Source of the DNA: Dioscorea cayenensis subsp. rotundata
Taxonomy: Eukaryota; Streptophyta; Magnoliopsida; Dioscoreales; Dioscoreaceae
DNA length: 64,000 bases
NCBI RefSeq assembly: GCF_009730915.1
Contig: NC_052475.1
Coordinates: 21,448,285 to 21,512,284, forward strand
Direction: 5' to 3'
The notes beneath the pieces were generated by a model. That model was not told the DNA's origin and made no database searches. It saw only the letters and a program-made list of their open reading frames with translations. Positions 1 to 64,000 of this stretch are shown here, one piece after another. Numbering within the stretch: position 1 is the stretch's first letter; each line of letters opens with the position of its first letter. The position numbers and the translations under genes are program-made.

Positions 1-1962
1 GGGAGTGAGATGTATTTTGAATAGTTGTGTGAAGAAGGACCAAATACGTGTAGAGTAAATACAGTTAATGAAGAGGTGATCTACAATCTCAGAGGCCCTG
101 TAGTAGAGGACACATGTATCAGTGACATTTTGAAAGTTGCACCCTTTTTTGGAGAGGTTTGAGAGAGTGAGAAGTTTATCGTCCCAAAGCAAGCCAACAA
201 AATAAAGTAATTTACTTGGACATCTCAGTTTCCGGAAATGTGTATAAAGTGGACAGCGAGAACCTCCATCGATGAGAAACTTGTAAAAGGATTTTACCGA
301 AAAGGTTCCACTTTTATCTAGAGGCCAAGTGTAAAAGTCTTTCTGAACACTAGAGCAGTCTGGTATTACTTCCAAAAGAGAAGATAACTCTTCAGAGGAA
401 GTAGAATGAAAGAGGTTCTCAAGAGAGCTAATTTGTTCAGAAATCTGGCAAATAGTGATCCATGGGGAAATACAGTCGTTGAAAAGGGAAGGCCAATGAT
501 CTTTCAAGGTTTTCTCTAAGAACCACCTATCAAACCAAAGATAGGTGTTGGTCCCATTTCTAATAGTTTTTGAAATGTAGGTATGAAAAGGAAGCAGAGA
601 AGAGAGAACACTTGCCCAAAAAAAGGATTTATTCCTTGGAGATAAATGAAAGAAAGGGCTAGTAGGATTTCTGGAGAAGTAGTTAACTTTAATTATTTTG
701 GCCCAACAGCAGTTAGGATTAGAAGTAATTTTCCACCACCATTTTCCAAGTAGTGCACAATTAAATTTCTGAAGGTTTAGAATTCCTCAATCACCCATGT
801 TCTGGGGTCTGCAAATCTTTTTCCAAGCAACCAGTCTGAAACCTTTAGGACCCATATCTAGGCTTTTCCAAAAGAAATCCCTACGGATCCTGTCGATGTC
901 TTTAATCACCCAGGCTAGAAGTTTGAACACAAACATCCAATAGACTGGAACGATCGAAAGGATCAAGTTAATGAGAGTTAAACGACCACCTAGGGAAAGG
1001 TAAATAGCTTTCTAGGGTGAAAGTCTAGCGCGAACATTTTCTATGAGGCAAGTCCAGTCTTGTCTATTTGGTCGTCTACCAGATAAAGGAACCCCCAAGT
1101 AGGTAAGCGGGAGACAGTTTCTAGAGCAGTTTAGTATCATAGCAGAAGAGTTGTGAGGTTGGAAGCCAAAATTAATGGAGTATAAGCAGTTTTTCGAGTA
1201 ATTGATAGTAAGTCCAGAAGATCCTTCAAAGGGTTATAGAATTAACTTTATGATGTTAAGATCTTTCTGCTCTCCAGCAGAGAATATGATCTAATCATCT
1301 GCATACTGAAGATGACAGATGTTATCTGATTGATCCAGTGGGACACCCACAAGGGTTTTGGATCTAAGGGCTTGAGTAAATATTACACTCAAAACATCAG
1401 CAGTCATAGCAAAAAGAAGTGAGGAAAGAGGATCACCCTGTCTAAGCCCTCTTTTACAACGAATATAACCTTGAATGGTCCTATTGATGATAATCTGGGT
1501 CTTCGCAGTTTTGACAAAGGTGTGAATCTAAGAAATCCATCTGAGTCCAAATCCCCTAACTGCAAGGATTTCAAGCAAAAAATCCCAGTTGAATAAAAGT
1601 TCTTGCGAAATTCACCTTAAAAACGTAACTAAGAAGTTTCCGTTTTTGAAGATTAAAAATCACTTCTTGGGCCGCAATGATATTATCAGCAATGCATCTG
1701 CTCTTTATGAAGCCAGACTGGGATTCATCCACCAAATCACCAATCACCAAACTTAATCTAATTGCAAGAATCTTAGAGATAATTTTGCAAATGAAATTTA
1801 ACAGGCTGGTTGGGCGAAAGTCAGAGACTACCGAAGGTGCAGATTTTTTAGCAATAAGAGCAATGTGAACCTAGTTCACTCGTTCATAATTAATAGTAGA
1901 AATCATCGCAAAATTTAACAATTGTGTTCTAAACAATGCGGACAAATTGAAGATTTCTTTTA
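1..1962 (-). mobile_element. LINE (non-LTR retrotransposon) reverse transcriptase fragment, inactive
   Basis: Reading the minus strand from about 1960 downwards gives the order expected of a plant L1-type ORF2. An N-terminal RT block with SDFRPTSLLN and DESQSGFIKSRCIADNI lies at about 1868-1690. A QGDPLSSLLFAMTADVLS block lies near 1440-1390, and the catalytic YADD at 1305-1294. A zf-RVT-like C-terminal segment containing EIVDHLFINC is at about 190-60. The codon right after YADD is a TAG stop (1293-1291), and other stops and frameshifts occur, so it is dead. The upstream part (endonuclease, ORF1) is absent at its 5' side, as is usual for 5'-truncated LINEs. The 3' end lies beyond the window. 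It sits antisense in what is probably intron 1 of the Rab gene. Confidence 0.88.
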
Positions 1963-1983
1963 TCTGTATATATATATATATAT
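1963..1983. repeat. (TA)n microsatellite at the LINE 5' boundary
   Basis: Short run of TA dinucleotides exactly where recognisable LINE coding sequence stops; it may mark the insertion junction. Confidence 0.7.
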
Positions 1984-3917
1984 TACAGTTCGGATTAGCA
2001 CATGGTGTCTTTGATGATAGTTGGAGTTAACTTGTAGCTAAAATTAGTGGCACTTGATTCTTCTCTTGATTTGCCTAATCTCATGTATGTGTTTTTGTTT
2101 GTAAAGGTTGAATGCCAAAGGAAAATTTTTGTTTTATTATCTCTTTTATAAATGATCTCATGATTTTGTAAATCAATATACAGGTTCTTTCTGCTTGAAT
2201 CACAAGTATGGGTATGTCTAGATATAATTTCTGAGGAGATTTGGTTTAAGTTTACTTGTTGCAAATACTCTACCATCTTTAGCTTCTGTGCTCATTTTAT
2301 ATTCTAATTACTTTTGGTCCCTATAAATGATAAGAGATCATCCTTTGTACAAAGGACTTAAAATTTTTAACTATTTTCTTGTTTTAGTGCGTTAGTTTTA
2401 GAAAGCTTCAAGAAATTTCTTGTGCAGAGCTGCCAAAGCATTTATGCTTCTGAGCATCATTCCCTTATGTTCTTCTATGGTTGGCCTTTCTCATTTTTTT
2501 TGAAATTTTAACTGTGAGATGAGTGAGTCATCTTTACCTTGTTTGGTTGTTTTAATCAGTACATTGACTACCAATATTCATCTCTTATTGACTTTTAGCA
2601 TCTGCCTTTGGTTATTGCTTTGGTATCTTTCATGTTGTGGTATGGTTGGAAAAACTGGTTATATATTCACTTCAAGTGCTTACCATTTGTTTTGATTGTT
2701 TGAAAATTATAGTAAATAGTTCATCGACTCACTACCAGATGCTAGCCTCTTGATTTCAGAATACACTGTTAGACTGATGTTTTGTTGAATATTTTGTCTT
2801 GTTACCCAAAATATTGCTGAAAGTTCCTTCTCTGATTTACTGCAATAGTAATTTGTATAGAAAATTGTGGAAGCTAAATTAGTTGATTGTTTTGCAATTT
2901 TCTTGGTGAAATATTTTTACCCATATATCATTTTCAATTTTGATTGTGCCAGTTGTTGTGGCACAACTGACTAAGTCAGGTTTTATTTTATTTATTTATT
3001 TATTTATTTTAAAATTGTTTTAGTGTTATTAATTTGAAGGTCCATACTTGAATCATATGTTATTTTTCCCACTTTATTTTTGAGTTACGTTACGGTACCT
3101 AAATGTTGGCCATTGTCATTTCTTAAAACATTTCTTGAAGACCTAGAGAATGAAAATGTCAGGAATACTCTTTTTTTCGGATTTTTTGTCATACCTTATG
3201 CGCAAACTGGTGAAGCCATTTTTGTAAAATTATTTGCTTTCATCTGAAATTCTCATTTTGTAACATTAACCAGGTTATAATCACTGTATAATCTAGGGTG
3301 CAATGTCAATATCAATTCATCATTACAATGTTTAGTTAGCTCATCATTATTGTGAATTTGGCTATCTTAGTCTTTCTCAATGGACCTAAAGCCTTGACTT
3401 TTATTTCCCTTCTTCCATCTGTTTTTTTTTTCCTTCAAGTTTGGATATTTGGAGTATCCATAACGGTTTTTTTTTTTTCTATGCTCAAGCTTTTGTCTAC
3501 ACATTTCACTACTTTCTATGGCAGCAGAAAACATGTCTCAAATAAACTTTTTAATGCATCATATTATATATTTGAAGGAGCTAGCTGTAATATTAATTCA
3601 TGTGCTCACATAATTCTTCTTTTCTAATTTACTTGGAGAAGGAGATCCACATTTGAAGTTCTGGGAAAAATAGGAAACTTAATCATGTTTATCATCCTAC
3701 CAATAACTTTTGTAGATTAGTTGATTATATAGTAGTGCAAATACTCTGCTTTTCTCTCAGTCAGTACTCTTAATATTGATGTATGTATGTGCCCCTGCTT
3801 GAATATATTTGTTAGCGTACACTAGAACTCTTGAGAATAGGACCTGATATTTGTCAGTGAGATATACATGGCATTGTATGTCTTTGACACAACAAATGAA
3901 GAAAAAACAAATTGCAG
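1984..3917 (+). other. Probable remainder of RabA intron 1; no coding exon seen
   Basis: AT-rich sequence with long T runs on the plus strand, ending in TTGCAG directly before the Rab exon at 3918. I searched it for the first Rab exon (P-loop GDSGVGKS and the WDTAGQE block) and found neither. That exon must therefore lie left of the window, beyond the LINE, making the intron at least 3.9 kb. A short TTTA repeat occurs at about 2985-3010. Confidence 0.6.
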
Positions 3918-4353
3918 GTATCGAGCGGTGACAAGTGCTTATTACCGTGGAGCAGTGGGCGCATTGCTTGTCTATGATATTACTCGGCATGTCACCTTCG
4001 AAAATGCCAAGCAATGGCTGAAGGAACTGAGGGACCACACAGATCCAAATGTAGTTTTGATGCTAGTAGGGAATAAGTCAGACCTCCGCCACCTTGTTGC
4101 AGTGTCAACTGAAGATGGTAAAGCTTTTGCTGAGCAGGAGTCACTGTATTTCATTGAGACATCGGCATTAGAATCAACCAATGTAGAGAATGCATTTACT
4201 GAAGTCTTAACTCAGATCTACCAAATTGTGAGCAAGAATGCAGCTGGGACTGGTGATGATGGGGTGTCAGTCAACATCCGAGGTAAAGGAGTGAGAATCA
4301 ATGTTAGAGATGATGTTTCTGCTGTGAAGAAGGCTGGATGCTGCTCCTCTTAG
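3918..4353 (+). CDS. RabA1-type small GTPase, last exon (partial gene)
   Basis: The exon starts after TTGCAG at 3917 and supplies the last base of an Arg codon followed by [20 protein letters not shown]. That matches the usual plant RabA exon 2, which follows the WDTAGQER block on exon 1. Visible nucleotide-binding motifs are GNKSDL (G4) and ETSAL (G5). The end, [10 protein letters not shown], carries the double cysteine for geranylgeranylation, so the protein is membrane-anchored. RabA GTPases act at the trans-Golgi/recycling endosome in secretion and cell-plate growth. The tail [16 protein letters not shown] fits subclass A1 better than A2-A6. P-loop and switch I are on an exon outside the window. 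An in-frame ATG at 3868 lies in the intron and is not the start. Confidence 0.92.
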
Positions 4354-5717
4354 AACTAGAGATGAACTTACTCTTAAGTATGTGTTCAATTTTTGGCCAC
4401 TACTAGCATTTGTTTCCTAGTCTCATGGCTAAGAGTATCAGAATTCAGAAGACAATGGTTCTTTTTAGAGAGAAAAAAAAAATTTCCGTTTCCACACATC
4501 TCTATGGTGTATATTATGAATTATGCTGTCTATTGCAGTTCGGTTTGGGATGGCTGTGTTTGTTAGTATAGCTTTGTGACTGAGGTGCCACCACAAGAAA
4601 AAGAAAAAAAAAAGACCAAATCATCCAGTTTTAATTCTTTAAGATTTCATAGCAAGCAATCATCCGTAATTCATATGATTTTGGTAACAGATACCAAGAT
4701 AGATAAAAAAATAAGCAAATAAATTTCACTTTAAATAGAGCAAATCCTGTTACATACAAATCCCAGAGAAGACTAATATTGGTAAAATATATATGTATAT
4801 ATATATATATAAATTAATTGGTTAAACAATGACTTTCAATGTCTGGAGAAAATAAGATGGATATGAAAATGAAGAAAAATATAGTGGCAAGGTAACAGCT
4901 GGTTCAGCAGTTTTGTGCCTTTGTTTTGAATCATACAGAAAATGCCAACAATTGAAACTGCTGATAATGAAATATCATCACTATGCACAGCTTAATTGTA
5001 ACCCATTTACACAATACACGAATGAAATTTCCAACAAAATGCAGTCTTATAGACAGAATCCAAAGGAAAAGTTGCATCATCAAACATCTCACATGAAACT
5101 TAGAACTATATTTTTTCACAGCCATTTTTCTTTCTTTTCTTTAACAAAAAAAAAAAAGAAGGTTTTTTAGGTAGAAAAGCAACAAAGTTAAATTAATAAG
5201 CAGTCTGTGGAAAAGATTAAAGAAGGAAAGATTTATTTTGACCATTTCAGCATCTCCATCCATAGGGCCTTCCTGAAACACATCCCCAAGCAAAGTGCAG
5301 GGTCATAAAACATTCAGCCAGCCCTGTTCCTGAACAAGATACTAAAGCGCTCTATCTCCATGAAATAGATTTTTCCAGAATGATACCAGCCATCTTGAGT
5401 TGAGCACAGCATACTCCTCTGAATGTCGTAAAAAGAAGCCATGATAAGATGATAACAGTCACCTTTTCGCTTTGATACCAGATGAGAAGGCAGCAAAACA
5501 ATTGTTTTCAGCCACAAAACTTATTTTTTTTGTCCCCAAAAATGATCTCCAGCCAACTTGAATACGAGTCTCTGAAATGTTAAAAATGAAACCATGAAAA
5601 TAACCTTTCCAAGAACTCCACTATCTTCTGAATACCATTCTTCTCTCTGCTTGTTAACTGTAAAAATAAGTTGCCCAATGCAAACTCATATATATACCCT
5701 TTGGATATGGAGATTAG
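4354..5717. other. Convergent 3' region between Rab and RRM genes
   Basis: Contains the 3' UTR of the Rab gene (from 4354) and that of the minus-strand RRM gene (down from 5717). A (TA)n tract lies at about 4790-4812. Short open frames here overlap both UTRs and resemble no protein. No further gene is seen. Confidence 0.6.
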
Positions 5718-8700
5718 TTATACCGCAGCAGAACTGGCATCTGTTTTTGTATCTGGACGAACATATGTGAGGTTCCTGCCAGTTGGAGACAGAACAGTGT
5801 TTCCAGCAGCTGCTGAAGCAGTCTGAGAGCCTTTTTGAGCAGAAGCCTCACGCCTCCACTGCAAGCTTCTTGCTCCAGATTTTAAAGGAAGACGGCCTCT
5901 GAACACACTAGGAAGGACACCCCTTGAATATGGTATACCTCTGCTGAGCCGGGAAGTATAAGGAGAGCCACGTGCACTTCGGGGCCACCCAATCATCATT
6001 GCAGCAGCTTCAGGATGTGCAGAGCTTCTTCTGACAACCTGCACAGAAATTTGTAAGAGAAGCATATTAAAGTATAATACCCACTACATAGTATCCACAG
6101 GCATCTATACGGTATACCCAATATACAAGAACAAACTGATACAAAAAATCTATCACAAACAGTATGGAGGTGGCAAAAATGAAAGTGTTAGATGGCAGGT
6201 CACTGGATACTCATGCTGGCTTGAGTTTACCTTAAGGATCCGTGACATAAATGACGTGCCATTCAATGACAGCGCAAGCTCCGCAGATTCCTTCCTTAAG
6301 AATTCCACATATGCTGAACTGTTGCAAATAAAATAATGAGTCAAATATATATTATTTTGGCTGTAAAGAATAGCATCACAAGCTATTAAAACAGATTACC
6401 CAGTTGGTTGGCTAGTAGCTGCATCAGTTAAAATAATTACTTTCAGCACTTCTCCAAATTTATTAAAGTGCCGAGAAAGAGTGTCTTTTGTGGCAGCAAA
6501 GTGGACCTGCAGATTAACAGCCTATTATAAGCATTTCACAAAACCTTGCAACTTTCTAAAACAAAAGGAGTTCAACAATAAGGTACTTGCATTGCTAACA
6601 AAGACTGTTCGAGAATCCACATCCTCAGTACGTCCCGAAGTGTATGAACCTGCAAATCACAAGACAACTCTCTATTATACGCGTGATCATATTAATAAAT
6701 AGAAGAAAACATTTACTCCTACATAAAAAGTAGAAAGCTATGAACTGATCATCACAATTTTTATTTCAGTTGAACATGACAGTAAAACATGATTTCAATG
6801 ATCTTTCAACATGATTATAATATGCACATTTTCATTATCATGGCTTCACTAAGTGGAAATGACATCTCCCAACAGCAGCAAGAAAGCAATCATGTGGAAT
6901 TTTTCCAATTTCATAAAGCGGAGAATTTTATTCAGAAAATGCTCATGTTTGCAGCAGACACTACCTTAGACTGCTGCCTTTTATGAGTCTGGTTTTATCT
7001 ATGCTTTAACAGTGTATGATGCTAACTGGTAGTTTTTAATTAAAATGCCAGGTTTTAGTAGGTACTGAACAAATATCTAAAATCCATTGGTTCCACTGTT
7101 CCAGCATATGACATACCAGGTACTGATCCTGCAACCTTCTGAGGCTCCTTTAGTGTATCTTTCTGAGTTTTTGCCTGCATGCAGTATTTTATAATTAGTC
7201 AGTTACCATCAAATCACAGACACAAGCCACTAATTTAAAGAAAGGCTTTTGTGCAACCTGCAGATAAACAAATCTGAATGAGAGTCCAATTATAAAAGGG
7301 GAATAAAGAGCATGAAAATCCATATCACAAAAGTGAACATCTGGAACTTGAAGAGGCAAAACAATTTATAAAAACCAGTTTTGATATAAAGATAAAAGAA
7401 GTGGATATTTTGACTGGTCTTAAGTGATCAGAAAACTTGTTTCTCATGTTCCTTGTAAATGTTGAGTAAATAGATATTGGATTTCTTACTCACATTTTCA
7501 TTCTCAGTCTTGGCAGTGACGTTCTCTTTTAAAACCTGAGCGCTTGGCTTAGCTGCACTCGCCTCGCTCCTGTCAACAGCCATTTGATTCTCCCCTTTTG
7601 TGGCATCCCTGCATTCTTTGTAGTGGGGTGGTTTCCATGTATTCACATTAACTGAGATATTCACAATCTTGCTAGTTCCCTTTGATGCAGCACTAGTTGG
7701 GAGATCCTCAATTGCCGGCTTTGTTTTCCTTAAAACCTCATCAACATCCTGAGCAACACTATACTGCACCATCAGTGATTTATTGTCTCTACTTGCAGAT
7801 GAAACACTTTGTGAAAAATCAAAATCTCGAGATCTAGAAACACCTAAACAATCATATCCATCATCGTCAGAGGCAGAATCAGTGGCTACCTCATTATCCC
7901 GATCTAACATTGCTGTATCCCCATTGAACTCTCCAAAGTACTCACGCCTCCCTTGAAAATCTGAGTAGTTTGACCCTGGGATCTGATCATAATCATCATA
8001 CTCAACTTCAGGAACATGTTCCTCCAAATCTGATGTCCGATTAATAATCCTTTTTGTCGAAGCACTCCGGTCCAATCTGTCGAAAACACTTCCTGAGTGT
8101 CTAACCTTACTCACATCTTCAGCAGCTTCTGCTGCAGCCTTAAGTGCTGTTGCAACAGGACCTGCAACTCGGCCCACAGATCTCTTTCTCTGGGGTCGCT
8201 CATCTAGCACAGAATCCGTATTTGATGTAGAAACCACAGAGCGAAGACGCTTTATGGCGGGTTCAGCTCTTGAACTTGGTCGTTGGATAGGCTTCACAGC
8301 ATCTCTAACAGCAAATTGAAGAAGCCGACGGGGTGCATCAATTACAGGAACTGAAGCTGACTCTCTCTGCTAGAATTCAGGAGTTTGTATTAGTATTCTT
8401 AAAACATGGTAGATGAAAAAATTTTGCACAAAAGGGAAACAACCAAGAATGCAGTTTGCAAACACATCATGCACAATGCAATTTCTCTTGGAGACGTTTA
8501 ATCTTGTTATAGTGAAAAGAAAAATCAAGCATCAGTGCTAGCAATCAATACCGATAACTGTCTCATGCATGGTATCTTTTCTGTTGTTACTCTCTGATAT
8601 TTCAAGTATCTTGACTTATAGTACCTTTCAAAACAGAAGAAGCAAAAATCTAGGAAGATTAAGGACCAAAAGGGGAACAAACTAGTGTTGGGAAAAATTG

Positions 8701-11700
8701 GAAGATTTTTCTTATGGAAGAAATCAAGTTTCATAACAAAAAATAGATGATCTTAGATGCCACATGAGATCAGAAGTTAAGTACTGCTATTTGAAAATTG
8801 AAGTTGGACAAACTCAACAGAATCAGATAACTGCTGAGTAATGACATCTGAGTCTGCCTCTCTAATAATAGCCAGAATTACGGGTATGCTGTCTCTTCTC
8901 AAATCACTATACCTATTTTAAGTGTGTTGGAAACCCCTTGTAGAATGTCAGTTACAAGTTCTTAGAATTGAAAAAAACCCAAACATCATGACTTATCAAC
9001 TAGCATCCCTCCACAAAACACCTCAAAAGGAAGCCATTTCAAAGATCGCCATCCAGAATCCAGTCCACATAAACAGTATGCAAAGAAATAATCGACAAGC
9101 TTATAAATGTGGCTCAATGGATATCTTAATGCAAAGAGAGATGCATCTCAAAAAAATTTAAAAATTCCACGCTTGAATGGAGAAAAAAGCAAACTCTATT
9201 TTGATAAATAACATTGCAGACCTTTACAGACAATTCTTCTTCTTGTCTGACCCTCTTTCTGTTGCTATGCAGTCTAGGAGAACGGGATCTTCTACCGATA
9301 GTTTTTCTCTGATGGTTCTTCCCCTCATGTTGGGTACTCCCAGTGAAACTCTTTTGAATAGGAACTGACGATATCTCTTGCACCAATCCTTTCCATTCCC
9401 TATTGCGCCGACTTCGAGATTCTTTGTTCAACTTCTCTCTCTCATTTTCAGAATCAGCTAGCTTATTCCCCGCAGCATTTTCTTCCTGTGATCGTTTTCC
9501 TGACAATACATCCAATGTAGGCTTTGCCTTAGTGGCCTTCTCAGGAATAGATTCTTTAGGCTGCACATACACATGCAAGTTTGAAGAAAGATGATCCCAC
9601 AACCTGTAATAAAATAATAATGGCATAATTTGCCAATCACCATCAACAAGCATATTACAAACTAGGCTAGGTAGTTTGAGCATCCAAAAAAGAAAAACTA
9701 CCAGGATACGAAAGATACACTGTCATCCCCCAAAAACACATTTAGTTCTTTCATAGCCTCATCTTTCCGCCTACCATTCTTAAGTAAGACGATCACATAT
9801 TCCTGCACATGGGGAAGATGAAGAATAGATTAGATTTTATATAAATAAATAAGAAAATGCCTATCAAGGGCCTTATAATTGGTCATTTTCAGTAATTTCA
9901 GAGCTTGCTATTAAACTAGTAAAGAAACAAATAAATTAAAAAGAATGCTCTAAGTACACTAATTAGAACAACAGTATCTTTGCTTGATATAACAGAAAAA
10001 ATAGAGCACATATATTAGTAGTTAAAAAAATAAAGAAATAAATAAGAGGAAGAACCAACGGGTGTAACACTACTACAAAAGTGAATCATCATCATCACAT
10101 TTGCTACTGTCTAAGATAAATATATAACTATATTAAAAGCCAAAATAAATGTACGAAATATAGTTTTATAACTGCTGCCAAGTGACAAAAATGAATAATG
10201 ATCATAGAGACTACCTTCCAATCAAGCTTCCAACAAAACATACTCCCCTAAATATCAGTTTCACAACAAAAAACCAAAGCATTATTGTAGATGAGGTTTC
10301 CAGCCATGTTGATATAGGTAAAGTGTATAATAAAGCATAAAAAACACAATATATTTTCTGTATTTTAGTTCATTACGAGGGCAATTCAACAAATTTGTTC
10401 AACTAGAAATTAAGTTAATCAGTACAAAAAGTATCTCCTAAAATTGCAGATATATAATGACAGTACTAGGCATTGAAAATTAACAGCCACAAGTATCAAG
10501 GATTCCAGATATTACATCATCAACTGAAAACACAGGAAAAGGAAATATAATCAACATAAGACACAACACAGACCAAACAATAAGAATATGTAAAGATAAG
10601 CACCTGACCACATAGTATAAACGCTTAATGACAAGGTTGTCTAAGTAGCTCAAGTGTTTCTAGAAAACCTCGTGTGAGACAGTTTTTTAAAAGTATTAAG
10701 TGCAAATTTAAACAAAACAAGGCTTATGCTGTGTTCTTAAAGCGCTCGCCTAGGCGCTCAGGCGAGGTGAGGCTCTAGCGTCTCAACACCCTCAGGGCGA
10801 GGCGCCTTCAATGAGGCGAGCCCAGACGAGCGCTTTTTGCTAGGTACAAGGCATAAAAAAGGTGTGCCTTTTTTTTCCTATCAACCCTCTATTTAATGCT
10901 TTTAATTAGTGTTAATTGAGATTTTAAAAAGGCACACTTAATAATGAGGAAAAAAATAAATTTAGGGGAGAAAAACTAGGTGATTTTTAAAAGGCAATCC
11001 TACTAATTAAGGAAGGAAATAATTTTAAGAGTGAAAAACTAGGTAATTTTAGAAAGGCACACCTACTAATAAAGAGAAATAAATTTAGGGAGAAAACTAT
11101 GTGATTTTAAAAAGGCGCACATACTTATAAGGAATGAAATAAATTTAGGGGAGAAAAACTGGGTGATTTAAATGTACAACTGTTATTTCTTAAAAAAATA
11201 ATAAATAAATTATGAAACTAACTAATTAATTATAGAAAATTGAAAAGGCAACAAAAGTTGTACTCTAAATCTAGTGATAGAGTTGAAACTAGTTTAAATG
11301 ATGAGGATGATGATATTGTAGAATTAGATGACCTATAAAGATAGAATTTGCACTCTAAAAACTAAGAGTAGTTCTAGACTTCTAGGAAATATTTTGCTTA
11401 ACTTTATGTTATGCATTGTTTGACTTTATGTTTTGCTTTGCTCAACTAAATTATTCCAAAAATTATATATAAATATATAAGCTATTTATTAACTAGCATT
11501 TTACTTCGCTCAGGTGTGCACCTTACGTGGCGCCTCTCACCACAAGCAATAAAAAGTCTTAGCGCTTTAAGGGCACCTAGTGCTTTTAATTACACTGGGC
11601 TTTTGATTATTTAACATTGAATTCCCTTTATTAATTTAGCAATATTCAAGCCTTCTCTCCAATTGATATACCAGATAGCTCTAGTAGCATATATAATTAC

Positions 11701-14076
11701 AGTTCTGTTCTCATTATCGAGTAAAATGAAAATACAAATCCATACGCAGACAAAGGAATACCAAAGGCACAAAGTCACCAAATGTAAAATTCTGGAAAAA
11801 GCATAAGAGGTGGCTAAAAATGAGTTCAAAAACAGATATTGTCTATATATTTGTGGAGGGACTTGAGATCTTCCCAAATTTATAGAATATAAATTAAAAT
11901 ACGTGGAGGAGCTATATATCCATCTATGAGAATAATTCATGTCTAAATCAGATTTCTATAACATTTTATAGCTGTCCTTACTATCCTTAAAGCAAGAGAA
12001 ACACAAAATTGATAGCATCCATGAAATGACAAATATTCCTTGAAAATAACTGTGGCCTTATACCCTGTATAATATATATACATCTAACAAGCAAATCAGA
12101 CGCCCTACCATTTAGCAAGCATATTAACCAGACCTTCTGTGTACCAACAGAATAAGCAAGACAATAGTGGATATAACATCACAGTTTACATTAGTTACAT
12201 GGAATAGATATGATATCCGCACTCTAGTGAAGGGGTAGATTTCAATAATTAACCTGATCATATAAATTCAAGCTTCTTCTAGGATTGCAAATTAAGACAT
12301 CTTATTGGCATCCTATTTTGCATTTTCTTTTATCCACTTACTAACCCCAGCTAAACAGACTCCTTGTTTACTCAGTCAATTTATCATGCCAACCAAACTA
12401 AACCCTCCAAAACATGGATGCAAAATGATAAGCCTTGTGAGAGAACATATTTCAGCTATACGCTCCTCTCTTCAATCTCCACCACACTACTAAATATATC
12501 CTAATCAACAATACCTTAAAAACTTCAATGAGTCTCCTTGTGTTATTCAACAAGACTAGTTACAAATAATCTTCCATCAACATACTAATCTGCATCAAAA
12601 TATAGGATTCACACATATGCTACAATGTTTTCACTTGCATCTCTATTATGCATGACTACAAACTTGTGCTAGCCATATTGACAATAGATTTTATTTCTTC
12701 ATATAGCACCCTGCCAATCATAATAATTGGATTTTATGATTAATAACCATCGGCCAAGGGCTGATCTTTAAGCAGTACCCACACTATAAACAGATTCATG
12801 AAAACCTCCCGTCTTTTGTCTCTTATCTTTGAGAACATAGTAACTTTACAAAGAACCTTTCACAACAATAGGATCATCCTAAGAAAGAGTGATTGGACAT
12901 ATATTATTGGATGCATAATACACTATGATGACTTGACAAAAACATAAACAGGCAAGCATGCCGCATAGGCTAGAATTGTTATTGGTACTTATTTTGATCT
13001 CTAACAGATTACTGCTTGCTCAATTCCAATTATCATATATATATAAAAAGATTGTGAAATTTGTTTCCTTTCTCTCTAATATGTGCTATTCAGAAGAAAG
13101 AGTTCCATCCCCCTTTGCGACTAGCTTCGTAGAGCTAGATTGATGACACCTAGAACTAAGAATCTGGCAGGCCTAGACTAAATACTACACTGTGCAGCAA
13201 ACAAACGTCAACAAACAATATGTTCCAAAATCCATAGCTACAGCAACGCATCCTCAAATCTGTTAAAAACTTTACGAATGGCGTGCCCCCAAAAACTTCA
13301 ATTTGAAATGCATGACACAAAGCACCTAAGTTTATTACCAACACAATCAAAAGATTCATAACCAGTGAACAATAGCAACGATATTGAGGAAGTTCAAAAG
13401 CTTTTCAAAGATCTTTGTTCCAATCATGGCTTACAGCCCAAGCCCGCCTTAAGGTTTCTTACCTTTGGGAAGTTCATAATAAATGCAAAATATTCTTTTT
13501 TTTTTTTAAAGAAATGTAAAATATTCTTGTTTAATGAAAAGGGTATTAAGATAGAAAGGGTCTAAATGCATTTGCTATGTTAATTAGATGCCACTTTAAC
13601 AGATTAAGAGTTCAAAATGCAGAGTTTGCAACAGTATTAAGTTCAAATGATGGCAGAATATGTGTCACAACAGGATTCAATTCATACATCTAAAGTTGCA
13701 CGTACCACTTCTAACTGAAACCAACTTTAACACATCAACAAATCCTGAAAACTTGCAAAAAGCAGCTTCCTTGAAATACAAATGAAAATATTTCAAAATT
13801 ATATCCGTCTCCAGAATAAGGTTTTCCTCTTACTTAAATAGTATATATGATGGATCAAACACTGCAGCATCACACAACTAAGAAATCAAGGTGAGGCTCT
13901 AAACAAAAGGAAAATAAAATTTAGAATTATAATCATACCACAAGGGTGTCATCTGTGTAATCCCCCATGAACTCCTTCAGTTTTTCCTTCACCCTCTCCC
14001 GCAGCATTGCAGCACCCTCTCCTGAGAAGTTAGCCCTGAAAGTTCTAGCATCCCCATCTCGTTCTCCGTCATCCAT
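5718..14076 (-). CDS. RNA-binding protein with PWI-like N-terminus and C-terminal PABPN1-like RRM (nine exons, 709 aa)
   Basis: Exons read on the minus strand: 14076-13939, 9802-9702, 9603-9222, 8369-7494, 7174-7117, 6649-6591, 6506-6400, 6318-6231, 6038-5718. The reading frame is continuous through all junctions (2130 nt). Residues 1 to about 95 (MLRERVKEKLKEFMGDYTDD ... FVSWLWDHLSSNLHVYV) look like the PWI-like fold of Nab2/ZC3H14 N-termini. The middle is charged, with basic/Ser-Arg-rich (RRSRSPR) and acidic parts, and probably disordered. Residues about 528-606 are one RRM: TVFVSNV (RNP2-like) and SAYVEFL (RNP1-like), most like PABPN1. After it comes an Arg/Gly/Ser-rich tail. Likely nuclear mRNA 3'-end or poly(A) RNA binding, inferred from domains. 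From memory this is the family of Arabidopsis At3g12640. Intron 6 has a GC donor. Exon 1 is separated by a 4.1 kb intron. Confidence 0.87.
6507..6590 (-). other. GC-AG intron within the RRM coding region
   Basis: Exon 6 ends with the AAT codon of VFVSN. The intron then begins GCAAGTACC (6590-6582), a strong match to the GC-AG donor consensus, and ends in CAG at 6509-6507. No GT donor keeps the RRM frame: the next exon starts with the V of VHFAATK, as required by the fold. Confidence 0.8.
10736..11571. mobile_element. Non-autonomous TIR element in intron 1
   Basis: Begins CTTAAAGCGCT (10736-10746) and ends with its exact inverse AGCGCTTTAAG (11561-11571). GC-rich ends packed with GGCGC/AGGCG motifs surround an AT-rich core. 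The core holds four tandem copies of a unit of about 62 bp. No coding capacity is seen. I could not find a convincing target duplication, so the true ends may lie slightly outside (GGCACCTAGTGC follows). Confidence 0.55.
10920..11170. repeat. Four tandem copies of a ~62 bp unit
   Basis: The unit runs roughly GATTTTAAAAAGGCACAC, an ACTAATAA-like part, AATAAATTTAGGGGAG and AAAAACTAGG, with starts near 10920, 10982, 11044 and 11102. Copies differ by point changes and small indels. Confidence 0.75.
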
Positions 14077-14860
14077 GTCTCCTGAGTTCCAAAGTCAGTC
14101 TGCAAAACCCTAATCCAGCCCTCCAATCTCAAGAAAACAACAATCCTCAAAATGCCTGAAAGTAAAAGGTAATGAAGAACATCAGATTATTCCCTGTCTA
14201 GGTTTTACCATGTTGAACAGCATCACCCTCCTATCATCATCATCATCAAAAATCAACACGATTAGAACAATGAAAGCTAAGAAACTGTTGCCCGATTAGC
14301 AAGACGAATTCAACCATCAACGAAACATCCACTCTAAGCCCCAGGACTCTCAAATAAAATTTTGCAGATAAATAACATCTACAAATACCAAACAAAAGAT
14401 ATACACATCGATAGAGAAATTCACGATCCTCTCAAATTAAAGGAAAATAAGAAAAGTTAACCCAAAAACATTGATGGGAACTCAAATCCCACAAAACCAT
14501 TCGCAAAATTAAACACCATCGATATCATCGGCCAATCTCCATTTAAAGACCCAAACAGCAAAATTCAAGCAATCAAAACCCTAGCGCACCTGCAAACACG
14601 CCTCAATCCAGACCCCCAGCCTAACAGCTCAAGGTCCGCTCAAAACCCCTGCGCCAAAAGAGAATGAAAAGCATCAACCCACCGCCATCGACGATGCAAA
14701 GCATCAAAACTGAAGATCGAAACGAAACAGTGATCACACCTCCAAATCGATATTGAAAGCGAAACCCTAACCCTAGTTCCCGACGATCGGAGCCTAAACG
14801 AAGGGAAGGAAGAGGAGTAGTACGGTTCCGGGAAAAGGTTTTAGGTACTACGCTCCACGG
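14077..14860 (-). promoter_or_regulatory. 5' UTR/promoter of the RRM gene, with telo-box
   Basis: Upstream of the start codon at 14076. An AAACCCTAACCCTAG telo-box lies at 14762-14776 (AGGGTTAGGGTTT on the gene strand). Such boxes are common in promoters of plant translation and RNA-processing genes. A possible 5' UTR intron would end at TTTGCAG (about 14590-14596). The TSS is not determinable by eye. Confidence 0.5.
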
Positions 14861-14876
14861 GAACGCCATATAAGTA

Positions 14877-15367
14877 GAGACCATGTGGGATGTGGCCCGA
14901 GTTTGAGCGCTCATCTCAAAGCCCACGTGTCGCCCTGAAAATAAAAGTTCCCATCAGACTCACTGTTGATGATCGATATGCTTTAAGAGTCGTGTCCATC
15001 ACGATACGAAATTGTCTAATAGTCCTTGAAAAATATTGCAGCTTTTTGTTTCCATATTAGTTATAATATCAGTTTTTTATGTGATTTTTTTAATTTTAAA
15101 AAATGTTGTAAAATAGGAAATTATTGGGGAAGATTTTAAAAAATCATGTAAAAGAATAATTGATCCGTTAATCGAAATAGCACATGAGTTCATTTGTTAA
15201 TTGAGTAATTAATACTAAAAAATAAGTATAATCAAATAATTATTTTATTTAGATAATTAGAAATTTATAAATTTAATTAATATCTTTGAAATAAAACTTT
15301 TCTTCCATGTATATAACAAGACTTTAATTATTTAATTAATTGTTTTGTAATCCCAACAAAACTCATA
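14877..15367. other. Intergenic AT-rich DNA
   Basis: No open frame with a recognisable domain and no repeat end seen before the MITE at 15368. Confidence 0.6.
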
Positions 15368-15931
15368 GGGGCCGTTTGGTTCACGGTAATGATATATTAC
15401 CACGTAACGAGATTACCGTGGTAATAAGATTGGGAATGTTATATGCCCAGGAATGTTGTGGTAATTCATGATAACGATGTTTGGTTGAAAACTCATGTTA
15501 CATAGTAATCAACTTGGTAATATTCTAAATTTCCCAAAATACCCTTGTGTCTACTATTTTATGCAAGTTTAAATTTAAAATAAAATAAAATTTTGGATAA
15601 AAATTAAATTTTCGAAGCTAAACATATTCAAAAAATAATGTTATTTAAATTTAATTTTTTTATCCAACAAATAAAGTATGAAAATTATTATATTTAAACA
15701 AAGGGCATATTTGTCCAAAAAATATTTCAGATTAACACTCACTTGGTAATCCAACATAGCCACCTATTTTGGTGGTAATGGGATTACCAAGTTTCTTGGT
15801 AATCTTCGAAGGTTAGTAATCACATATTACCATCAATATTACCACCATCAATAATCCAAACATGGTAATGTGAAAAGATTACCACGTAACAGACGGTAAT
15901 GTTTGCACATTACCGCCAACCAAACGGCCCC
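15368..15931. mobile_element. MITE (Tourist/PIF-Harbinger-like)
   Basis: 564 bp with perfect 14 bp ends GGGGCCGTTTGGTT / AACCAAACGGCCCC, extended by GGTAATG-containing imperfect inverted sequence. Flanks show ATA on both sides (3 bp target duplication, consistent with Tourist-like elements). Many GGTAAT/ATTACC motifs inside could fold into a long hairpin. No coding capacity. Confidence 0.78.
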
Positions 15932-16384
15932 ATAAAGTCATTGTAAATATAGCTAGTATGTCAGTTAAGGATTAAATTAATTTTTTAAGGCATAAACAGA
16001 TGGCTATATAATATTTTTTTAAAAAAAATATCATATTAAAAATAGTTGTCATTAATGAGATTATTATAAAAAAGGAATTTATAATAAAAAAAAATTGCAA
16101 GTCGAGAAGGAGAACTATAAGTAAATAAAACAACAATTATATCATAAAAAAAAGACAATATATAGAAATCATAAAAAAAAAATTCGTTAAAATTTTAATC
16201 TCAAAATAATATCTAAAAACATAAAAAAAAATCAATAATATGTGGTTAAAAAAACAACTCCAATATAAAATAGTTATGACTTTATTTTCTTTTAAAAAAA
16301 TTGAAAAATAAGCTAAAGAGTCGAACTTATGCTCTATTGTCTTAATGAGTTAAACTTGATTCAAATTTGGGTCGGTTAAAAAGT
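15932..16384. other. Intergenic A-rich DNA
   Basis: Very A-rich; short frames only, nothing recognised. Confidence 0.6.
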
Positions 16385-17325
16385 ACCAAATCAAGTTTGA
16401 GGATGGCAAAGCTCAGCTTTGTTGAGCTCGATTTCAACCTTAGCCAACTTTAGACATTTCAAAAAAAAATATTTTGTTATGATAAGAAAATAAATGAAAA
16501 TTTTCAATATTACGAACATATTGTTCAAAAATTATAATAAAAACAGAAAAAAGAAAAGTAAATTAAGATCACACAAACAATTTTAATGTTAAATAATTTA
16601 AAAAAATCATAAATCCAGTAAATATTCACTCATTCAAAAGTATTATTTGGCGCATTATTTTTGTGTGTGTGTTTTATTTTGATTAGTCACAGACTCTTAA
16701 CCATCATATTAGAAGGGAAGCCCATTCTGACTTTGGCTTTACAGAGGAAATGAAATGCTAATTTCCTAGTGTAGAGATAGTCCTTTGATCTAAATTTTTT
16801 TAATATTATATTTATATCTATAAGATTACATTTTTTATTAGTACATAATAAATTGCAATGATTTTTTTTAAGTATATAGTAAGTTTAAATTTGTAAATTA
16901 TTTTAGAAGCTTTATAAAAAATATATTTTCAAACTTTGAATTATTTAGTTATAAATTTTGGCTACGAGGGCAAAATGTATCTATTACTTAAGAAAATGAG
17001 CAAGAGACAAACTTCTTTGTTATCCATATGTTTTACAATTTTGAATATTTAGACTTATTTTCTCAAATGCTGCTAACTAGCTTTTGTTCAAATAGTAAAA
17101 CTTATTCATAATTTTAAAATAACATACCATGAAATTAACCTTATAGTTGAAATTATTTGTTAATTCGTTGATTTTTTTTAAAATAAATTTATAAGCAACT
17201 GATGAATAACAAAAATAATAATGAAAAAAAAACTTATTGAATTAAATGAGAACAAACACAATGACACATAATTAAAGGCCTTTTATTAGAGCTGAAATAG
17301 AAACATACAATTTCTTTGTCCAAAC
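16385..17325. repeat. Segmental repeat, copy A
   Basis: Aligns by eye over about 900 bp with 18635-19560. Shared landmarks are GGATGGCAAAGCTCAGCT, CCTTAGCCA, TTGTTCAAA, AGTTTAAATTTGTAAATT, ATAAATTTTGGCTA, TTGTTATCCATAT and ACATACCATGAAATTA, in the same order. Copy B lies directly downstream of the F-box 1 gene, so this is a remnant of F-box cluster duplication. Confidence 0.7.
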
Positions 17326-17329
17326 TCTT

Positions 17330-18245
17330 AGCCCTTGTTTAATTGGGGGGTTTTTTGGAGGGGTGAGGAGAAGTTGGGAGGTGTGACCTGTGTTTGGTTA
17401 GCGGAGTAAGGAGGAGGAGTTTGGAGAGGTGCTTCACCCCTCCAAACTACTCACATTCCACCCCTCTAAATCGGGTCTTTTGTAGGGGTGGCATTATTAA
17501 AAAAAAAATTAATGTTTAAACTTTTACTTGTTCTTTTTTATCTGTTGTGAGTAACTGAATCTCACACACCAAAAAAGTTGGTTATTTCACATAATTTAAT
17601 AAAAAAAATAGTTATCTTTCTAAAATTACCCCTAATTTATATCTTTCATATTTTTCTCTCATATTAAATTTGAAAAAGAGAATTGAATAGAGTGTTAGGG
17701 TAATTTTGAAAAAAAAATAATAAATGCTTGATGTTTAAAAATGACAGATAAAAAATAACATGGTTTTATGATAGATAAAAACAAACGGAGGGAGTTTGAA
17801 AAGACCAAATTGCCTTTTTTTTTTTAATTTGAGAAATTACTATAATACCTTTTAAAAATCTAATTTCATCTTTCAAATTAATTTTTTGTCTTATTTTTTT
17901 AATTGTGTCAATTGAAGATTAATAATAATATATTTTTTAAAATTATAATAATAATATTATTATTTGTATAATAATAATAATAAAAATAATAAATATTGTT
18001 ATGATATTAGTATTATACAAATAATATTATTACTAATATTGATTTTGATATTAACAAAGTTTATACAAAATAATGTTAGATATGTATAAAAAATTATTAT
18101 GATCAAATTTATATAAAAGGGCAAATTGATGAAATACACATTACATTTCTCCTCACTCCTCACTCCTACTAACCAAAAAAAAAAAAAAAAATTATCTCTT
18201 CAAACTTCTTAATTGAACCAAATATAAAATTTTTTCAAACCCTCT
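17330..18245. mobile_element. Possible MITE with TTTGGTTAGNGGAG-type inverted ends
   Basis: Left side CCCTTGTTTAATTGGGGGG and TTTGGTTAGCGGAG are mirrored at the right by CTCCTACTAACCAAAAA and CTTAATTGAACCAAATATAA. The interior is AT-rich with TAA repeats (about 17920-18010). Boundaries and family are uncertain and no target duplication was identified. Confidence 0.35.
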
Positions 18246-18634
18246 ATTTTCCAAAAGACTCACAGTGCATGTGTAAACCAATCTTCATAAACAAAAGACT
18301 TTTCACATGGTTTTATTAAGGGTAAAGATTGTAAATCTTCAAAATAGTGTTTTGGAGGGTAAAAATATTGGTTAATTCAAGCCATTTATCATTGAAGAAG
18401 GTATTTGCATTCAAACAATTTTATTTTCAACTTTTCATTCCAAAGTCGTGATTTTTTATTGTATTATAGGATAAATTACATAAAACTCTTTTAAAAAATC
18501 TTTGTGATAGGACGCATAAATCTCTCCAAGGACAGCGTGCCTCTTAATTGACCTTATTTGTTCAATTGCTAAACTTTTTGTGATTTGTTAGAACGCCAAC
18601 TCTACATCTTCATAACAAAATGTGCCAAGTCTAG

Positions 18635-18762
18635 AGTTTGAGGATGGCAAATCTCAGCTCCATTGAGCTAGATTACAACCTTAGCCATTTTAAAACCAAC
18701 ATTTTGTTGTGATAAAATAAAAAACTGAAAAGTTTCATTTTTGAACATATTGTTCAAATATG

Positions 18763-18806
<44 letters not shown>

Positions 18807-19560
18807 AAGTAAATTGAGAACCCACAAACATAAAAAAGAGGATGTTAAATAATTAAAAAAATAATAAATATCAGGTAAATATTCAATGATTAATTCAAAA
18901 ATATTATTGTTTGGTTATTATGTTCTTTGTGTGTTTTTTTAAATATGAATAATCACTGTTTTACTAAAAATGGAACGAAATGAGATTTGATTGTTCCTCG
19001 GTTGAAAAGAGATGTCTTGAGCAATCAGAGAAGCACTTTGATAAACAGAAGGGAAACCAATATCAACGGAAGTAGGAAAAAAAATTAAAATACCACTCTC
19101 CTATTGTAGGGATAGGTATTGATATAAGATTACTTTTTTTTATATGTAATAAATTACAATGAATTTTCTTAGTGGGTAATAAGTTTAAATTTGTAAATTC
19201 TTTTAAAAGCTTTGTAAAAAAATTATTTTAAAATTTTGAATTATTTTAGTTATAAATTTTGGTTAGACTGCAAAATATATCAATTACTCAAGAAAATAAG
19301 GAGACAAACATCTTAATTTGTTATCCATATCTTCTTAATTTTGAATATTTTGATTTATTTTCTCAAAACAGTATAAATTATTCTTAATTTTAAAATAACA
19401 TACCATGCAATTATCCTTAGTTGAAATTATTTGTTAATTTGTTGATTGTTTTTAAATTAATTTATAAATAACTAAAGAATAACGAAAAAAAAAATTAAGT
19501 TATGGAATTAAATGAAAACAAACATTCAATTTCACCTTGTTCCAAACTCTTAATGAGAAT
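18635..19560. repeat. Segmental repeat, copy B (3' flank of F-box gene 1)
   Basis: Second copy of the 16385-17325 module. It contains a (TA)n tract at 18765-18806 that copy A lacks. A worn third copy starts near 21790, and short pieces recur near 34230-34320 next to F-box gene 2. Confidence 0.7.
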
Positions 19561-19614
19561 GCATAACTAATATACATAAACATCAAACCCAAACAAAGTA
19601 AATAGTATATATAA

Positions 19615-20811
19615 TCAATTTGAAGGAAAAGCCAAAGTGGGTCTATATGAGACTACATGATAATAGTTATATAAATAAGGATTTAATCCATCTATATCAG
19701 GGACGACCTCACACATTGTTTTGTTCATAAGATTATATAACAAGATCTTATTTCTACTGCGAAAAAATAGTTTATCATTCTTTTTTCTTACCCCTTGGAG
19801 TGTGTTTAGTGGCCAAGATTCAAACATAAAATAGATAACAGGACAAAAATTTTCTTTAATAATATTACATCCATAAGCTTCTTCAAAATCCACATGATAT
19901 AAGCTAGACCATTTTGAGAAATCTTTAGCAAGCTCTAAAATATCAAAAACCAATCGGTGACCTTCTTCGGAAACAATTAGATGTAAATGATCCTTAGATT
20001 CCCTGAAATATACAACATTAAGTTTGGTTCCATCATATTTGTTTGGCAACTGTATTTCCCGCCATTTATAATTTTTAATATTGAAAGACATTATAAATAA
20101 ATTATTACTGGCATTTCCTAATGAAATCCAATTAGCATGTCCATTCCAAAAGACTGCTGATGCATGTAGAAACCAGCCCTCATGAACAAAAGACTTTCCA
20201 CAATTTTCCCACTTACCGGTTTGGAAAGAATATAACCTAACAAGACATCTTAATCTATAATTTTCTAAGCGAACATACTCTAACATGATAACACAATTAT
20301 AAGGGATCAATACCATGCTTTTAGAATAAGATTCATGAAAGTTCAATCCAGGTTCTGGCATAGGAATTTGTTTGAAATCCATTGTGATGGGATTATGTAG
20401 ATAATAGAAGAACATGAGTGTGTTCTTGTTGGAAGATACATGGAGCTGGTATAGAAGCATGCCACCCAAATAACTAGCCTGAATTCCAAGCATCTCATAA
20501 GAAGTATGAGTGATACTCACAGTTTGTTTTAACATATTGGAGATGGGGGGATAAGGGAGTAAGTGTGTAACCGGTGCATCATCAACATTGAGTGAGCAAT
20601 AAAATGAAAAAGCTCCGACACTGAATATAATTTCGGAGACTGCATGTCGACATGTGTGAGTGGAGATGAAATATGGATCAGAGATGATGGAGTGCCACAG
20701 TTTACACACGCTTTTGAATCTTAGCACAGACCGAATTGGAAGCCAAGAGATTATTTCGAGCATGAGATCACTTGAGAACATGTCTGCAACAATGCTTTTC
20801 GTTATTGCCAT
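19615..20811 (-). CDS. F-box protein with F-box-associated domain, gene 1 (398 aa, intact)
   Basis: Single-exon open frame. Residues about 14-50 form an F-box (LMLEIISWLPIRSVLRFKSV then CKLWHSIISDPYFI), which binds SKP1 in SCF ubiquitin ligases. The rest (about 90-390) has the alternating aromatic pattern of the plant FBA type-1/3 domain, with blocks such as MDFKQIPMPEPGLNF, VFWNGHANWISL and YKWREIQLP, thought to recognise the substrate. Length near 400 residues is typical. Start chosen at the first Met of the open frame, about 15 residues before the F-box. Closest relative in the window is the gene at 34693-35910; a third, broken copy lies at 36520-44532. The substrate cannot be deduced. Confidence 0.9.
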   Translation of the reverse strand: MAITKSIVADMFSSDLMLEIISWLPIRSVLRFKSVCKLWHSIISDPYFISTHTCRHAVSEIIFSVGAFSFYCSLNVDDAPVTHLLPYPPISNMLKQTVSITHTSYEMLGIQASYLGGMLLYQLHVSSNKNTLMFFYYLHNPITMDFKQIPMPEPGLNFHESYSKSMVLIPYNCVIMLEYVRLENYRLRCLVRLYSFQTGKWENCGKSFVHEGWFLHASAVFWNGHANWISLGNASNNLFIMSFNIKNYKWREIQLPNKYDGTKLNVVYFRESKDHLHLIVSEEGHRLVFDILELAKDFSKWSSLYHVDFEEAYGCNIIKENFCPVIYFMFESWPLNTLQGVRKKNDKLFFRSRNKILLYNLMNKTMCEVVPDIDGLNPYLYNYYHVVSYRPTLAFPSN

Positions 20812-20975
20812 GGAGCACTACACATGGATGCAATTCTATATGTGCATGTGTATATATATGTATGGCCCTGTAAAAGTGGATATTGTTGATGTGTTGTTGT
20901 AAAAATTAAGGTTTTTTTTAATGTGTCCTTATCTTTATTGTTGATAATTGATATATAGATTTTATAAAAATATAG

Positions 20976-21014
<39 letters not shown>

Positions 21015-21059
21015 AAAAAGTGGATAAACCATCTAGATTAGATAGAACAAAACAAGTAC
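20812..21059. promoter_or_regulatory. Upstream region of F-box gene 1
   Basis: Holds the promoter side of the minus-strand F-box gene. The segment ACACATGGATGCAATTC next to the ATG recurs upstream of F-box gene 2 (about 35935) and, as CACTTGGATGCAAACC, near 49980. A (TA)n tract lies at 20981-21011. Confidence 0.5.
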
Positions 21060-21605
21060 AACTATCTAGATGTGGTAAGATCAGTACAACAAAAGGGAAC
21101 AACAACATGGATCAGGGAACAACAACATGGATCAGCCAAAGCCCCTAAAGATATAACAAAATCAACTGCTAGCCAATGCCAGAGTCATGTTCCGCATCGG
21201 TCGACAGTGAGCCACCGAGATCTTTCGCACGTGGGCCAAGAAACTTCAAACTTCTTCTGACAGTAAAGATATCTTCATCCATCTTCACCCTAGCTCCATC
21301 TGCAATAGACGAACACCAAGATACAAGCATTTGATCAATATTCAGAACAACACAATGAGCAGGCAATACATTGGCATTGAAAATACAATTATTTCTAGCT
21401 AGCTAAATATTCCAGGTTATCGCTTTCACAACTAAGGCCCCAAACTCTTTTTTTACAGGAGGCAGGCATATTCTCCACTGGCCCCAAAGGTCCTTTAGCA
21501 AAGAAGGTGGCTGTGGCAGATGCAGGAGTCTGATAAAGTAATCCCACACATATTTAGCCAATGAGCACTGAATGAACAGATGATCCACCGATTTAGATGC
21601 AGTAG
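21060..21605 (-). mobile_element. LINE 3' fragment (zf-RVT and C-terminal part)
   Basis: The minus strand encodes MDHLFIQCSLAKYVWDYFIR followed by a Leu/Pro/Trp-rich stretch, a stop, then NNCIFNANVLPAHCVVLNID. This is the usual cysteine/histidine end of plant LINE ORF2 proteins. Only the extreme 3' end is present, as in 5'-truncated insertions; the (TA)n at 20981-21011 may be its tail. It shares the zf-RVT block with the LINE at the window start but is a different copy. Confidence 0.75.
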
Positions 21606-21955
21606 GGATGGCAATTTTTCAGTTTATTTAAATCTTAGCCAAAACTTGCTTAAAAAACTTTATCATGTTTTAGGATTTAAATTAAAACCTAAATCGGTTT
21701 AAGATTTGATTGTTATGATTTTCATAACAAATTGAGCCGAGGCACACAAATGAAGTTCAAATTAAGTTTTATTCAGGCTTAGGTTTAGTTAAAAAAGTGT
21801 TGAATTTGAGAATGGGAAAGCTGAACTCATCTTATCTCGATTGCAACTTATCTTATTGTGATAAATAATAATAATAATTGAAAGGTAATTGGGTTCGGTC
21901 AAAAAACAAAGTATTACATAGATTGTTAATTTTAAGTAAATGTAACTTTTAGGCA

Positions 21956-22035
<80 letters not shown>

Positions 22036-22115
22036 CATTTCAAAGTATTTATTGAGCGTGATTGATTAAATTTTTAATTATATTTTAAAAAGTATTGTGT
22101 ATTAGGTCAAGATGT
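21606..22115. repeat. Degenerate repeat module plus long (TA)n
   Basis: About 21780-21880 is a worn copy of the F-box-flank module (GAATTTGAGAATGGGAAAGC). 21958-22034 is a TA microsatellite of about 77 bp. Confidence 0.6.
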
Positions 22116-22123
22116 GATATTTC

Positions 22124-22632
22124 TAGTAGTGTCAAACGGGCCGGCACGGGCCCACTGTAGCCCACGCACTATGTGTACTCGAGCCGGCATGACCCGTCTA
22201 GAAATCGTGCCAGGCCAGCACGATCCGCTAACCACCAAAGTTGGCCCAACACGTGGCCCGACCCGGTTATATTATATTTATATTTTTTATTTTAAACTCA
22301 AAAATATAAAAAAATACCCTAAAATTGCTAAAAATATATTAAAAAAAATATCCTAAAATTCAAAAACATAGAACTAAAAGCCTTATTGACTAAAAAAAAT
22401 AAAAAATATACCAAAAAAATTAAAAAAAAAAAAATTGCATTTGGCATGCCGGGCCATGTTAGCTTGAAGCGGGCTGGGGGCCGTCTTAGCCGCTGGTCGC
22501 AAACCCCTAACCCGAAAGACGGCAGCGGGTTTGGGCCGTGCTTGGCCCGGGCATGGTCTTGTAACCATGAACAACCCAACTCATGCCGGGCCGTGCTGGG
22601 CCCTGGCCGGCACGGCCTATTTGACACCACTA
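22124..22632. mobile_element. hAT-type non-autonomous element
   Basis: 509 bp. The ends TAGTAGTGTCAAACGGGCCG and CGGCCTATTTGACACCACTA form imperfect inverted repeats. A perfect 8 bp target duplication GATATTTC (22116-22123 and 22633-22640) identifies the hAT superfamily. GC-rich subterminal parts with GGCCGGCACGGGCC motifs flank an AT-rich core. No transposase. Confidence 0.88.
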
Positions 22633-22640
22633 GATATTTC

Positions 22641-23238
22641 AAAAGCACTTTTTAGGACTAGTGGTATTTTTATTTTTATTTATTTATTTATTTTTGCAAG
22701 ATGAGTAGTTAAGCCCCTAAAAAAGGCAGAAGTGTGCATAAGCCTCGAAGTAAGCAGAGGTGGAGCCTGCGCATACATGGGAGCTATAATGATTCGAACT
22801 CTTGGCCCGGCTACCAATAGACACTTGATTGTTAATAATGGTTTCATTAGGCTAAAGGTTGTAATATTTCAAAGGAGTGTTTTGGAGGCTATAAATATTG
22901 ACTAATTCAAGTCATATGTCATTCAAGAAGCCATTTGCATTCAAACAACTTAGTCTTCAACTTAGGCTATAAATTTCTCGTTAAGTTGTAGAATTATGGA
23001 ATACGGTGTACAGACTATGAAATACCCAATAAATCATTTTACAACATAATTAAATTACATAAATAAATAAATAAATCGCAAATATAGAACAATAATAGAA
23101 ATACCAACAGAGATAATACCAAAATTTCAAGAATAAAATAAATTTCTTATTGATTAAATAATTAACCATGCATCTGAAATACAGAGTTGTACTGGTGTAA
23201 GAGCCTATCTGATTCCAGTCTACAAAGTTGGGTTCACT
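22641..23238. other. Intergenic; possible tRNA-derived SINE remnant at ~22715-22830 (-)
   Basis: On the minus strand GAGTTCGAATC (around 22795) is a good B-box of a tRNA-like promoter. An A-box-like TCTATTGGTAGCC lies before it. No target duplication was found, so this is weak. The remainder is AT-rich. Confidence 0.3.
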
Positions 23239-23239
23239 G

Positions 23240-24080
23240 GGGCTGTTTGGTTACCCGCATTTTAAATTACAGTGTAAGTCAAATTACATGTAACTGAAAT
23301 TACTGTATTTTAACTTACATCATGTTTGTTTGGTTGTCTGTGAATGAAAATGCTGCATTTACTTTTTAAGTGTTTGGTTTGATGTAAGTTAATTATAGGT
23401 TAAAATTATCATGTAAAGTAAGTGGTAAAATTACCCCTTTTTTTTCATAATTCAATATATTTAATAATTTTATTTAAAATATATTTTATTTATTTAAGTT
23501 AATGGATTATATTTATTTAAATGGATTAAGTTAATGGATTTTATTTATTTAAAATTTATTTTATTTATTTAAGTTAATGGATTATATTTATTTAAATGGA
23601 TTTAAGTTAATGGATTTTATTTATTTAAATTATTTACCCAATCTAAGTTAATGGATTATATCAATTTTATTAATTAAGGATTAGTACCCGTGTTTTCTCT
23701 CCTGAAATCTCAGAAATACATCAAAATAGTAAAATTCAAAGAATTTTTCATATACTTTTCTCATTCAAATAATTGCCAAAATTTATACAGTTGCCAAATT
23801 TCATAAATTTGCTTTAAAAAAATACAAAAAAGAACCATAACCATAATAATCCAAAAAAAAATAAATAAATAAATGAAATGAGATGTTATTCTCGGCGGAG
23901 GTCCGGCCGATAGGAAGGCATCATGGATTTGGCTGTAAGTTGAAATGCTGCAAAATGGGTCTTTCATGTAAATTATTTTACATATAAGTGATGGTTTTGC
24001 AGTAAACCAAATATCAAAAAGTAACTTTTACATGTAAAATATTTTACATCACACCCACTTACATCAAACCAAACATGCCC
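23240..24080. mobile_element. MITE (Tourist-like) with GGGCTGTTTGGTT ends
   Basis: Left end GGGGCTGTTTGGTTACCC; right end inverted, GGGCATGTTTGGTTTGATGT on the minus strand. Repeated (A)TTACATGTAA motifs lie inside both ends. The core has an AT-rich tandem tract (GTTAATGGATTATATTTATT units, about 23466-23640). Clear target duplication not seen. Confidence 0.6.
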
Positions 24081-24289
24081 TAAATGTAAGACTCGCTACA
24101 GGATCTACGAAAAAAAATGAGCTATACAATTACAAAACTAAGGCCGGATCTAAATTCCTCAACTAAACTTAAGGCAAGAAGAGGGTCACACTAACAACCA
24201 AATCTACTAAACCGAAAATACTATATATATAAAGTTAAAAACATGCTTACACACTACAAGAAAAAAATTCCAAATCAGCACGATAAAAT

Positions 24290-25250
24290 TGGTACAGAAA
24301 CAAAAATCGTGACAATTTGTTACTAATATTTGATACTGGAACTAAGAAATAAGTATCAAATATATGAATTTTTAAAAAAATTTTTAATTCGATGCCAAAA
24401 TACTGCTACTAAAATATATAAAACTTAATAATTTTTACATGACGAGTCTTAGAATGCAGAGTACTAAACATATTTTTTTAAAAACATAATTATATTATTA
24501 CGGGTGCTAAAATACTGGTGCTAAAACCGAAATATAATAATATATTAATATCGTGCTAAATGTCGTGCTAAAAATACTAAATATAATAATATATTGATCT
24601 AGGTGTCAAATACTATACAAAAAAATATAAATATAATATTATATTACTTCCGTGCTAAATACTGCGTACTAACTATATAAATATAATAATTTACTAAGGC
24701 AGTCTACAACATCTAGTGCTAAATAATATAAAATATAATAATATATTAATACTGATGCCAAAATATGATACTAAAAAAATATAAATATAATAATATATTA
24801 ACACCGTACCAAATACCGTGACAATTATATAAATATAGCAAATTATTAACATCGTGCCAAATACAGTGTCAAAAAAATATAAATATAATAATATATTAAT
24901 ACCGTGCCAAATATCATGCCAAAAATACAAATATATTTATATATTAATATGGTGCCAAATACAGTGCCAAAGTATAAATATAATAATATATTAATACCAT
25001 GTCATTGTGCCAAATACAGTGAAAAAAATATAAATATAATAATATATTAATACCATGCCAAATACGGTGCTAAAAATATAAATATAATAATATATTAACA
25101 CCGTACCAAATCCCGTACCAAAAATATAAATATAGTAAATTATTAATACCGGGCTAAATACAATGCCAAAAGTACTAAATTGATTAATGTCATATCAAAT
25201 ACAGTGTAAAAAATACAAATACAATAATTTTTTAATACTTGTATTATTTT
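24290..25250. repeat. CACTA left subterminal repeat array
   Basis: About twenty degenerate units of GTGCCAAATACNGTGCC plus AAATATAAATATAATAATAT TAA spacers. Units occur in one main orientation. The inverse-oriented partner array is at 31980-32340. Confidence 0.85.
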
Positions 25251-25460
25251 ATATAATTATTATATATATAATATATTATATAATTATAATTCCATCGGCC
25301 TGATGTCTCGGATGGAATTATAATTAATACCGGCTTGTCTTATCCTCTCCCTCTCCGACAAGCCGCCTCCATCTCTGCAACCGACGACCGCCAGGCCTCC
25401 TTCCTCATCCTCTCCTCCTCCACTTAATCCGATCGGCGACCACTATTGCACCTCCGCCTG

Positions 25461-25595
25461 ATGTCTCGGATGTCCGACAATCATCACCATTGTTGCCATT
25501 TCGAGGATTTCAGGTATGATCCTCTTTATGCCCTCAACTTCGACGACGCCTACCTCGCTGGAGATCTATCTAAGTATTGCAATTTCTTTACCTAA
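25461..25595 (+). pseudogene. Captured fragment 1: unidentified short ORF
   Basis: ATG frame of 44 codons in a GC-richer patch directly after the subterminal array. It includes HHHCCHFEDFRYDPLYALNF followed by DD. The HHCC and RYDPLxYALNFDD look is reminiscent of small uncharacterised plant proteins, but I cannot name it. A CT/CCTCC-rich leader upstream (25320-25450) resembles a 5' UTR, so this may be the transcript start of the captured cargo. A repeated phrase CCTGATGTCTCGGATG occurs at 25299 and 25457. Confidence 0.4.
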
Positions 25596-25805
25596 TTTTC
25601 TTCTGAGTTTTTCCTAATTTTTGTGGTGTTTTGGTTCTAGGTCTGCTAACGAATGACTATAATTTTGATTGCAAGTTGACAATCTTGGCTTAGAGTGCTT
25701 CCGAAGTGGTATTGTGATCTATAAACCTTTTGATTGATTTATTTCTGAATTTTTGTTGGTTTGGTGATTAATTAACTTTTTCTAGTGTTAGGGTTCATTG
25801 TCTAG

Positions 25806-26397
25806 GTATCAAATACTGCTTTCAAAGGAGAAGATGATGGTGGCGGAGAAGCTCTCTTCCTTACAAGGTTTTTTTTTATATAATTTTATTTTGGATTTTC
25901 AATTTTCTGATTTCTGAATTATTGTTGTCGTCTTGTTCTTGTGTCAGTTATTTTCTTATGTTTTTTCTGAAATAAGTTTGAATTGGAACAGATGAAGAAT
26001 ATGGTATTGGATCCAATAGGTTGAGTAAGATCAGTCGAGCATGCCTTGAACTTGCCTGGTTTGTTGACTTCCATGTAATGATGTTTTGAATTTAGGTTTT
26101 CATGCAGGCTGTCTCAGCAATTTTTTGGTAAATCCTCATATTAATGACCATGTGAATATTCTTATCTCCTTGTGAATTTTAAGAGGTAGTCAAGTGGCTA
26201 AAAACCATCTTGAATTTGTAGTTCAAACAATCCAAGCTATATATGGCTAGCATGTATTTTCTTTGAACTGCATACCTTATTCCTATCTTTATCTTTGTGA
26301 TATCACTTCTTGTAACAGGAGGAACAGAAGGTTTGTTTGAAAATAAAACAACAGAAATCACAGACGATGTTGTTTCAGTTTATTGCAATCAAGGTAT
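25806..26397 (+). pseudogene. Captured fragment 2: unidentified exon-like blocks
   Basis: Three blocks look spliced. 25806-25868 follows TCTAG and precedes GTTTTT. About 25992-26020 includes GATGAAGAATATGGTATTGG. 26315-26390 follows TGTAACAG and precedes GTATGC. Frames such as KEKMMVAEKLSSLQ and GGTEGLFENKTTEITDDVV are open, but I recognise no family. The source gene is unknown. Confidence 0.3.
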
Positions 26398-27114
26398 GCA
26401 TAAATCTTTTCTTCAAACACTACATAGGAATTACTCTTTATGCTTCATATTCAGTGGATGGTTCTTGCCATTGTGGTGCACAGTCCAGTGGACTCTTTTT
26501 GCTTTGTTTGTAATGTCCGATGGCAAAATAAGTTTTGAGTATCGGGGTCCATCAGCATGCTAGCTGAAAACTCATGATATAATTTTCAGTTCATTACCTG
26601 TTGGATAGGAAAAACTGATGGTGATCCTAATTTCTAATATATTCCTACCCCTTCGTGGAGGATGTGTATATTCATCCATAATTGGAATTCAAATACATTC
26701 GTCTATCTTACCAATTTGTCTTAGTCAAGCCATGGTGATGCAAAGGAAATAAATGCACATATAATGTGTTCCATTGAAAACCTCCATCTGTGTATACAAG
26801 TGTATACCTTATTGTAGTTTCTGAAACTATTCATATCAATATCATCTCAGAGTTTCTTAATTTTATGTACTTGTGCATTGGTTGAATCCATTAAGAAGTG
26901 ACCTTTAAGCGCCCTCTCATTTATTCATAGTTTCTTTGATGATCTTTCCCTCTAGTAGATAAGTTATTCTTCCATTCCATTAAAAGATTTAATGGCATGC
27001 CTTTGATAAGACCGCTGATGGCAACCAACTAAATTCATGCACTTGTTAGGTAGTTTTTGAGACATTTGATATGGACATTAATATAATTATTGTTACTGTT
27101 ATTGATATTGCCAG

Positions 27115-28296
27115 GAATCTCATGGATTTATGAAGACAAACAAATGGCGGGATACGATCGGAGCTTTTATCAACATTGAAGCATATGGAAGTGGTGGTCC
27201 TGGTATGAAGCAATTGATTGAAGTGTATGCTCTGTTGTTTTTCTTTCATTATGAGACTGAAAAAATGGCAGGTCAAGCAAATGCGGATTAAGCAAATAGT
27301 TAGTTTGTGATTAAATATTTATATTTGGGTCATGTAGTCCAAGGAAAAGCCCATATGACCAGTAGCTTAGCAATCAGATAGTTTCCAAGTTTCAAGAGTG
27401 AACTAATTCCTTTTTTTAATAGCATTCCGTAAACTTTATAACATCTAATAGAATTTCATCTATTATTCCATAAAATTTATAACATAAAATGGATTTTCAT
27501 CAATTATTTTATTGAAACTTTCCAAGTACTTTGTTAAATTTAACTAGCAGGCAAATCAGCATTATCTTAATCTTCTACTAGGGCTTCATTTGGAAACTTC
27601 CATTTCCGGTTGCTAGCTACTATATTATAATTTCTTTAGAAAATAACTACCAAATCTAATCTGCATGTTTTTAATCTTCTACTCAGAGCTTATATATGTT
27701 CTGTCTTAAATGAGCATGTATGGACTTGCATTTTTTATGTGATTTTTTAGGCTCTAATTTGATGTTTTTTTATTGTTTTATATTGCATTTTTACCATTTT
27801 AATCGTGCCATGCCATTTTGGTTTCTGGAGCACTCTTATGGAGATATCATTGTACATGATCTGAATGACAAGAATCCAGCAATAAAAGATGCTACAGAAC
27901 ATCCGCTATTAGTTCCACATTCACAGTTTCTACCTATGTGAATTCTATGCATAGCTTTCCATAATCTTCCCTATGAAATGAGTTTTTTGTTAGGCTTCAC
28001 TCTAGCATTTGGAAACCTGCCATTTGATTCTTCCTTTCTCACCTTGAGCTGCTTAGTATCTTTGCATAGTGTTATTGATGTTCCAGATGGTAGTCCTTTG
28101 TTGTACTTTCTATAGAATCAACTGATTGGTCCTCTGTTATCCATATAAGCTATTGGATATTCTTATGTGAGCTAATTATTTTATATGGTGATTTTACAGG
28201 ATTGCTATTCCATGTTATTGGGGTTCTTCTTGCAGTTATTGTTCCAGTTGTATTTGCTGTCCTAAGATTATTTTTCTCAAATTATTCCATGAGCTG
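27115..28296 (+). pseudogene. Captured fragment 3: ERMP1-like M28 metallopeptidase exons
   Basis: Exon 27115-27202 (after TGCCAG, before GGTATG) encodes ESHGFMKTNKWRDTIGAFIN then IEAYGSGG, the conserved block of the plant ERMP1-like M28 zinc exopeptidase that follows the catalytic glutamates. Exon 28201-28296 (after TTACAG, before GTAAAT) encodes LLFHVIGVLLAVIVPVVFAV and LRLFFSNYSMSW, a transmembrane segment of the same family. Intact family members are ER membrane proteases of more than 800 residues. Here metal-binding exons are missing, so no protease can be made. An open frame near 27812-27940 (FWFLEHSYGDIIVHDLND) lies between them and is unassigned. Confidence 0.75.
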
Positions 28297-28547
28297 GTAA
28301 ATTTTTTCATGAAAGCTAGCTGTCTGCAGTACCATAAATAAAATGAATTGAAAGGAAAAAATACAGAACTTGATGTTTATTTTAGCTTGACAAATCAACT
28401 ACGAAGTGTTGCATGCTTCTTAAAATTCATTTCTGGGGTTGTTTTGTGCTTATAAAAATGTTGGCCTTTCAATATTTAATTTCCAATGCTTACTCCTTGT
28501 TTTTATGAATTTGAAACTTTGCTTATGATTACAATGGATGTTTTTTT

Positions 28548-28682
28548 GGTAGAACATAAAGTAGAAGAAGCACTTTTGGCATTTGACGCAGAAGAAAAAA
28601 GATGTGCAGAGTTGAATGACTCTGGAGAAAATTCATCTGATGAAATTTCAGCTTATAAGGCAGACTTCTTAAAAAGAAAGGG
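28548..28682 (+). pseudogene. Captured fragment 4: unidentified charged exon
   Basis: Open block containing KVEEALLAFDAEEKRCAELN and a following stretch to ADFLKRK, ending before GGTATGC at about 28680. Strongly acidic/helical. Source not recognised. Confidence 0.35.
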
Positions 28683-28979
28683 TATGCTTGTGGATCAGCT
28701 TTTGTGGTTTGAATCTGTGCTTGTCTTAAGCTGAGCATTCATTGTCTCAATATTAGATTGCCCCATTAGCTACCTACTTCAGTTCTTGTTCAATATTATG
28801 TTAATTAAATTTTTCTGGGCATTGAAACCAAAATCTAGCTTAGTTTTTTCTGTTTTTGACAATCTTGAAGCCTTAGTTATTCATATTTAAAATAGGATGC
28901 CAATGGAAGAAAATACGCTAGATGCTAGACATATTTAAAATATATGCAACATTTTTTAATGTGTTCTTGTAAATTGCAG

Positions 28980-30055
28980 CTGAATGATGTGTTGAGTTTG
29001 GGCCGGCACTGCCTTTGGAAGCGGATGTCTGTAACTTGGAGCGGGTCTGTCTTTTTGTCATCTTGTTGTTTGTTTTTGCAATTGTTTGGTCAAATCCATA
29101 CACTGCTTTGCTTGTGTTTTGTTTAGTTTTTGTTTGTGTGAACAGTGCGAAGAAGGGGGATAGTGTTCTTGATTTGTGTTGTGGGAGCGGTGACTTGACC
29201 TTCTTCTTATCCCATTATGTTGGTCTCCATGGACAGGTCTCTTCTACTATTTTTTTTTAAATCATTTCTGTTAGTATTTTTAAGTCACAGAGAGATAGAG
29301 TATTTTGTTTTATCAATCTCTATTACAACAGTCTGAAACATAAAACAAAGTGCAAATTATGAGTTATACCCGTAACATAGATATCCTTTTCACTTTTGAT
29401 CTAGCGTTGGGAGTTGATAGCCTTCCATCAAACCAAAATTAATGGGTTAAACATCTTCTAGAACAGCAGCATCTCAACCACATGTTCTGCTTTCCATGAC
29501 ATTATAGGTTGCTCTTGAATCCTTTTTCTTAAACATTAATGCCCATGGCCTTCACTTTTATAGGAATGAATGCTACTTTTAATTGTGATCACGTAGTAAT
29601 CAGTACTCAACAAATCTTAGTTTTGGTACATTTCTAATCCATGAACTGCATGTTGATACTCATTTTAATAAAATTATTTTACTTCTCTCTATTTTTAGTC
29701 TGTTTGTTAGTTCTTGTGTAAAGATAACATGATGTTGGAATATTCCTCACAATGCACAGGTAAGAGGTCTTGATTTTTCGAGTGATCAATTGTCCATTGC
29801 TTCCTCCCTCAGGAACTAAATTGGAAGGCTTGCTACGACAACATTAAGTGAGCACCAATTTGACAACAAAAGCATAATAATTCACCTAACACATCTGATA
29901 TATGCTGACTTTTTGAATGCCATCTTTACATTTGGTTTACTTGTAGTTATAACTTATAACTAACTTATATGAGGCAAGCTCCTTGTTTTACATAAGTACA
30001 TTACTGGACTAGACTTTGTCGATTCCATTCCAAATGGATCGAAGGTGGTGCGTTT
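28980..30055 (+). pseudogene. menG: Captured fragment 5: MenG (demethylphylloquinone methyltransferase) exons
   Basis: 28980-29044 encodes LNDVLSLGRHCLWKRMSVTW. 29146-29236 encodes AKKGDSVLDLCCGSGDLTFF, the SAM-binding motif I of the UbiE/MenG family. 29760-29847 encodes VRGLDFSSDQLSIAS. About 30031-30055 encodes WIEGGAFDLPFP. Splice sites around the first three are good and the frame is continuous until 29810. There one shift separates SSLR from ELNWKACYDNIK, creating a stop. The WIEGG block has lost its acceptor. The chloroplast enzyme makes phylloquinone for photosystem I. Motifs II-III and the C-terminal half are absent, so this is a dead partial copy. Confidence 0.85.
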
Positions 30056-30099
30056 GATCTACCTTTTCCAAGAAGCTCTTTTTATTTTTTTATTTGTAG

Positions 30100-30575
30100 A
30101 ATCCGCCATCTGTTCCAACACTTGCTACAGTTAAATTTTCCAGCTGGTTAAGACGATCAAGCTTTTTGATTGACTGGCACAATTTTGGGCATACTTTGCT
30201 GGGTTTGTCCCATGGGAGAAGTCATATAATTGTGAAAATCTATCATTGGTAATATTTGATTTTTCTCATTGAAGCTTGTTTCATAGAGACATCACCTTTG
30301 GTCTTATAAATTCTTGTCATTATTTACTGGTTTTCTGTTTTCTAGGTTTGAGAAATTTTTTGGGAGGATGGCCGATGGATCCTTATGTGTTACACAGGCA
30401 ATGCAACATGAGCTTGCTCAAAAATGGGGAATCAAGTGAGTTAGATATTTGCAGGCATTTTCACCAGAAAAATATAATTTCTTATGCAGTCATTTTGTCA
30501 TGTTTCAGAGCCACTGTCCTCTATGACCAGCCTCCTGAATTTTTCCATCCTGTGTCAATTGCGGAGAAACATGAG
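30100..30575 (+). pseudogene. ALG1: Captured fragment 6: ALG1-like mannosyltransferase exons, frame intact
   Basis: Three exons, 30100-30248, 30346-30435 and 30509-30575, join in frame without a stop. They encode NPPSVPTLATVKFSSWLRRS, FLIDWHNFGHTLLGLSHGR, then FEKFFGRMADGSLCVTQAMQ and ATVLYDQPPEFFHPVSIAEK. This is the N-terminal half of the glycosyltransferase family 33 enzyme ALG1, which adds the first mannose to the lipid-linked N-glycan precursor at the ER. All introns have GT-AG ends. The catalytic C-terminal domain is missing. After the last exon (GAG then GTTTAC) no further ALG1 exon is seen. Confidence 0.85.
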
Positions 30576-30837
30576 GTTTACTTGATTCTGAGTTTGCTTG
30601 CAAGTTGCCTAATCTCTAGTTCAGATGTATGATCTTCAGAAATATCATAGTTGTTTTGTAGGTTAGGGAACAACATCTGTCATCTAAACAACATACGTGA
30701 TTGTGTTTCTTTTGGTAATTTTTATTGGTAAAAGTTTTTCATTAATGGTTGTAAAGTCAGCAGCTTTACTGTCAATTTGTGAGTTGATCTTTTCGAGTTA
30801 TAACCTTATTACTTTCATCTATCTCCAACATGGTAGG

Positions 30838-30955
30838 AGTTGAAGGCCTGAAAGGTTGTACCTCAGTCCATGTAATGGACAGATTAAGCCAAAGCATGTT
30901 TACTGGCCAGGTCGGCAATGACTTTTTCTTGAAGCCAAATAGGCCTGTGCTTATG
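30838..30955 (+). pseudogene. Captured fragment 7: unidentified exon-like block
   Basis: After GGTAG at about 30836 an open stretch reads VEGLKGCTSVHVMDRLSQSM and FTGQVGNDFFLKPN. It has protein-like composition and is bounded by a possible acceptor. I do not recognise the source. Confidence 0.3.
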
Positions 30956-31175
30956 GTTAGTAGTACCAGTTGATGAGGTTTATTTTCTAGAGTATGAAGA
31001 GGATTTCTTTACTCTCAATTTTTCTGAAACTTAAGCTTGAGTTACTTTTTCAATTGCAATCCTCAACTTATTTAAATGTTGTTATGGAAGGAACATGTAT
31101 TTATTTGTTTATAGAAAATAATATATTGCTCGTTCTCATCAATTTCTACACCATGCACAGATTCCCCCAAATCAG

Positions 31176-31621
31176 GTGCATGCCGACTTAAGGAAGTGCT
31201 TCCAAGCAAATGTGAGTGCTGAAGTTGCTGAATCAATCAGGATAATGTATGGAGGTAATTTTCCTCTATATTTGGCACCTTCTGTTGCATTTTTATTTTT
31301 TAATATGATTTTATGGGCATTAGTTCATTAATGTTGTGTTCATGGTTATTTCAGGTTTTGTTAGCAGTGCAAACTGCAAAGAACTAGCAGCAAAGCCTGA
31401 TGTAAATGGATTCCTCGTCAGTGGACCTTCTTTGAAGGTACTACTTTTCCTTTCATCTAATTTACATCAAAAACCATTGGAGAGGATCTGGTTTTCAACA
31501 CTCTGCTTGTCAAGATTAGTTTGTTTAACTTTCACTTGTCTCATTTTTGTTCTCTTTGTTTTCCTCGCAGCCGGAGTTCATCGACATCATCAAATCCGCG
31601 ACTGTGAAATCATCTACCTAG
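31176..31621 (+). pseudogene. TPI: Captured fragment 8: triosephosphate isomerase 3' exons with native stop
   Basis: Exons 31176-31254, 31355-31437 and 31571-31621 join in frame: VHADLRKCFQANVSAEVAES, IRIMYGGFVSSANCKELAAK, PDVNGFLVSGPSLK, PEFIDIIKSATVKSST and stop. This is the C-terminal part of cytosolic-type TPI. The phosphate-binding loop sequence normally YGGSV is YGGFV here, and VGGASLK is VSGPSLK; both are changes at positions that bind the substrate phosphate. Catalytic Lys, His and Glu exons are absent. The fragment ends the cargo and could give chimeric transcripts their stop and 3' UTR. Confidence 0.88.
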
Positions 31622-31979
31622 AGTGCCACTCTTAATGTTCATTATATGAATTTCTGGGGAAGAGACCTTGTTTTCTGTGATCAAAATAATCTAATTAAAA
31701 TTTTTGTTATGCAAATGTTATCGGCCTGGATCTTGTTTGTTCCCTAGCAACAAGGCTGCAATACTGAATTTTAATGTTGCATGTGGAATGGAGTTTTAAT
31801 GTTGTTTTGATACAAGTGTTTGTATAGTTATACTACATGATTTCCAATGTATATATAGGGCATCTATATGTATTGGTAATTCAATAAGATGATTTTTGTT
31901 TGGTAATTCAAAATTTTTAACTAGTGCAATTAAAAAAAATTAAATAAAATTAATTTCATATAAATTATTTTTTCCTCAG

Positions 31980-32340
31980 ATTAAACAAAAGCGTGCCGAA
32001 AGCTGTAACAAAAAAAATTTATTAAAAACTGTGCCAAATACTGTGAAAAAAATATATTATATAAAATCGTGCTAAAAATCGTGCCAAATACTGAACCAAT
32101 AAAACAGTGCCAAAATAGTGTCAAATGTAGAATCAAAGTCTGTGCCAAACATCAATGGCAATGATTGGCACAATAGTGAAAAACCGTGTCGAAAACAGTG
32201 ACAAAGCTCGGCATGGTATTAAAAAAATAGTGACAAAATGTATTTGTGACGGGTGCTATAGGCACGGTTAATTTTTGGTGTCAAATACAGTGCTATAATC
32301 AGTTTGGCACGGGTATTAACTCCATTTCCGTGCCAATTTT
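31980..32340. repeat. CACTA right subterminal repeat array
   Basis: Repeated GTGCCAAATAC/GTGCTAAAAATCGTGCC units, then inverted GGCACGG motifs up to the right terminus. Confidence 0.82.
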
Positions 32341-32374
32341 ACCGTGCCGATTTATGATTTTTCTTGTAGTGACA

Positions 32375-33309
32375 GGTTCATGCTTACAAATGTGTTAATA
32401 AATATAAAATGAATTTCACCATGGCTGCATGCTAACAACCTCATGTTTTACAAACATGGACATATAAATATCTAAATAAATTTTCTCACGAATGCATGCT
32501 TACAAATGTGTGTGGGTAGATATATATATATATATAACCATGAACTACACCAGGACTGGTTGCTTACAAGGATCCTTATATAAATAATTAACTAAACTAA
32601 AGTAGCATACTTAGGCTGCTGAATACTTACAAGAATGTATAAACATGTATATGAAAAGATAACTAAACTGACGCAGCATGTTTAGAAGACTTCGGGCTTA
32701 CAAAATGTACGGTAAATATACAAAGCAAGGTAGTCAGCACACCAACGCAAGATAAAATCAACTATGCAAACAAATATACAACCGATCTAGAGTTTAAACA
32801 TGAAACCGCAAATAAAACTTATGACAGGCATCCTTGGATTAAAGGTACAACTGGACAATGATCAACAAATTGGTTTTACACAAGAAGATCAACCACAAAA
32901 CCTACCTCTAAACTAGCCGATGAGTCGTCGATGGAGAAGTGTCTTCAGTCACCAAACTTCCAAAAAGAACCGAGCTGCTGCCTTCTTTGATTTTTGATAA
33001 CTCCAAGAGAAAGGTTGTTTTTCCCAAGTCAATCAATTAACTTAAAAAGATTCTCCTTAAAACTTAAACGAACTCATCTCTTCTAGTTTTGAAACCAGAA
33101 AATACCCTGGTTCCAGTCTATTAAAATCTGATACGTGTCCCCAATCACAATAGAAAAAATATAATAACATCACATGGGACACATGTCAGAATATAATAGG
33201 CTGAAACCAATATATTTTTGTTTCGAGAACTAGGGGAGATGAACTCAACTTAAACCCAATTAATTAGCCTAAGACAGACTTAAACTTTGGAGACTTTAGT
33301 CAATGAAAG
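32375..33309. other. Intergenic DNA with degenerate ~100 bp repeats
   Basis: Recurring GCATGCTTACAAATGTG / TGCTTACAAGG phrases at about 32385, 32500, 32560 and 32625, and again left of the CACTA element at about 24241. The transposon therefore landed inside this repeat tract. No gene seen. Confidence 0.5.
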
Positions 33310-33317
33310 GTCAAACA

Positions 33318-33610
33318 TTGGGTTCATTTTACTAGTGGCCATAAATATTTGTAATTTATATCGCTGCGATCACAAATATTTTTTTTTCGTAACCGGACGG
33401 CCACATAACTTTTCTCGTCTGTGGCCATAAAAATCTGTTTGGAGGCTATTTCAAGCCTCCACGTCAGCAAAATCGCTGGAAAAAACCCCTCCACATTAGC
33501 AAAATCACCAGAAATAGCCTTCAAACAGGCTTTTATAGCCACAGGTGTTACTGAAAAAAAAATTATATGGCTATCCGGTAAACATATGTGGCCACCAGTG
33601 AAATGAACCT
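33318..33610. mobile_element. MITE with 8 bp target duplication
   Basis: 293 bp with inverted ends GGTTCATTTTACTAGTGGCC / GGCCACCAGTGAAATGAACC. Flanked by GTCAAACA at 33310-33317 and 33611-33618. Inner hairpin arms (GGCTATTTCAAGCCTCCACG region mirrored by AAATAGCCTTCAAACAGG). The 8 bp duplication suggests hAT; a Mutator-like 9 bp duplication is not fully matched. Confidence 0.75.
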
Positions 33611-33618
33611 GTCAAACA

Positions 33619-34692
33619 CCCAAATACTGAGATGTTAGATGTCTGCTTATGCTCGATCCAAAGTAGTAGGACCAAATTAAAAGAGCATCAACATTTATAT
33701 AGTCGAAAGGCAAAATGCTACATTCTCCCTGCTAATTCCATCATAAACTTAATCATGCTATCCGAACACGGATCCAAACCCTTCCATTAGAGAAGCGATA
33801 GAGTATAAGATCAAGGACCGACGCTGGAAACGCTTTAAGGATCCATAAGAGCCGAGATAGAAGAAGTGGGGGAAGGTGGCAGCAGCGCGCGGGTCTAGAG
33901 AGGTACACCAGGCTTGGACAAGTAAGGGTATACAGAGGAAGAGAAGCGAAGCAAGAGGCAAAGAACAGGAGATCAATGAATGGCTCGGCTCAACACTCAA
34001 CAAACACAATAGCAAACAGAGTTAAAAACAAGGCTTAATCACGGGTTCGCACGGAAAATGAGAAACTTTAACGAATTCCCTAGAATCCGGGCTTTGAAGC
34101 ATTTTACAAACACAAGAGACGAATAAGCTGGGCCCATGCCACTCATGAGATAATAAGTGGCATTTTGTACTAAATATGTTTAAATTAATGTCTAAATTAT
34201 TCATAATTTTTAAATAATATACTATATATATATATATATATAATTATCTTCAGTTGAAATTATTTGTTAATTTATTGATTTTTTAAAATTAATTGTAAGT
34301 AACCAAAGAATAATATAGATAGCAAAGATAAAAAATTGTAGGGGTGTTGAGAAAAATTGTTTTTTCTCCCTGTGAGCGGTGATTGTTTTTTTTTTCTCGG
34401 TTTAGGGTTGTACCACTGCTAGTGATCATTGTTTTTTTATTGCAGTCATAGCCGCTTGTGATTTTATATTTATATATATATTTTTTTTATAATTGAAGTA
34501 GTTTATCCATCTTTTAAAAAAAATTACAGAATCAATGAAACCAAAACTCAATTTAATATGACCCATAATTAAATTAAAGGCCACTATCAATTTATTTCTT
34601 CCAAATTCTTAATGAGACTATATAATTGATATACATAAACTTAAAACCCAAAGAAAGAAAGTACTAAATAGTATGTATATGCATGATCAATT
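33619..34692. other. 3' flank of F-box gene 2; no further gene
   Basis: A GC-richer patch at 33760-34020 has open frames on the minus strand without recognisable domains. 34210-34330 repeats parts of the F-box flank module (TTGAAATTATTTGTTAATTT). Confidence 0.5.
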
Positions 34693-35910
34693 CTAAGGAA
34701 AAGTTAAAGTGGGCTTATATATGAATAGATCATAAAAGCGAAATAAACGATGAGTTATTCTGGGGACGTTAGAGACAGTTAATCCGGGGGCGTTAGAGAC
34801 AATATTCTCATGCAGTGCTTCGTTCATAAGATTATATGACAAGAACTTGTCCCAACTATTAAAAAATAGTTTATCATCCTCTCTTCTCTTCCCTCGAAAC
34901 ATGTTTAGTGACCAGAAGTAATCATCATATAGAATTGTTTCCCAATTTTCTTCAATAATACCATCATATTCAAAACCCAAATTATAGAAATTTAGATGAT
35001 ATAATGTAGACCATTTTGAAAAATCTTCAGCAAGCTCTAAAATATCACAAACCAAACTCGGATAATCTTCAGACACAATAACATGTAAATGATCTCGAGA
35101 CTCCCCAAAATATAAGGGATAAAGTTGGCTTCTTCCATCTCTATCTGACACCTGTATTTCCCGCCATTTATAACTTTTAATGTTGAAAGACATTATAACT
35201 AAATTATCACTATCAGTTAACACTGAAATCCAATTAGCAGATCCATTCCAAAAGACTCCCGGTTTATCTAAAAATCGACCCTGATGAATGAAAGGCTTTC
35301 CACAATTTTCCCACTTACCAATTTTGAAAGAATATAAGCTAACATGACACCTTGTTGTATAATCTTCCAGGGAAACATAATTTAGCATGAGAACACAGTT
35401 ATCAGAAATCAATAGCATGCTTTGAGGGTAAGGTAGAGGAAAGTTCAATCCAGGTTCTGGCATATGAATTTGTTTGAAATCCATAGTAATGAAATTATAT
35501 AGATAATAGAAACTACTCCTGTCTGAAAGTACATTGAGTCGGTATAGCAGCAGACCATCCCAATAACTAACGTTAATTGCACATATCTCCGAGGGAGCAC
35601 GAGTGATACTCATGGTTTGTTCTAACATATTGGAGAAATTGGGATCACGGAGTGGGTATGTAATCAGTTCATCATCTACGTTGAGTGAGGAATAACTGGA
35701 ATAAGCTCCGACAGTAAATATAATTTCTGAGACGGCATGTTGTTGATCACGTCGGCATGTGTGAGTGAAGATGAAATACGGATCGGAGATGACTGAGTGC
35801 CATAGTTTACACACGCTTTTGAATCTTAGCACTGATCGAATTGGAAGCCAAGAAATTACTTCCAGCATGAGATCAGCATTGGTTGCAACCATATTTTTCA
35901 TTGTTGCCAT
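34693..35910 (-). CDS. F-box protein with F-box-associated domain, gene 2 (405 aa, intact)
   Basis: Intact paralogue of the gene at 19615-20811, with roughly 60 % of positions alike by eye. The F-box at residues about 13-49 (LMLEVISWLPIRSVLRFKSV, CKLWHSVISDPYFIFTHT) is nearly identical. The FBA-like part keeps MDFKQIHMPEPGLNF, VFWNGSANWISV, YKWREIQV and FGESRDHLHVIVSED. The C-terminal parts are most divergent, as expected if substrate contacts evolve fast. Start at MATMKNMVATNADLMLE; a second Met at residue 4 is possible. Likely an SCF-complex substrate receptor; target unknown. Confidence 0.9.
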   Translation of the reverse strand: MATMKNMVATNADLMLEVISWLPIRSVLRFKSVCKLWHSVISDPYFIFTHTCRRDQQHAVSEIIFTVGAYSSYSSLNVDDELITYPLRDPNFSNMLEQTMSITRAPSEICAINVSYWDGLLLYRLNVLSDRSSFYYLYNFITMDFKQIHMPEPGLNFPLPYPQSMLLISDNCVLMLNYVSLEDYTTRCHVSLYSFKIGKWENCGKPFIHQGRFLDKPGVFWNGSANWISVLTDSDNLVIMSFNIKSYKWREIQVSDRDGRSQLYPLYFGESRDHLHVIVSEDYPSLVCDILELAEDFSKWSTLYHLNFYNLGFEYDGIIEENWETILYDDYFWSLNMFRGKRREDDKLFFNSWDKFLSYNLMNEALHENIVSNAPGLTVSNVPRITHRLFRFYDLFIYKPTLTFP

Positions 35911-36519
35911 ATGGAGAGCTACTACGTACGTACACTTGGATGCAATTCAGTGCATGCCTTGTATATATAATTGTAAATAACTGAGATTGGAAAAAATAAA
36001 ATGAGATTAGAAAAACCACGTTTGTAATTATTTTAAACTGAGATTGGAAAAAATAAAATGAGATTAGAAAAAAAAAAAACCACATTTGTAATTTATATGG
36101 GGATACATAATATTTCAAATGCACCTTCTTTAATGATTTTTCACAACAATCTCATCTTACTGATTTATTAAATAATTATGTCAATAAATAATGAATCCCA
36201 AATACTAAATAATTTCAAGAGAAACTTCCTCACATGACATTACAAAAAGTAGATAATTTACAACCAAAACGAATGATATATTTTAAAGATAAATATATAT
36301 GGTTTTTAAAAAAAAAAAATTCAGTAAGAATTCAATTATCAAAATACATAAGCAAATAAAACTATAAAAGCAAAAACGTAGAAACAATATAGTTTTTTAT
36401 AAAGGTCTATTTAATTACAATTATTTACTTTTGAAAATTTTAATATTTAAATAAAAAAATATATATAGAATTAAATGCAAACAAACTCAAATGATAAATA
36501 ATTAAAGTTCTTTATTATT
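35911..36519. other. Upstream region of F-box gene 2 and duplicated AT-rich flank
   Basis: Near the ATG the ACTTGGATGCAATTCAG phrase is shared with the other F-box promoters. An internal direct repeat ACTGAGATTGGAAAAAATAA with AATGAGATTAGAAAAA occurs at 35980 and 36038. Segment 36240-36470 is repeated at about 49610-49830. Confidence 0.55.
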
Positions 36520-36699
36520 GTTGAAATGACAGCTTTCAATTTTCTTCTCAAGCTCTTAACGAGAATACATAAGCAATATACATAAACTTAGATAACAAAG
36601 AAAATAGCTATTATATAATTAGGTCCTAGGAAAAGTCAAAGTGGGTCTACAAGAGAATATGCCAGGAAAACAATACCCCATTCAAGAAAATCTCAAACA

Positions 36700-37103
36700 T
36701 GTTATAAACAAATATTTTTAATGGATGCCTACTGTAGCAATTTTACTGTAGCAGCCGGCATTACTATAGTAACTTCTAGATATCACTGTAGCAGCCGCAA
36801 CATTGTAGCAGCCGCCCATGTGGTACTGTAGCGGCCGCCGGTACTGTTACTATTCCACCAACCAGGGTATTTTGGACCGTCGGATCGAATCGATCCTGGC
36901 CGTTCATTCAACTCTTGTAACCTTATAAATACCCCCTCATTTTGTATACTTTGATATAAAAGAAAAGAGAAGAGAAAGAAAAGAGAGAAATAAAAGAAGA
37001 AAGAAGAAGAAGTTAATTCTTCAAGGTTTTTGGGTTTTGGTAAATACTCTGGTTCTCTATTCTTATTACTATCTTTACATTTATAACATATATATTCTTA
37101 ATA
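36700..37103 (+). repeat. 5' LTR of copia element 1
   Basis: 404 bp. The first about 150 bp hold several TACTGTAGCA-like motifs. A TATA-like CTTATAAATACC lies near 36922-36934, followed by purine-rich GAA/AGA sequence. Confidence 0.92.
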
Positions 37104-37680
37104 CGTTATCAGCACGAATTTGCTCATATGATTTTAATTTTCTTTAGCTTATCTAATATATATGTTATATATGTGGAACCCATTTCTAACACTGAATGCA
37201 AGAAGGTTCGACAGGTAATATAATACTAGCAAACCATACATTTTATTTAATACATAATTTCAGTTTTTCTTAGAAGCATACATAAAAAACATACAGTACT
37301 AAAGCCACTAAGGCTAATATTACCATTACTTTTAAAATAAACAAGAAATAATAATATTATTATTACAATGAGGTTTACTATCAAATCCAAATCTTCTAGT
37401 ATAATCTTCCCCAAGTCTGCCATGGTAAGCCTCAGATCCCGGCAATCAGGTAAAAACTCCACCGGCGAACCTCCGACCCTTTCTCTTCTCCGCCGGCCCG
37501 TCATCTCTTCCCCGTCGGCCCTCCTCCGCAGCTGGTTTTTTTTTTTCGGATTTCTCCGCCGGCCGGCCTTTCTTCGTCGGCCCCCTACTTTCTTCTCTCC
37601 CTTATCTTTACTTCTTCTTCCATTTTAACTTATAATCACTTTCAAACAAATTTTAATTCCCAATGCTGCAATAATTGCAG

Positions 37681-37780
37681 TGTATGAACAGTACCGTATA
37701 CATGAATAGTACCGTACATGAACAGTACCGTATACATGAATAGCATCATACATGAACAGTACCGTATACATGAACAGTAT
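37681..37780. repeat. Minisatellite in the copia 1 leader
   Basis: Units of ATGAACAGTACCGTATAC repeat about five times between the primer-binding site and gag. Confidence 0.85.
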
Positions 37781-37849
37781 AGATGATTTATGTTTTATTA
37801 TGTACTCTCTATTCTAATTACATGTTGTATTATTATTTTGAAGAGAAAA

Positions 37850-40800
37850 TGGCAAATATTGCAAAAATAGAATTTGAGGCCCTTTCAAATCTCGGGGAGC
37901 AATTATATATCCTGGAGCCTCGATATCAAGCTCCATCTGAAAGCAAGAAACCTAAGTAAAACTATTGAGGCTAATAACAATGAGCCTAGTGATAACAAGG
38001 CGAAGGCCTTAATATTTATAAGGCATCATATTGATGATGGCCTGAAGAATGAATACTTGACCATTGAGGATCCACGGGGAATTGTGGTTATCCCACGAAA
38101 GAGAGATTTGAACATCTCGGAATGGTCTACTTGCCCAAAAGCACGCAATGATTGGTCAAGCCTCGGGGTTTCAAGATTTTAAAAGCGTCAGAGAATATAA
38201 TTCCGAGCTATTTAAAAATTGTTTCAGATTGCCTCTCGTGGAGAAAGCGATGTGATGAAGGAATGATGCTCGAGAAAAACATTTACAACATTTCACGCAT
38301 CGAAATGTTATATTACAACAACAATATAGAGAAAAAGAATTTTTACAAAAATTCTCTGAATTAATTTCTTGTCTCCTTGTGGGCGGAGCAAAACAATGAA
38401 TTGTTGATGCGAGAATCATCAATCTCGACCATCCGGATCGGCACTGCTTGCCGAGAAATTAATTTTTGGGCAAAGAAGATGGGCGTGGTCGCGGTGCTAG
38501 TTTTAAAAAAACCGCGGTGGGACGAGGAAATTATCGTGGTCGAGGGACTACGCGGTCGTGGTGGGGGCGAAATAATATCGGACCACGCGATAATAGAATT
38601 GATGTACATTAGCGAAGCAACAAAAGCCACAAGATGGGGTTAGAGACAAAGAAAGATACATGCTATCGTTGTGGCTCGGAAGGTCGTTGGTCCGAAATTT
38701 GCGGGACCCCAAAACATTTTGTCCATCTTTACCAAGAATCACTTAAAAACAAGAAAGGTAAAGATATTGAGACAAATTTTGCTGACAACCCCATAGTTGA
38801 TCCAATTGAGGATAATTCCATAAATAATTTAAATGTAACTGAAAATACATATTTAGATATGTCAGATTTCCTTATAGACTAGTTTGTAATATGTCTTTAT
38901 GTTTTTATTAAATTATGTTTTTCTTCTGTTTTGTTAGAATATGGCTGATGATGAATGCATTATTGATTGCGGGACAACGCATACTATTTTGACAAGAAAA
39001 ATATATTTTATATCCTTATCAATGAGAAAGGCATGTATAGCCACAATAGCAGGGTCATCAGACCTGGTTGAAGGTTCTGGAGAAGCAGCATTGATGTTGC
39101 CAAATGGGACATCCTTGCAGATGAAAAATGCTCTCTATTCCCCTAAGTCTAGGAGGAACCTTTTAAGCTTTAAAGATATACGTCATAATGGATATCATTT
39201 AGAGACGGTTGATAAGGAAGGAAAAGAATATCTTTATATTACACAAGTCATTTCATGCCAAAAACGTGTACTTGAAAGCTTTCCCTGTATATCCTCAGGA
39301 TTATATTTTACACGTATTAAAGTGATGGAATCACATACGGTATTAACCCGGAAGGTTAATGACCCAGAGATATTTAAAATATGGCATGAAAGACTTGGAC
39401 ATCCGGGTGCTATTATGTTGCGCCGGATTATTACTAGTTCTCATGGACACCCACTAAAGGATTATAAAATCCTAACACATAATGAATATGCATATTCAGC
39501 ATGTTCAATGGGAAAGCTAATAACCAGACCTTCTATAACAAAGGTGACTGATGAATCTCCTAAATTTTTAGAAAGAATATAAGGAGACATTTGTGGACCA
39601 ATATATCCATCATGTGGACCATTTAGGTATTTTATAGTTTTAATCGATGCATCGACTAGATGGTCCCATGTTTCACTTCTGTCTACAAGGAATGTAGCAT
39701 TTGCAAGGTTATTGGCACAAATTATCGGGGCTTAAAAGCACAATTTCCAGATTATCCCATAAAGACAATTCGTCTTGATAATCTTTGCTGAATTTTCATC
39801 AAAAATCATTTTATGATTATTGTATGGCGGTTGGAATACATGTTGAGCATCCAGTAGCTCATATGCATACCCAAAATGGGTTAGCGGAGTCATTAATTAA
39901 AAGACTCAGATTATTGCTCAGTCCAATGTTATTAAGGACGAAAGCGCCTACAAGTGCGTGGGGTCATGCTATTTTGCATGCTGCAGCTTTAATACGGATC
40001 CGACCCACTGCATGTAATTCATATTCACCACACCAACTTGTTATGGGTAAAGAGCTCGATATTTCATATATAAGAATATTTGGTTGTGCGAGTATATGTG
40101 CCAATACCACCACCAAATCGTACAAAAAAATGGGTCCATAACGCAGACTTGGTATATATGTTGGTTATGATTCCCCTTCGATTATACGATATTTAGAACC
40201 ATTAACGGGGGATGTATTTCTTTGCAAGATTTGCGATTGTCATTTTGATGAATGCATCTTCCCCTGCATTAGGGGAGAAATGATTACTCAAAAATGAGCC
40301 AAAAGAAATTGATTGGAATGCATCACGATTACATACATATGATCCTCGTACCAATGAATGTGAACTTGAAGTTCAAAGGATCATTAAATTGCAAAAATAT
40401 TGTAAATGAAATACCGATGCATTCATCGATACTAAAATGGTAACCAAATCATATATACCAGGTGCTAATGCTCCTGCAAGAATTGAGATTCCTAAGAATC
40501 CATTGAAAAGAAAATCAAATAGAAAAATAAAACCACGACAAAAAAAGCGTGGAAGACCAATTGGTGCCAAAGATTCGACTCCTAGAAAAAGGAAGCAGAA
40601 AAGATAAAGATAAGGATCTCCCATGTGAAAAAGGGAGAGGAAATTATAAAAACCCTCGAGAACAAGTTAATGAAGAATCAATGGGGGATGATATTTACGA
40701 AAAAATGTTGAAAAATTCAATTTGCTATGTAGATGATGGTCAAAGATTGAATCGGCATGAGACCGAAAATAAATGATATATTTATCTACAATGTGGCTAC

Positions 40801-42489
40801 AGATATAGAAATAAATACTAATAATGATCCAGAGCCACGATCTATTGAAGAATGTCGACAAAAAAATGATTGGCCAAAATGGAAAGAAGCTATCCAGTCG
40901 AGCTAAATTCCCTATCAAAAGCGTGAGGTGTTTGGGCCGATAGTGCCAACACCGGAAGGGATAAAAACCGATCGGTTATAAATGGGTGTTTGTGAGAAAA
41001 AGAAATGAAAAATAATCAAATTATGAGATACAAAGCAAGACTCGGGTTGCTCAAGGTTTTTCTCAAATGCCTGGTATTGATTATGAAGAGACATACTCTC
41101 CTGTAATGAATGGAATTACTTTTTGATTTTTAATTGCCATGGCAGCAAATAATAAATTAGATATGCGAGTTGATGGATGTTGTCACGAGCATATCCGTAT
41201 GGATTACTTGAAAATGACATATATATGAAAAATCCACGAAGGATATAGAAAAACAAACATTACAAATAATCATCATTTATACTCTATTAAATTACGAGAG
41301 ATCTCTTTATGGGTTAAAACAATCCGGGACGGATGTGGTATAACCGTCTCGGTGAATATCTTATAAAAAGAAGGATACCAAAATGATAGTATATGTCCAT
41401 GTGTGTTTATTAAAAAGTTATACTAACGGTTTTGTTGTGATAGCAGTATATGTGGATGATTTAAATCTTGTAGGCACTCCTTTTGAAATTGCAACTGCAG
41501 CATCATATTTGAAAAAAGAATTTGAAATGAAAGATTTGGGAAAGACCAAATTACGTCTAGGGTATACAAATCGAGCACTTATCCTCGGGGAATATTTGTG
41601 CATCAATCAACCCTATACTGAGAAAAGGTCTTTGAAGAGATTCAATATGGAGAAGGCTTATCCACTGAAAGTACGCATGATGGTCGTCCAGAACTCTTGA
41701 TGTTCGAGAAAGATCCATTTCAGCCCACCGGAAGAAGGAGAGATCATTCTTGGTCCGGAAACTCCATATTTAAGTGCAATCGGTGCATTAATGTATCTTG
41801 CAAAATAATACGAGACCGGATATAGCTTTTTGCGATGAAATCTTCTAGCAAGATACGAGTTCTACACGCGACACGAAGACACCGGAAAGGAATAAAAAGA
41901 TGTGCTACGTTATTTACGAGGAACTACGGATCCGGGTTTTATTCTATCGACATGAGTCTTCATCCAACCTCACGAGTTTTCTTGATCTTTGGGTATCCGT
42001 CGATCCTCATAAAGGGCGATCTCGGGATCGGATACATGTTTTTCTTACAATGGTACGACTATCTCATGGCGTTCCACAAAACAAACTCTTACTGACTACT
42101 TCATCAAATCATGCTGAAATTCTAGCTCTCCATGAAAGCAAGTCGTGAATGCCAATGGTTACGATCTATGATTGGGCATATCTGATCATCCCGCAAATTA
42201 CCATCGAGTAACAACAAATGCTACAGTAATTTATGAAGACAACAATGCTTGTATTTCTCAAATACAAGAAGGTTATATTAAAGGTGACAGAACGAAACAT
42301 ATATCACCAAAATTTTTCTACACTCATGATCTCCAGAAAGAAGGCGATATAGAAGTTCAAAAGATTCAATCCAGTGAGAATCAAGCTGATCTATTCACAA
42401 AATCACTTCCTAAGTGCATTCACCAAAGACTTATATACAAAATCGGGATGAGAAGACTTAAGGATGTAAGTACTTCTGATATGAGTTAA
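37850..42489 (+). pseudogene. gag-pol remnant of copia element 1
   Basis: Gag begins near 37850 (MANIAKIEFEALS) and continues, after a shift, with SNYISWSLDIKLHLKARNLS. The nucleocapsid knuckle near 38655 reads CYRCGSEGRWSEIC and lacks the usual His. The protease at about 38950 has IIDCGTTHTIL (DSG changed to DCG). The GAG-pre-integrase block has HERLGHPGAIMLRRI (about 39390). Integrase continues to 40140. The RT block at 41440-41560 includes AVYVDDLNLVG, keeping the YVDD motif. RNase H ends near 42489 (HISPKFFYTHDLQKEGDIEV). At least ten frame changes or stops interrupt it. Confidence 0.88.
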
Positions 42490-42711
42490 AAGTTATTTAT
42501 TTGAGGGGGAGACTGTACTCTTTTTCCCTTCGCCAAGGTTTTTGTCCCAATGGGTTTTTCCAAGGCAAGGTTTTTAATGAGGCAGTAACCCTCAAATGTG
42601 CCAAGGATAGTGTACTCTTTTTCCTTAGCTAGGTTTTTATCCCATCGGGTTTTTTTCCTAGCAAGGTTTTAACGAGGCATATCCTTTTGGTCGTAGAGCA
42701 TCCAAGGGGAG

Positions 42712-43119
42712 TGTTATAAACAAATATTTTTTTAATGGATGCCCTCATCTGTAGCAATTTCATCGTAGCGGTAGGCATTACTATAGTAACTTCTAGATAT
42801 CATCGTGTAGCATGAACATCGTAGACAGCCCATGTGGTACTCATGTAGCGGCCGCTGATCATGTACTATTCCACCAACCAGGGTATTTTGGACCGTCGGA
42901 TGGAATCGATCCTGGCCGTTCATTCAACTCTTGTAACTTTATAAATACCCCCTCATTTTGTATACTTTGATATAAAAGAAAAGAGAAGAGAAAGAAAAGA
43001 GAGAAATAAAAGAAGAAAGAAGAAGAAGTTAATTCTTCAAGGTTTTTGGGTTTTGGTAAATACTCTGGTTCTCTATTCTTATTACTATCTTTACATTTAT
43101 AACATATATATTCTTAATA
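42712..43119 (+). repeat. 3' LTR of copia element 1
   Basis: 408 bp; near-identical to the 5' LTR from the CCACCAACCAGGG phrase onward but clearly different in the first about 150 bp. Confidence 0.92.
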
Positions 43120-43150
43120 AAACATTAATTGTTTTGTCCATAAGATTATA

Positions 43151-43899
43151 TGCCTCAATCTTTTTGTGACCTGTTGGGCTTCAATCAACCAAATGTCACC
43201 TGATTGAAAACAGAATGGAACAGCAGCAGGCCAATAAATTCAGATCTATATCAACTTGTGAGGAATACTCTGATATAAGCTATAACTGCAGCAATTTGTA
43301 GTGAGAATAAGCAAGAAATCAGAACAGCCATACACAAACAATGAACACCCAATCTTAACGTGGAAAACCCCATCAAATCGAGGGTAAAAACCACAGGACG
43401 TCCAAGCCCACCAAGAAATGCTCCACTAGATAATTGGGTGTACAAAACCTCTCCAAATATAGTACAAAACAGAGTACTAATCAGGAGATTAAATACATCA
43501 ACAATGAAAGAGATTCAAGAACAAAGAGAGGAAAGAATTCACCAATATTGATCTGCAGTTCGAGGCTCAGATCTCCTTCTGCAGAGCTCAAGTCGAGAAT
43601 CTGACCGTTCAGATTTTAGAACAATGTCTTGCCAGACTCCACACCAAATTTCAGCACGATCCGATGGTGAACAAGTGAGAATCGTGCAGAAATGTAATTC
43701 AGCCAAACTGTCTGAAAAACCTGCAGAAAAACCCAGTGTTGTGCCCTTCCTTTTCTCCTCTTTTCTTTTCACTCCGTCTCTCTCAGTTTTTCCATACAAC
43801 CCCTTAATCCTTATGAGCCAAAAACACTTAATGGCTTGGTCCAAAGACTTGGGCTTTTTCCACATAGGAGGGAAGCCCAAATAACCCAACATTCCAACA
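43151..43899 (-). mobile_element. Solo LTR inside F-box pseudogene 3
   Basis: 749 bp beginning TGTTGGAATGTTGGG and ending ATTGAGGCA on the minus strand (TG...CA rule met). Flanked by TATA on both sides (43147-43150 and 43900-43903). F-box homology stops and resumes exactly at its borders. No internal coding region; probably left by recombination between two LTRs. Confidence 0.8.
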
Positions 43900-44761
43900 T
43901 ATAATAGTTTATCATCTCTCTCATGCAGTTCCTCGGACTATGCTTAGTGGTCAAGAGAAAGATGCACGATACGGAAAAATACATTTTTTTTTAACAAAAT
44001 AAAATCTTCTTTAATATCTATATGATATAAAATAGACCATTCCGAGAAATCTCTGGCAAGCTCTAGAATATCCAAAGACAAACAACAATGATCTTCCGAC
44101 ACAATAACATGGAAATGATCTCTAGACTCTCCGAAAAATAGGGGATAAAGTGTTTTTTTTTTTTTTGCCAATTTTATTTTTCGGTATCTATAACTTTTAA
44201 GGTTGAAAGACACTATCACTAAATGATGGTTATGCTTGGAGGAATATGAAATCCAATTAGCCGAACCATTCCAAAAAAACACCCGTCTCCATCCAAAACC
44301 AACCTGCATGAATAAAAGATTTCCCACAATTCTTCCACTCACCCGTTTCGGAAGAATACAACTTAACCAAACACTCTAATTTATTATCTACCAGGGTAAC
44401 AAACTCTAACATGAGTGCACAATTATTTGGAATCAATAGCATGCTTTGATGAGAATGGTACTGTTGACGTTTATAATCAAAGCTCAACTCAGGTTTTGGA
44501 GTAGGAATTTGTTTGAAATCCATTGTGATAACTATAACCACTAAAGCCTTAAAAATCAACAAATAACTAATTTAAATATTTAAATCTAAGATATCATAGT
44601 CAAATTAAAACAAACATTATTATCTCAACACCCTCCCTTAAACTTATGTTTATCTCATAAGTTTAAATATTTTAAATTATCTCCCTTGCATGAATCTAGA
44701 AACACCAATTAATGCCTTGAGCCTGTGAAAAATAGCTATTTTGAGAGGTTTTGTAAATAAA

Positions 44762-47700
44762 TCAGCAATTTGATCTTTGCTTTCTGCGGTAGATGAGATC
44801 AATAATTTTCTTCTTTTTAAGATCACGCAAGAAATGATATCTTACGTCAATATGTTTGCTTCTTCCATGAAATACTGAATTCTTAGATAGTTTGATAATT
44901 GAACTATTGTCACAATACATTGAAGTCAAACCTTCCTGCTTTAATTGAAGTTCTTCAAGAATATTTCTTAACCACATTGCTTGGAAGGCACATGTTGTTG
45001 TTGCTACAAATTCAGCCTCAGTTGTTGAAAGAGTAACAATATGTTGCTTCTCTAATGACCATGAGATAACTCCAAAACCTATCATAAATACATAACCAGA
45101 TGTGCTTTTCCAATCATGTAAATCTCCTGCATAATCACTATCTGTAAATCCAATCAAATCTGACATCTCTCCTTTCTTGTACAATATTCCATAATCTATT
45201 GTTCCTTATAAGTATCGCAAAATTTGTTTTTCGGCCATGAGATGCACCTTTTTTAGATTTTTCATGAGACTTACAATAAACATAATGTCGGGCCTTGTTG
45301 CAGTTAAATACATCAAACTTCCAACAATTTGCTCGTAAAAAGTGTTGTCAACCTTGTTTCCTTCTAAATTTTTAACAAATTTCAAACTCATCTTAATAGG
45401 AGTACGAATCGGATTACAATATGAAAATAAAGCAAAATAAGTAGGATCTTCAGCTTGATTGAAATCTGTTACTTCATAATCTGCCATCTAAGCTGGCCTT
45501 TTTCGAATACGAGTAATCGGCGATGTAGTTGATTTCTCTGCTGTTGTTTGTGAAATTTCAGTAGTAGTTGAGGCTTCATTAGTTGAAATTTCTTCATGTT
45601 GGACTTGTTCTCCTTCTTCTTCGGCTTAATCACTAATTATAATTGTAGTAGGCTACTGCTCACTCCAATTCCAAGTGCTTTCCTCATAAAAAATAACATC
45701 CCTACTCACCACAATTTTCTTTGTCAATGGATCATACAATTTAAAAGCTTTGGATATTTCACTAATCCCTAGAAAAACACACTTTTGCCCCTTATCATTA
45801 AGTTTCTTTCTTTTCTCATCTGGAATATGTGCATATGCAATGCAACCAAAAATTCTGAAGTGATCTACTATTGGTCATTCCACTCCATGCTTCTTCTGGT
45901 GTTTTATTTTGAACAGTAAAAGTAGGACTTCTATTCAAGATATGAATGCTCCAATTCACTGCTTCTGGCCAAAATTCTTTGGAATTCTGCCCTTTGTTAA
46001 CAAGGTTTGCACCATATTAAGGATGGTTCGATTTTTTTTTTCTGATAGTACACCATTCTATTGTGGGGAATAGGAAGCTGTGAGCTCTCTTCGAATGCCA
46101 TGATCATTACAAAACTTTCAAAGTCTTTTGAGCAGTACTCTCCTCCGCGATCAGTGCGAATTTTTTTAATAGGTTTCCCAGTTTCACTTACAACATATGC
46201 CTTGAAGCTTTTAAATGTACTAAAAGCTTCTGATTTCTTTTGTAAAAAATAAACCCAAGTTTTTGAGAATAATCATCAGTGAAAGTAATAAAATATCTTT
46301 TATCTCCATTAGAAGTAGAATTTATTGCTCCACAAATATCAGAGTGAACAAGTTCTAGAACATCTTTTACTCTCTAAGACTTTCCTTGAGAGAAAGGAGT
46401 ACAATGTTGTTTGCCAACAACACACTCTTCACAAACTTGGGAGGGAATAGTAATTTTAGGAAGCCCTATCATTATATCTTTTTATTGGAATGACTTCAAT
46501 CCGCCAAAGCTCAAGTGACCATACCGATAATGCCATAGCCATGAGGAGTTTTTTGTTTTAGCCATCAAACAAGGTTGAGCACATTCAATCTTCATAGGAA
46601 ACAACCTATTTGTACTCATGGGCACAATTGCAATTGCACCTTTACAATGATCATATATTTCACAAGTACCCTTTTGAATAGTAATTGTATATCCCTTCTC
46701 TTACAACTGACCAGCACTCAACAAGTTACTTTTCAAGTCAGGAACATAAAAAAAACGTTAAAAATTTTTCTATTAAACCATTCTTGGTTTTTATATTAAT
46801 TTCACCCTTTCCCATCACATTCACCGTAGAGCAATCTCCAAAGTTAACAGTAGAGTGAAAATCTTAATTTAAGTAAGAAAAGAAGGACTTACTTCCACAT
46901 ATATGGTTGCTACAACCAGTGTCTACAAACCAAATATCTGACTTGTGAGATTCCTGACTATCTTGAATTGCCATTAGCAAAGTCCACTTCTTTATTTTCT
47001 GCAAAATTTGACTTTTCTCCTTTGTCTTTGTCATTAGGTAGCTTGGTGTAACATTTAGAATTGTAATGACCAAATCGATGACATCTAAAGCACTCAATCT
47101 TAGATTTATCAAATTGTTGACCTCGTCCTCTTCCTTTACTTTGTAGATAACCATCATCAGTATTTCTGTAGCCTCTATTTGCTCTTCCTCTTCCTCTACT
47201 TCCACCTCGACCTTGTAATATTGAGAAGTTGTTGGTTGTAAAGGCCTTCAAAGCTTGCTCCTCAGCAGTAAAAATTACGGTTCATCTTCAGTTCTTAACT
47301 AATAAAGACCTTTGAAGTTCATCAATGGAGAGTGCATCTATGTCCTTTGATTTTTCAATTGAGCAGACTATATAGTCAAATTTTGCTGTCAAAGATCGCA
47401 ATATCTTCTCAACAAATAGCAACATCGTCCATCTTCTCCCCATAAAAACGCATATTATTGGCTAACTCCATGGTTCTTGCAAAATAGTTATTAACAGATT
47501 CTCCATCCTTCATCTGTAGATTTTCAAAATCCCCTCTCAAAGCTTGAAGTTGTGCACGCTTCACTCTTGATGAGCCTTGATATTTTCTCTTCATTGAATC
47601 CCATATATCCTTGGAGGTTTCTTTGCAAAGAATCGTCTCTAAGATAGATCGATTAATGGCCTAAAATAAGTAGTTCTTCACCTTCAAGTCTTTTAACTTT

Positions 47701-47900
47701 GATGCCTCAAGTTCCGTCCATTGTGCTTCTGTAAGTACCACTCCAACATCCAGATTTGCAACTCCGAATTCAACAATATTCCAATACTCCTTGGAATTTA
47801 AGAAAATTTTCATCAACGTGCTCCAATGATTGTAGTGACCATCAAAACGTGGAATAGATAGTTGCACAAAGTTTTCTGTAGACATTGTGAATTTCTTCAC
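44762..47900 (-). pseudogene. gag-pol remnant of copia element 2
   Basis: Gag starts at 47900 (MKKFTMSTENFVQLSIPRFD) and continues near 47594 with QALRGDFENLQMKDGESVNN. A full CCHC knuckle, CFRCHRFGHYNSKC, is near 47100. The protease has IWFVDTGCSNHICG (about 46930). Integrase fragments span 46850-45650 with stops. After the variable linker the frame goes from DPTYFALFSYCNP straight into IRTPIKMSLKFVKNLEGNKV and ends in RNase H (GFTDSDYAGDLHDWKSTSGY, TLSTTEAEFVA). The RT palm including the YVDD box is gone. Several stops and frame changes occur throughout. Confidence 0.87.
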
Positions 47901-47929
47901 TACAAAAAATTTTCCCTTTTGTTGAAGAC

Positions 47930-48068
47930 CTGGCTCTTGATACCACTGGTAACTTAAAATAAAAGATGAGAAAACTGCACACTTTATTCATAACCACTGA
48001 ACTGGCTCTTGATACCACTAGTAACTTAAAATAAAAGATGAGAAAACTACACACTTTATTCATAACCA
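47930..48068 (-). repeat. 72 bp tandem duplication of LTR end plus primer-binding site (copia 2)
   Basis: The segment TAACTTAAAATAAAAGATGA through GGCTCTTGATACCACT occurs twice, offset by 72 bp (47951 and 48023), so the 5' LTR edge and the TGGTATCAAGAGCC site are present twice. Confidence 0.85.
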
Positions 48069-48226
48069 CTGAAGCCTCTATAAAGGCAAAAATCTGAAAT
48101 GATAATCTCTATAGAAGATGAGATAACTATAATGACTAATTTGAATTTCAATCAACAAATAACTAATTTAAATATTTAAATCTAAGATATCATAGTCAAA
48201 TTTAAACAAACATCATTACCTCAACA

Positions 48227-48409
48227 GTAACTACCCTATAAGGTTAAAACAAAGAATAATAATTGACTCACCATATACGTTCAAAATGATATATTATGAA
48301 CCATAACTCACAATGGTAAATCTCTTTGTCATGCAACTTTGGAGTTGTAGAAAATATTGTTCCTCTCACAAGGGATCTAGTAAACAATGAATGAATGGTA
48401 TATACATAT
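48227..48409. other. Unassigned sequence between copia 2 and a solo LTR
   Basis: No homology to the F-box genes that I can see, although the pseudogene's N-terminal half should lie here if the insertion were simple. A deletion is implied. Confidence 0.5.
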
Positions 48410-49514
48410 TGTTAGTGCAACCGCACTATTTAAATTGGCATGATTTTACACCAAAGCAAGATGACGTGGCAACCATGGTAACAAGGTATAATTGATGACA
48501 TGGAAAGTATGGTGACATGGCATGGAGACTTATCTTGCAATGCTAAACATCTTGGAGATCTTGATGGAACTATTTTTAGCAAGTCTATAACATGAAGGAT
48601 ATTATCTTGAAGATCTTGGTGGAATTATTCTTGGAAACATGAAGACAAGATCATATCAAGACCATATTTAGGTGATTTGATTGAAGACTAAATATGGTGG
48701 AGCTTAATTGAAGAAATATCTATTCATGGTATGAATGAAGGCTAATTGAAGATATGATTTGAAGAATCCTTGATGAAGATTGATTAAAGTCTATTAAGGG
48801 CAAGATTTGAGGACTAAACTTGGGTGAATTGAAGATCAAGTTTGGAGAATCTTTTAAGACCAAACTTGGAAGGTTGAAGATTAAGTCTGGCAAGTTCCAT
48901 GAAGACGCACAAGGACGTGCGCCCCTTGCGAGGGGACTGCGTGATGAGGAATTGAGGAGGAAGGCTAGTTGCCGGCAGTCGAGATCGGAAGATTTGGCTA
49001 CATCAACTCGGACTAAGCATGACCGGGAGGTTGATATGTCTTGAGGTCGTCCGCAACGTAACCAGAACTCAGTCAAGTCAGCAGTCAGGGTCATGTTGTA
49101 ACTTATGTTACAATAGGAGTTGCAACAGCTAATTTCAGAAGGTTTTTAAATTAGTAGCCGCGGAGATTCTAAAAGAGGTATGTGCTATATTTGGGACGTT
49201 GAGGCGTCTATATATGCCACCTTGCTTGTAGATTGTAAGTGTGACTCTTGGAGGAGAGTGGGTGAGCACTAGACAATCTAGAGAGGGTAGTGTTTTTTAT
49301 TGTTGAGTGAGTGAGTGACAAGTGTTTGTGCTCATCTATTTTTATCTCTTTTAGTGGATTGTTTATTTCCAGGCTTGGCCCCCCAGACGTAGGCGAGTGG
49401 ACGCCGAACTGGGTTACCAATGTCGTGTGTCTCTTTCTTTGTTGGTTTGTGTGAGATTTCTATGAGTGCTTGAGTGTTCTCTAAAACCCACAAACCACAC
49501 CGGCGGAACTAACA
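48410..49514. mobile_element. Solo LTR (1.1 kb)
   Basis: Starts TGTTAGTGCAACC and ends CGGCGGAACTAACA, with a perfect CATAT duplication at 48405-48409 and 49515-49519. The interior has no coding region. Orientation not determined. Probably the product of LTR-LTR recombination. Confidence 0.88.
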
Positions 49515-49519
49515 CATAT

Positions 49520-49996
49520 AATATTTTTTATAGTACTGCACATTATAGAAACTAAGGGATTTCAATTTCTGAGCTGTCCATTCACTATTGAAAATGACTG
49601 AGTTACGAGTGGTTCTCAAAAATAGATTATTTACAACCAAATTAAGTGAATGATATATTTTAGATACAAATATAGTTTTTTTAAACAAAATTCGGTAAGA
49701 GTTCAATTATAAAAATACATAAGCAAATAAAAGCAAAATTACAAAAAACCATATAGGTTTATAACGGTATATTTACAATTATTTACTATTTAAAATTTTA
49801 ATATTTAATATCAATAAAAAAAAATCCTACTCCTGTTAATTATATATAAAAGTAAGTTTTTGGCTACCATAATAACTTGTTATGAAGTAAACAAGTTTTA
49901 AACTAGTATTAGAATATTAAACACTAACAAAAACAGCAAGTGATTCTTAATTGTAATTATTGCCTTGGAGATCGAGATGCACTTGGATGCAAACCT
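49520..49996. repeat. Duplicated F-box flank
   Basis: 49610-49830 matches 36240-36470 (GATTATTTACAACCAAA, AATGATATATTTTA, AAAATACATAAGCAAATAAA in order). 49973-49996 (CACTTGGATGCAAACC) resembles the sequence just upstream of the F-box start codons. Confidence 0.6.
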
Positions 49997-50198
49997 ATGT
50001 TGTGTGTATATATGGAGAAAATTGGTTGCTTCTATATATTTATGGTTGATAATTAATTTATACATTTTTAAAGTATAAATTGATATTTATTTTATTTTTT
50101 GAGATGGTACGTTTTATGGATTTGATCAGTATCCGGCCCTTGATCCAAATCCCAATAAAACCTGTCTAGAAAAGTTTTTTTTTAGCATTTGGTACTTA
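49997..50198 (+). repeat. Direct repeat, left copy, flanking copia element 3
   Basis: About 200 bp from ATGTTGTGTGTATATATGGA to TAGCATTTGGTACTTA; repeated almost unchanged at 52991-53190. The right copy continues into ATTTAAATTT, while the left copy passes directly into copia coding sequence. Confidence 0.92.
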
Positions 50199-50201
50199 AA
50201 G

Positions 50202-52228
50202 TTGGACCCAAGGACTGTTAGTGGTTATTTCATTGGTTATGCCGAAAAGTCCAAGGGTTATAGGTTTTATTGTCCATCATATAGCACTCGAATTGTGGAA
50301 TCAAGAAATGCCAAGTTTCTTGAGAATGACTTGATTAGTGGGAGTGATCAACTTCTAGACTTTGGTCTTCAAGAAGATCATGAAGAAACTCTGGACACTA
50401 ATTAAAGATTGATTGTTTCACATGACAACCATCAAGATTTGGGAGACATTGAAATGACAATCATGGAAGAACCACATCCTGCTGATCCAGTTGATCAAGT
50501 CCCACAACATCAATTTGAAGTTATTGAGCAACAACTTCATCAAGAAGATAATGATGTGGCATTAAGAAGGTCGACTAGAATTAAGAAATCAGCAATATCT
50601 AGTGATTATGTTGTGTATTTACAAGAATCTGAATATGATTTTAGAGCCGCTGATGACCCTGAAACATTTTCACAAGCTATTAGTTGTAGTAATTCTAAGT
50701 TGTGGTATGATGCTATAAAGGATGAGATGGAATCCATGGCACATAATGGTGTTTGGGATCTAGTCAAGTTGCCTGAAGGGGCGAAAGCCATTGGGTGTAA
50801 GTGGATCTACAAGACAAAGAAAGACTCGCTAGGCAACATTGAGCGTTACAAGGCTAGATTGGTTGCTAAAGGATTTACTCAGAAACATGGCATCGACTAT
50901 AATGAGACTTTTTCTCCAGTTTTGAAAAAAAAGACTCGTTTCGTATTATAATGGCATTAGTTGCTCATTTTGACTTGGAATTACATCAGATGGATGTGAA
51001 AACTGCTTTCCTTAATGGAGATCTAGATGAAGAGGTGTTTATGAAACAACCTGAAGGATTCTTCTCTAGTAAAGGTGAAAGCTTGGTTTGCAAGCTTAAG
51101 AAATCTATATACGGACTGAAACAAGCATCCCGACAGTGGTATTTGAAGTTCCATGATGTTGTCTCATCATTCGGTTTTGTTGAGAACATTAAGGATCAAT
51201 GCATATACTATAAAGACAGTAGGAGTAGGTTTTGCTTTTTAGTCCTATATGTTGATGATATTTTGCTTGCAACCAATGATAAGGGTATGTTGCATGAGAT
51301 GAAACGATTTCTCTCTAAGAATTTTGATATGAAAGATATGGGCGAGGCATCTTATGTCATTGGCATTAAGATACATAGAGACAGATCCCATGGTGTTTTG
51401 GGTTTGTCTCAGGAAGCCTATGTTAATAAAATTCTTGAGAGATTCCGGATGGAAAATTGTTCACCTAATGTTGCACCTATTGTGAGAGGTGACAAGTTTA
51501 ATTTGGACCAGTGTCCTAAAAATAACTTGGAAAAGTAACAGATGGAAAACATCCCGTATTCTTCAGCTGTTGGAAGTCTTATGTATGCTCAGGTCTGTAC
51601 GAGACCAGACATTGCATATGCTGTGGGGATGTTGGGAAGATGTCAAAGTAATCCAGGGATTTACCACTGGAAAGCTGCAAAGAAAGTAATGAGGTATCTT
51701 CAGGGTACAAAGGAGTACAAGCTTACATACAGAAGATCAGATAACTTGGAGGTCATTGGATACTCGGATTCAGATTATGCTGGCTGTCTTGACTCTCGGA
51801 GATCGACATCCGGTTACATTTTCATGTTGTCCGGTGGTGCTATCTCATGGAGGAGTGCAAAACAGACTTTGGTTGCTACTTCCACTATGGAAGCCGAGTT
51901 TGTTTCATGTTTTGAGGCGAATTCCCAGGGTATTTGGTTGAGGAGTTTCATATCAGGGCTTAGAATCATTGATTCTATATCTAAGCCATTAAGGATGTAT
52001 TGTGATAATTCTGCTGCTGTGTTTTTCTCTAAGAATAATAAGAGTGGTAGTCGAAGTAAACACATCGACATCAAGTATTTGGCACTAAAGGAACGCGTGA
52101 ATGCCGGTGAAGTAACCATTCAACATATTAGCACAGAGTTGATGATTGCGGATCCTTTGACAAAAGAAATCGCGCCGAAGTTGTTTAGAGATCATGTTGA
52201 ACATATGGGACTTGGTTCTTCTCTATGA
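50202..52228 (+). pseudogene. Copia pol (RT-RNase H) of element 3, nearly intact
   Basis: The RT starts near 50690 ([20 protein letters not shown]) and includes [54 protein letters not shown] and the catalytic LYVDDILLA (about 51244). Next come GSLMYAQVCTRPDIAYAVG and RNase H with GYSDSDYAGCLDSRRSTSGY, ending HMGLGSSL at 52228. Defects are few: a stop at 50403 after the integrase tail, one lost base in an A run near 50930 that breaks SPVLKKK from [13 protein letters not shown], and a stop at 51536-51538. The good preservation suggests a rather recent insertion. Confidence 0.9.
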
Positions 52229-52586
52229 ACAATTAGTATCACTTTAGTATTGAACTCTTAAATATTTATTTATTTATTTACTTGTCTTCTCTTTAAGCGT
52301 ATACATTAAGTTTGAGAATGACAATTATTAAGTTTATACATTATTATTTTGCGTGTGTTGGACCCGAATAAGCATCTGGCTTATTCATTATGATAAAATG
52401 CCATATATAGGTTTTGCATTAAAGAGAGAGATTGCATCGTAATGCATGGAAGGTAATTCTCGGTTATAATGATGACTTACCGCCATGATTCGTGTAATTT
52501 ATTTCTTAGATGTAGAACATACTGATTTATAGGTTAATGTGAATGAAAATTAAGACACCTTGATAAAGTTGGACCAAGTGGGAGAA

Positions 52587-52990
52587 TGTTAGTTTGAGTT
52601 CTATTCTGAATTCAACTTCGTGATGATATTGATTCAAATTAATATTCAGACTAAATAAAGTGGTCCATAACTTATCTGGTGGAATCCTAATTTAACTCTA
52701 ATTGGCACTTTGAATTGTGATCTAACTCAAACCTTTGAGTTGAGTTAATCCTTTGATGGAAAGAATTATATATAGATAGCACCAGGGGTCCCCAATCTAT
52801 CGTTCTTGAAAATACCTAGCTCCATCAGTGAGAGAGGACGGGATAGATTGGAAGAATCTCTGGTTAGTTCAAGCGTGGACTCAAGGCACTCGTCGTCTTC
52901 AACAAATTGCTATGGCTGGAGGTAAGTAATCCTGCTTCCGCATATAATATACGACATAGATGTCGTAATTAAGTTTGATAAAACCTAACA
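52587..52990 (+). repeat. 3' LTR of copia element 3
   Basis: 404 bp, TG...CA ends. TATA-like TTATATATAGATAG near 52766-52780. Confidence 0.85.
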
Positions 52991-53190
52991 ATGTTGTGTG
53001 TATATATGGAGAAAATTTGTTGCTTATATATATTTATGGTTGATAATTAATTTATACTTTTTAAAGCATAAATTGATATTTATTTTATTTTTTGAGATGG
53101 TACGTTTTATGGATTTGATCAGTATCCGGCCCTTGATCCAAATCCCAATAAAACCTGTCTAGAAAAGTTTTTTTTAGCATTTGGTACTTA
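52991..53190 (+). repeat. Direct repeat, right copy, flanking copia element 3
   Basis: Second copy of 49997-50198, with only a handful of differences (for example GAAAATTTG versus GAAAATTGG). Confidence 0.92.
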
Positions 53191-53709
53191 TTTAAATTTA
53201 AAAATTAAAGCCCGGTACTAAAGATATGATGCACCATGCCTTGTTTATAATAAGTGACAAGCATTATCACAATTAGGAATTTTATTTAAGTGACATGCAG
53301 ATATCAATGTGCACTTGTTATAATGACTTATATATTTCTTTTAATATTTTTAAAAAATAATCTAATTTTGAAACATTTAATATTTCTTTTATTTTTTATA
53401 ACTTTTATAATAATATGTTGATTTTGCTTCATAATTATAATTATATAAATATATTAAATAATATAATTTTTATATTAACAAATATTCAGTTTATAATTTT
53501 TAATGGAACAAATTTGTAAATTGGCAAAATCCATTGAGGTTATGATCATAATCATTTGAAATAAATCAGTATTAATTTGTTAAAAAATATATTTTTTTAA
53601 TTTATTTTAATTTAAATATCAAATTAATTGGGTTTACTAGGTTTGCATTGGGTCTGGGTTTAAAAATTTTAAACGAATTGAATTTGGGTTTATTTTTGTA
53701 TGTGCATGC

Positions 53710-53796
<87 letters not shown>

Positions 53797-54080
53797 TATG
53801 ATTAGATGTTGATCCCTTTTTATATATAAAGAAATATATGATTGCCTCTGAGAGTGGATTTCTCAAATTAACTAAGATCTTGTAAAATATATTTTATATT
53901 AAACATTATATCAATATTACATTTCATACAATCCTCAATAGCAAATTATATTGTGAATTATATAAAAAAATCTTATTTTTTTGCAAAAAAAAATCATTAT
54001 TAAAAAAAACATTTTGTGAATTATAGGAAAAGTTCTGACATATGCCATTGAGTTACCCACTGAAAAGAATAAAAGAAAAT
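53191..54080. other. AT-rich intergenic DNA with an 80 bp (TA)n
   Basis: (TA)n at 53714-53793. No gene seen. Confidence 0.65.
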
Positions 54081-54581
54081 TATTGGATTAATTTGATGTT
54101 TTTGGCGGTGAAAAAGAGAACTCAACTACTAAAACTGAGAATCAATAACAAATCTAGATGTAGGCAATTAGTGAAAAAGAGAACCCTAAATAGTAGCCCT
54201 AGAGTGACTTCCCTCTTAGCATCACCCTTTTGATCAGGAGCATCTTCTTTTCTGTTTTCCAGCATTATGTATCTGCTTTCTATGCCTCTCCACTACTAGT
54301 GGACAATTCTAATTTGTAGTTTGTTTGTTATATTGAATTAATTTAATGTTTTTAGCTGTGAAGAAGAGAACCCAACTACTAACCCTAGGAATCGATAACC
54401 AATCTAGGTGTGGCCATGCAATTAGTGAAGAAGAGAACCCTAATAACTAGTACCTCTGGAGTGACTCCCTCTCAGCGCCACCCCTTGAGGAGCATCTTCT
54501 TTTCTCTTTTTCAGCATTATGTATCTACTTTCTAAGTCTCTCCACTCTTAGTTGACAATTCTAATTTGTATTTTGTTTGTT
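54081..54581. repeat. Two tandem copies of a 250 bp unit
   Basis: Copies start at 54081 (TTGGATTAATTTGATG) and 54331 (TTGAATTAATTTAATG). Both contain GAAGAGAACCCAACTACTAA-like, GAGCATCTTCTTTTCT and AGCATTATGTATCT in order. The copies are diverged, so the duplication is old. Confidence 0.82.
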
Positions 54582-54697
54582 ATATTCTATTTCTCCAAAT
54601 TAATCAATATGTGGTTTATTTTATTTTTTTAAAAATGAATAATAATTGAAGTTTTTGTTAAAATAATAGACACCTTAAATTTTGGCTAATTTAATTC

Positions 54698-54895
54698 CTT
54701 TATTTCATAAAATAACTTTTAGTTATATAATGAACAATATAATAACATTTTATTATATAGCATTTACTTATATATAAATATGTGTGTGTGTGCGTGTGCT
54801 TATTTCATAAAGTAACTTTTAGTTATATAATGACCAATATAATACCATTTTATCATATAGCACTACTTTTATATAAATATGTGTGTGTGATCAAA
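54698..54895. repeat. Two tandem copies of a ~100 bp unit with (TG)n
   Basis: TTATTTCATAAARTAACTTT, AGTTATATAATGA, AATATAATAACATTTTA and ATATAAATATGTGTGTGTG occur twice in order. Confidence 0.75.
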
Positions 54896-55279
54896 AACCA
54901 TAAAATTATAACTGCCTTCGTTCTACTTTGCATAAACAACTTGTTCTTTTCTAACAAGCTGTTTTTTTTCTATGTAAGCCTACTTAATTGACAACTCTAT
55001 GAAGCACACCATCAGGGTTTTTTTATTAATAACTATAAAAAATCCTAAAATAATTTTACTTCAAACCTTGCTGAACCTGCCAGTTTATTCTTATTGACAC
55101 TAGAATAATTACTGACAAAATTCATTACAGTAAACTGCTTCCATAAATCATGCAAACTATAAAACATATAATGTATCACATGCATTCTTCAATCACTATA
55201 TATTAATCAAGTCCAATAACTGCATCTTCACTTCTTAAGATCTTATTGTACCATGCTGCAGTTTGCTTAATTTGTTTGG

Positions 55280-56015
55280 CGGTTCACATCAAGCATTTGT
55301 ATTGTATGATTGAAGTTATAAATAAAAGAATTTAAACAACGAAAACCTCACCTTATATTGAAGAAGCAGCACATGCCATTTGTTTGGAAGTTTACACATC
55401 AAGCATTTGTATTGTATGATTAAAATTATAAATATAAAGAAAAAAAATAAAATTAAACTTCACTCTTATTTTGAGGAAGCAACACAATTTGTTTGGAAGT
55501 TTATATCAAGCATTTGTATTGTATGTTTAATATTATAAATATAAAGAAAAGAAAGAAAACCTCACCCTTATTTTGAAGAAGCAATACAATTTGTTTGGAA
55601 TTGTCTACATCGATCAAGCATTTGTCTTGTATAATTTAAAATAATATAACGAAAACAAAGAAAACCTCATGATATATATATTGAAGAAGCAACACAATTT
55701 GCTTGGAGAAGTTTATATCAAGCATTTGTATTGTATGATTAAAATTAACAAAAAAATAAAGAAAACAAAAGAAAACCTCAGCCTAATTTTGAAGAAGCAA
55801 TTAATACAATTTGTTTGGAATTGTCTACATCGATCAAGCATTTGTCTTGTATGATTAAAAATAATATAAAAAAAACAAAGAAAGCCTCACTCCTATATAT
55901 ATATATATATATATTGAAGAAGCAACACAATTTGCTTGGAGAAGTCTATATTAAGCATTTGTATTGTATGATTAAAATTATAAAAAATAAAGAAAACAAA
56001 GAAAAAACTCACTCT
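55280..56015. repeat. Seven tandem copies of a ~110 bp unit
   Basis: Each unit holds TCAAGCATTTGTATTGTATG, a variable A-rich spacer, AAAACCTCA, TTGAAGAAGCAACACAATTT and GTTTGGAAGT. CAAGCATTTGT occurrences are near 55290, 55400, 55507, 55617, 55719, 55836 and 55953. Spacer length varies through A runs and (TA)n. It ends about 60 bp from the MIR399 hairpin, on that gene's 3' side. Confidence 0.85.
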
Positions 56016-56076
56016 TATACTGAAGAAACAACCCCATATGCACATATATGACATGATTTATACGATGAAGGTGATG

Positions 56077-56181
56077 AATTGCAGGGCAATTCTCCTTTGG
56101 CAGCAAATTTATAAGCCTGTATTAATTAATTAAGCTGTGTATATACACATCTCCTGCCAAAGGAGAACTGACCTGTAATTC
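56077..56181 (-). ncRNA. MIR399: MIR399 precursor hairpin 1
   Basis: The arms at 56077-56103 and 56154-56181 pair almost fully. On the minus strand the 3' arm (56102-56082) reads TGCCAAAGGAGAATTGCC plus CTG, the commonest form of miR399. The opposing 5' arm (56175-56155) gives the star strand CAGGTCAGTTCTCCTTTGGC. miR399 silences PHO2 (UBC24, an E2 enzyme) in phosphate starvation (established in other plants). Minus-strand transcription is supported by a TATA box (56270-56264) and two P1BS sites just upstream. The plus strand also folds, but its 3' arm has an atypical TGACC in place of TGCCC, so minus is preferred. Confidence 0.88.
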
Positions 56182-56263
56182 CGATACCTTCAGGACATCG
56201 TCTTCTCCCTCGAGACCTTCTCTTCAACTTAACTCGATGCAGTAATGACTTTCCTTCAAAACC

Positions 56264-56313
56264 ATTTATAGAACTAATGTAAAAAATGAAGAGGGATATG
56301 CTATAGCATATGC
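56264..56313 (-). promoter_or_regulatory. MIR399-1 promoter: TATA box and two P1BS sites
   Basis: TATAAAT on the minus strand at 56270-56264. GGATATGC at 56294-56301 and GCATATGC at 56306-56313 both match the PHR1 site GNATATNC. A further GCATATGC is at 56621-56628. All are upstream of the hairpin on the minus strand. Confidence 0.75.
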
Positions 56314-56421
56314 TTGAAAGTATTCCTGAGGACCTTCCTTCTTATTACTTTACCCTTTTTTCCTTTCTTAAAGTTCTCTAGCTTGAAAGAGATATGGTCC
56401 TCGATCATTCTCATCCCATTT

Positions 56422-56452
<31 letters not shown>

Positions 56453-57898
56453 ACCAATTAAATCTATAGCTGATATTTCAATGACAAATAGAAGATGGAC
56501 CAATGGATATGTGCCAAGTATCCTTGGGAGTGTTACGTGGTCACGTGGGATGGTGAATTAATGCATGCATGGCTCATGCATGTGTTGTGCTCTTTCATCA
56601 ATACGTGCATATATGAACATGCATATGCATTGGTTAATTATACTACACAAGGAATCACCTTTTTCTGCATGGAAGGCATAAGCCATGAAAGCTTTTCTTT
56701 TTTTCACCTTAGAGGGTGCCGGTGTTGCATGTGTGAGAGTGGACATTCTTAAGGATCTACCCTTTTGATGCTCTTTGATATATCTTCTTGTAGATTTCCA
56801 AGATCTCAACTATTCCTAGTACTGAGAATATATCAGACAATACATTGATTATATTTATATAATTAACTTCTATGATGTTCTTAATTATTTGATGATTAAT
56901 CTTTTAGTTCACATTAAAATGCATCTAATTTACTCTCATTATAAGTCTAATTGAGATAAGGCAACAGATATGAAATTAATAAACTCAATATTGTTTTCAA
57001 CAATTTCTTTTGTTCTGTAATTTTCCATTGTTTTTGATCAACAATTCTTAAAGAAAGAGTTCTTATTCGAATGCCGCATAAAATTGACGCATCGTTAGAG
57101 TTATTCGACAACTATATGATCTTTATATATGCCTTCTAGATAGAAAAGGACTCATTTCTTGATAAGATTGCGCATACACAACTTTATGATGCATGAGTTA
57201 TTTTTAGATATAGTTCTGTGGATTTTTTCTCCATTGATGTGCTCCTTTGCACCACATTCCACATCTCAATCAAAGCGTGCATAATTCCTAGATAAATCAT
57301 GAATCAATTCATCCATATATAGAATGTTTTAATCTAAACATAATTTAATAAAATGTTTAGAATTAATCACTATATATAGCTAGGACTTAATATTGTAAAA
57401 TAGTAAAGCAGTTGTAGAATTTTCTCAATTGACTAGCTAGCAAACATAATATATAAAACTTGCTAGCTTGTGTTGGTCATGAGATGAAGAATACTGCATC
57501 CAAATTAACTTGCTAAAACTCATCAGTGAATGAAAAAACTATATATTATTGTGAAAGCTCAAATTTTACTTTAAAGAATTGCATATCCAAAAAGAGACCT
57601 AATTAAGCATTTAAAGATAAGAAAGAGACCCTTGAAAATTGTATCTGGTTCCCCTTTACAATGTATTATATATATATATATATATATACTCTTTGTACAA
57701 AGGAACTCGATCAAGAGTACATGAGACAATTATATATATAAAATGATTATATATAAATAAAAAAGTGCTGGTTAATTTATGAGGTTTTTAAGCAACAACC
57801 GGCTGTAGTAGAAGTACGGTAGTACGAACATATGTATATATATCTAATTATGAAAAGAAAAGGTGCCTTGGCCAAAGCATTGATTGATGCCCTTGTGA
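56314..57898. other. Region between the two MIR399 promoters
   Basis: Contains (ATC)n at 56422-56452, a P1BS-like GCATATGC (56621), a (TA)n at 57661-57689 and otherwise AT-rich DNA. No protein gene recognised. Confidence 0.6.
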
Positions 57899-57942
57899 GG
57901 ATATGCCAATGCATATCCATTGAGCTCTCAAGCTTTAAATAC
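57899..57942 (+). promoter_or_regulatory. MIR399-2 promoter: inverted P1BS pair and TATA-like box
   Basis: GGATATGC (57899-57906) and GCATATCC (57911-57918), separated by CAAT, form a perfect palindromic pair of PHR1-type GNATATNC sites. CTTTAAATAC follows at 57934-57943, about 190 bp before the hairpin. Confidence 0.72.
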
Positions 57943-57995
57943 ATTGCACCCCTCCAATCATCTTAGTTGCAGAAGGTCACCGTTTTCAAAGTCAT

Positions 57996-58040
57996 GAAGA
58001 AGAAGAAGAAGAAGAAGAAGAAGAAGAAGAAGAAGAAGAA

Positions 58041-58075
<35 letters not shown>
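57996..58075. repeat. (GAA)n(GAT)n microsatellite in the MIR399-2 leader
   Basis: About 15 GAA units followed by about 11 GAT units, between the TATA-like box and the hairpin. Confidence 0.9.
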
Positions 58076-58076
<1 letters not shown>

Positions 58077-58127
58077 GATACATGCATGCATCTACATATA
58101 TATGGTAAAGAACTAGGGGTGGTGCAT

Positions 58128-58226
58128 TACTGGGCAAGTCCTCTAGGGCTGCAAGAGCAGCTTTAATGCATGCATGGATGAGTTATCGATCTCATTCTTG
58201 CTGCCAAAGGGGATTTGCCCAGCAAT
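58128..58226 (+). ncRNA. MIR399: MIR399 precursor hairpin 2
   Basis: The 5' arm from 58130 (CTGGGCAAGTCCTCTAGGGC) pairs with the 3' arm carrying TGCCAAAGGGGATTTGCC plus CAG at 58202-58222, a miR399 variant of the GATTTGCC subgroup. Pairing extends into GCAAGAG/CTCATTCTTGC near the loop. It differs from the common form at position 10 (G for A), which lies at the slicing site and would make a G:U pair or mismatch with a standard PHO2 site. Oriented away from hairpin 1, about 1.95 kb distant. Confidence 0.87.
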
Positions 58227-58984
58227 TCACCTCAACCACTTTCATCAACCCTTCATCCTTTCTCTCCTCTTTTTTGCAGGCAGCAGCTGATAGACGTTTT
58301 CTCAATTGCAGTTTCATCACTTTTTTATCGGGGGCCAGGTGTGTGTTAATTTCCTTATAAATTATAAACGGTTTGGATGCTTTACTTATTTTTAGAAGTG
58401 CTTATTTTTATCAAAATAAATTATTTTAATTTATTTTTACAGTAAGAAACATTTCTATAAAAAAATAAAAATCTTTAATAATGAGTACTTTCTATAAAAA
58501 AAAAATTATAAGCTTTAGTCTGTTTTACAACACTAAAAAACACATTCTCAGAAACACTTTTGGCTCTCGGGAACACTTATTTGTATAATTAAATCTAAAT
58601 CGAATTTTGTTTTTCTAAGCAAATATAAATCGCTAGAGTGGATTGTTACATAAGAGCGGGTGGTCCGTGGGCATACACAAGATTAAAACCTTGCGTGTGG
58701 ACTATACACCCACTTTTCTCAAGACCCAGCTGCTCTTCGTAATACTTTTTTAATGAGTTCTGAGTTTGTCCATGTAGGAGTCGTATCCCTTCTAAAATTG
58801 CATGGTATGAGGGACTCATCAGTTTGGTATAGTTTCTGTAAATCTTCAAAAAGTGCAATTATTGGACTTTCATTGCCCTATGGTCAAGTTAATAAATATT
58901 TAAAGGATCGATAAGTTACTGTAAGTCTGTAACTAGTAGACCTCTATATCTGTATATTCCTTCACAAACCCTTAAATATGGACA
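58227..58984. other. Intergenic DNA between MIR399-2 and the solo LTR
   Basis: AT-rich start, then a mixed stretch (58640-58900) with short open frames lacking recognisable domains. Nothing assigned. Confidence 0.55.
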
Positions 58985-58989
58985 CTTAT

Positions 58990-60401
58990 TGTCACGCCCC
59001 GACCCGCAGGCCCACGGGACGCGACAATCGCCGCAGCAATCCCGAGGAGGGATACCCCGCCACTCAACCCTTAGGATGCCGCAAGGCTGATCAATACACC
59101 TGGAATTCAATAATATATATAACGCAGATATAGAGCAGAAAGGAACAATGTTACACAACTATAGTATCAACAACAACAACAACAACAGTAGGATACAGAA
59201 AATATAGAGATTCACAAAATACACAAGGAAACAACCTTAACAACAGTAGGAGATGGAAATACACATAAGTTTAAGAGTATCTAAATACTAAACCATGCAA
59301 CAAGGTTTTCTATACACTAGTGGATCCATAAGTCTTATAACATGTTCCATAACAACAATAACATATATGAATTGAAGGAAATACAATAGAAGATAGAACA
59401 GAAGCAAATGCCCAATACGCTGCCACACTGTCACACCTACTACCTACAACAGACTGGGAGGAAGAAAGAGGGATGAGTAACTAAAGTTACTCAATGAGAG
59501 GAGGTTAGCACAACTTTAGCAAAAAGCAACAATAATAATAATAAATCATCAAAATAAATGCTTTACCAAAAATAATACTACTTTAGAAACATTAACACGC
59601 ATAATAGAAGTCTTTAAAAGAGGTAAAATAACATAATAATACCAAGAAAACCCTTTTTTACCCCAACTAGGGTTTACAACACAAAAATCATAAAACATAG
59701 TTTTGAAATAAACATAATACCCAACACTCACCCAACATAACTTGGTCTAGAAAACTCTCTAAACTTTCGCCGTGGCCATGGCTAGGTTCAGAGCCGCCAA
59801 GGTACTCATGCCCTTGACGTTGACCCATCAGTTCACCGGTTGGTGACTCAGGCTACCCGATGAATATCCAGTCAAGGCTCTACACTCCCACCTGACCGGT
59901 GAACTGGCCCTCGTAGTAATCAGCCGGTCAACACACCACCTCAACAGGCTGGCCGTGGAGACCGCCTACTGCAGTAGGATATCACCATAACAAATCACCA
60001 CAATAAACATAACTCCACTCGGAGTACAATATCCATCCATAATCATAAATCAATAATACCTCGGCCATTTGCACGAGGACAAGATAAACACATAAGCAAA
60101 GCCCAAACTTTTAATACAAAATAATTTGCAAGTCCCAACACAAGAAGCAACATGGAAATCATTTCCATTCAACAATTCAAAATTTGTTTCAAGCTTAGGA
60201 TTTCACCAAATCAAAGATTTTCACAACAAATCTCAAGTTTCATACAAAATAAGGATTTGATCACAAACTCATAGATACATATATCAACCACGATATCAAA
60301 TCAAAAGCCAAATGAGACATCCAAGATTTTCTCAATAAGAACCATCATTCACCAAAATACCAAACAAGTATAAATCAATAAAACTTACTTGAAACATGAT
60401 A

Positions 60402-60437
<36 letters not shown>

Positions 60438-61297
60438 CATTCTTCTAATAAAGCTATGCTAAATAATTCCACTCACCGGATCGGCAATTTGTCTTCCTCG
60501 CAAACTACTCCTCGGCTAAGTCTTTGCCTCGAGCCAAGACTTCTTCTCCTTGCCAAAGCATAACAAAACACAACAAAAATTAGCAAAAACAAAACAAACA
60601 AGAAAAACCCTAAGTTTTCTAACAAACAACCCTAATTCGATCCTAGGATTAGCTCAAAACTAGGTTTAAAGGTTACCAATGAATTTCTAGGGGTTTTAGC
60701 TTCATTCTAATCCAAAGAAATCAAAGAAACAACCAAAGATTGCCCTTTCTACAGTAACCTCGGAATTACTACAGTAAAACCGCCCTTAAACTATGATTTT
60801 CTCCAAATTTACAACACCAAATCAAGAAATTTCATCACAAGCATTCTCACACATGAACAACAAGTCAATGGCTTCAATTTAAGCCTATAAACAAGCAAAT
60901 CCGTGGAGAAATCAAGGTTTTTTAAAAAAAATCTAAAAACAAGGAAAATACAAGAAAAATACGGTATAAAATAATAAATCCAAGCTTACCAAGTTCAAGG
61001 GTGAGGAAAGAAGGGAGAGGACACTTGGTTCGCGGGAAAATCTTGCCGGGAAAGAAAAAAAAATTAGGAAGAAGAAAGGGTTCGGTCAAACTAGGGAAGA
61101 AGAAGAAGAAGAAAAGAAAAAGAAAGGTTTTAAGAGAAAATCGTGCTGCTACATTAACGGGTTGCTACAATAGCAGATCACCACAGGACCGGTCTGCTAC
61201 AGGATCAAGCTGCTACAGGACTATATTGCTACAGTATTAGACTGAAAAATCTATAGAAATAAGCTAGTTGAATCTACAGTAAAACCTGGTTATAACA
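58990..61297 (-). mobile_element. Long solo LTR (2.3 kb)
   Basis: Plus-strand ends TGTCACGCCCCGACCC and GGTTATAACA, with a perfect CTTAT duplication (58985-58989, 61298-61302). The minus orientation is preferred because LTRs ending in GGTCGGGGCGTGACA are common in plant Ty3-type elements, and because TACTGTAGCA motifs then lie near its start, as in copia element 1. It contains (TA)n (60407-60434), no coding frame and no internal region, so it is a recombination remnant. Confidence 0.87.
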
Positions 61298-61302
61298 CTT
61301 AT

Positions 61303-61604
61303 TGCCTATTGTCAAATATATATCTATATATATATATAAATTGCGGCTTCGAAATTCTTTCAAAAATATTTGGACAAGGAGAGCCAACAGAAAACGCTAG
61401 CCTTTCGTTAATTAAGGGCATGCAAAAAATAATGTTATTCTTAAATCAAGCAGTGTATTATAAATTTATAATGATTAATTAGAGTTGATCATGGGCATAA
61501 TAAATTTGAGTGACATTTAAATGACAACTCTAATTAATCATCCTCAATTATCTCATAATTTATTCATGACAAAACAGTGAAAACACATACAATAAAATTT
61601 ATCC
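61303..61604. other. Short AT-rich intergenic DNA
   Basis: Holds a worn TATATATC tract at 61316-61340 and an inverted pair (AATTAGAGTTGATCATG near 61475 versus AACTCTAATTAATCATC near 61525). No gene. Confidence 0.5.
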
Positions 61605-61620
61605 AACCCATTGGCAATTT

Positions 61621-61800
61621 TTGACACAGGACGATAAACGTCACGGTCCCCCCACTGGGGGAAGTCAAGGACAGGCGCCAGAGAATCGCTCCACAGCACC
61701 CTTCACCCAAGCACAAAGCATTGGGTGGAGCAAGGCTCGAACACGCGACCTCCATGAAACTCTTGGGGATCCGGTACCACTAGGCCATTAGGCCGGTGGT
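61621..61800 (-). mobile_element. tRNA-derived SINE, complete
   Basis: On the minus strand it starts ACCACCGGCCTAATGGCC. An RNA polymerase III A box is in TGGCCTAGTGGTACC, and a B box in GTGTTCGAGCC about 45 bp further on. The unit is 180 bp. A perfect 16 bp target duplication AACCCATTGGCAATTT lies at 61605-61620 and 61801-61816, typical of LINE-mediated insertion. No coding sequence; the tail ends GTGTCAA rather than poly(A). Confidence 0.88.
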
Positions 61801-61816
61801 AACCCATTGGCAATTT

Positions 61817-62580
61817 GAAAAAAAAAAAGTTTATTTTCCATTATCAATAAACACTCCTTTTGAATTGTGAATAATTGGAACACACTGTGCAACCTCATGC
61901 TAGAGATATCCTAATGATCTTACAACATTTAAACCATATGTTGGGATACATACTGTTTATTTTACAAAAAATATAGGGCAGTGGATTTGGCATATTTTTA
62001 TAAAAATGAAGAAACATAATACGTTAATTATAAAAACTACTTAAAAACATAATATGTTAATTTTTCATAGTATTGATTGTGAAACAAAAATAATTTTGAT
62101 ATATTTGTAAAAAAATTAAAATAAACACCTATAAACATATTTTAAAAAAAAAATTCAAAAAAGACATACTATTCATGATGAAAAATAATCCAAAGAAATC
62201 GGTTCCCTAGTAACTATCATGTAACTAAGATGCGGCTCATTCTTATGGTTTATAAATTTTACTTTTTATTTATTATATAATATAGAGATATATTGGTAAT
62301 TACCTTGAAATATTGGTACCATTTATTCTAAAAATTATAAAATTGAGACAATCTAATAATGAAAATAAGCGGTTCTGACGCAACTACCACGGAACTAGAT
62401 CCATGAAATCATCTCTCACATGTGCGTAAAAATAAAATTTACTAAACTAAAAGCAAAAAATAAATAAAAAGAGGAAATAAATACACTCACTACTCGAATG
62501 AAAAGTTGTAAAAAACGGAATAAGGATAGATTGGAATACTTGAGGGTAATTTTGTCATTTCGTCACAAAGAAGCAACTCA
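61817..62580. other. Intergenic DNA upstream of RPL11
   Basis: AT-rich, no gene; an A-run follows the SINE target site at 61818-61830. Confidence 0.55.
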
Positions 62581-62582
62581 CA

Positions 62583-62624
62583 AAACCCTAGAAAAGGGTC
62601 AAGCGTTCATTCTTTTATCTCTTA

Positions 62625-62670
<46 letters not shown>
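62583..62670 (+). promoter_or_regulatory. RPL11 core promoter/leader: telo-box and (CT)n
   Basis: AAACCCTA at 62583-62590 is a telo-box, typical of plant ribosomal-protein genes. A (CT)n tract at 62629-62670 lies in the probable 5' UTR, a common feature of TOP-like leaders. Confidence 0.7.
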
Positions 62671-62673
<3 letters not shown>

Positions 62674-62713
62674 TGCTCCTCCTTCGCCGCCGTCGATCGC
62701 TGGATCTCCCCCA

Positions 62714-63946
<1,233 letters not shown>

Positions 63947-64000
63947 TGATACCAATGCCATCTGGTAATTCTATTTGATGTGTGTTTGGTAAATAGTTCA

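Follow-up and report, generated by a model that had tools for sequence, protein, structure and literature searches.

A probable Pack-type CACTA transposon of white yam carrying fragments assigned to seven host genes

Transposons of the CACTA group that are packed with pieces of host genes have been described in several plants. Tgm-Express1, a CACTA element of soybean found in the wp allele of F3H, carries exon and intron fragments of five unrelated donor genes whose splice sites work as cassette exons (PMC1947982). Pack-CACTA elements, annotated in rice and maize among the Pack-TYPE transposons, are non-autonomous class II elements with host coding DNA, in maize often from several loci, and element width is described as correlating with the number of loci (PMC8903248). 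Chenopodium CACTA elements likewise hold captured gene fragments (PMC8978399). Pack-MULEs and gene-carrying Helitrons also capture and shuffle host gene fragments (PMC13317346), but belong to other superfamilies.

The element described here, from Dioscorea cayenensis subsp. rotundata (white yam), has CACTA-type ends, host coding DNA between its terminal inverted repeats (TIRs) with source genes elsewhere, and retained introns. It differs from Tgm-Express1 in species and gene set, in having seven donors and predicted splice sites, and in that its host genes and sister elements can be placed in the same genome. Relative to the published Pack-CACTA study, what distinguishes the yam family is a two-ended chassis, block A and a TPI tail, that recurs with variable cargo. 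A first-pass annotation of this DNA had thought that the combination looked new; the gene set may be, but Tgm-Express1 and Pack-CACTA put the kind already in print (PMC1947982, PMC8903248).

Ends and target site of the element

Positions 24252-32371 of the window, the 64,000-nucleotide stretch of DNA that was analysed, very probably form a single complete CACTA transposon of 8,120 bp, Pack-type and non-autonomous, at C5:21.472-21.481 Mb. Its framework consists of the following features.

24249..24251, no strand: target-site duplication, left copy, 3 bp ACA, with related empty sites in the genome
24252..24265, + strand: left TIR CACTACAAGAAAAA
24266..25240, + strand: left subterminal array built of AT-rich units of ~48 bp, whose GTGCCAAATAC-like motifs all point in + sense
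31981..32357, + strand: right subterminal region with GTGCCAAATAC-like motifs
32358..32371, - strand: right TIR CACTACAAGAAAAA
32372..32374, no strand: target-site duplication, right copy, ACA

The inverted ends are identical over 14 bp (24252 on the + strand versus 32358-32371 on the - strand). Allowing one mismatch, CACTACAAGAAAA occurs three times in the window, two of these being the element ends (shuffle mean 0.14). At up to two mismatches there are 11 copies of GTGCCAAATAC in the left 989 bp (shuffle mean 0.29) and four, plus one in reverse, in the right 396 bp (shuffle mean 0.21). TIRs beginning CACTA, a 3-bp duplication and subterminal arrays of short motifs are what characterise CACTA (En/Spm) elements. 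Comparison of the joined flanks with the genome returned 16 matches, two of them the window's own flanks and nine crossing the join; eight of the nine are at least 86 bp long and one of 41 bp adjoins another of them, and their overlap with the left flank is just 10 to 34 bases. These are related target sites that lack the insertion elsewhere in the genome. Because of the ACA duplication and these empty sites, both ends are best assigned to one insertion. The perfect termini, the ACA duplication, the subterminal arrays and a single 8.1 kb element had all been claimed in the first-pass annotation and were seen again.

A Pfam scan of 10 interior reading frames found no transposase belonging to the element, and the longest stop-free run of the interior is 119 aa. 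The element is therefore non-autonomous, which still allows CACTA membership. It would be moved in trans by a CACTA transposase made elsewhere in the genome, where Transposase_21 has 150 matches (150 of 1,603 candidates scored). An autonomous partner was not found among 10 transposase loci, which hold none or one GTGCCAAA each and reach only ~1.5 kb to each side of the match, so that the test is a weak one.

Captured fragments and their host genes

Between the subterminal regions lies what appears to be a mosaic of seven donors, namely pieces of ERMP1, MenG, ALG1, TPI, EXO84C, PFP and a small unnamed gene.

25281..25326, no strand: 16-bp inverted repeat at the start of the captured DNA, hairpin fold, z -4.8
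25381..25587, + strand: block A (FRYDPLYALNFDD), from an uncharacterised, apparently single-exon host gene
26005..26257, no strand: segment without an assigned donor
26257..27048, + strand: PFP (diphosphate--fructose-6-phosphate 1-phosphotransferase) fragment, exon 26319-26393
27038..28424, + strand: ERMP1 (M28 peptidase) fragments, exons 27115-27202 and 28200-28296
28424..28533, no strand: 110-bp segment without an assigned donor; several sister elements carry the same segment
28531..28939, + strand: EXO84C (exocyst) partial exon, cut at its 5' side, and downstream intron piece
28937..30085, + strand: MenG (UbiE-type methyltransferase) fragment, exons 28980-29044, 29146-29236 and 29760-29847
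30078..31111, + strand: ALG1/TURAN fragment, five exons (30100-30955)
31127..31980, + strand: TPI 3' part, exons 31161-31254, 31355-31437 and 31571-31621 with stop, and 3' sequence

Alignment to intact genes in the same genome, proposed in the first-pass annotation, matched separate, unrelated host genes on six contigs, with contig C6 contributing two. The PFP gene (C6:11.933 Mb) matches at 97.1% and 94.4% identity, with one ~54 bp internal deletion. ERMP1 (C10:19.885-19.892 Mb, - strand) matches at 93.9% and 95.2%, its intermediate exons being absent from the element, and EXO84C (C6:18.980-18.986 Mb, - strand) at 97.2% and 92.5%, with ~1.3 kb between the pieces absent. ALG1 (C13:2.834-2.838 Mb, - strand) reaches 95.7%, and MenG (C17:0.498-0.502 Mb, + strand) 86.1% with gaps counted. 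The TPI exons are 76-77% identical in nucleotides to the gene at C18:22.635-22.6395 Mb, and the TPI 3' part is common to 14 other places in the genome. The source of block A is a small gene with no Pfam match, whose nearest host copies (C9:28.94 and 29.31 Mb) are ~71% identical; the block is common to many family members. Because the nearest host genes of TPI and block A reach only 71-77%, the real source may be a different copy that has since been lost. A copy of CCTGATGTCTCGGATG lies on the loop side of the 25281..25326 hairpin and a second at 25457. For 26005..26257, no genome match was found among 40 of 226 candidate regions scored.

The first-pass annotation had named ERMP1-like, MenG, ALG1 and TPI donors, and host copies with further exons were located for each; its count of at least four, however, was low. 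Its nameless exon-like blocks were partly resolved, into PFP (26257-27048), EXO84C (28531-28939) and the single-exon-gene fragment (25381-25587). A protein search of blocks A-D and F in several frames, with 26 candidates, gave no match; genome DNA later identified block D as PFP, and block A led back to a reading frame of the host. Block F (27.8-27.94 kb) was rejected as an exon, as it sits in ERMP1 DNA outside the matched exons. The single direction that had been noted for the exons extends to every named donor.

Fourteen exons, a list that leaves out the EXO84C exon with its cut 5' side, have AG acceptors, and 13 have GT donors, the exception being the last TPI exon. Introns of PFP, ERMP1, EXO84C, MenG and ALG1 remain in the element and can be aligned with the host genes, at distances of 0.03-0.09. 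Since the introns of five donors are kept, capture from DNA is indicated, as had been proposed from the retained introns and splice sites. Entry of the exons through spliced RNA is refuted for these five by the same introns, nothing was seen in its favor, and we regard retro-capture as so improbable as to be negligible.

Two different elements, or an assembly join, could in principle mimic one long element. The end type is common (684 exact TIR 14-mers genome-wide, versus 43 in a reversed control), sister elements have mixed content, and copies on C2 and C10 lack a matching 3-bp duplication. However, the paired ACA duplication and the related empty sites spanning the join argue against 24252 and 32371 coming from different elements, which the first-pass annotation had itself raised. 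Furthermore, the sister element at C9:16899866-16911509 combines the two chassis parts with TIR ends and a duplication of its own (TTG/TTG, one end being CATTACAAG), and the EXO84C/MenG and MenG/ALG1 junctions are found again in the C10 copy. We consider a composite origin of this sort extremely unlikely. A contiguous gene order elsewhere without CACTA ends had been a further concern; among the loci and matches examined, the fragments occur jointly only in related elements.

The annotated TURAN-like gene model

29025..31621, + strand: model of the NCBI protein 'UDP-glycosyltransferase TURAN-like' (P0023, 275 aa), reproduced exactly

The ten exons of this model are two from MenG, five from ALG1 and three from TPI, joined through nine canonical introns in one open frame. 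Since splice sites survive, gene-finding programs, and perhaps the cell too, can join exons that come from different donors. The frame through MenG, ALG1 and TPI is still open, which would not necessarily be expected of a decayed copy. Only three of 64 exon choices give an uninterrupted frame from block A as far as the TPI stop, so no meaning was attached to it.

Could the locus instead carry a functional new gene, whose MenG-ALG1-TPI fusion protein was assembled by the transposon and is now kept by selection? The exact NCBI model, its canonical introns and the open frame through three donors favor this. So do the TPI tail exons, which are without in-frame stops in aligned codons in 11 of 12 other elements (five of the 12 lack 94-95 of the 228 exon bases), and their pooled pN/pS of 0.50 over all pairs. 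However, this ratio is hard to read, as the TPI exons differ more than the introns (0.039). Each enzyme is present in the model only as fragments, and the third MenG exon (29760-29847), which has a 1-nt frameshift, is skipped. The ALG1 exons, whose coordinates in the divergence test are exact (those of PFP, ERMP1 exon 1, EXO84C and MenG are a few bases out), differ from the host gene nearly as much as the non-exon sequence does (K of 0.038 and 0.046, respectively), and nonsynonymous changes dominate (13 bases in nonsynonymous codons, five in synonymous). By eye, 11 of 12 ALG1 amino-acid differences fall on the element branch; the relative rate against D. sansibarensis (13 versus 8 changes) is not significant. 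With ALG1 near neutral and MenG exon 3 frameshifted, protein constraint on the TURAN-like gene was not found, and the ALG1 exons, judged by these substitutions, give no sign of a preserved protein function and seem to evolve about neutrally. Decay at CHG sites points to silencing, with C>T changes at 22 of 286 towards the element versus 7 of 252 towards the host genes (p 0.013, uncorrected); at CG sites the element and the host genes show no difference (11/79 versus 9/76, p 0.81). We therefore think a working gene improbable. Given the near-neutral ALG1 part and CHG decay as in silenced transposons, the most likely explanation of the TURAN-like model is that a Pack-CACTA transposon was annotated as a gene.

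Family, order and route of capture

The family is sizeable. With up to three mismatches allowed, the 40-bp terminal sequence matches the genome at 58 places (control 0), so a search for the same termini, as the first-pass annotation had suggested, yields at least 58 family ends. Besides C9:16899866-16911509, sister elements lie at C9:17.07 Mb and on C2, C10, C773 and C5, and a partly read relative on C12 has ERMP1 pieces. Sister elements carry overlapping subsets of the fragments, some pieces being longer or different, which fits stepwise growth with trimming by deletion. Many members share a left part containing block A and a right part containing the TPI 3' end, and the donor pieces between them vary. 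TPI and the first block look like the oldest captures; PFP, which no other element was seen to carry, probably came last. Divergence and the distribution among sister elements suggest that this element and its relatives made their captures at different times, and comparison with host genes and sister elements suggests that the captured stretches were then shortened by internal deletions.

A bolder reading takes the family as an exon-shuffling chassis that has exchanged unrelated cassettes and gives rise to chimeric transcripts that are translated, with the MenG-ALG1-TPI fusion among the products; we hold this to be unlikely. The constant parts of such a chassis are, on the left, the array, hairpin and block A and, on the right, the TPI terminal exons, stop and 3' sequence.

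How class II elements gather unlinked gene fragments is unsettled in general, and a 2026 review allows that an undiscovered alternative mechanism may exist (PMC13317346). For the yam element, the molecular route may have been template switching during gap repair, or neighbouring elements may have fused. Gap repair is not directly supported, because exact microhomology occurs at only two of six donor junctions (5 and 2 bp), in a test weakened by divergence. In the fusion model described for Pack-CACTA (PMC8903248; reviewed in PMC13317346), a gene that lies between two family members is mobilised together with them as a single unit, here repeatedly. The numerous family members in the genome and an extra family-type end in the C10 copy, between a block A copy and the right end of that copy, are consistent with it. 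However, the window copy offers no direct support, as internal TIR remnants were not found there (the best 14-mer match has three mismatches, the 30-bp ends 10) and two isolated motif-like matches, at 25806 and 31268, are no more than shuffles would give. Several sequential fusions beside unlinked genes would also be needed. Repeated fusion is a route that we entertain tentatively.

In this case a single genome preserves host copies for all seven donors alongside the mosaic and several sister elements, which makes it possible to reconstruct the order of capture and the deletions that followed. A protein that NCBI names as a glycosyltransferase most likely represents a mosaic within a transposon, a point of consequence for yam gene sets and, more generally, for annotation by similarity.

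Borders and surroundings of the element

Judged from the sequence, the borders of this non-autonomous CACTA element fit. The left end, CACTACAAGAAAAA at 24252, is matched perfectly over 14 bp by its reverse complement ending at 32371, and ACA lies on either side, which bears out the termini and target duplication claimed in the first-pass annotation. The subterminal arrays it described are equally evident: the left one (24266-25240, units of ~48 bp) is longer than the right, and GTGCCAAATAC, with at most two mismatches, occurs in + sense 11 times on the left and 4 times on the right (shuffle means, 0.29 and 0.21) and in - sense once, on the right. Two occurrences in the 6.7-kb interior are within shuffle expectation. 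No stop-free stretch in the element exceeds 119 aa, and none of 10 interior reading frames scanned against Pfam showed a transposase.

We searched the genome for an empty site using the element's flanks joined with one ACA removed. Two of the 16 matches are the window's own flanks, five cover the left flank only, and nine, spread over six contigs (C3, C6, C10, C11, C15, C868) and 73-85% identical, cross the join, extending into the left flank by 10 to 34 bases only; one of the nine, just 41 bp, lies beside another on C15. Because repeat copies elsewhere run across the join, the element sits in a repeat whose other copies are without it here. F-box genes flank it on both sides.

Other features of the window
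3841-4353, +, Ras/Rab family GTPase exon (PF00071, 4.2e-34)
19615-20817, -, F-box gene (Pfam match)
34693-35946, -, F-box gene (Pfam match)
38938-39582, +, Copia-type retrotransposon piece (gag_pre-integrs and Pol_BBD at 38938)
43944-44375, -, F-box-like; resembles the C-terminal part of the other two by eye, no Pfam match
44762-45205, -, Copia-type piece (RNase H part by eye, no Pfam match)
50406-52228, +, Copia-type retrotransposon piece (RVT_2 at 50906; 51539-52228 an RNase H part by eye, no Pfam match)

Seven host genes and the sister elements

Searched with 25240-31980, the 584 Mb yam assembly (2,249 contigs, C1 and so on, of which C5 holds the window) yielded 56 matches, with 40 of 226 candidate regions scored. 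Together with protein searches and inspected loci, this search identifies seven host genes, each in + sense in the element. The shared direction reported earlier thus holds throughout, and the four donors then named (ERMP1, MenG, ALG1 and TPI) stand, with three more added to them. PFP, EXO84C and the block A gene account for exon-like blocks previously left unnamed; 26005-26257 and 28424-28533 found no host source in these donor searches, including the genome search of 40 of 226 scored regions. As also claimed, splice sites are kept: AG acceptors in 14 exons, and GT donors in all but the last.

Donor segments, with host contig, identity and distance to the host gene (substitutions, gaps left out)
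25381-25587, +, block A, apparently single-exon gene with motif FRYDPLDYALNFDD; two host copies on C9; 71%; no Pfam family
26257-27048, +, PFP; C6; 97.1 and 94.4%; 0.027 and 0.046; joined host exons match NCBIfam TIGR02477 (E 1.2e-64)
27038-28424, +, ERMP1; C10; 93.9 and 95.2%; 0.042 and 0.040
28531-28939, +, EXO84C; C6, 18.980-18.986 Mb; 97.2 and 92.5%; intron piece 0.075; host matches cover residues 1-773
28937-30085, +, MenG; C17; 86.1%, gaps counted; 0.078
30078-31111, +, ALG1; C13; 95.7%; 0.042; host exons for residues 43-432 in line
31127-31980, +, TPI tail (3' part); C18; exons 76-77%

Divergence of TPI and block A from their host genes is far above that of the other donors. Among the scored matches, PFP occurs only in the window element and the host gene, MenG in these two places and a C10 copy, the ERMP1, EXO84C and ALG1 pieces also in several sister elements (relatives sharing subsets of the fragments), and the TPI tail at at least 14 further places. 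The sister element on C9 (16899866-16911509, ~11.6 kb) has a TTG/TTG duplication, and one of its ends reads CATTACAAG. It lacks MenG, its ALG1 piece is longer than the window's, it holds additional ERMP1 pieces, and its second EXO84C piece is a different one. The C5 copy at 8.257 Mb carries a longer EXO84C stretch than the window's. These longer stretches fit a history in which longer host stretches would have been captured first and then shortened by internal deletion. A second C9 copy has the same flank as the first and is counted as a region duplication, not a transposition; the C2 and C10 copies have no matching 3-bp duplication at their ends. The EXO84C intron piece (28689-28939) also occurs at C37, C19 (twice), C1323, C11 and C5:8.256 Mb, with a left family end within ~1.3 kb at C37 and C1323.

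The annotated fusion gene

A protein search with the joined MenG, ALG1 and TPI exons found a 275-aa 'UDP-glycosyltransferase TURAN-like' protein of Dioscorea cayenensis subsp. rotundata. The contig of this record is as long as C5 (32,752,956 bases), so the record is almost certainly the window locus. A single parse of 29025-31621, with 10 exons (two MenG, five ALG1, three TPI) and 9 GT-AG introns, reproduces it exactly. We conclude that a transposon mosaic has most likely been annotated here as a gene, leaving a small chance that 29025-31621 encodes a working chimera. In favour of the chimera, the fusion frame is open, and no stops occur in the aligned codons of the TPI exons in 11 of 12 other copies. 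However, MenG exon 3, which the model skips, carries a 1-nt frameshift relative to the host gene, and the ALG1 exons diverge nearly like non-exon DNA (0.038 vs 0.046). In ALG1, nonsynonymous codons account for 13 changed bases and synonymous codons for 5, and 11 of 12 amino-acid differences fall by eye on the element branch, although a relative-rate count against D. sansibarensis (13 vs 8) is not significant. The chimera is also disfavored by an excess of CHG C>T decay, as expected for a silenced transposon (22/286 towards the element vs 7/252 towards host genes; p 0.013, uncorrected); decay at CG sites does not differ (11/79 vs 9/76, p 0.81).

Family, capture and precedent

The exact 14-mer end occurs 684 times in the genome (reversed control, 43) and is common to other CACTA families, as 7 of 8 loci inspected by eye have different subterminal sequences. 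A 40-bp family end with at most three mismatches gives 58 matches (control, 0). Block A has 46 matches, of which the 11 weakest were dropped; the best 35 include the window and two C9 host copies. Counting the window in both cases, 8 of these 35 are followed on the same strand by the TPI tail, and 15 have a family right end no more than 20 kb away; the counts use 16 TPI places picked by hand, and 3 further ends besides the 58. Four copies (C12:21.03, C1624, C7:6.45, C1472) space block A and right end by 7.33-7.40 kb and have no TPI match, which suggests a separately amplified Pack element. ERMP1 pieces lie in the read part of the C12:21.03 copy.

Fusion of neighbouring elements is a known model of capture, according to PMC8903248, and a review allows an undiscovered mechanism for unlinked genes (PMC13317346). 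No clear remnants of terminal inverted repeats lie in the interior of the window element. Exact microhomology is present at only two of six donor junctions. At the left junction, a duplicated CCTGATGTCTCGGATG is enclosed by a 16-bp inverted repeat, an arrangement that resembles filler templated during repair. At C1:14977109-14977162, a - strand family-type 40-bp end abuts a + strand exact 14-mer end, possibly two touching insertions, the arrangement that fusion of neighbours needs. On C10, a block A copy (12163336) and a right end (12170605) have a further family end between them, at 12167357, possibly a fused pair of elements.

In soybean, Tgm-Express1 carries five host gene fragments spliced into chimeric transcripts, as described in PMC1947982, whereas the yam element carries seven. 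We found no description of it among the open-licence papers searched on Dioscorea CACTA/transposons or D. rotundata gene fragments. This kind of element is already known; the yam element itself is newly described, and its history is unusually readable.
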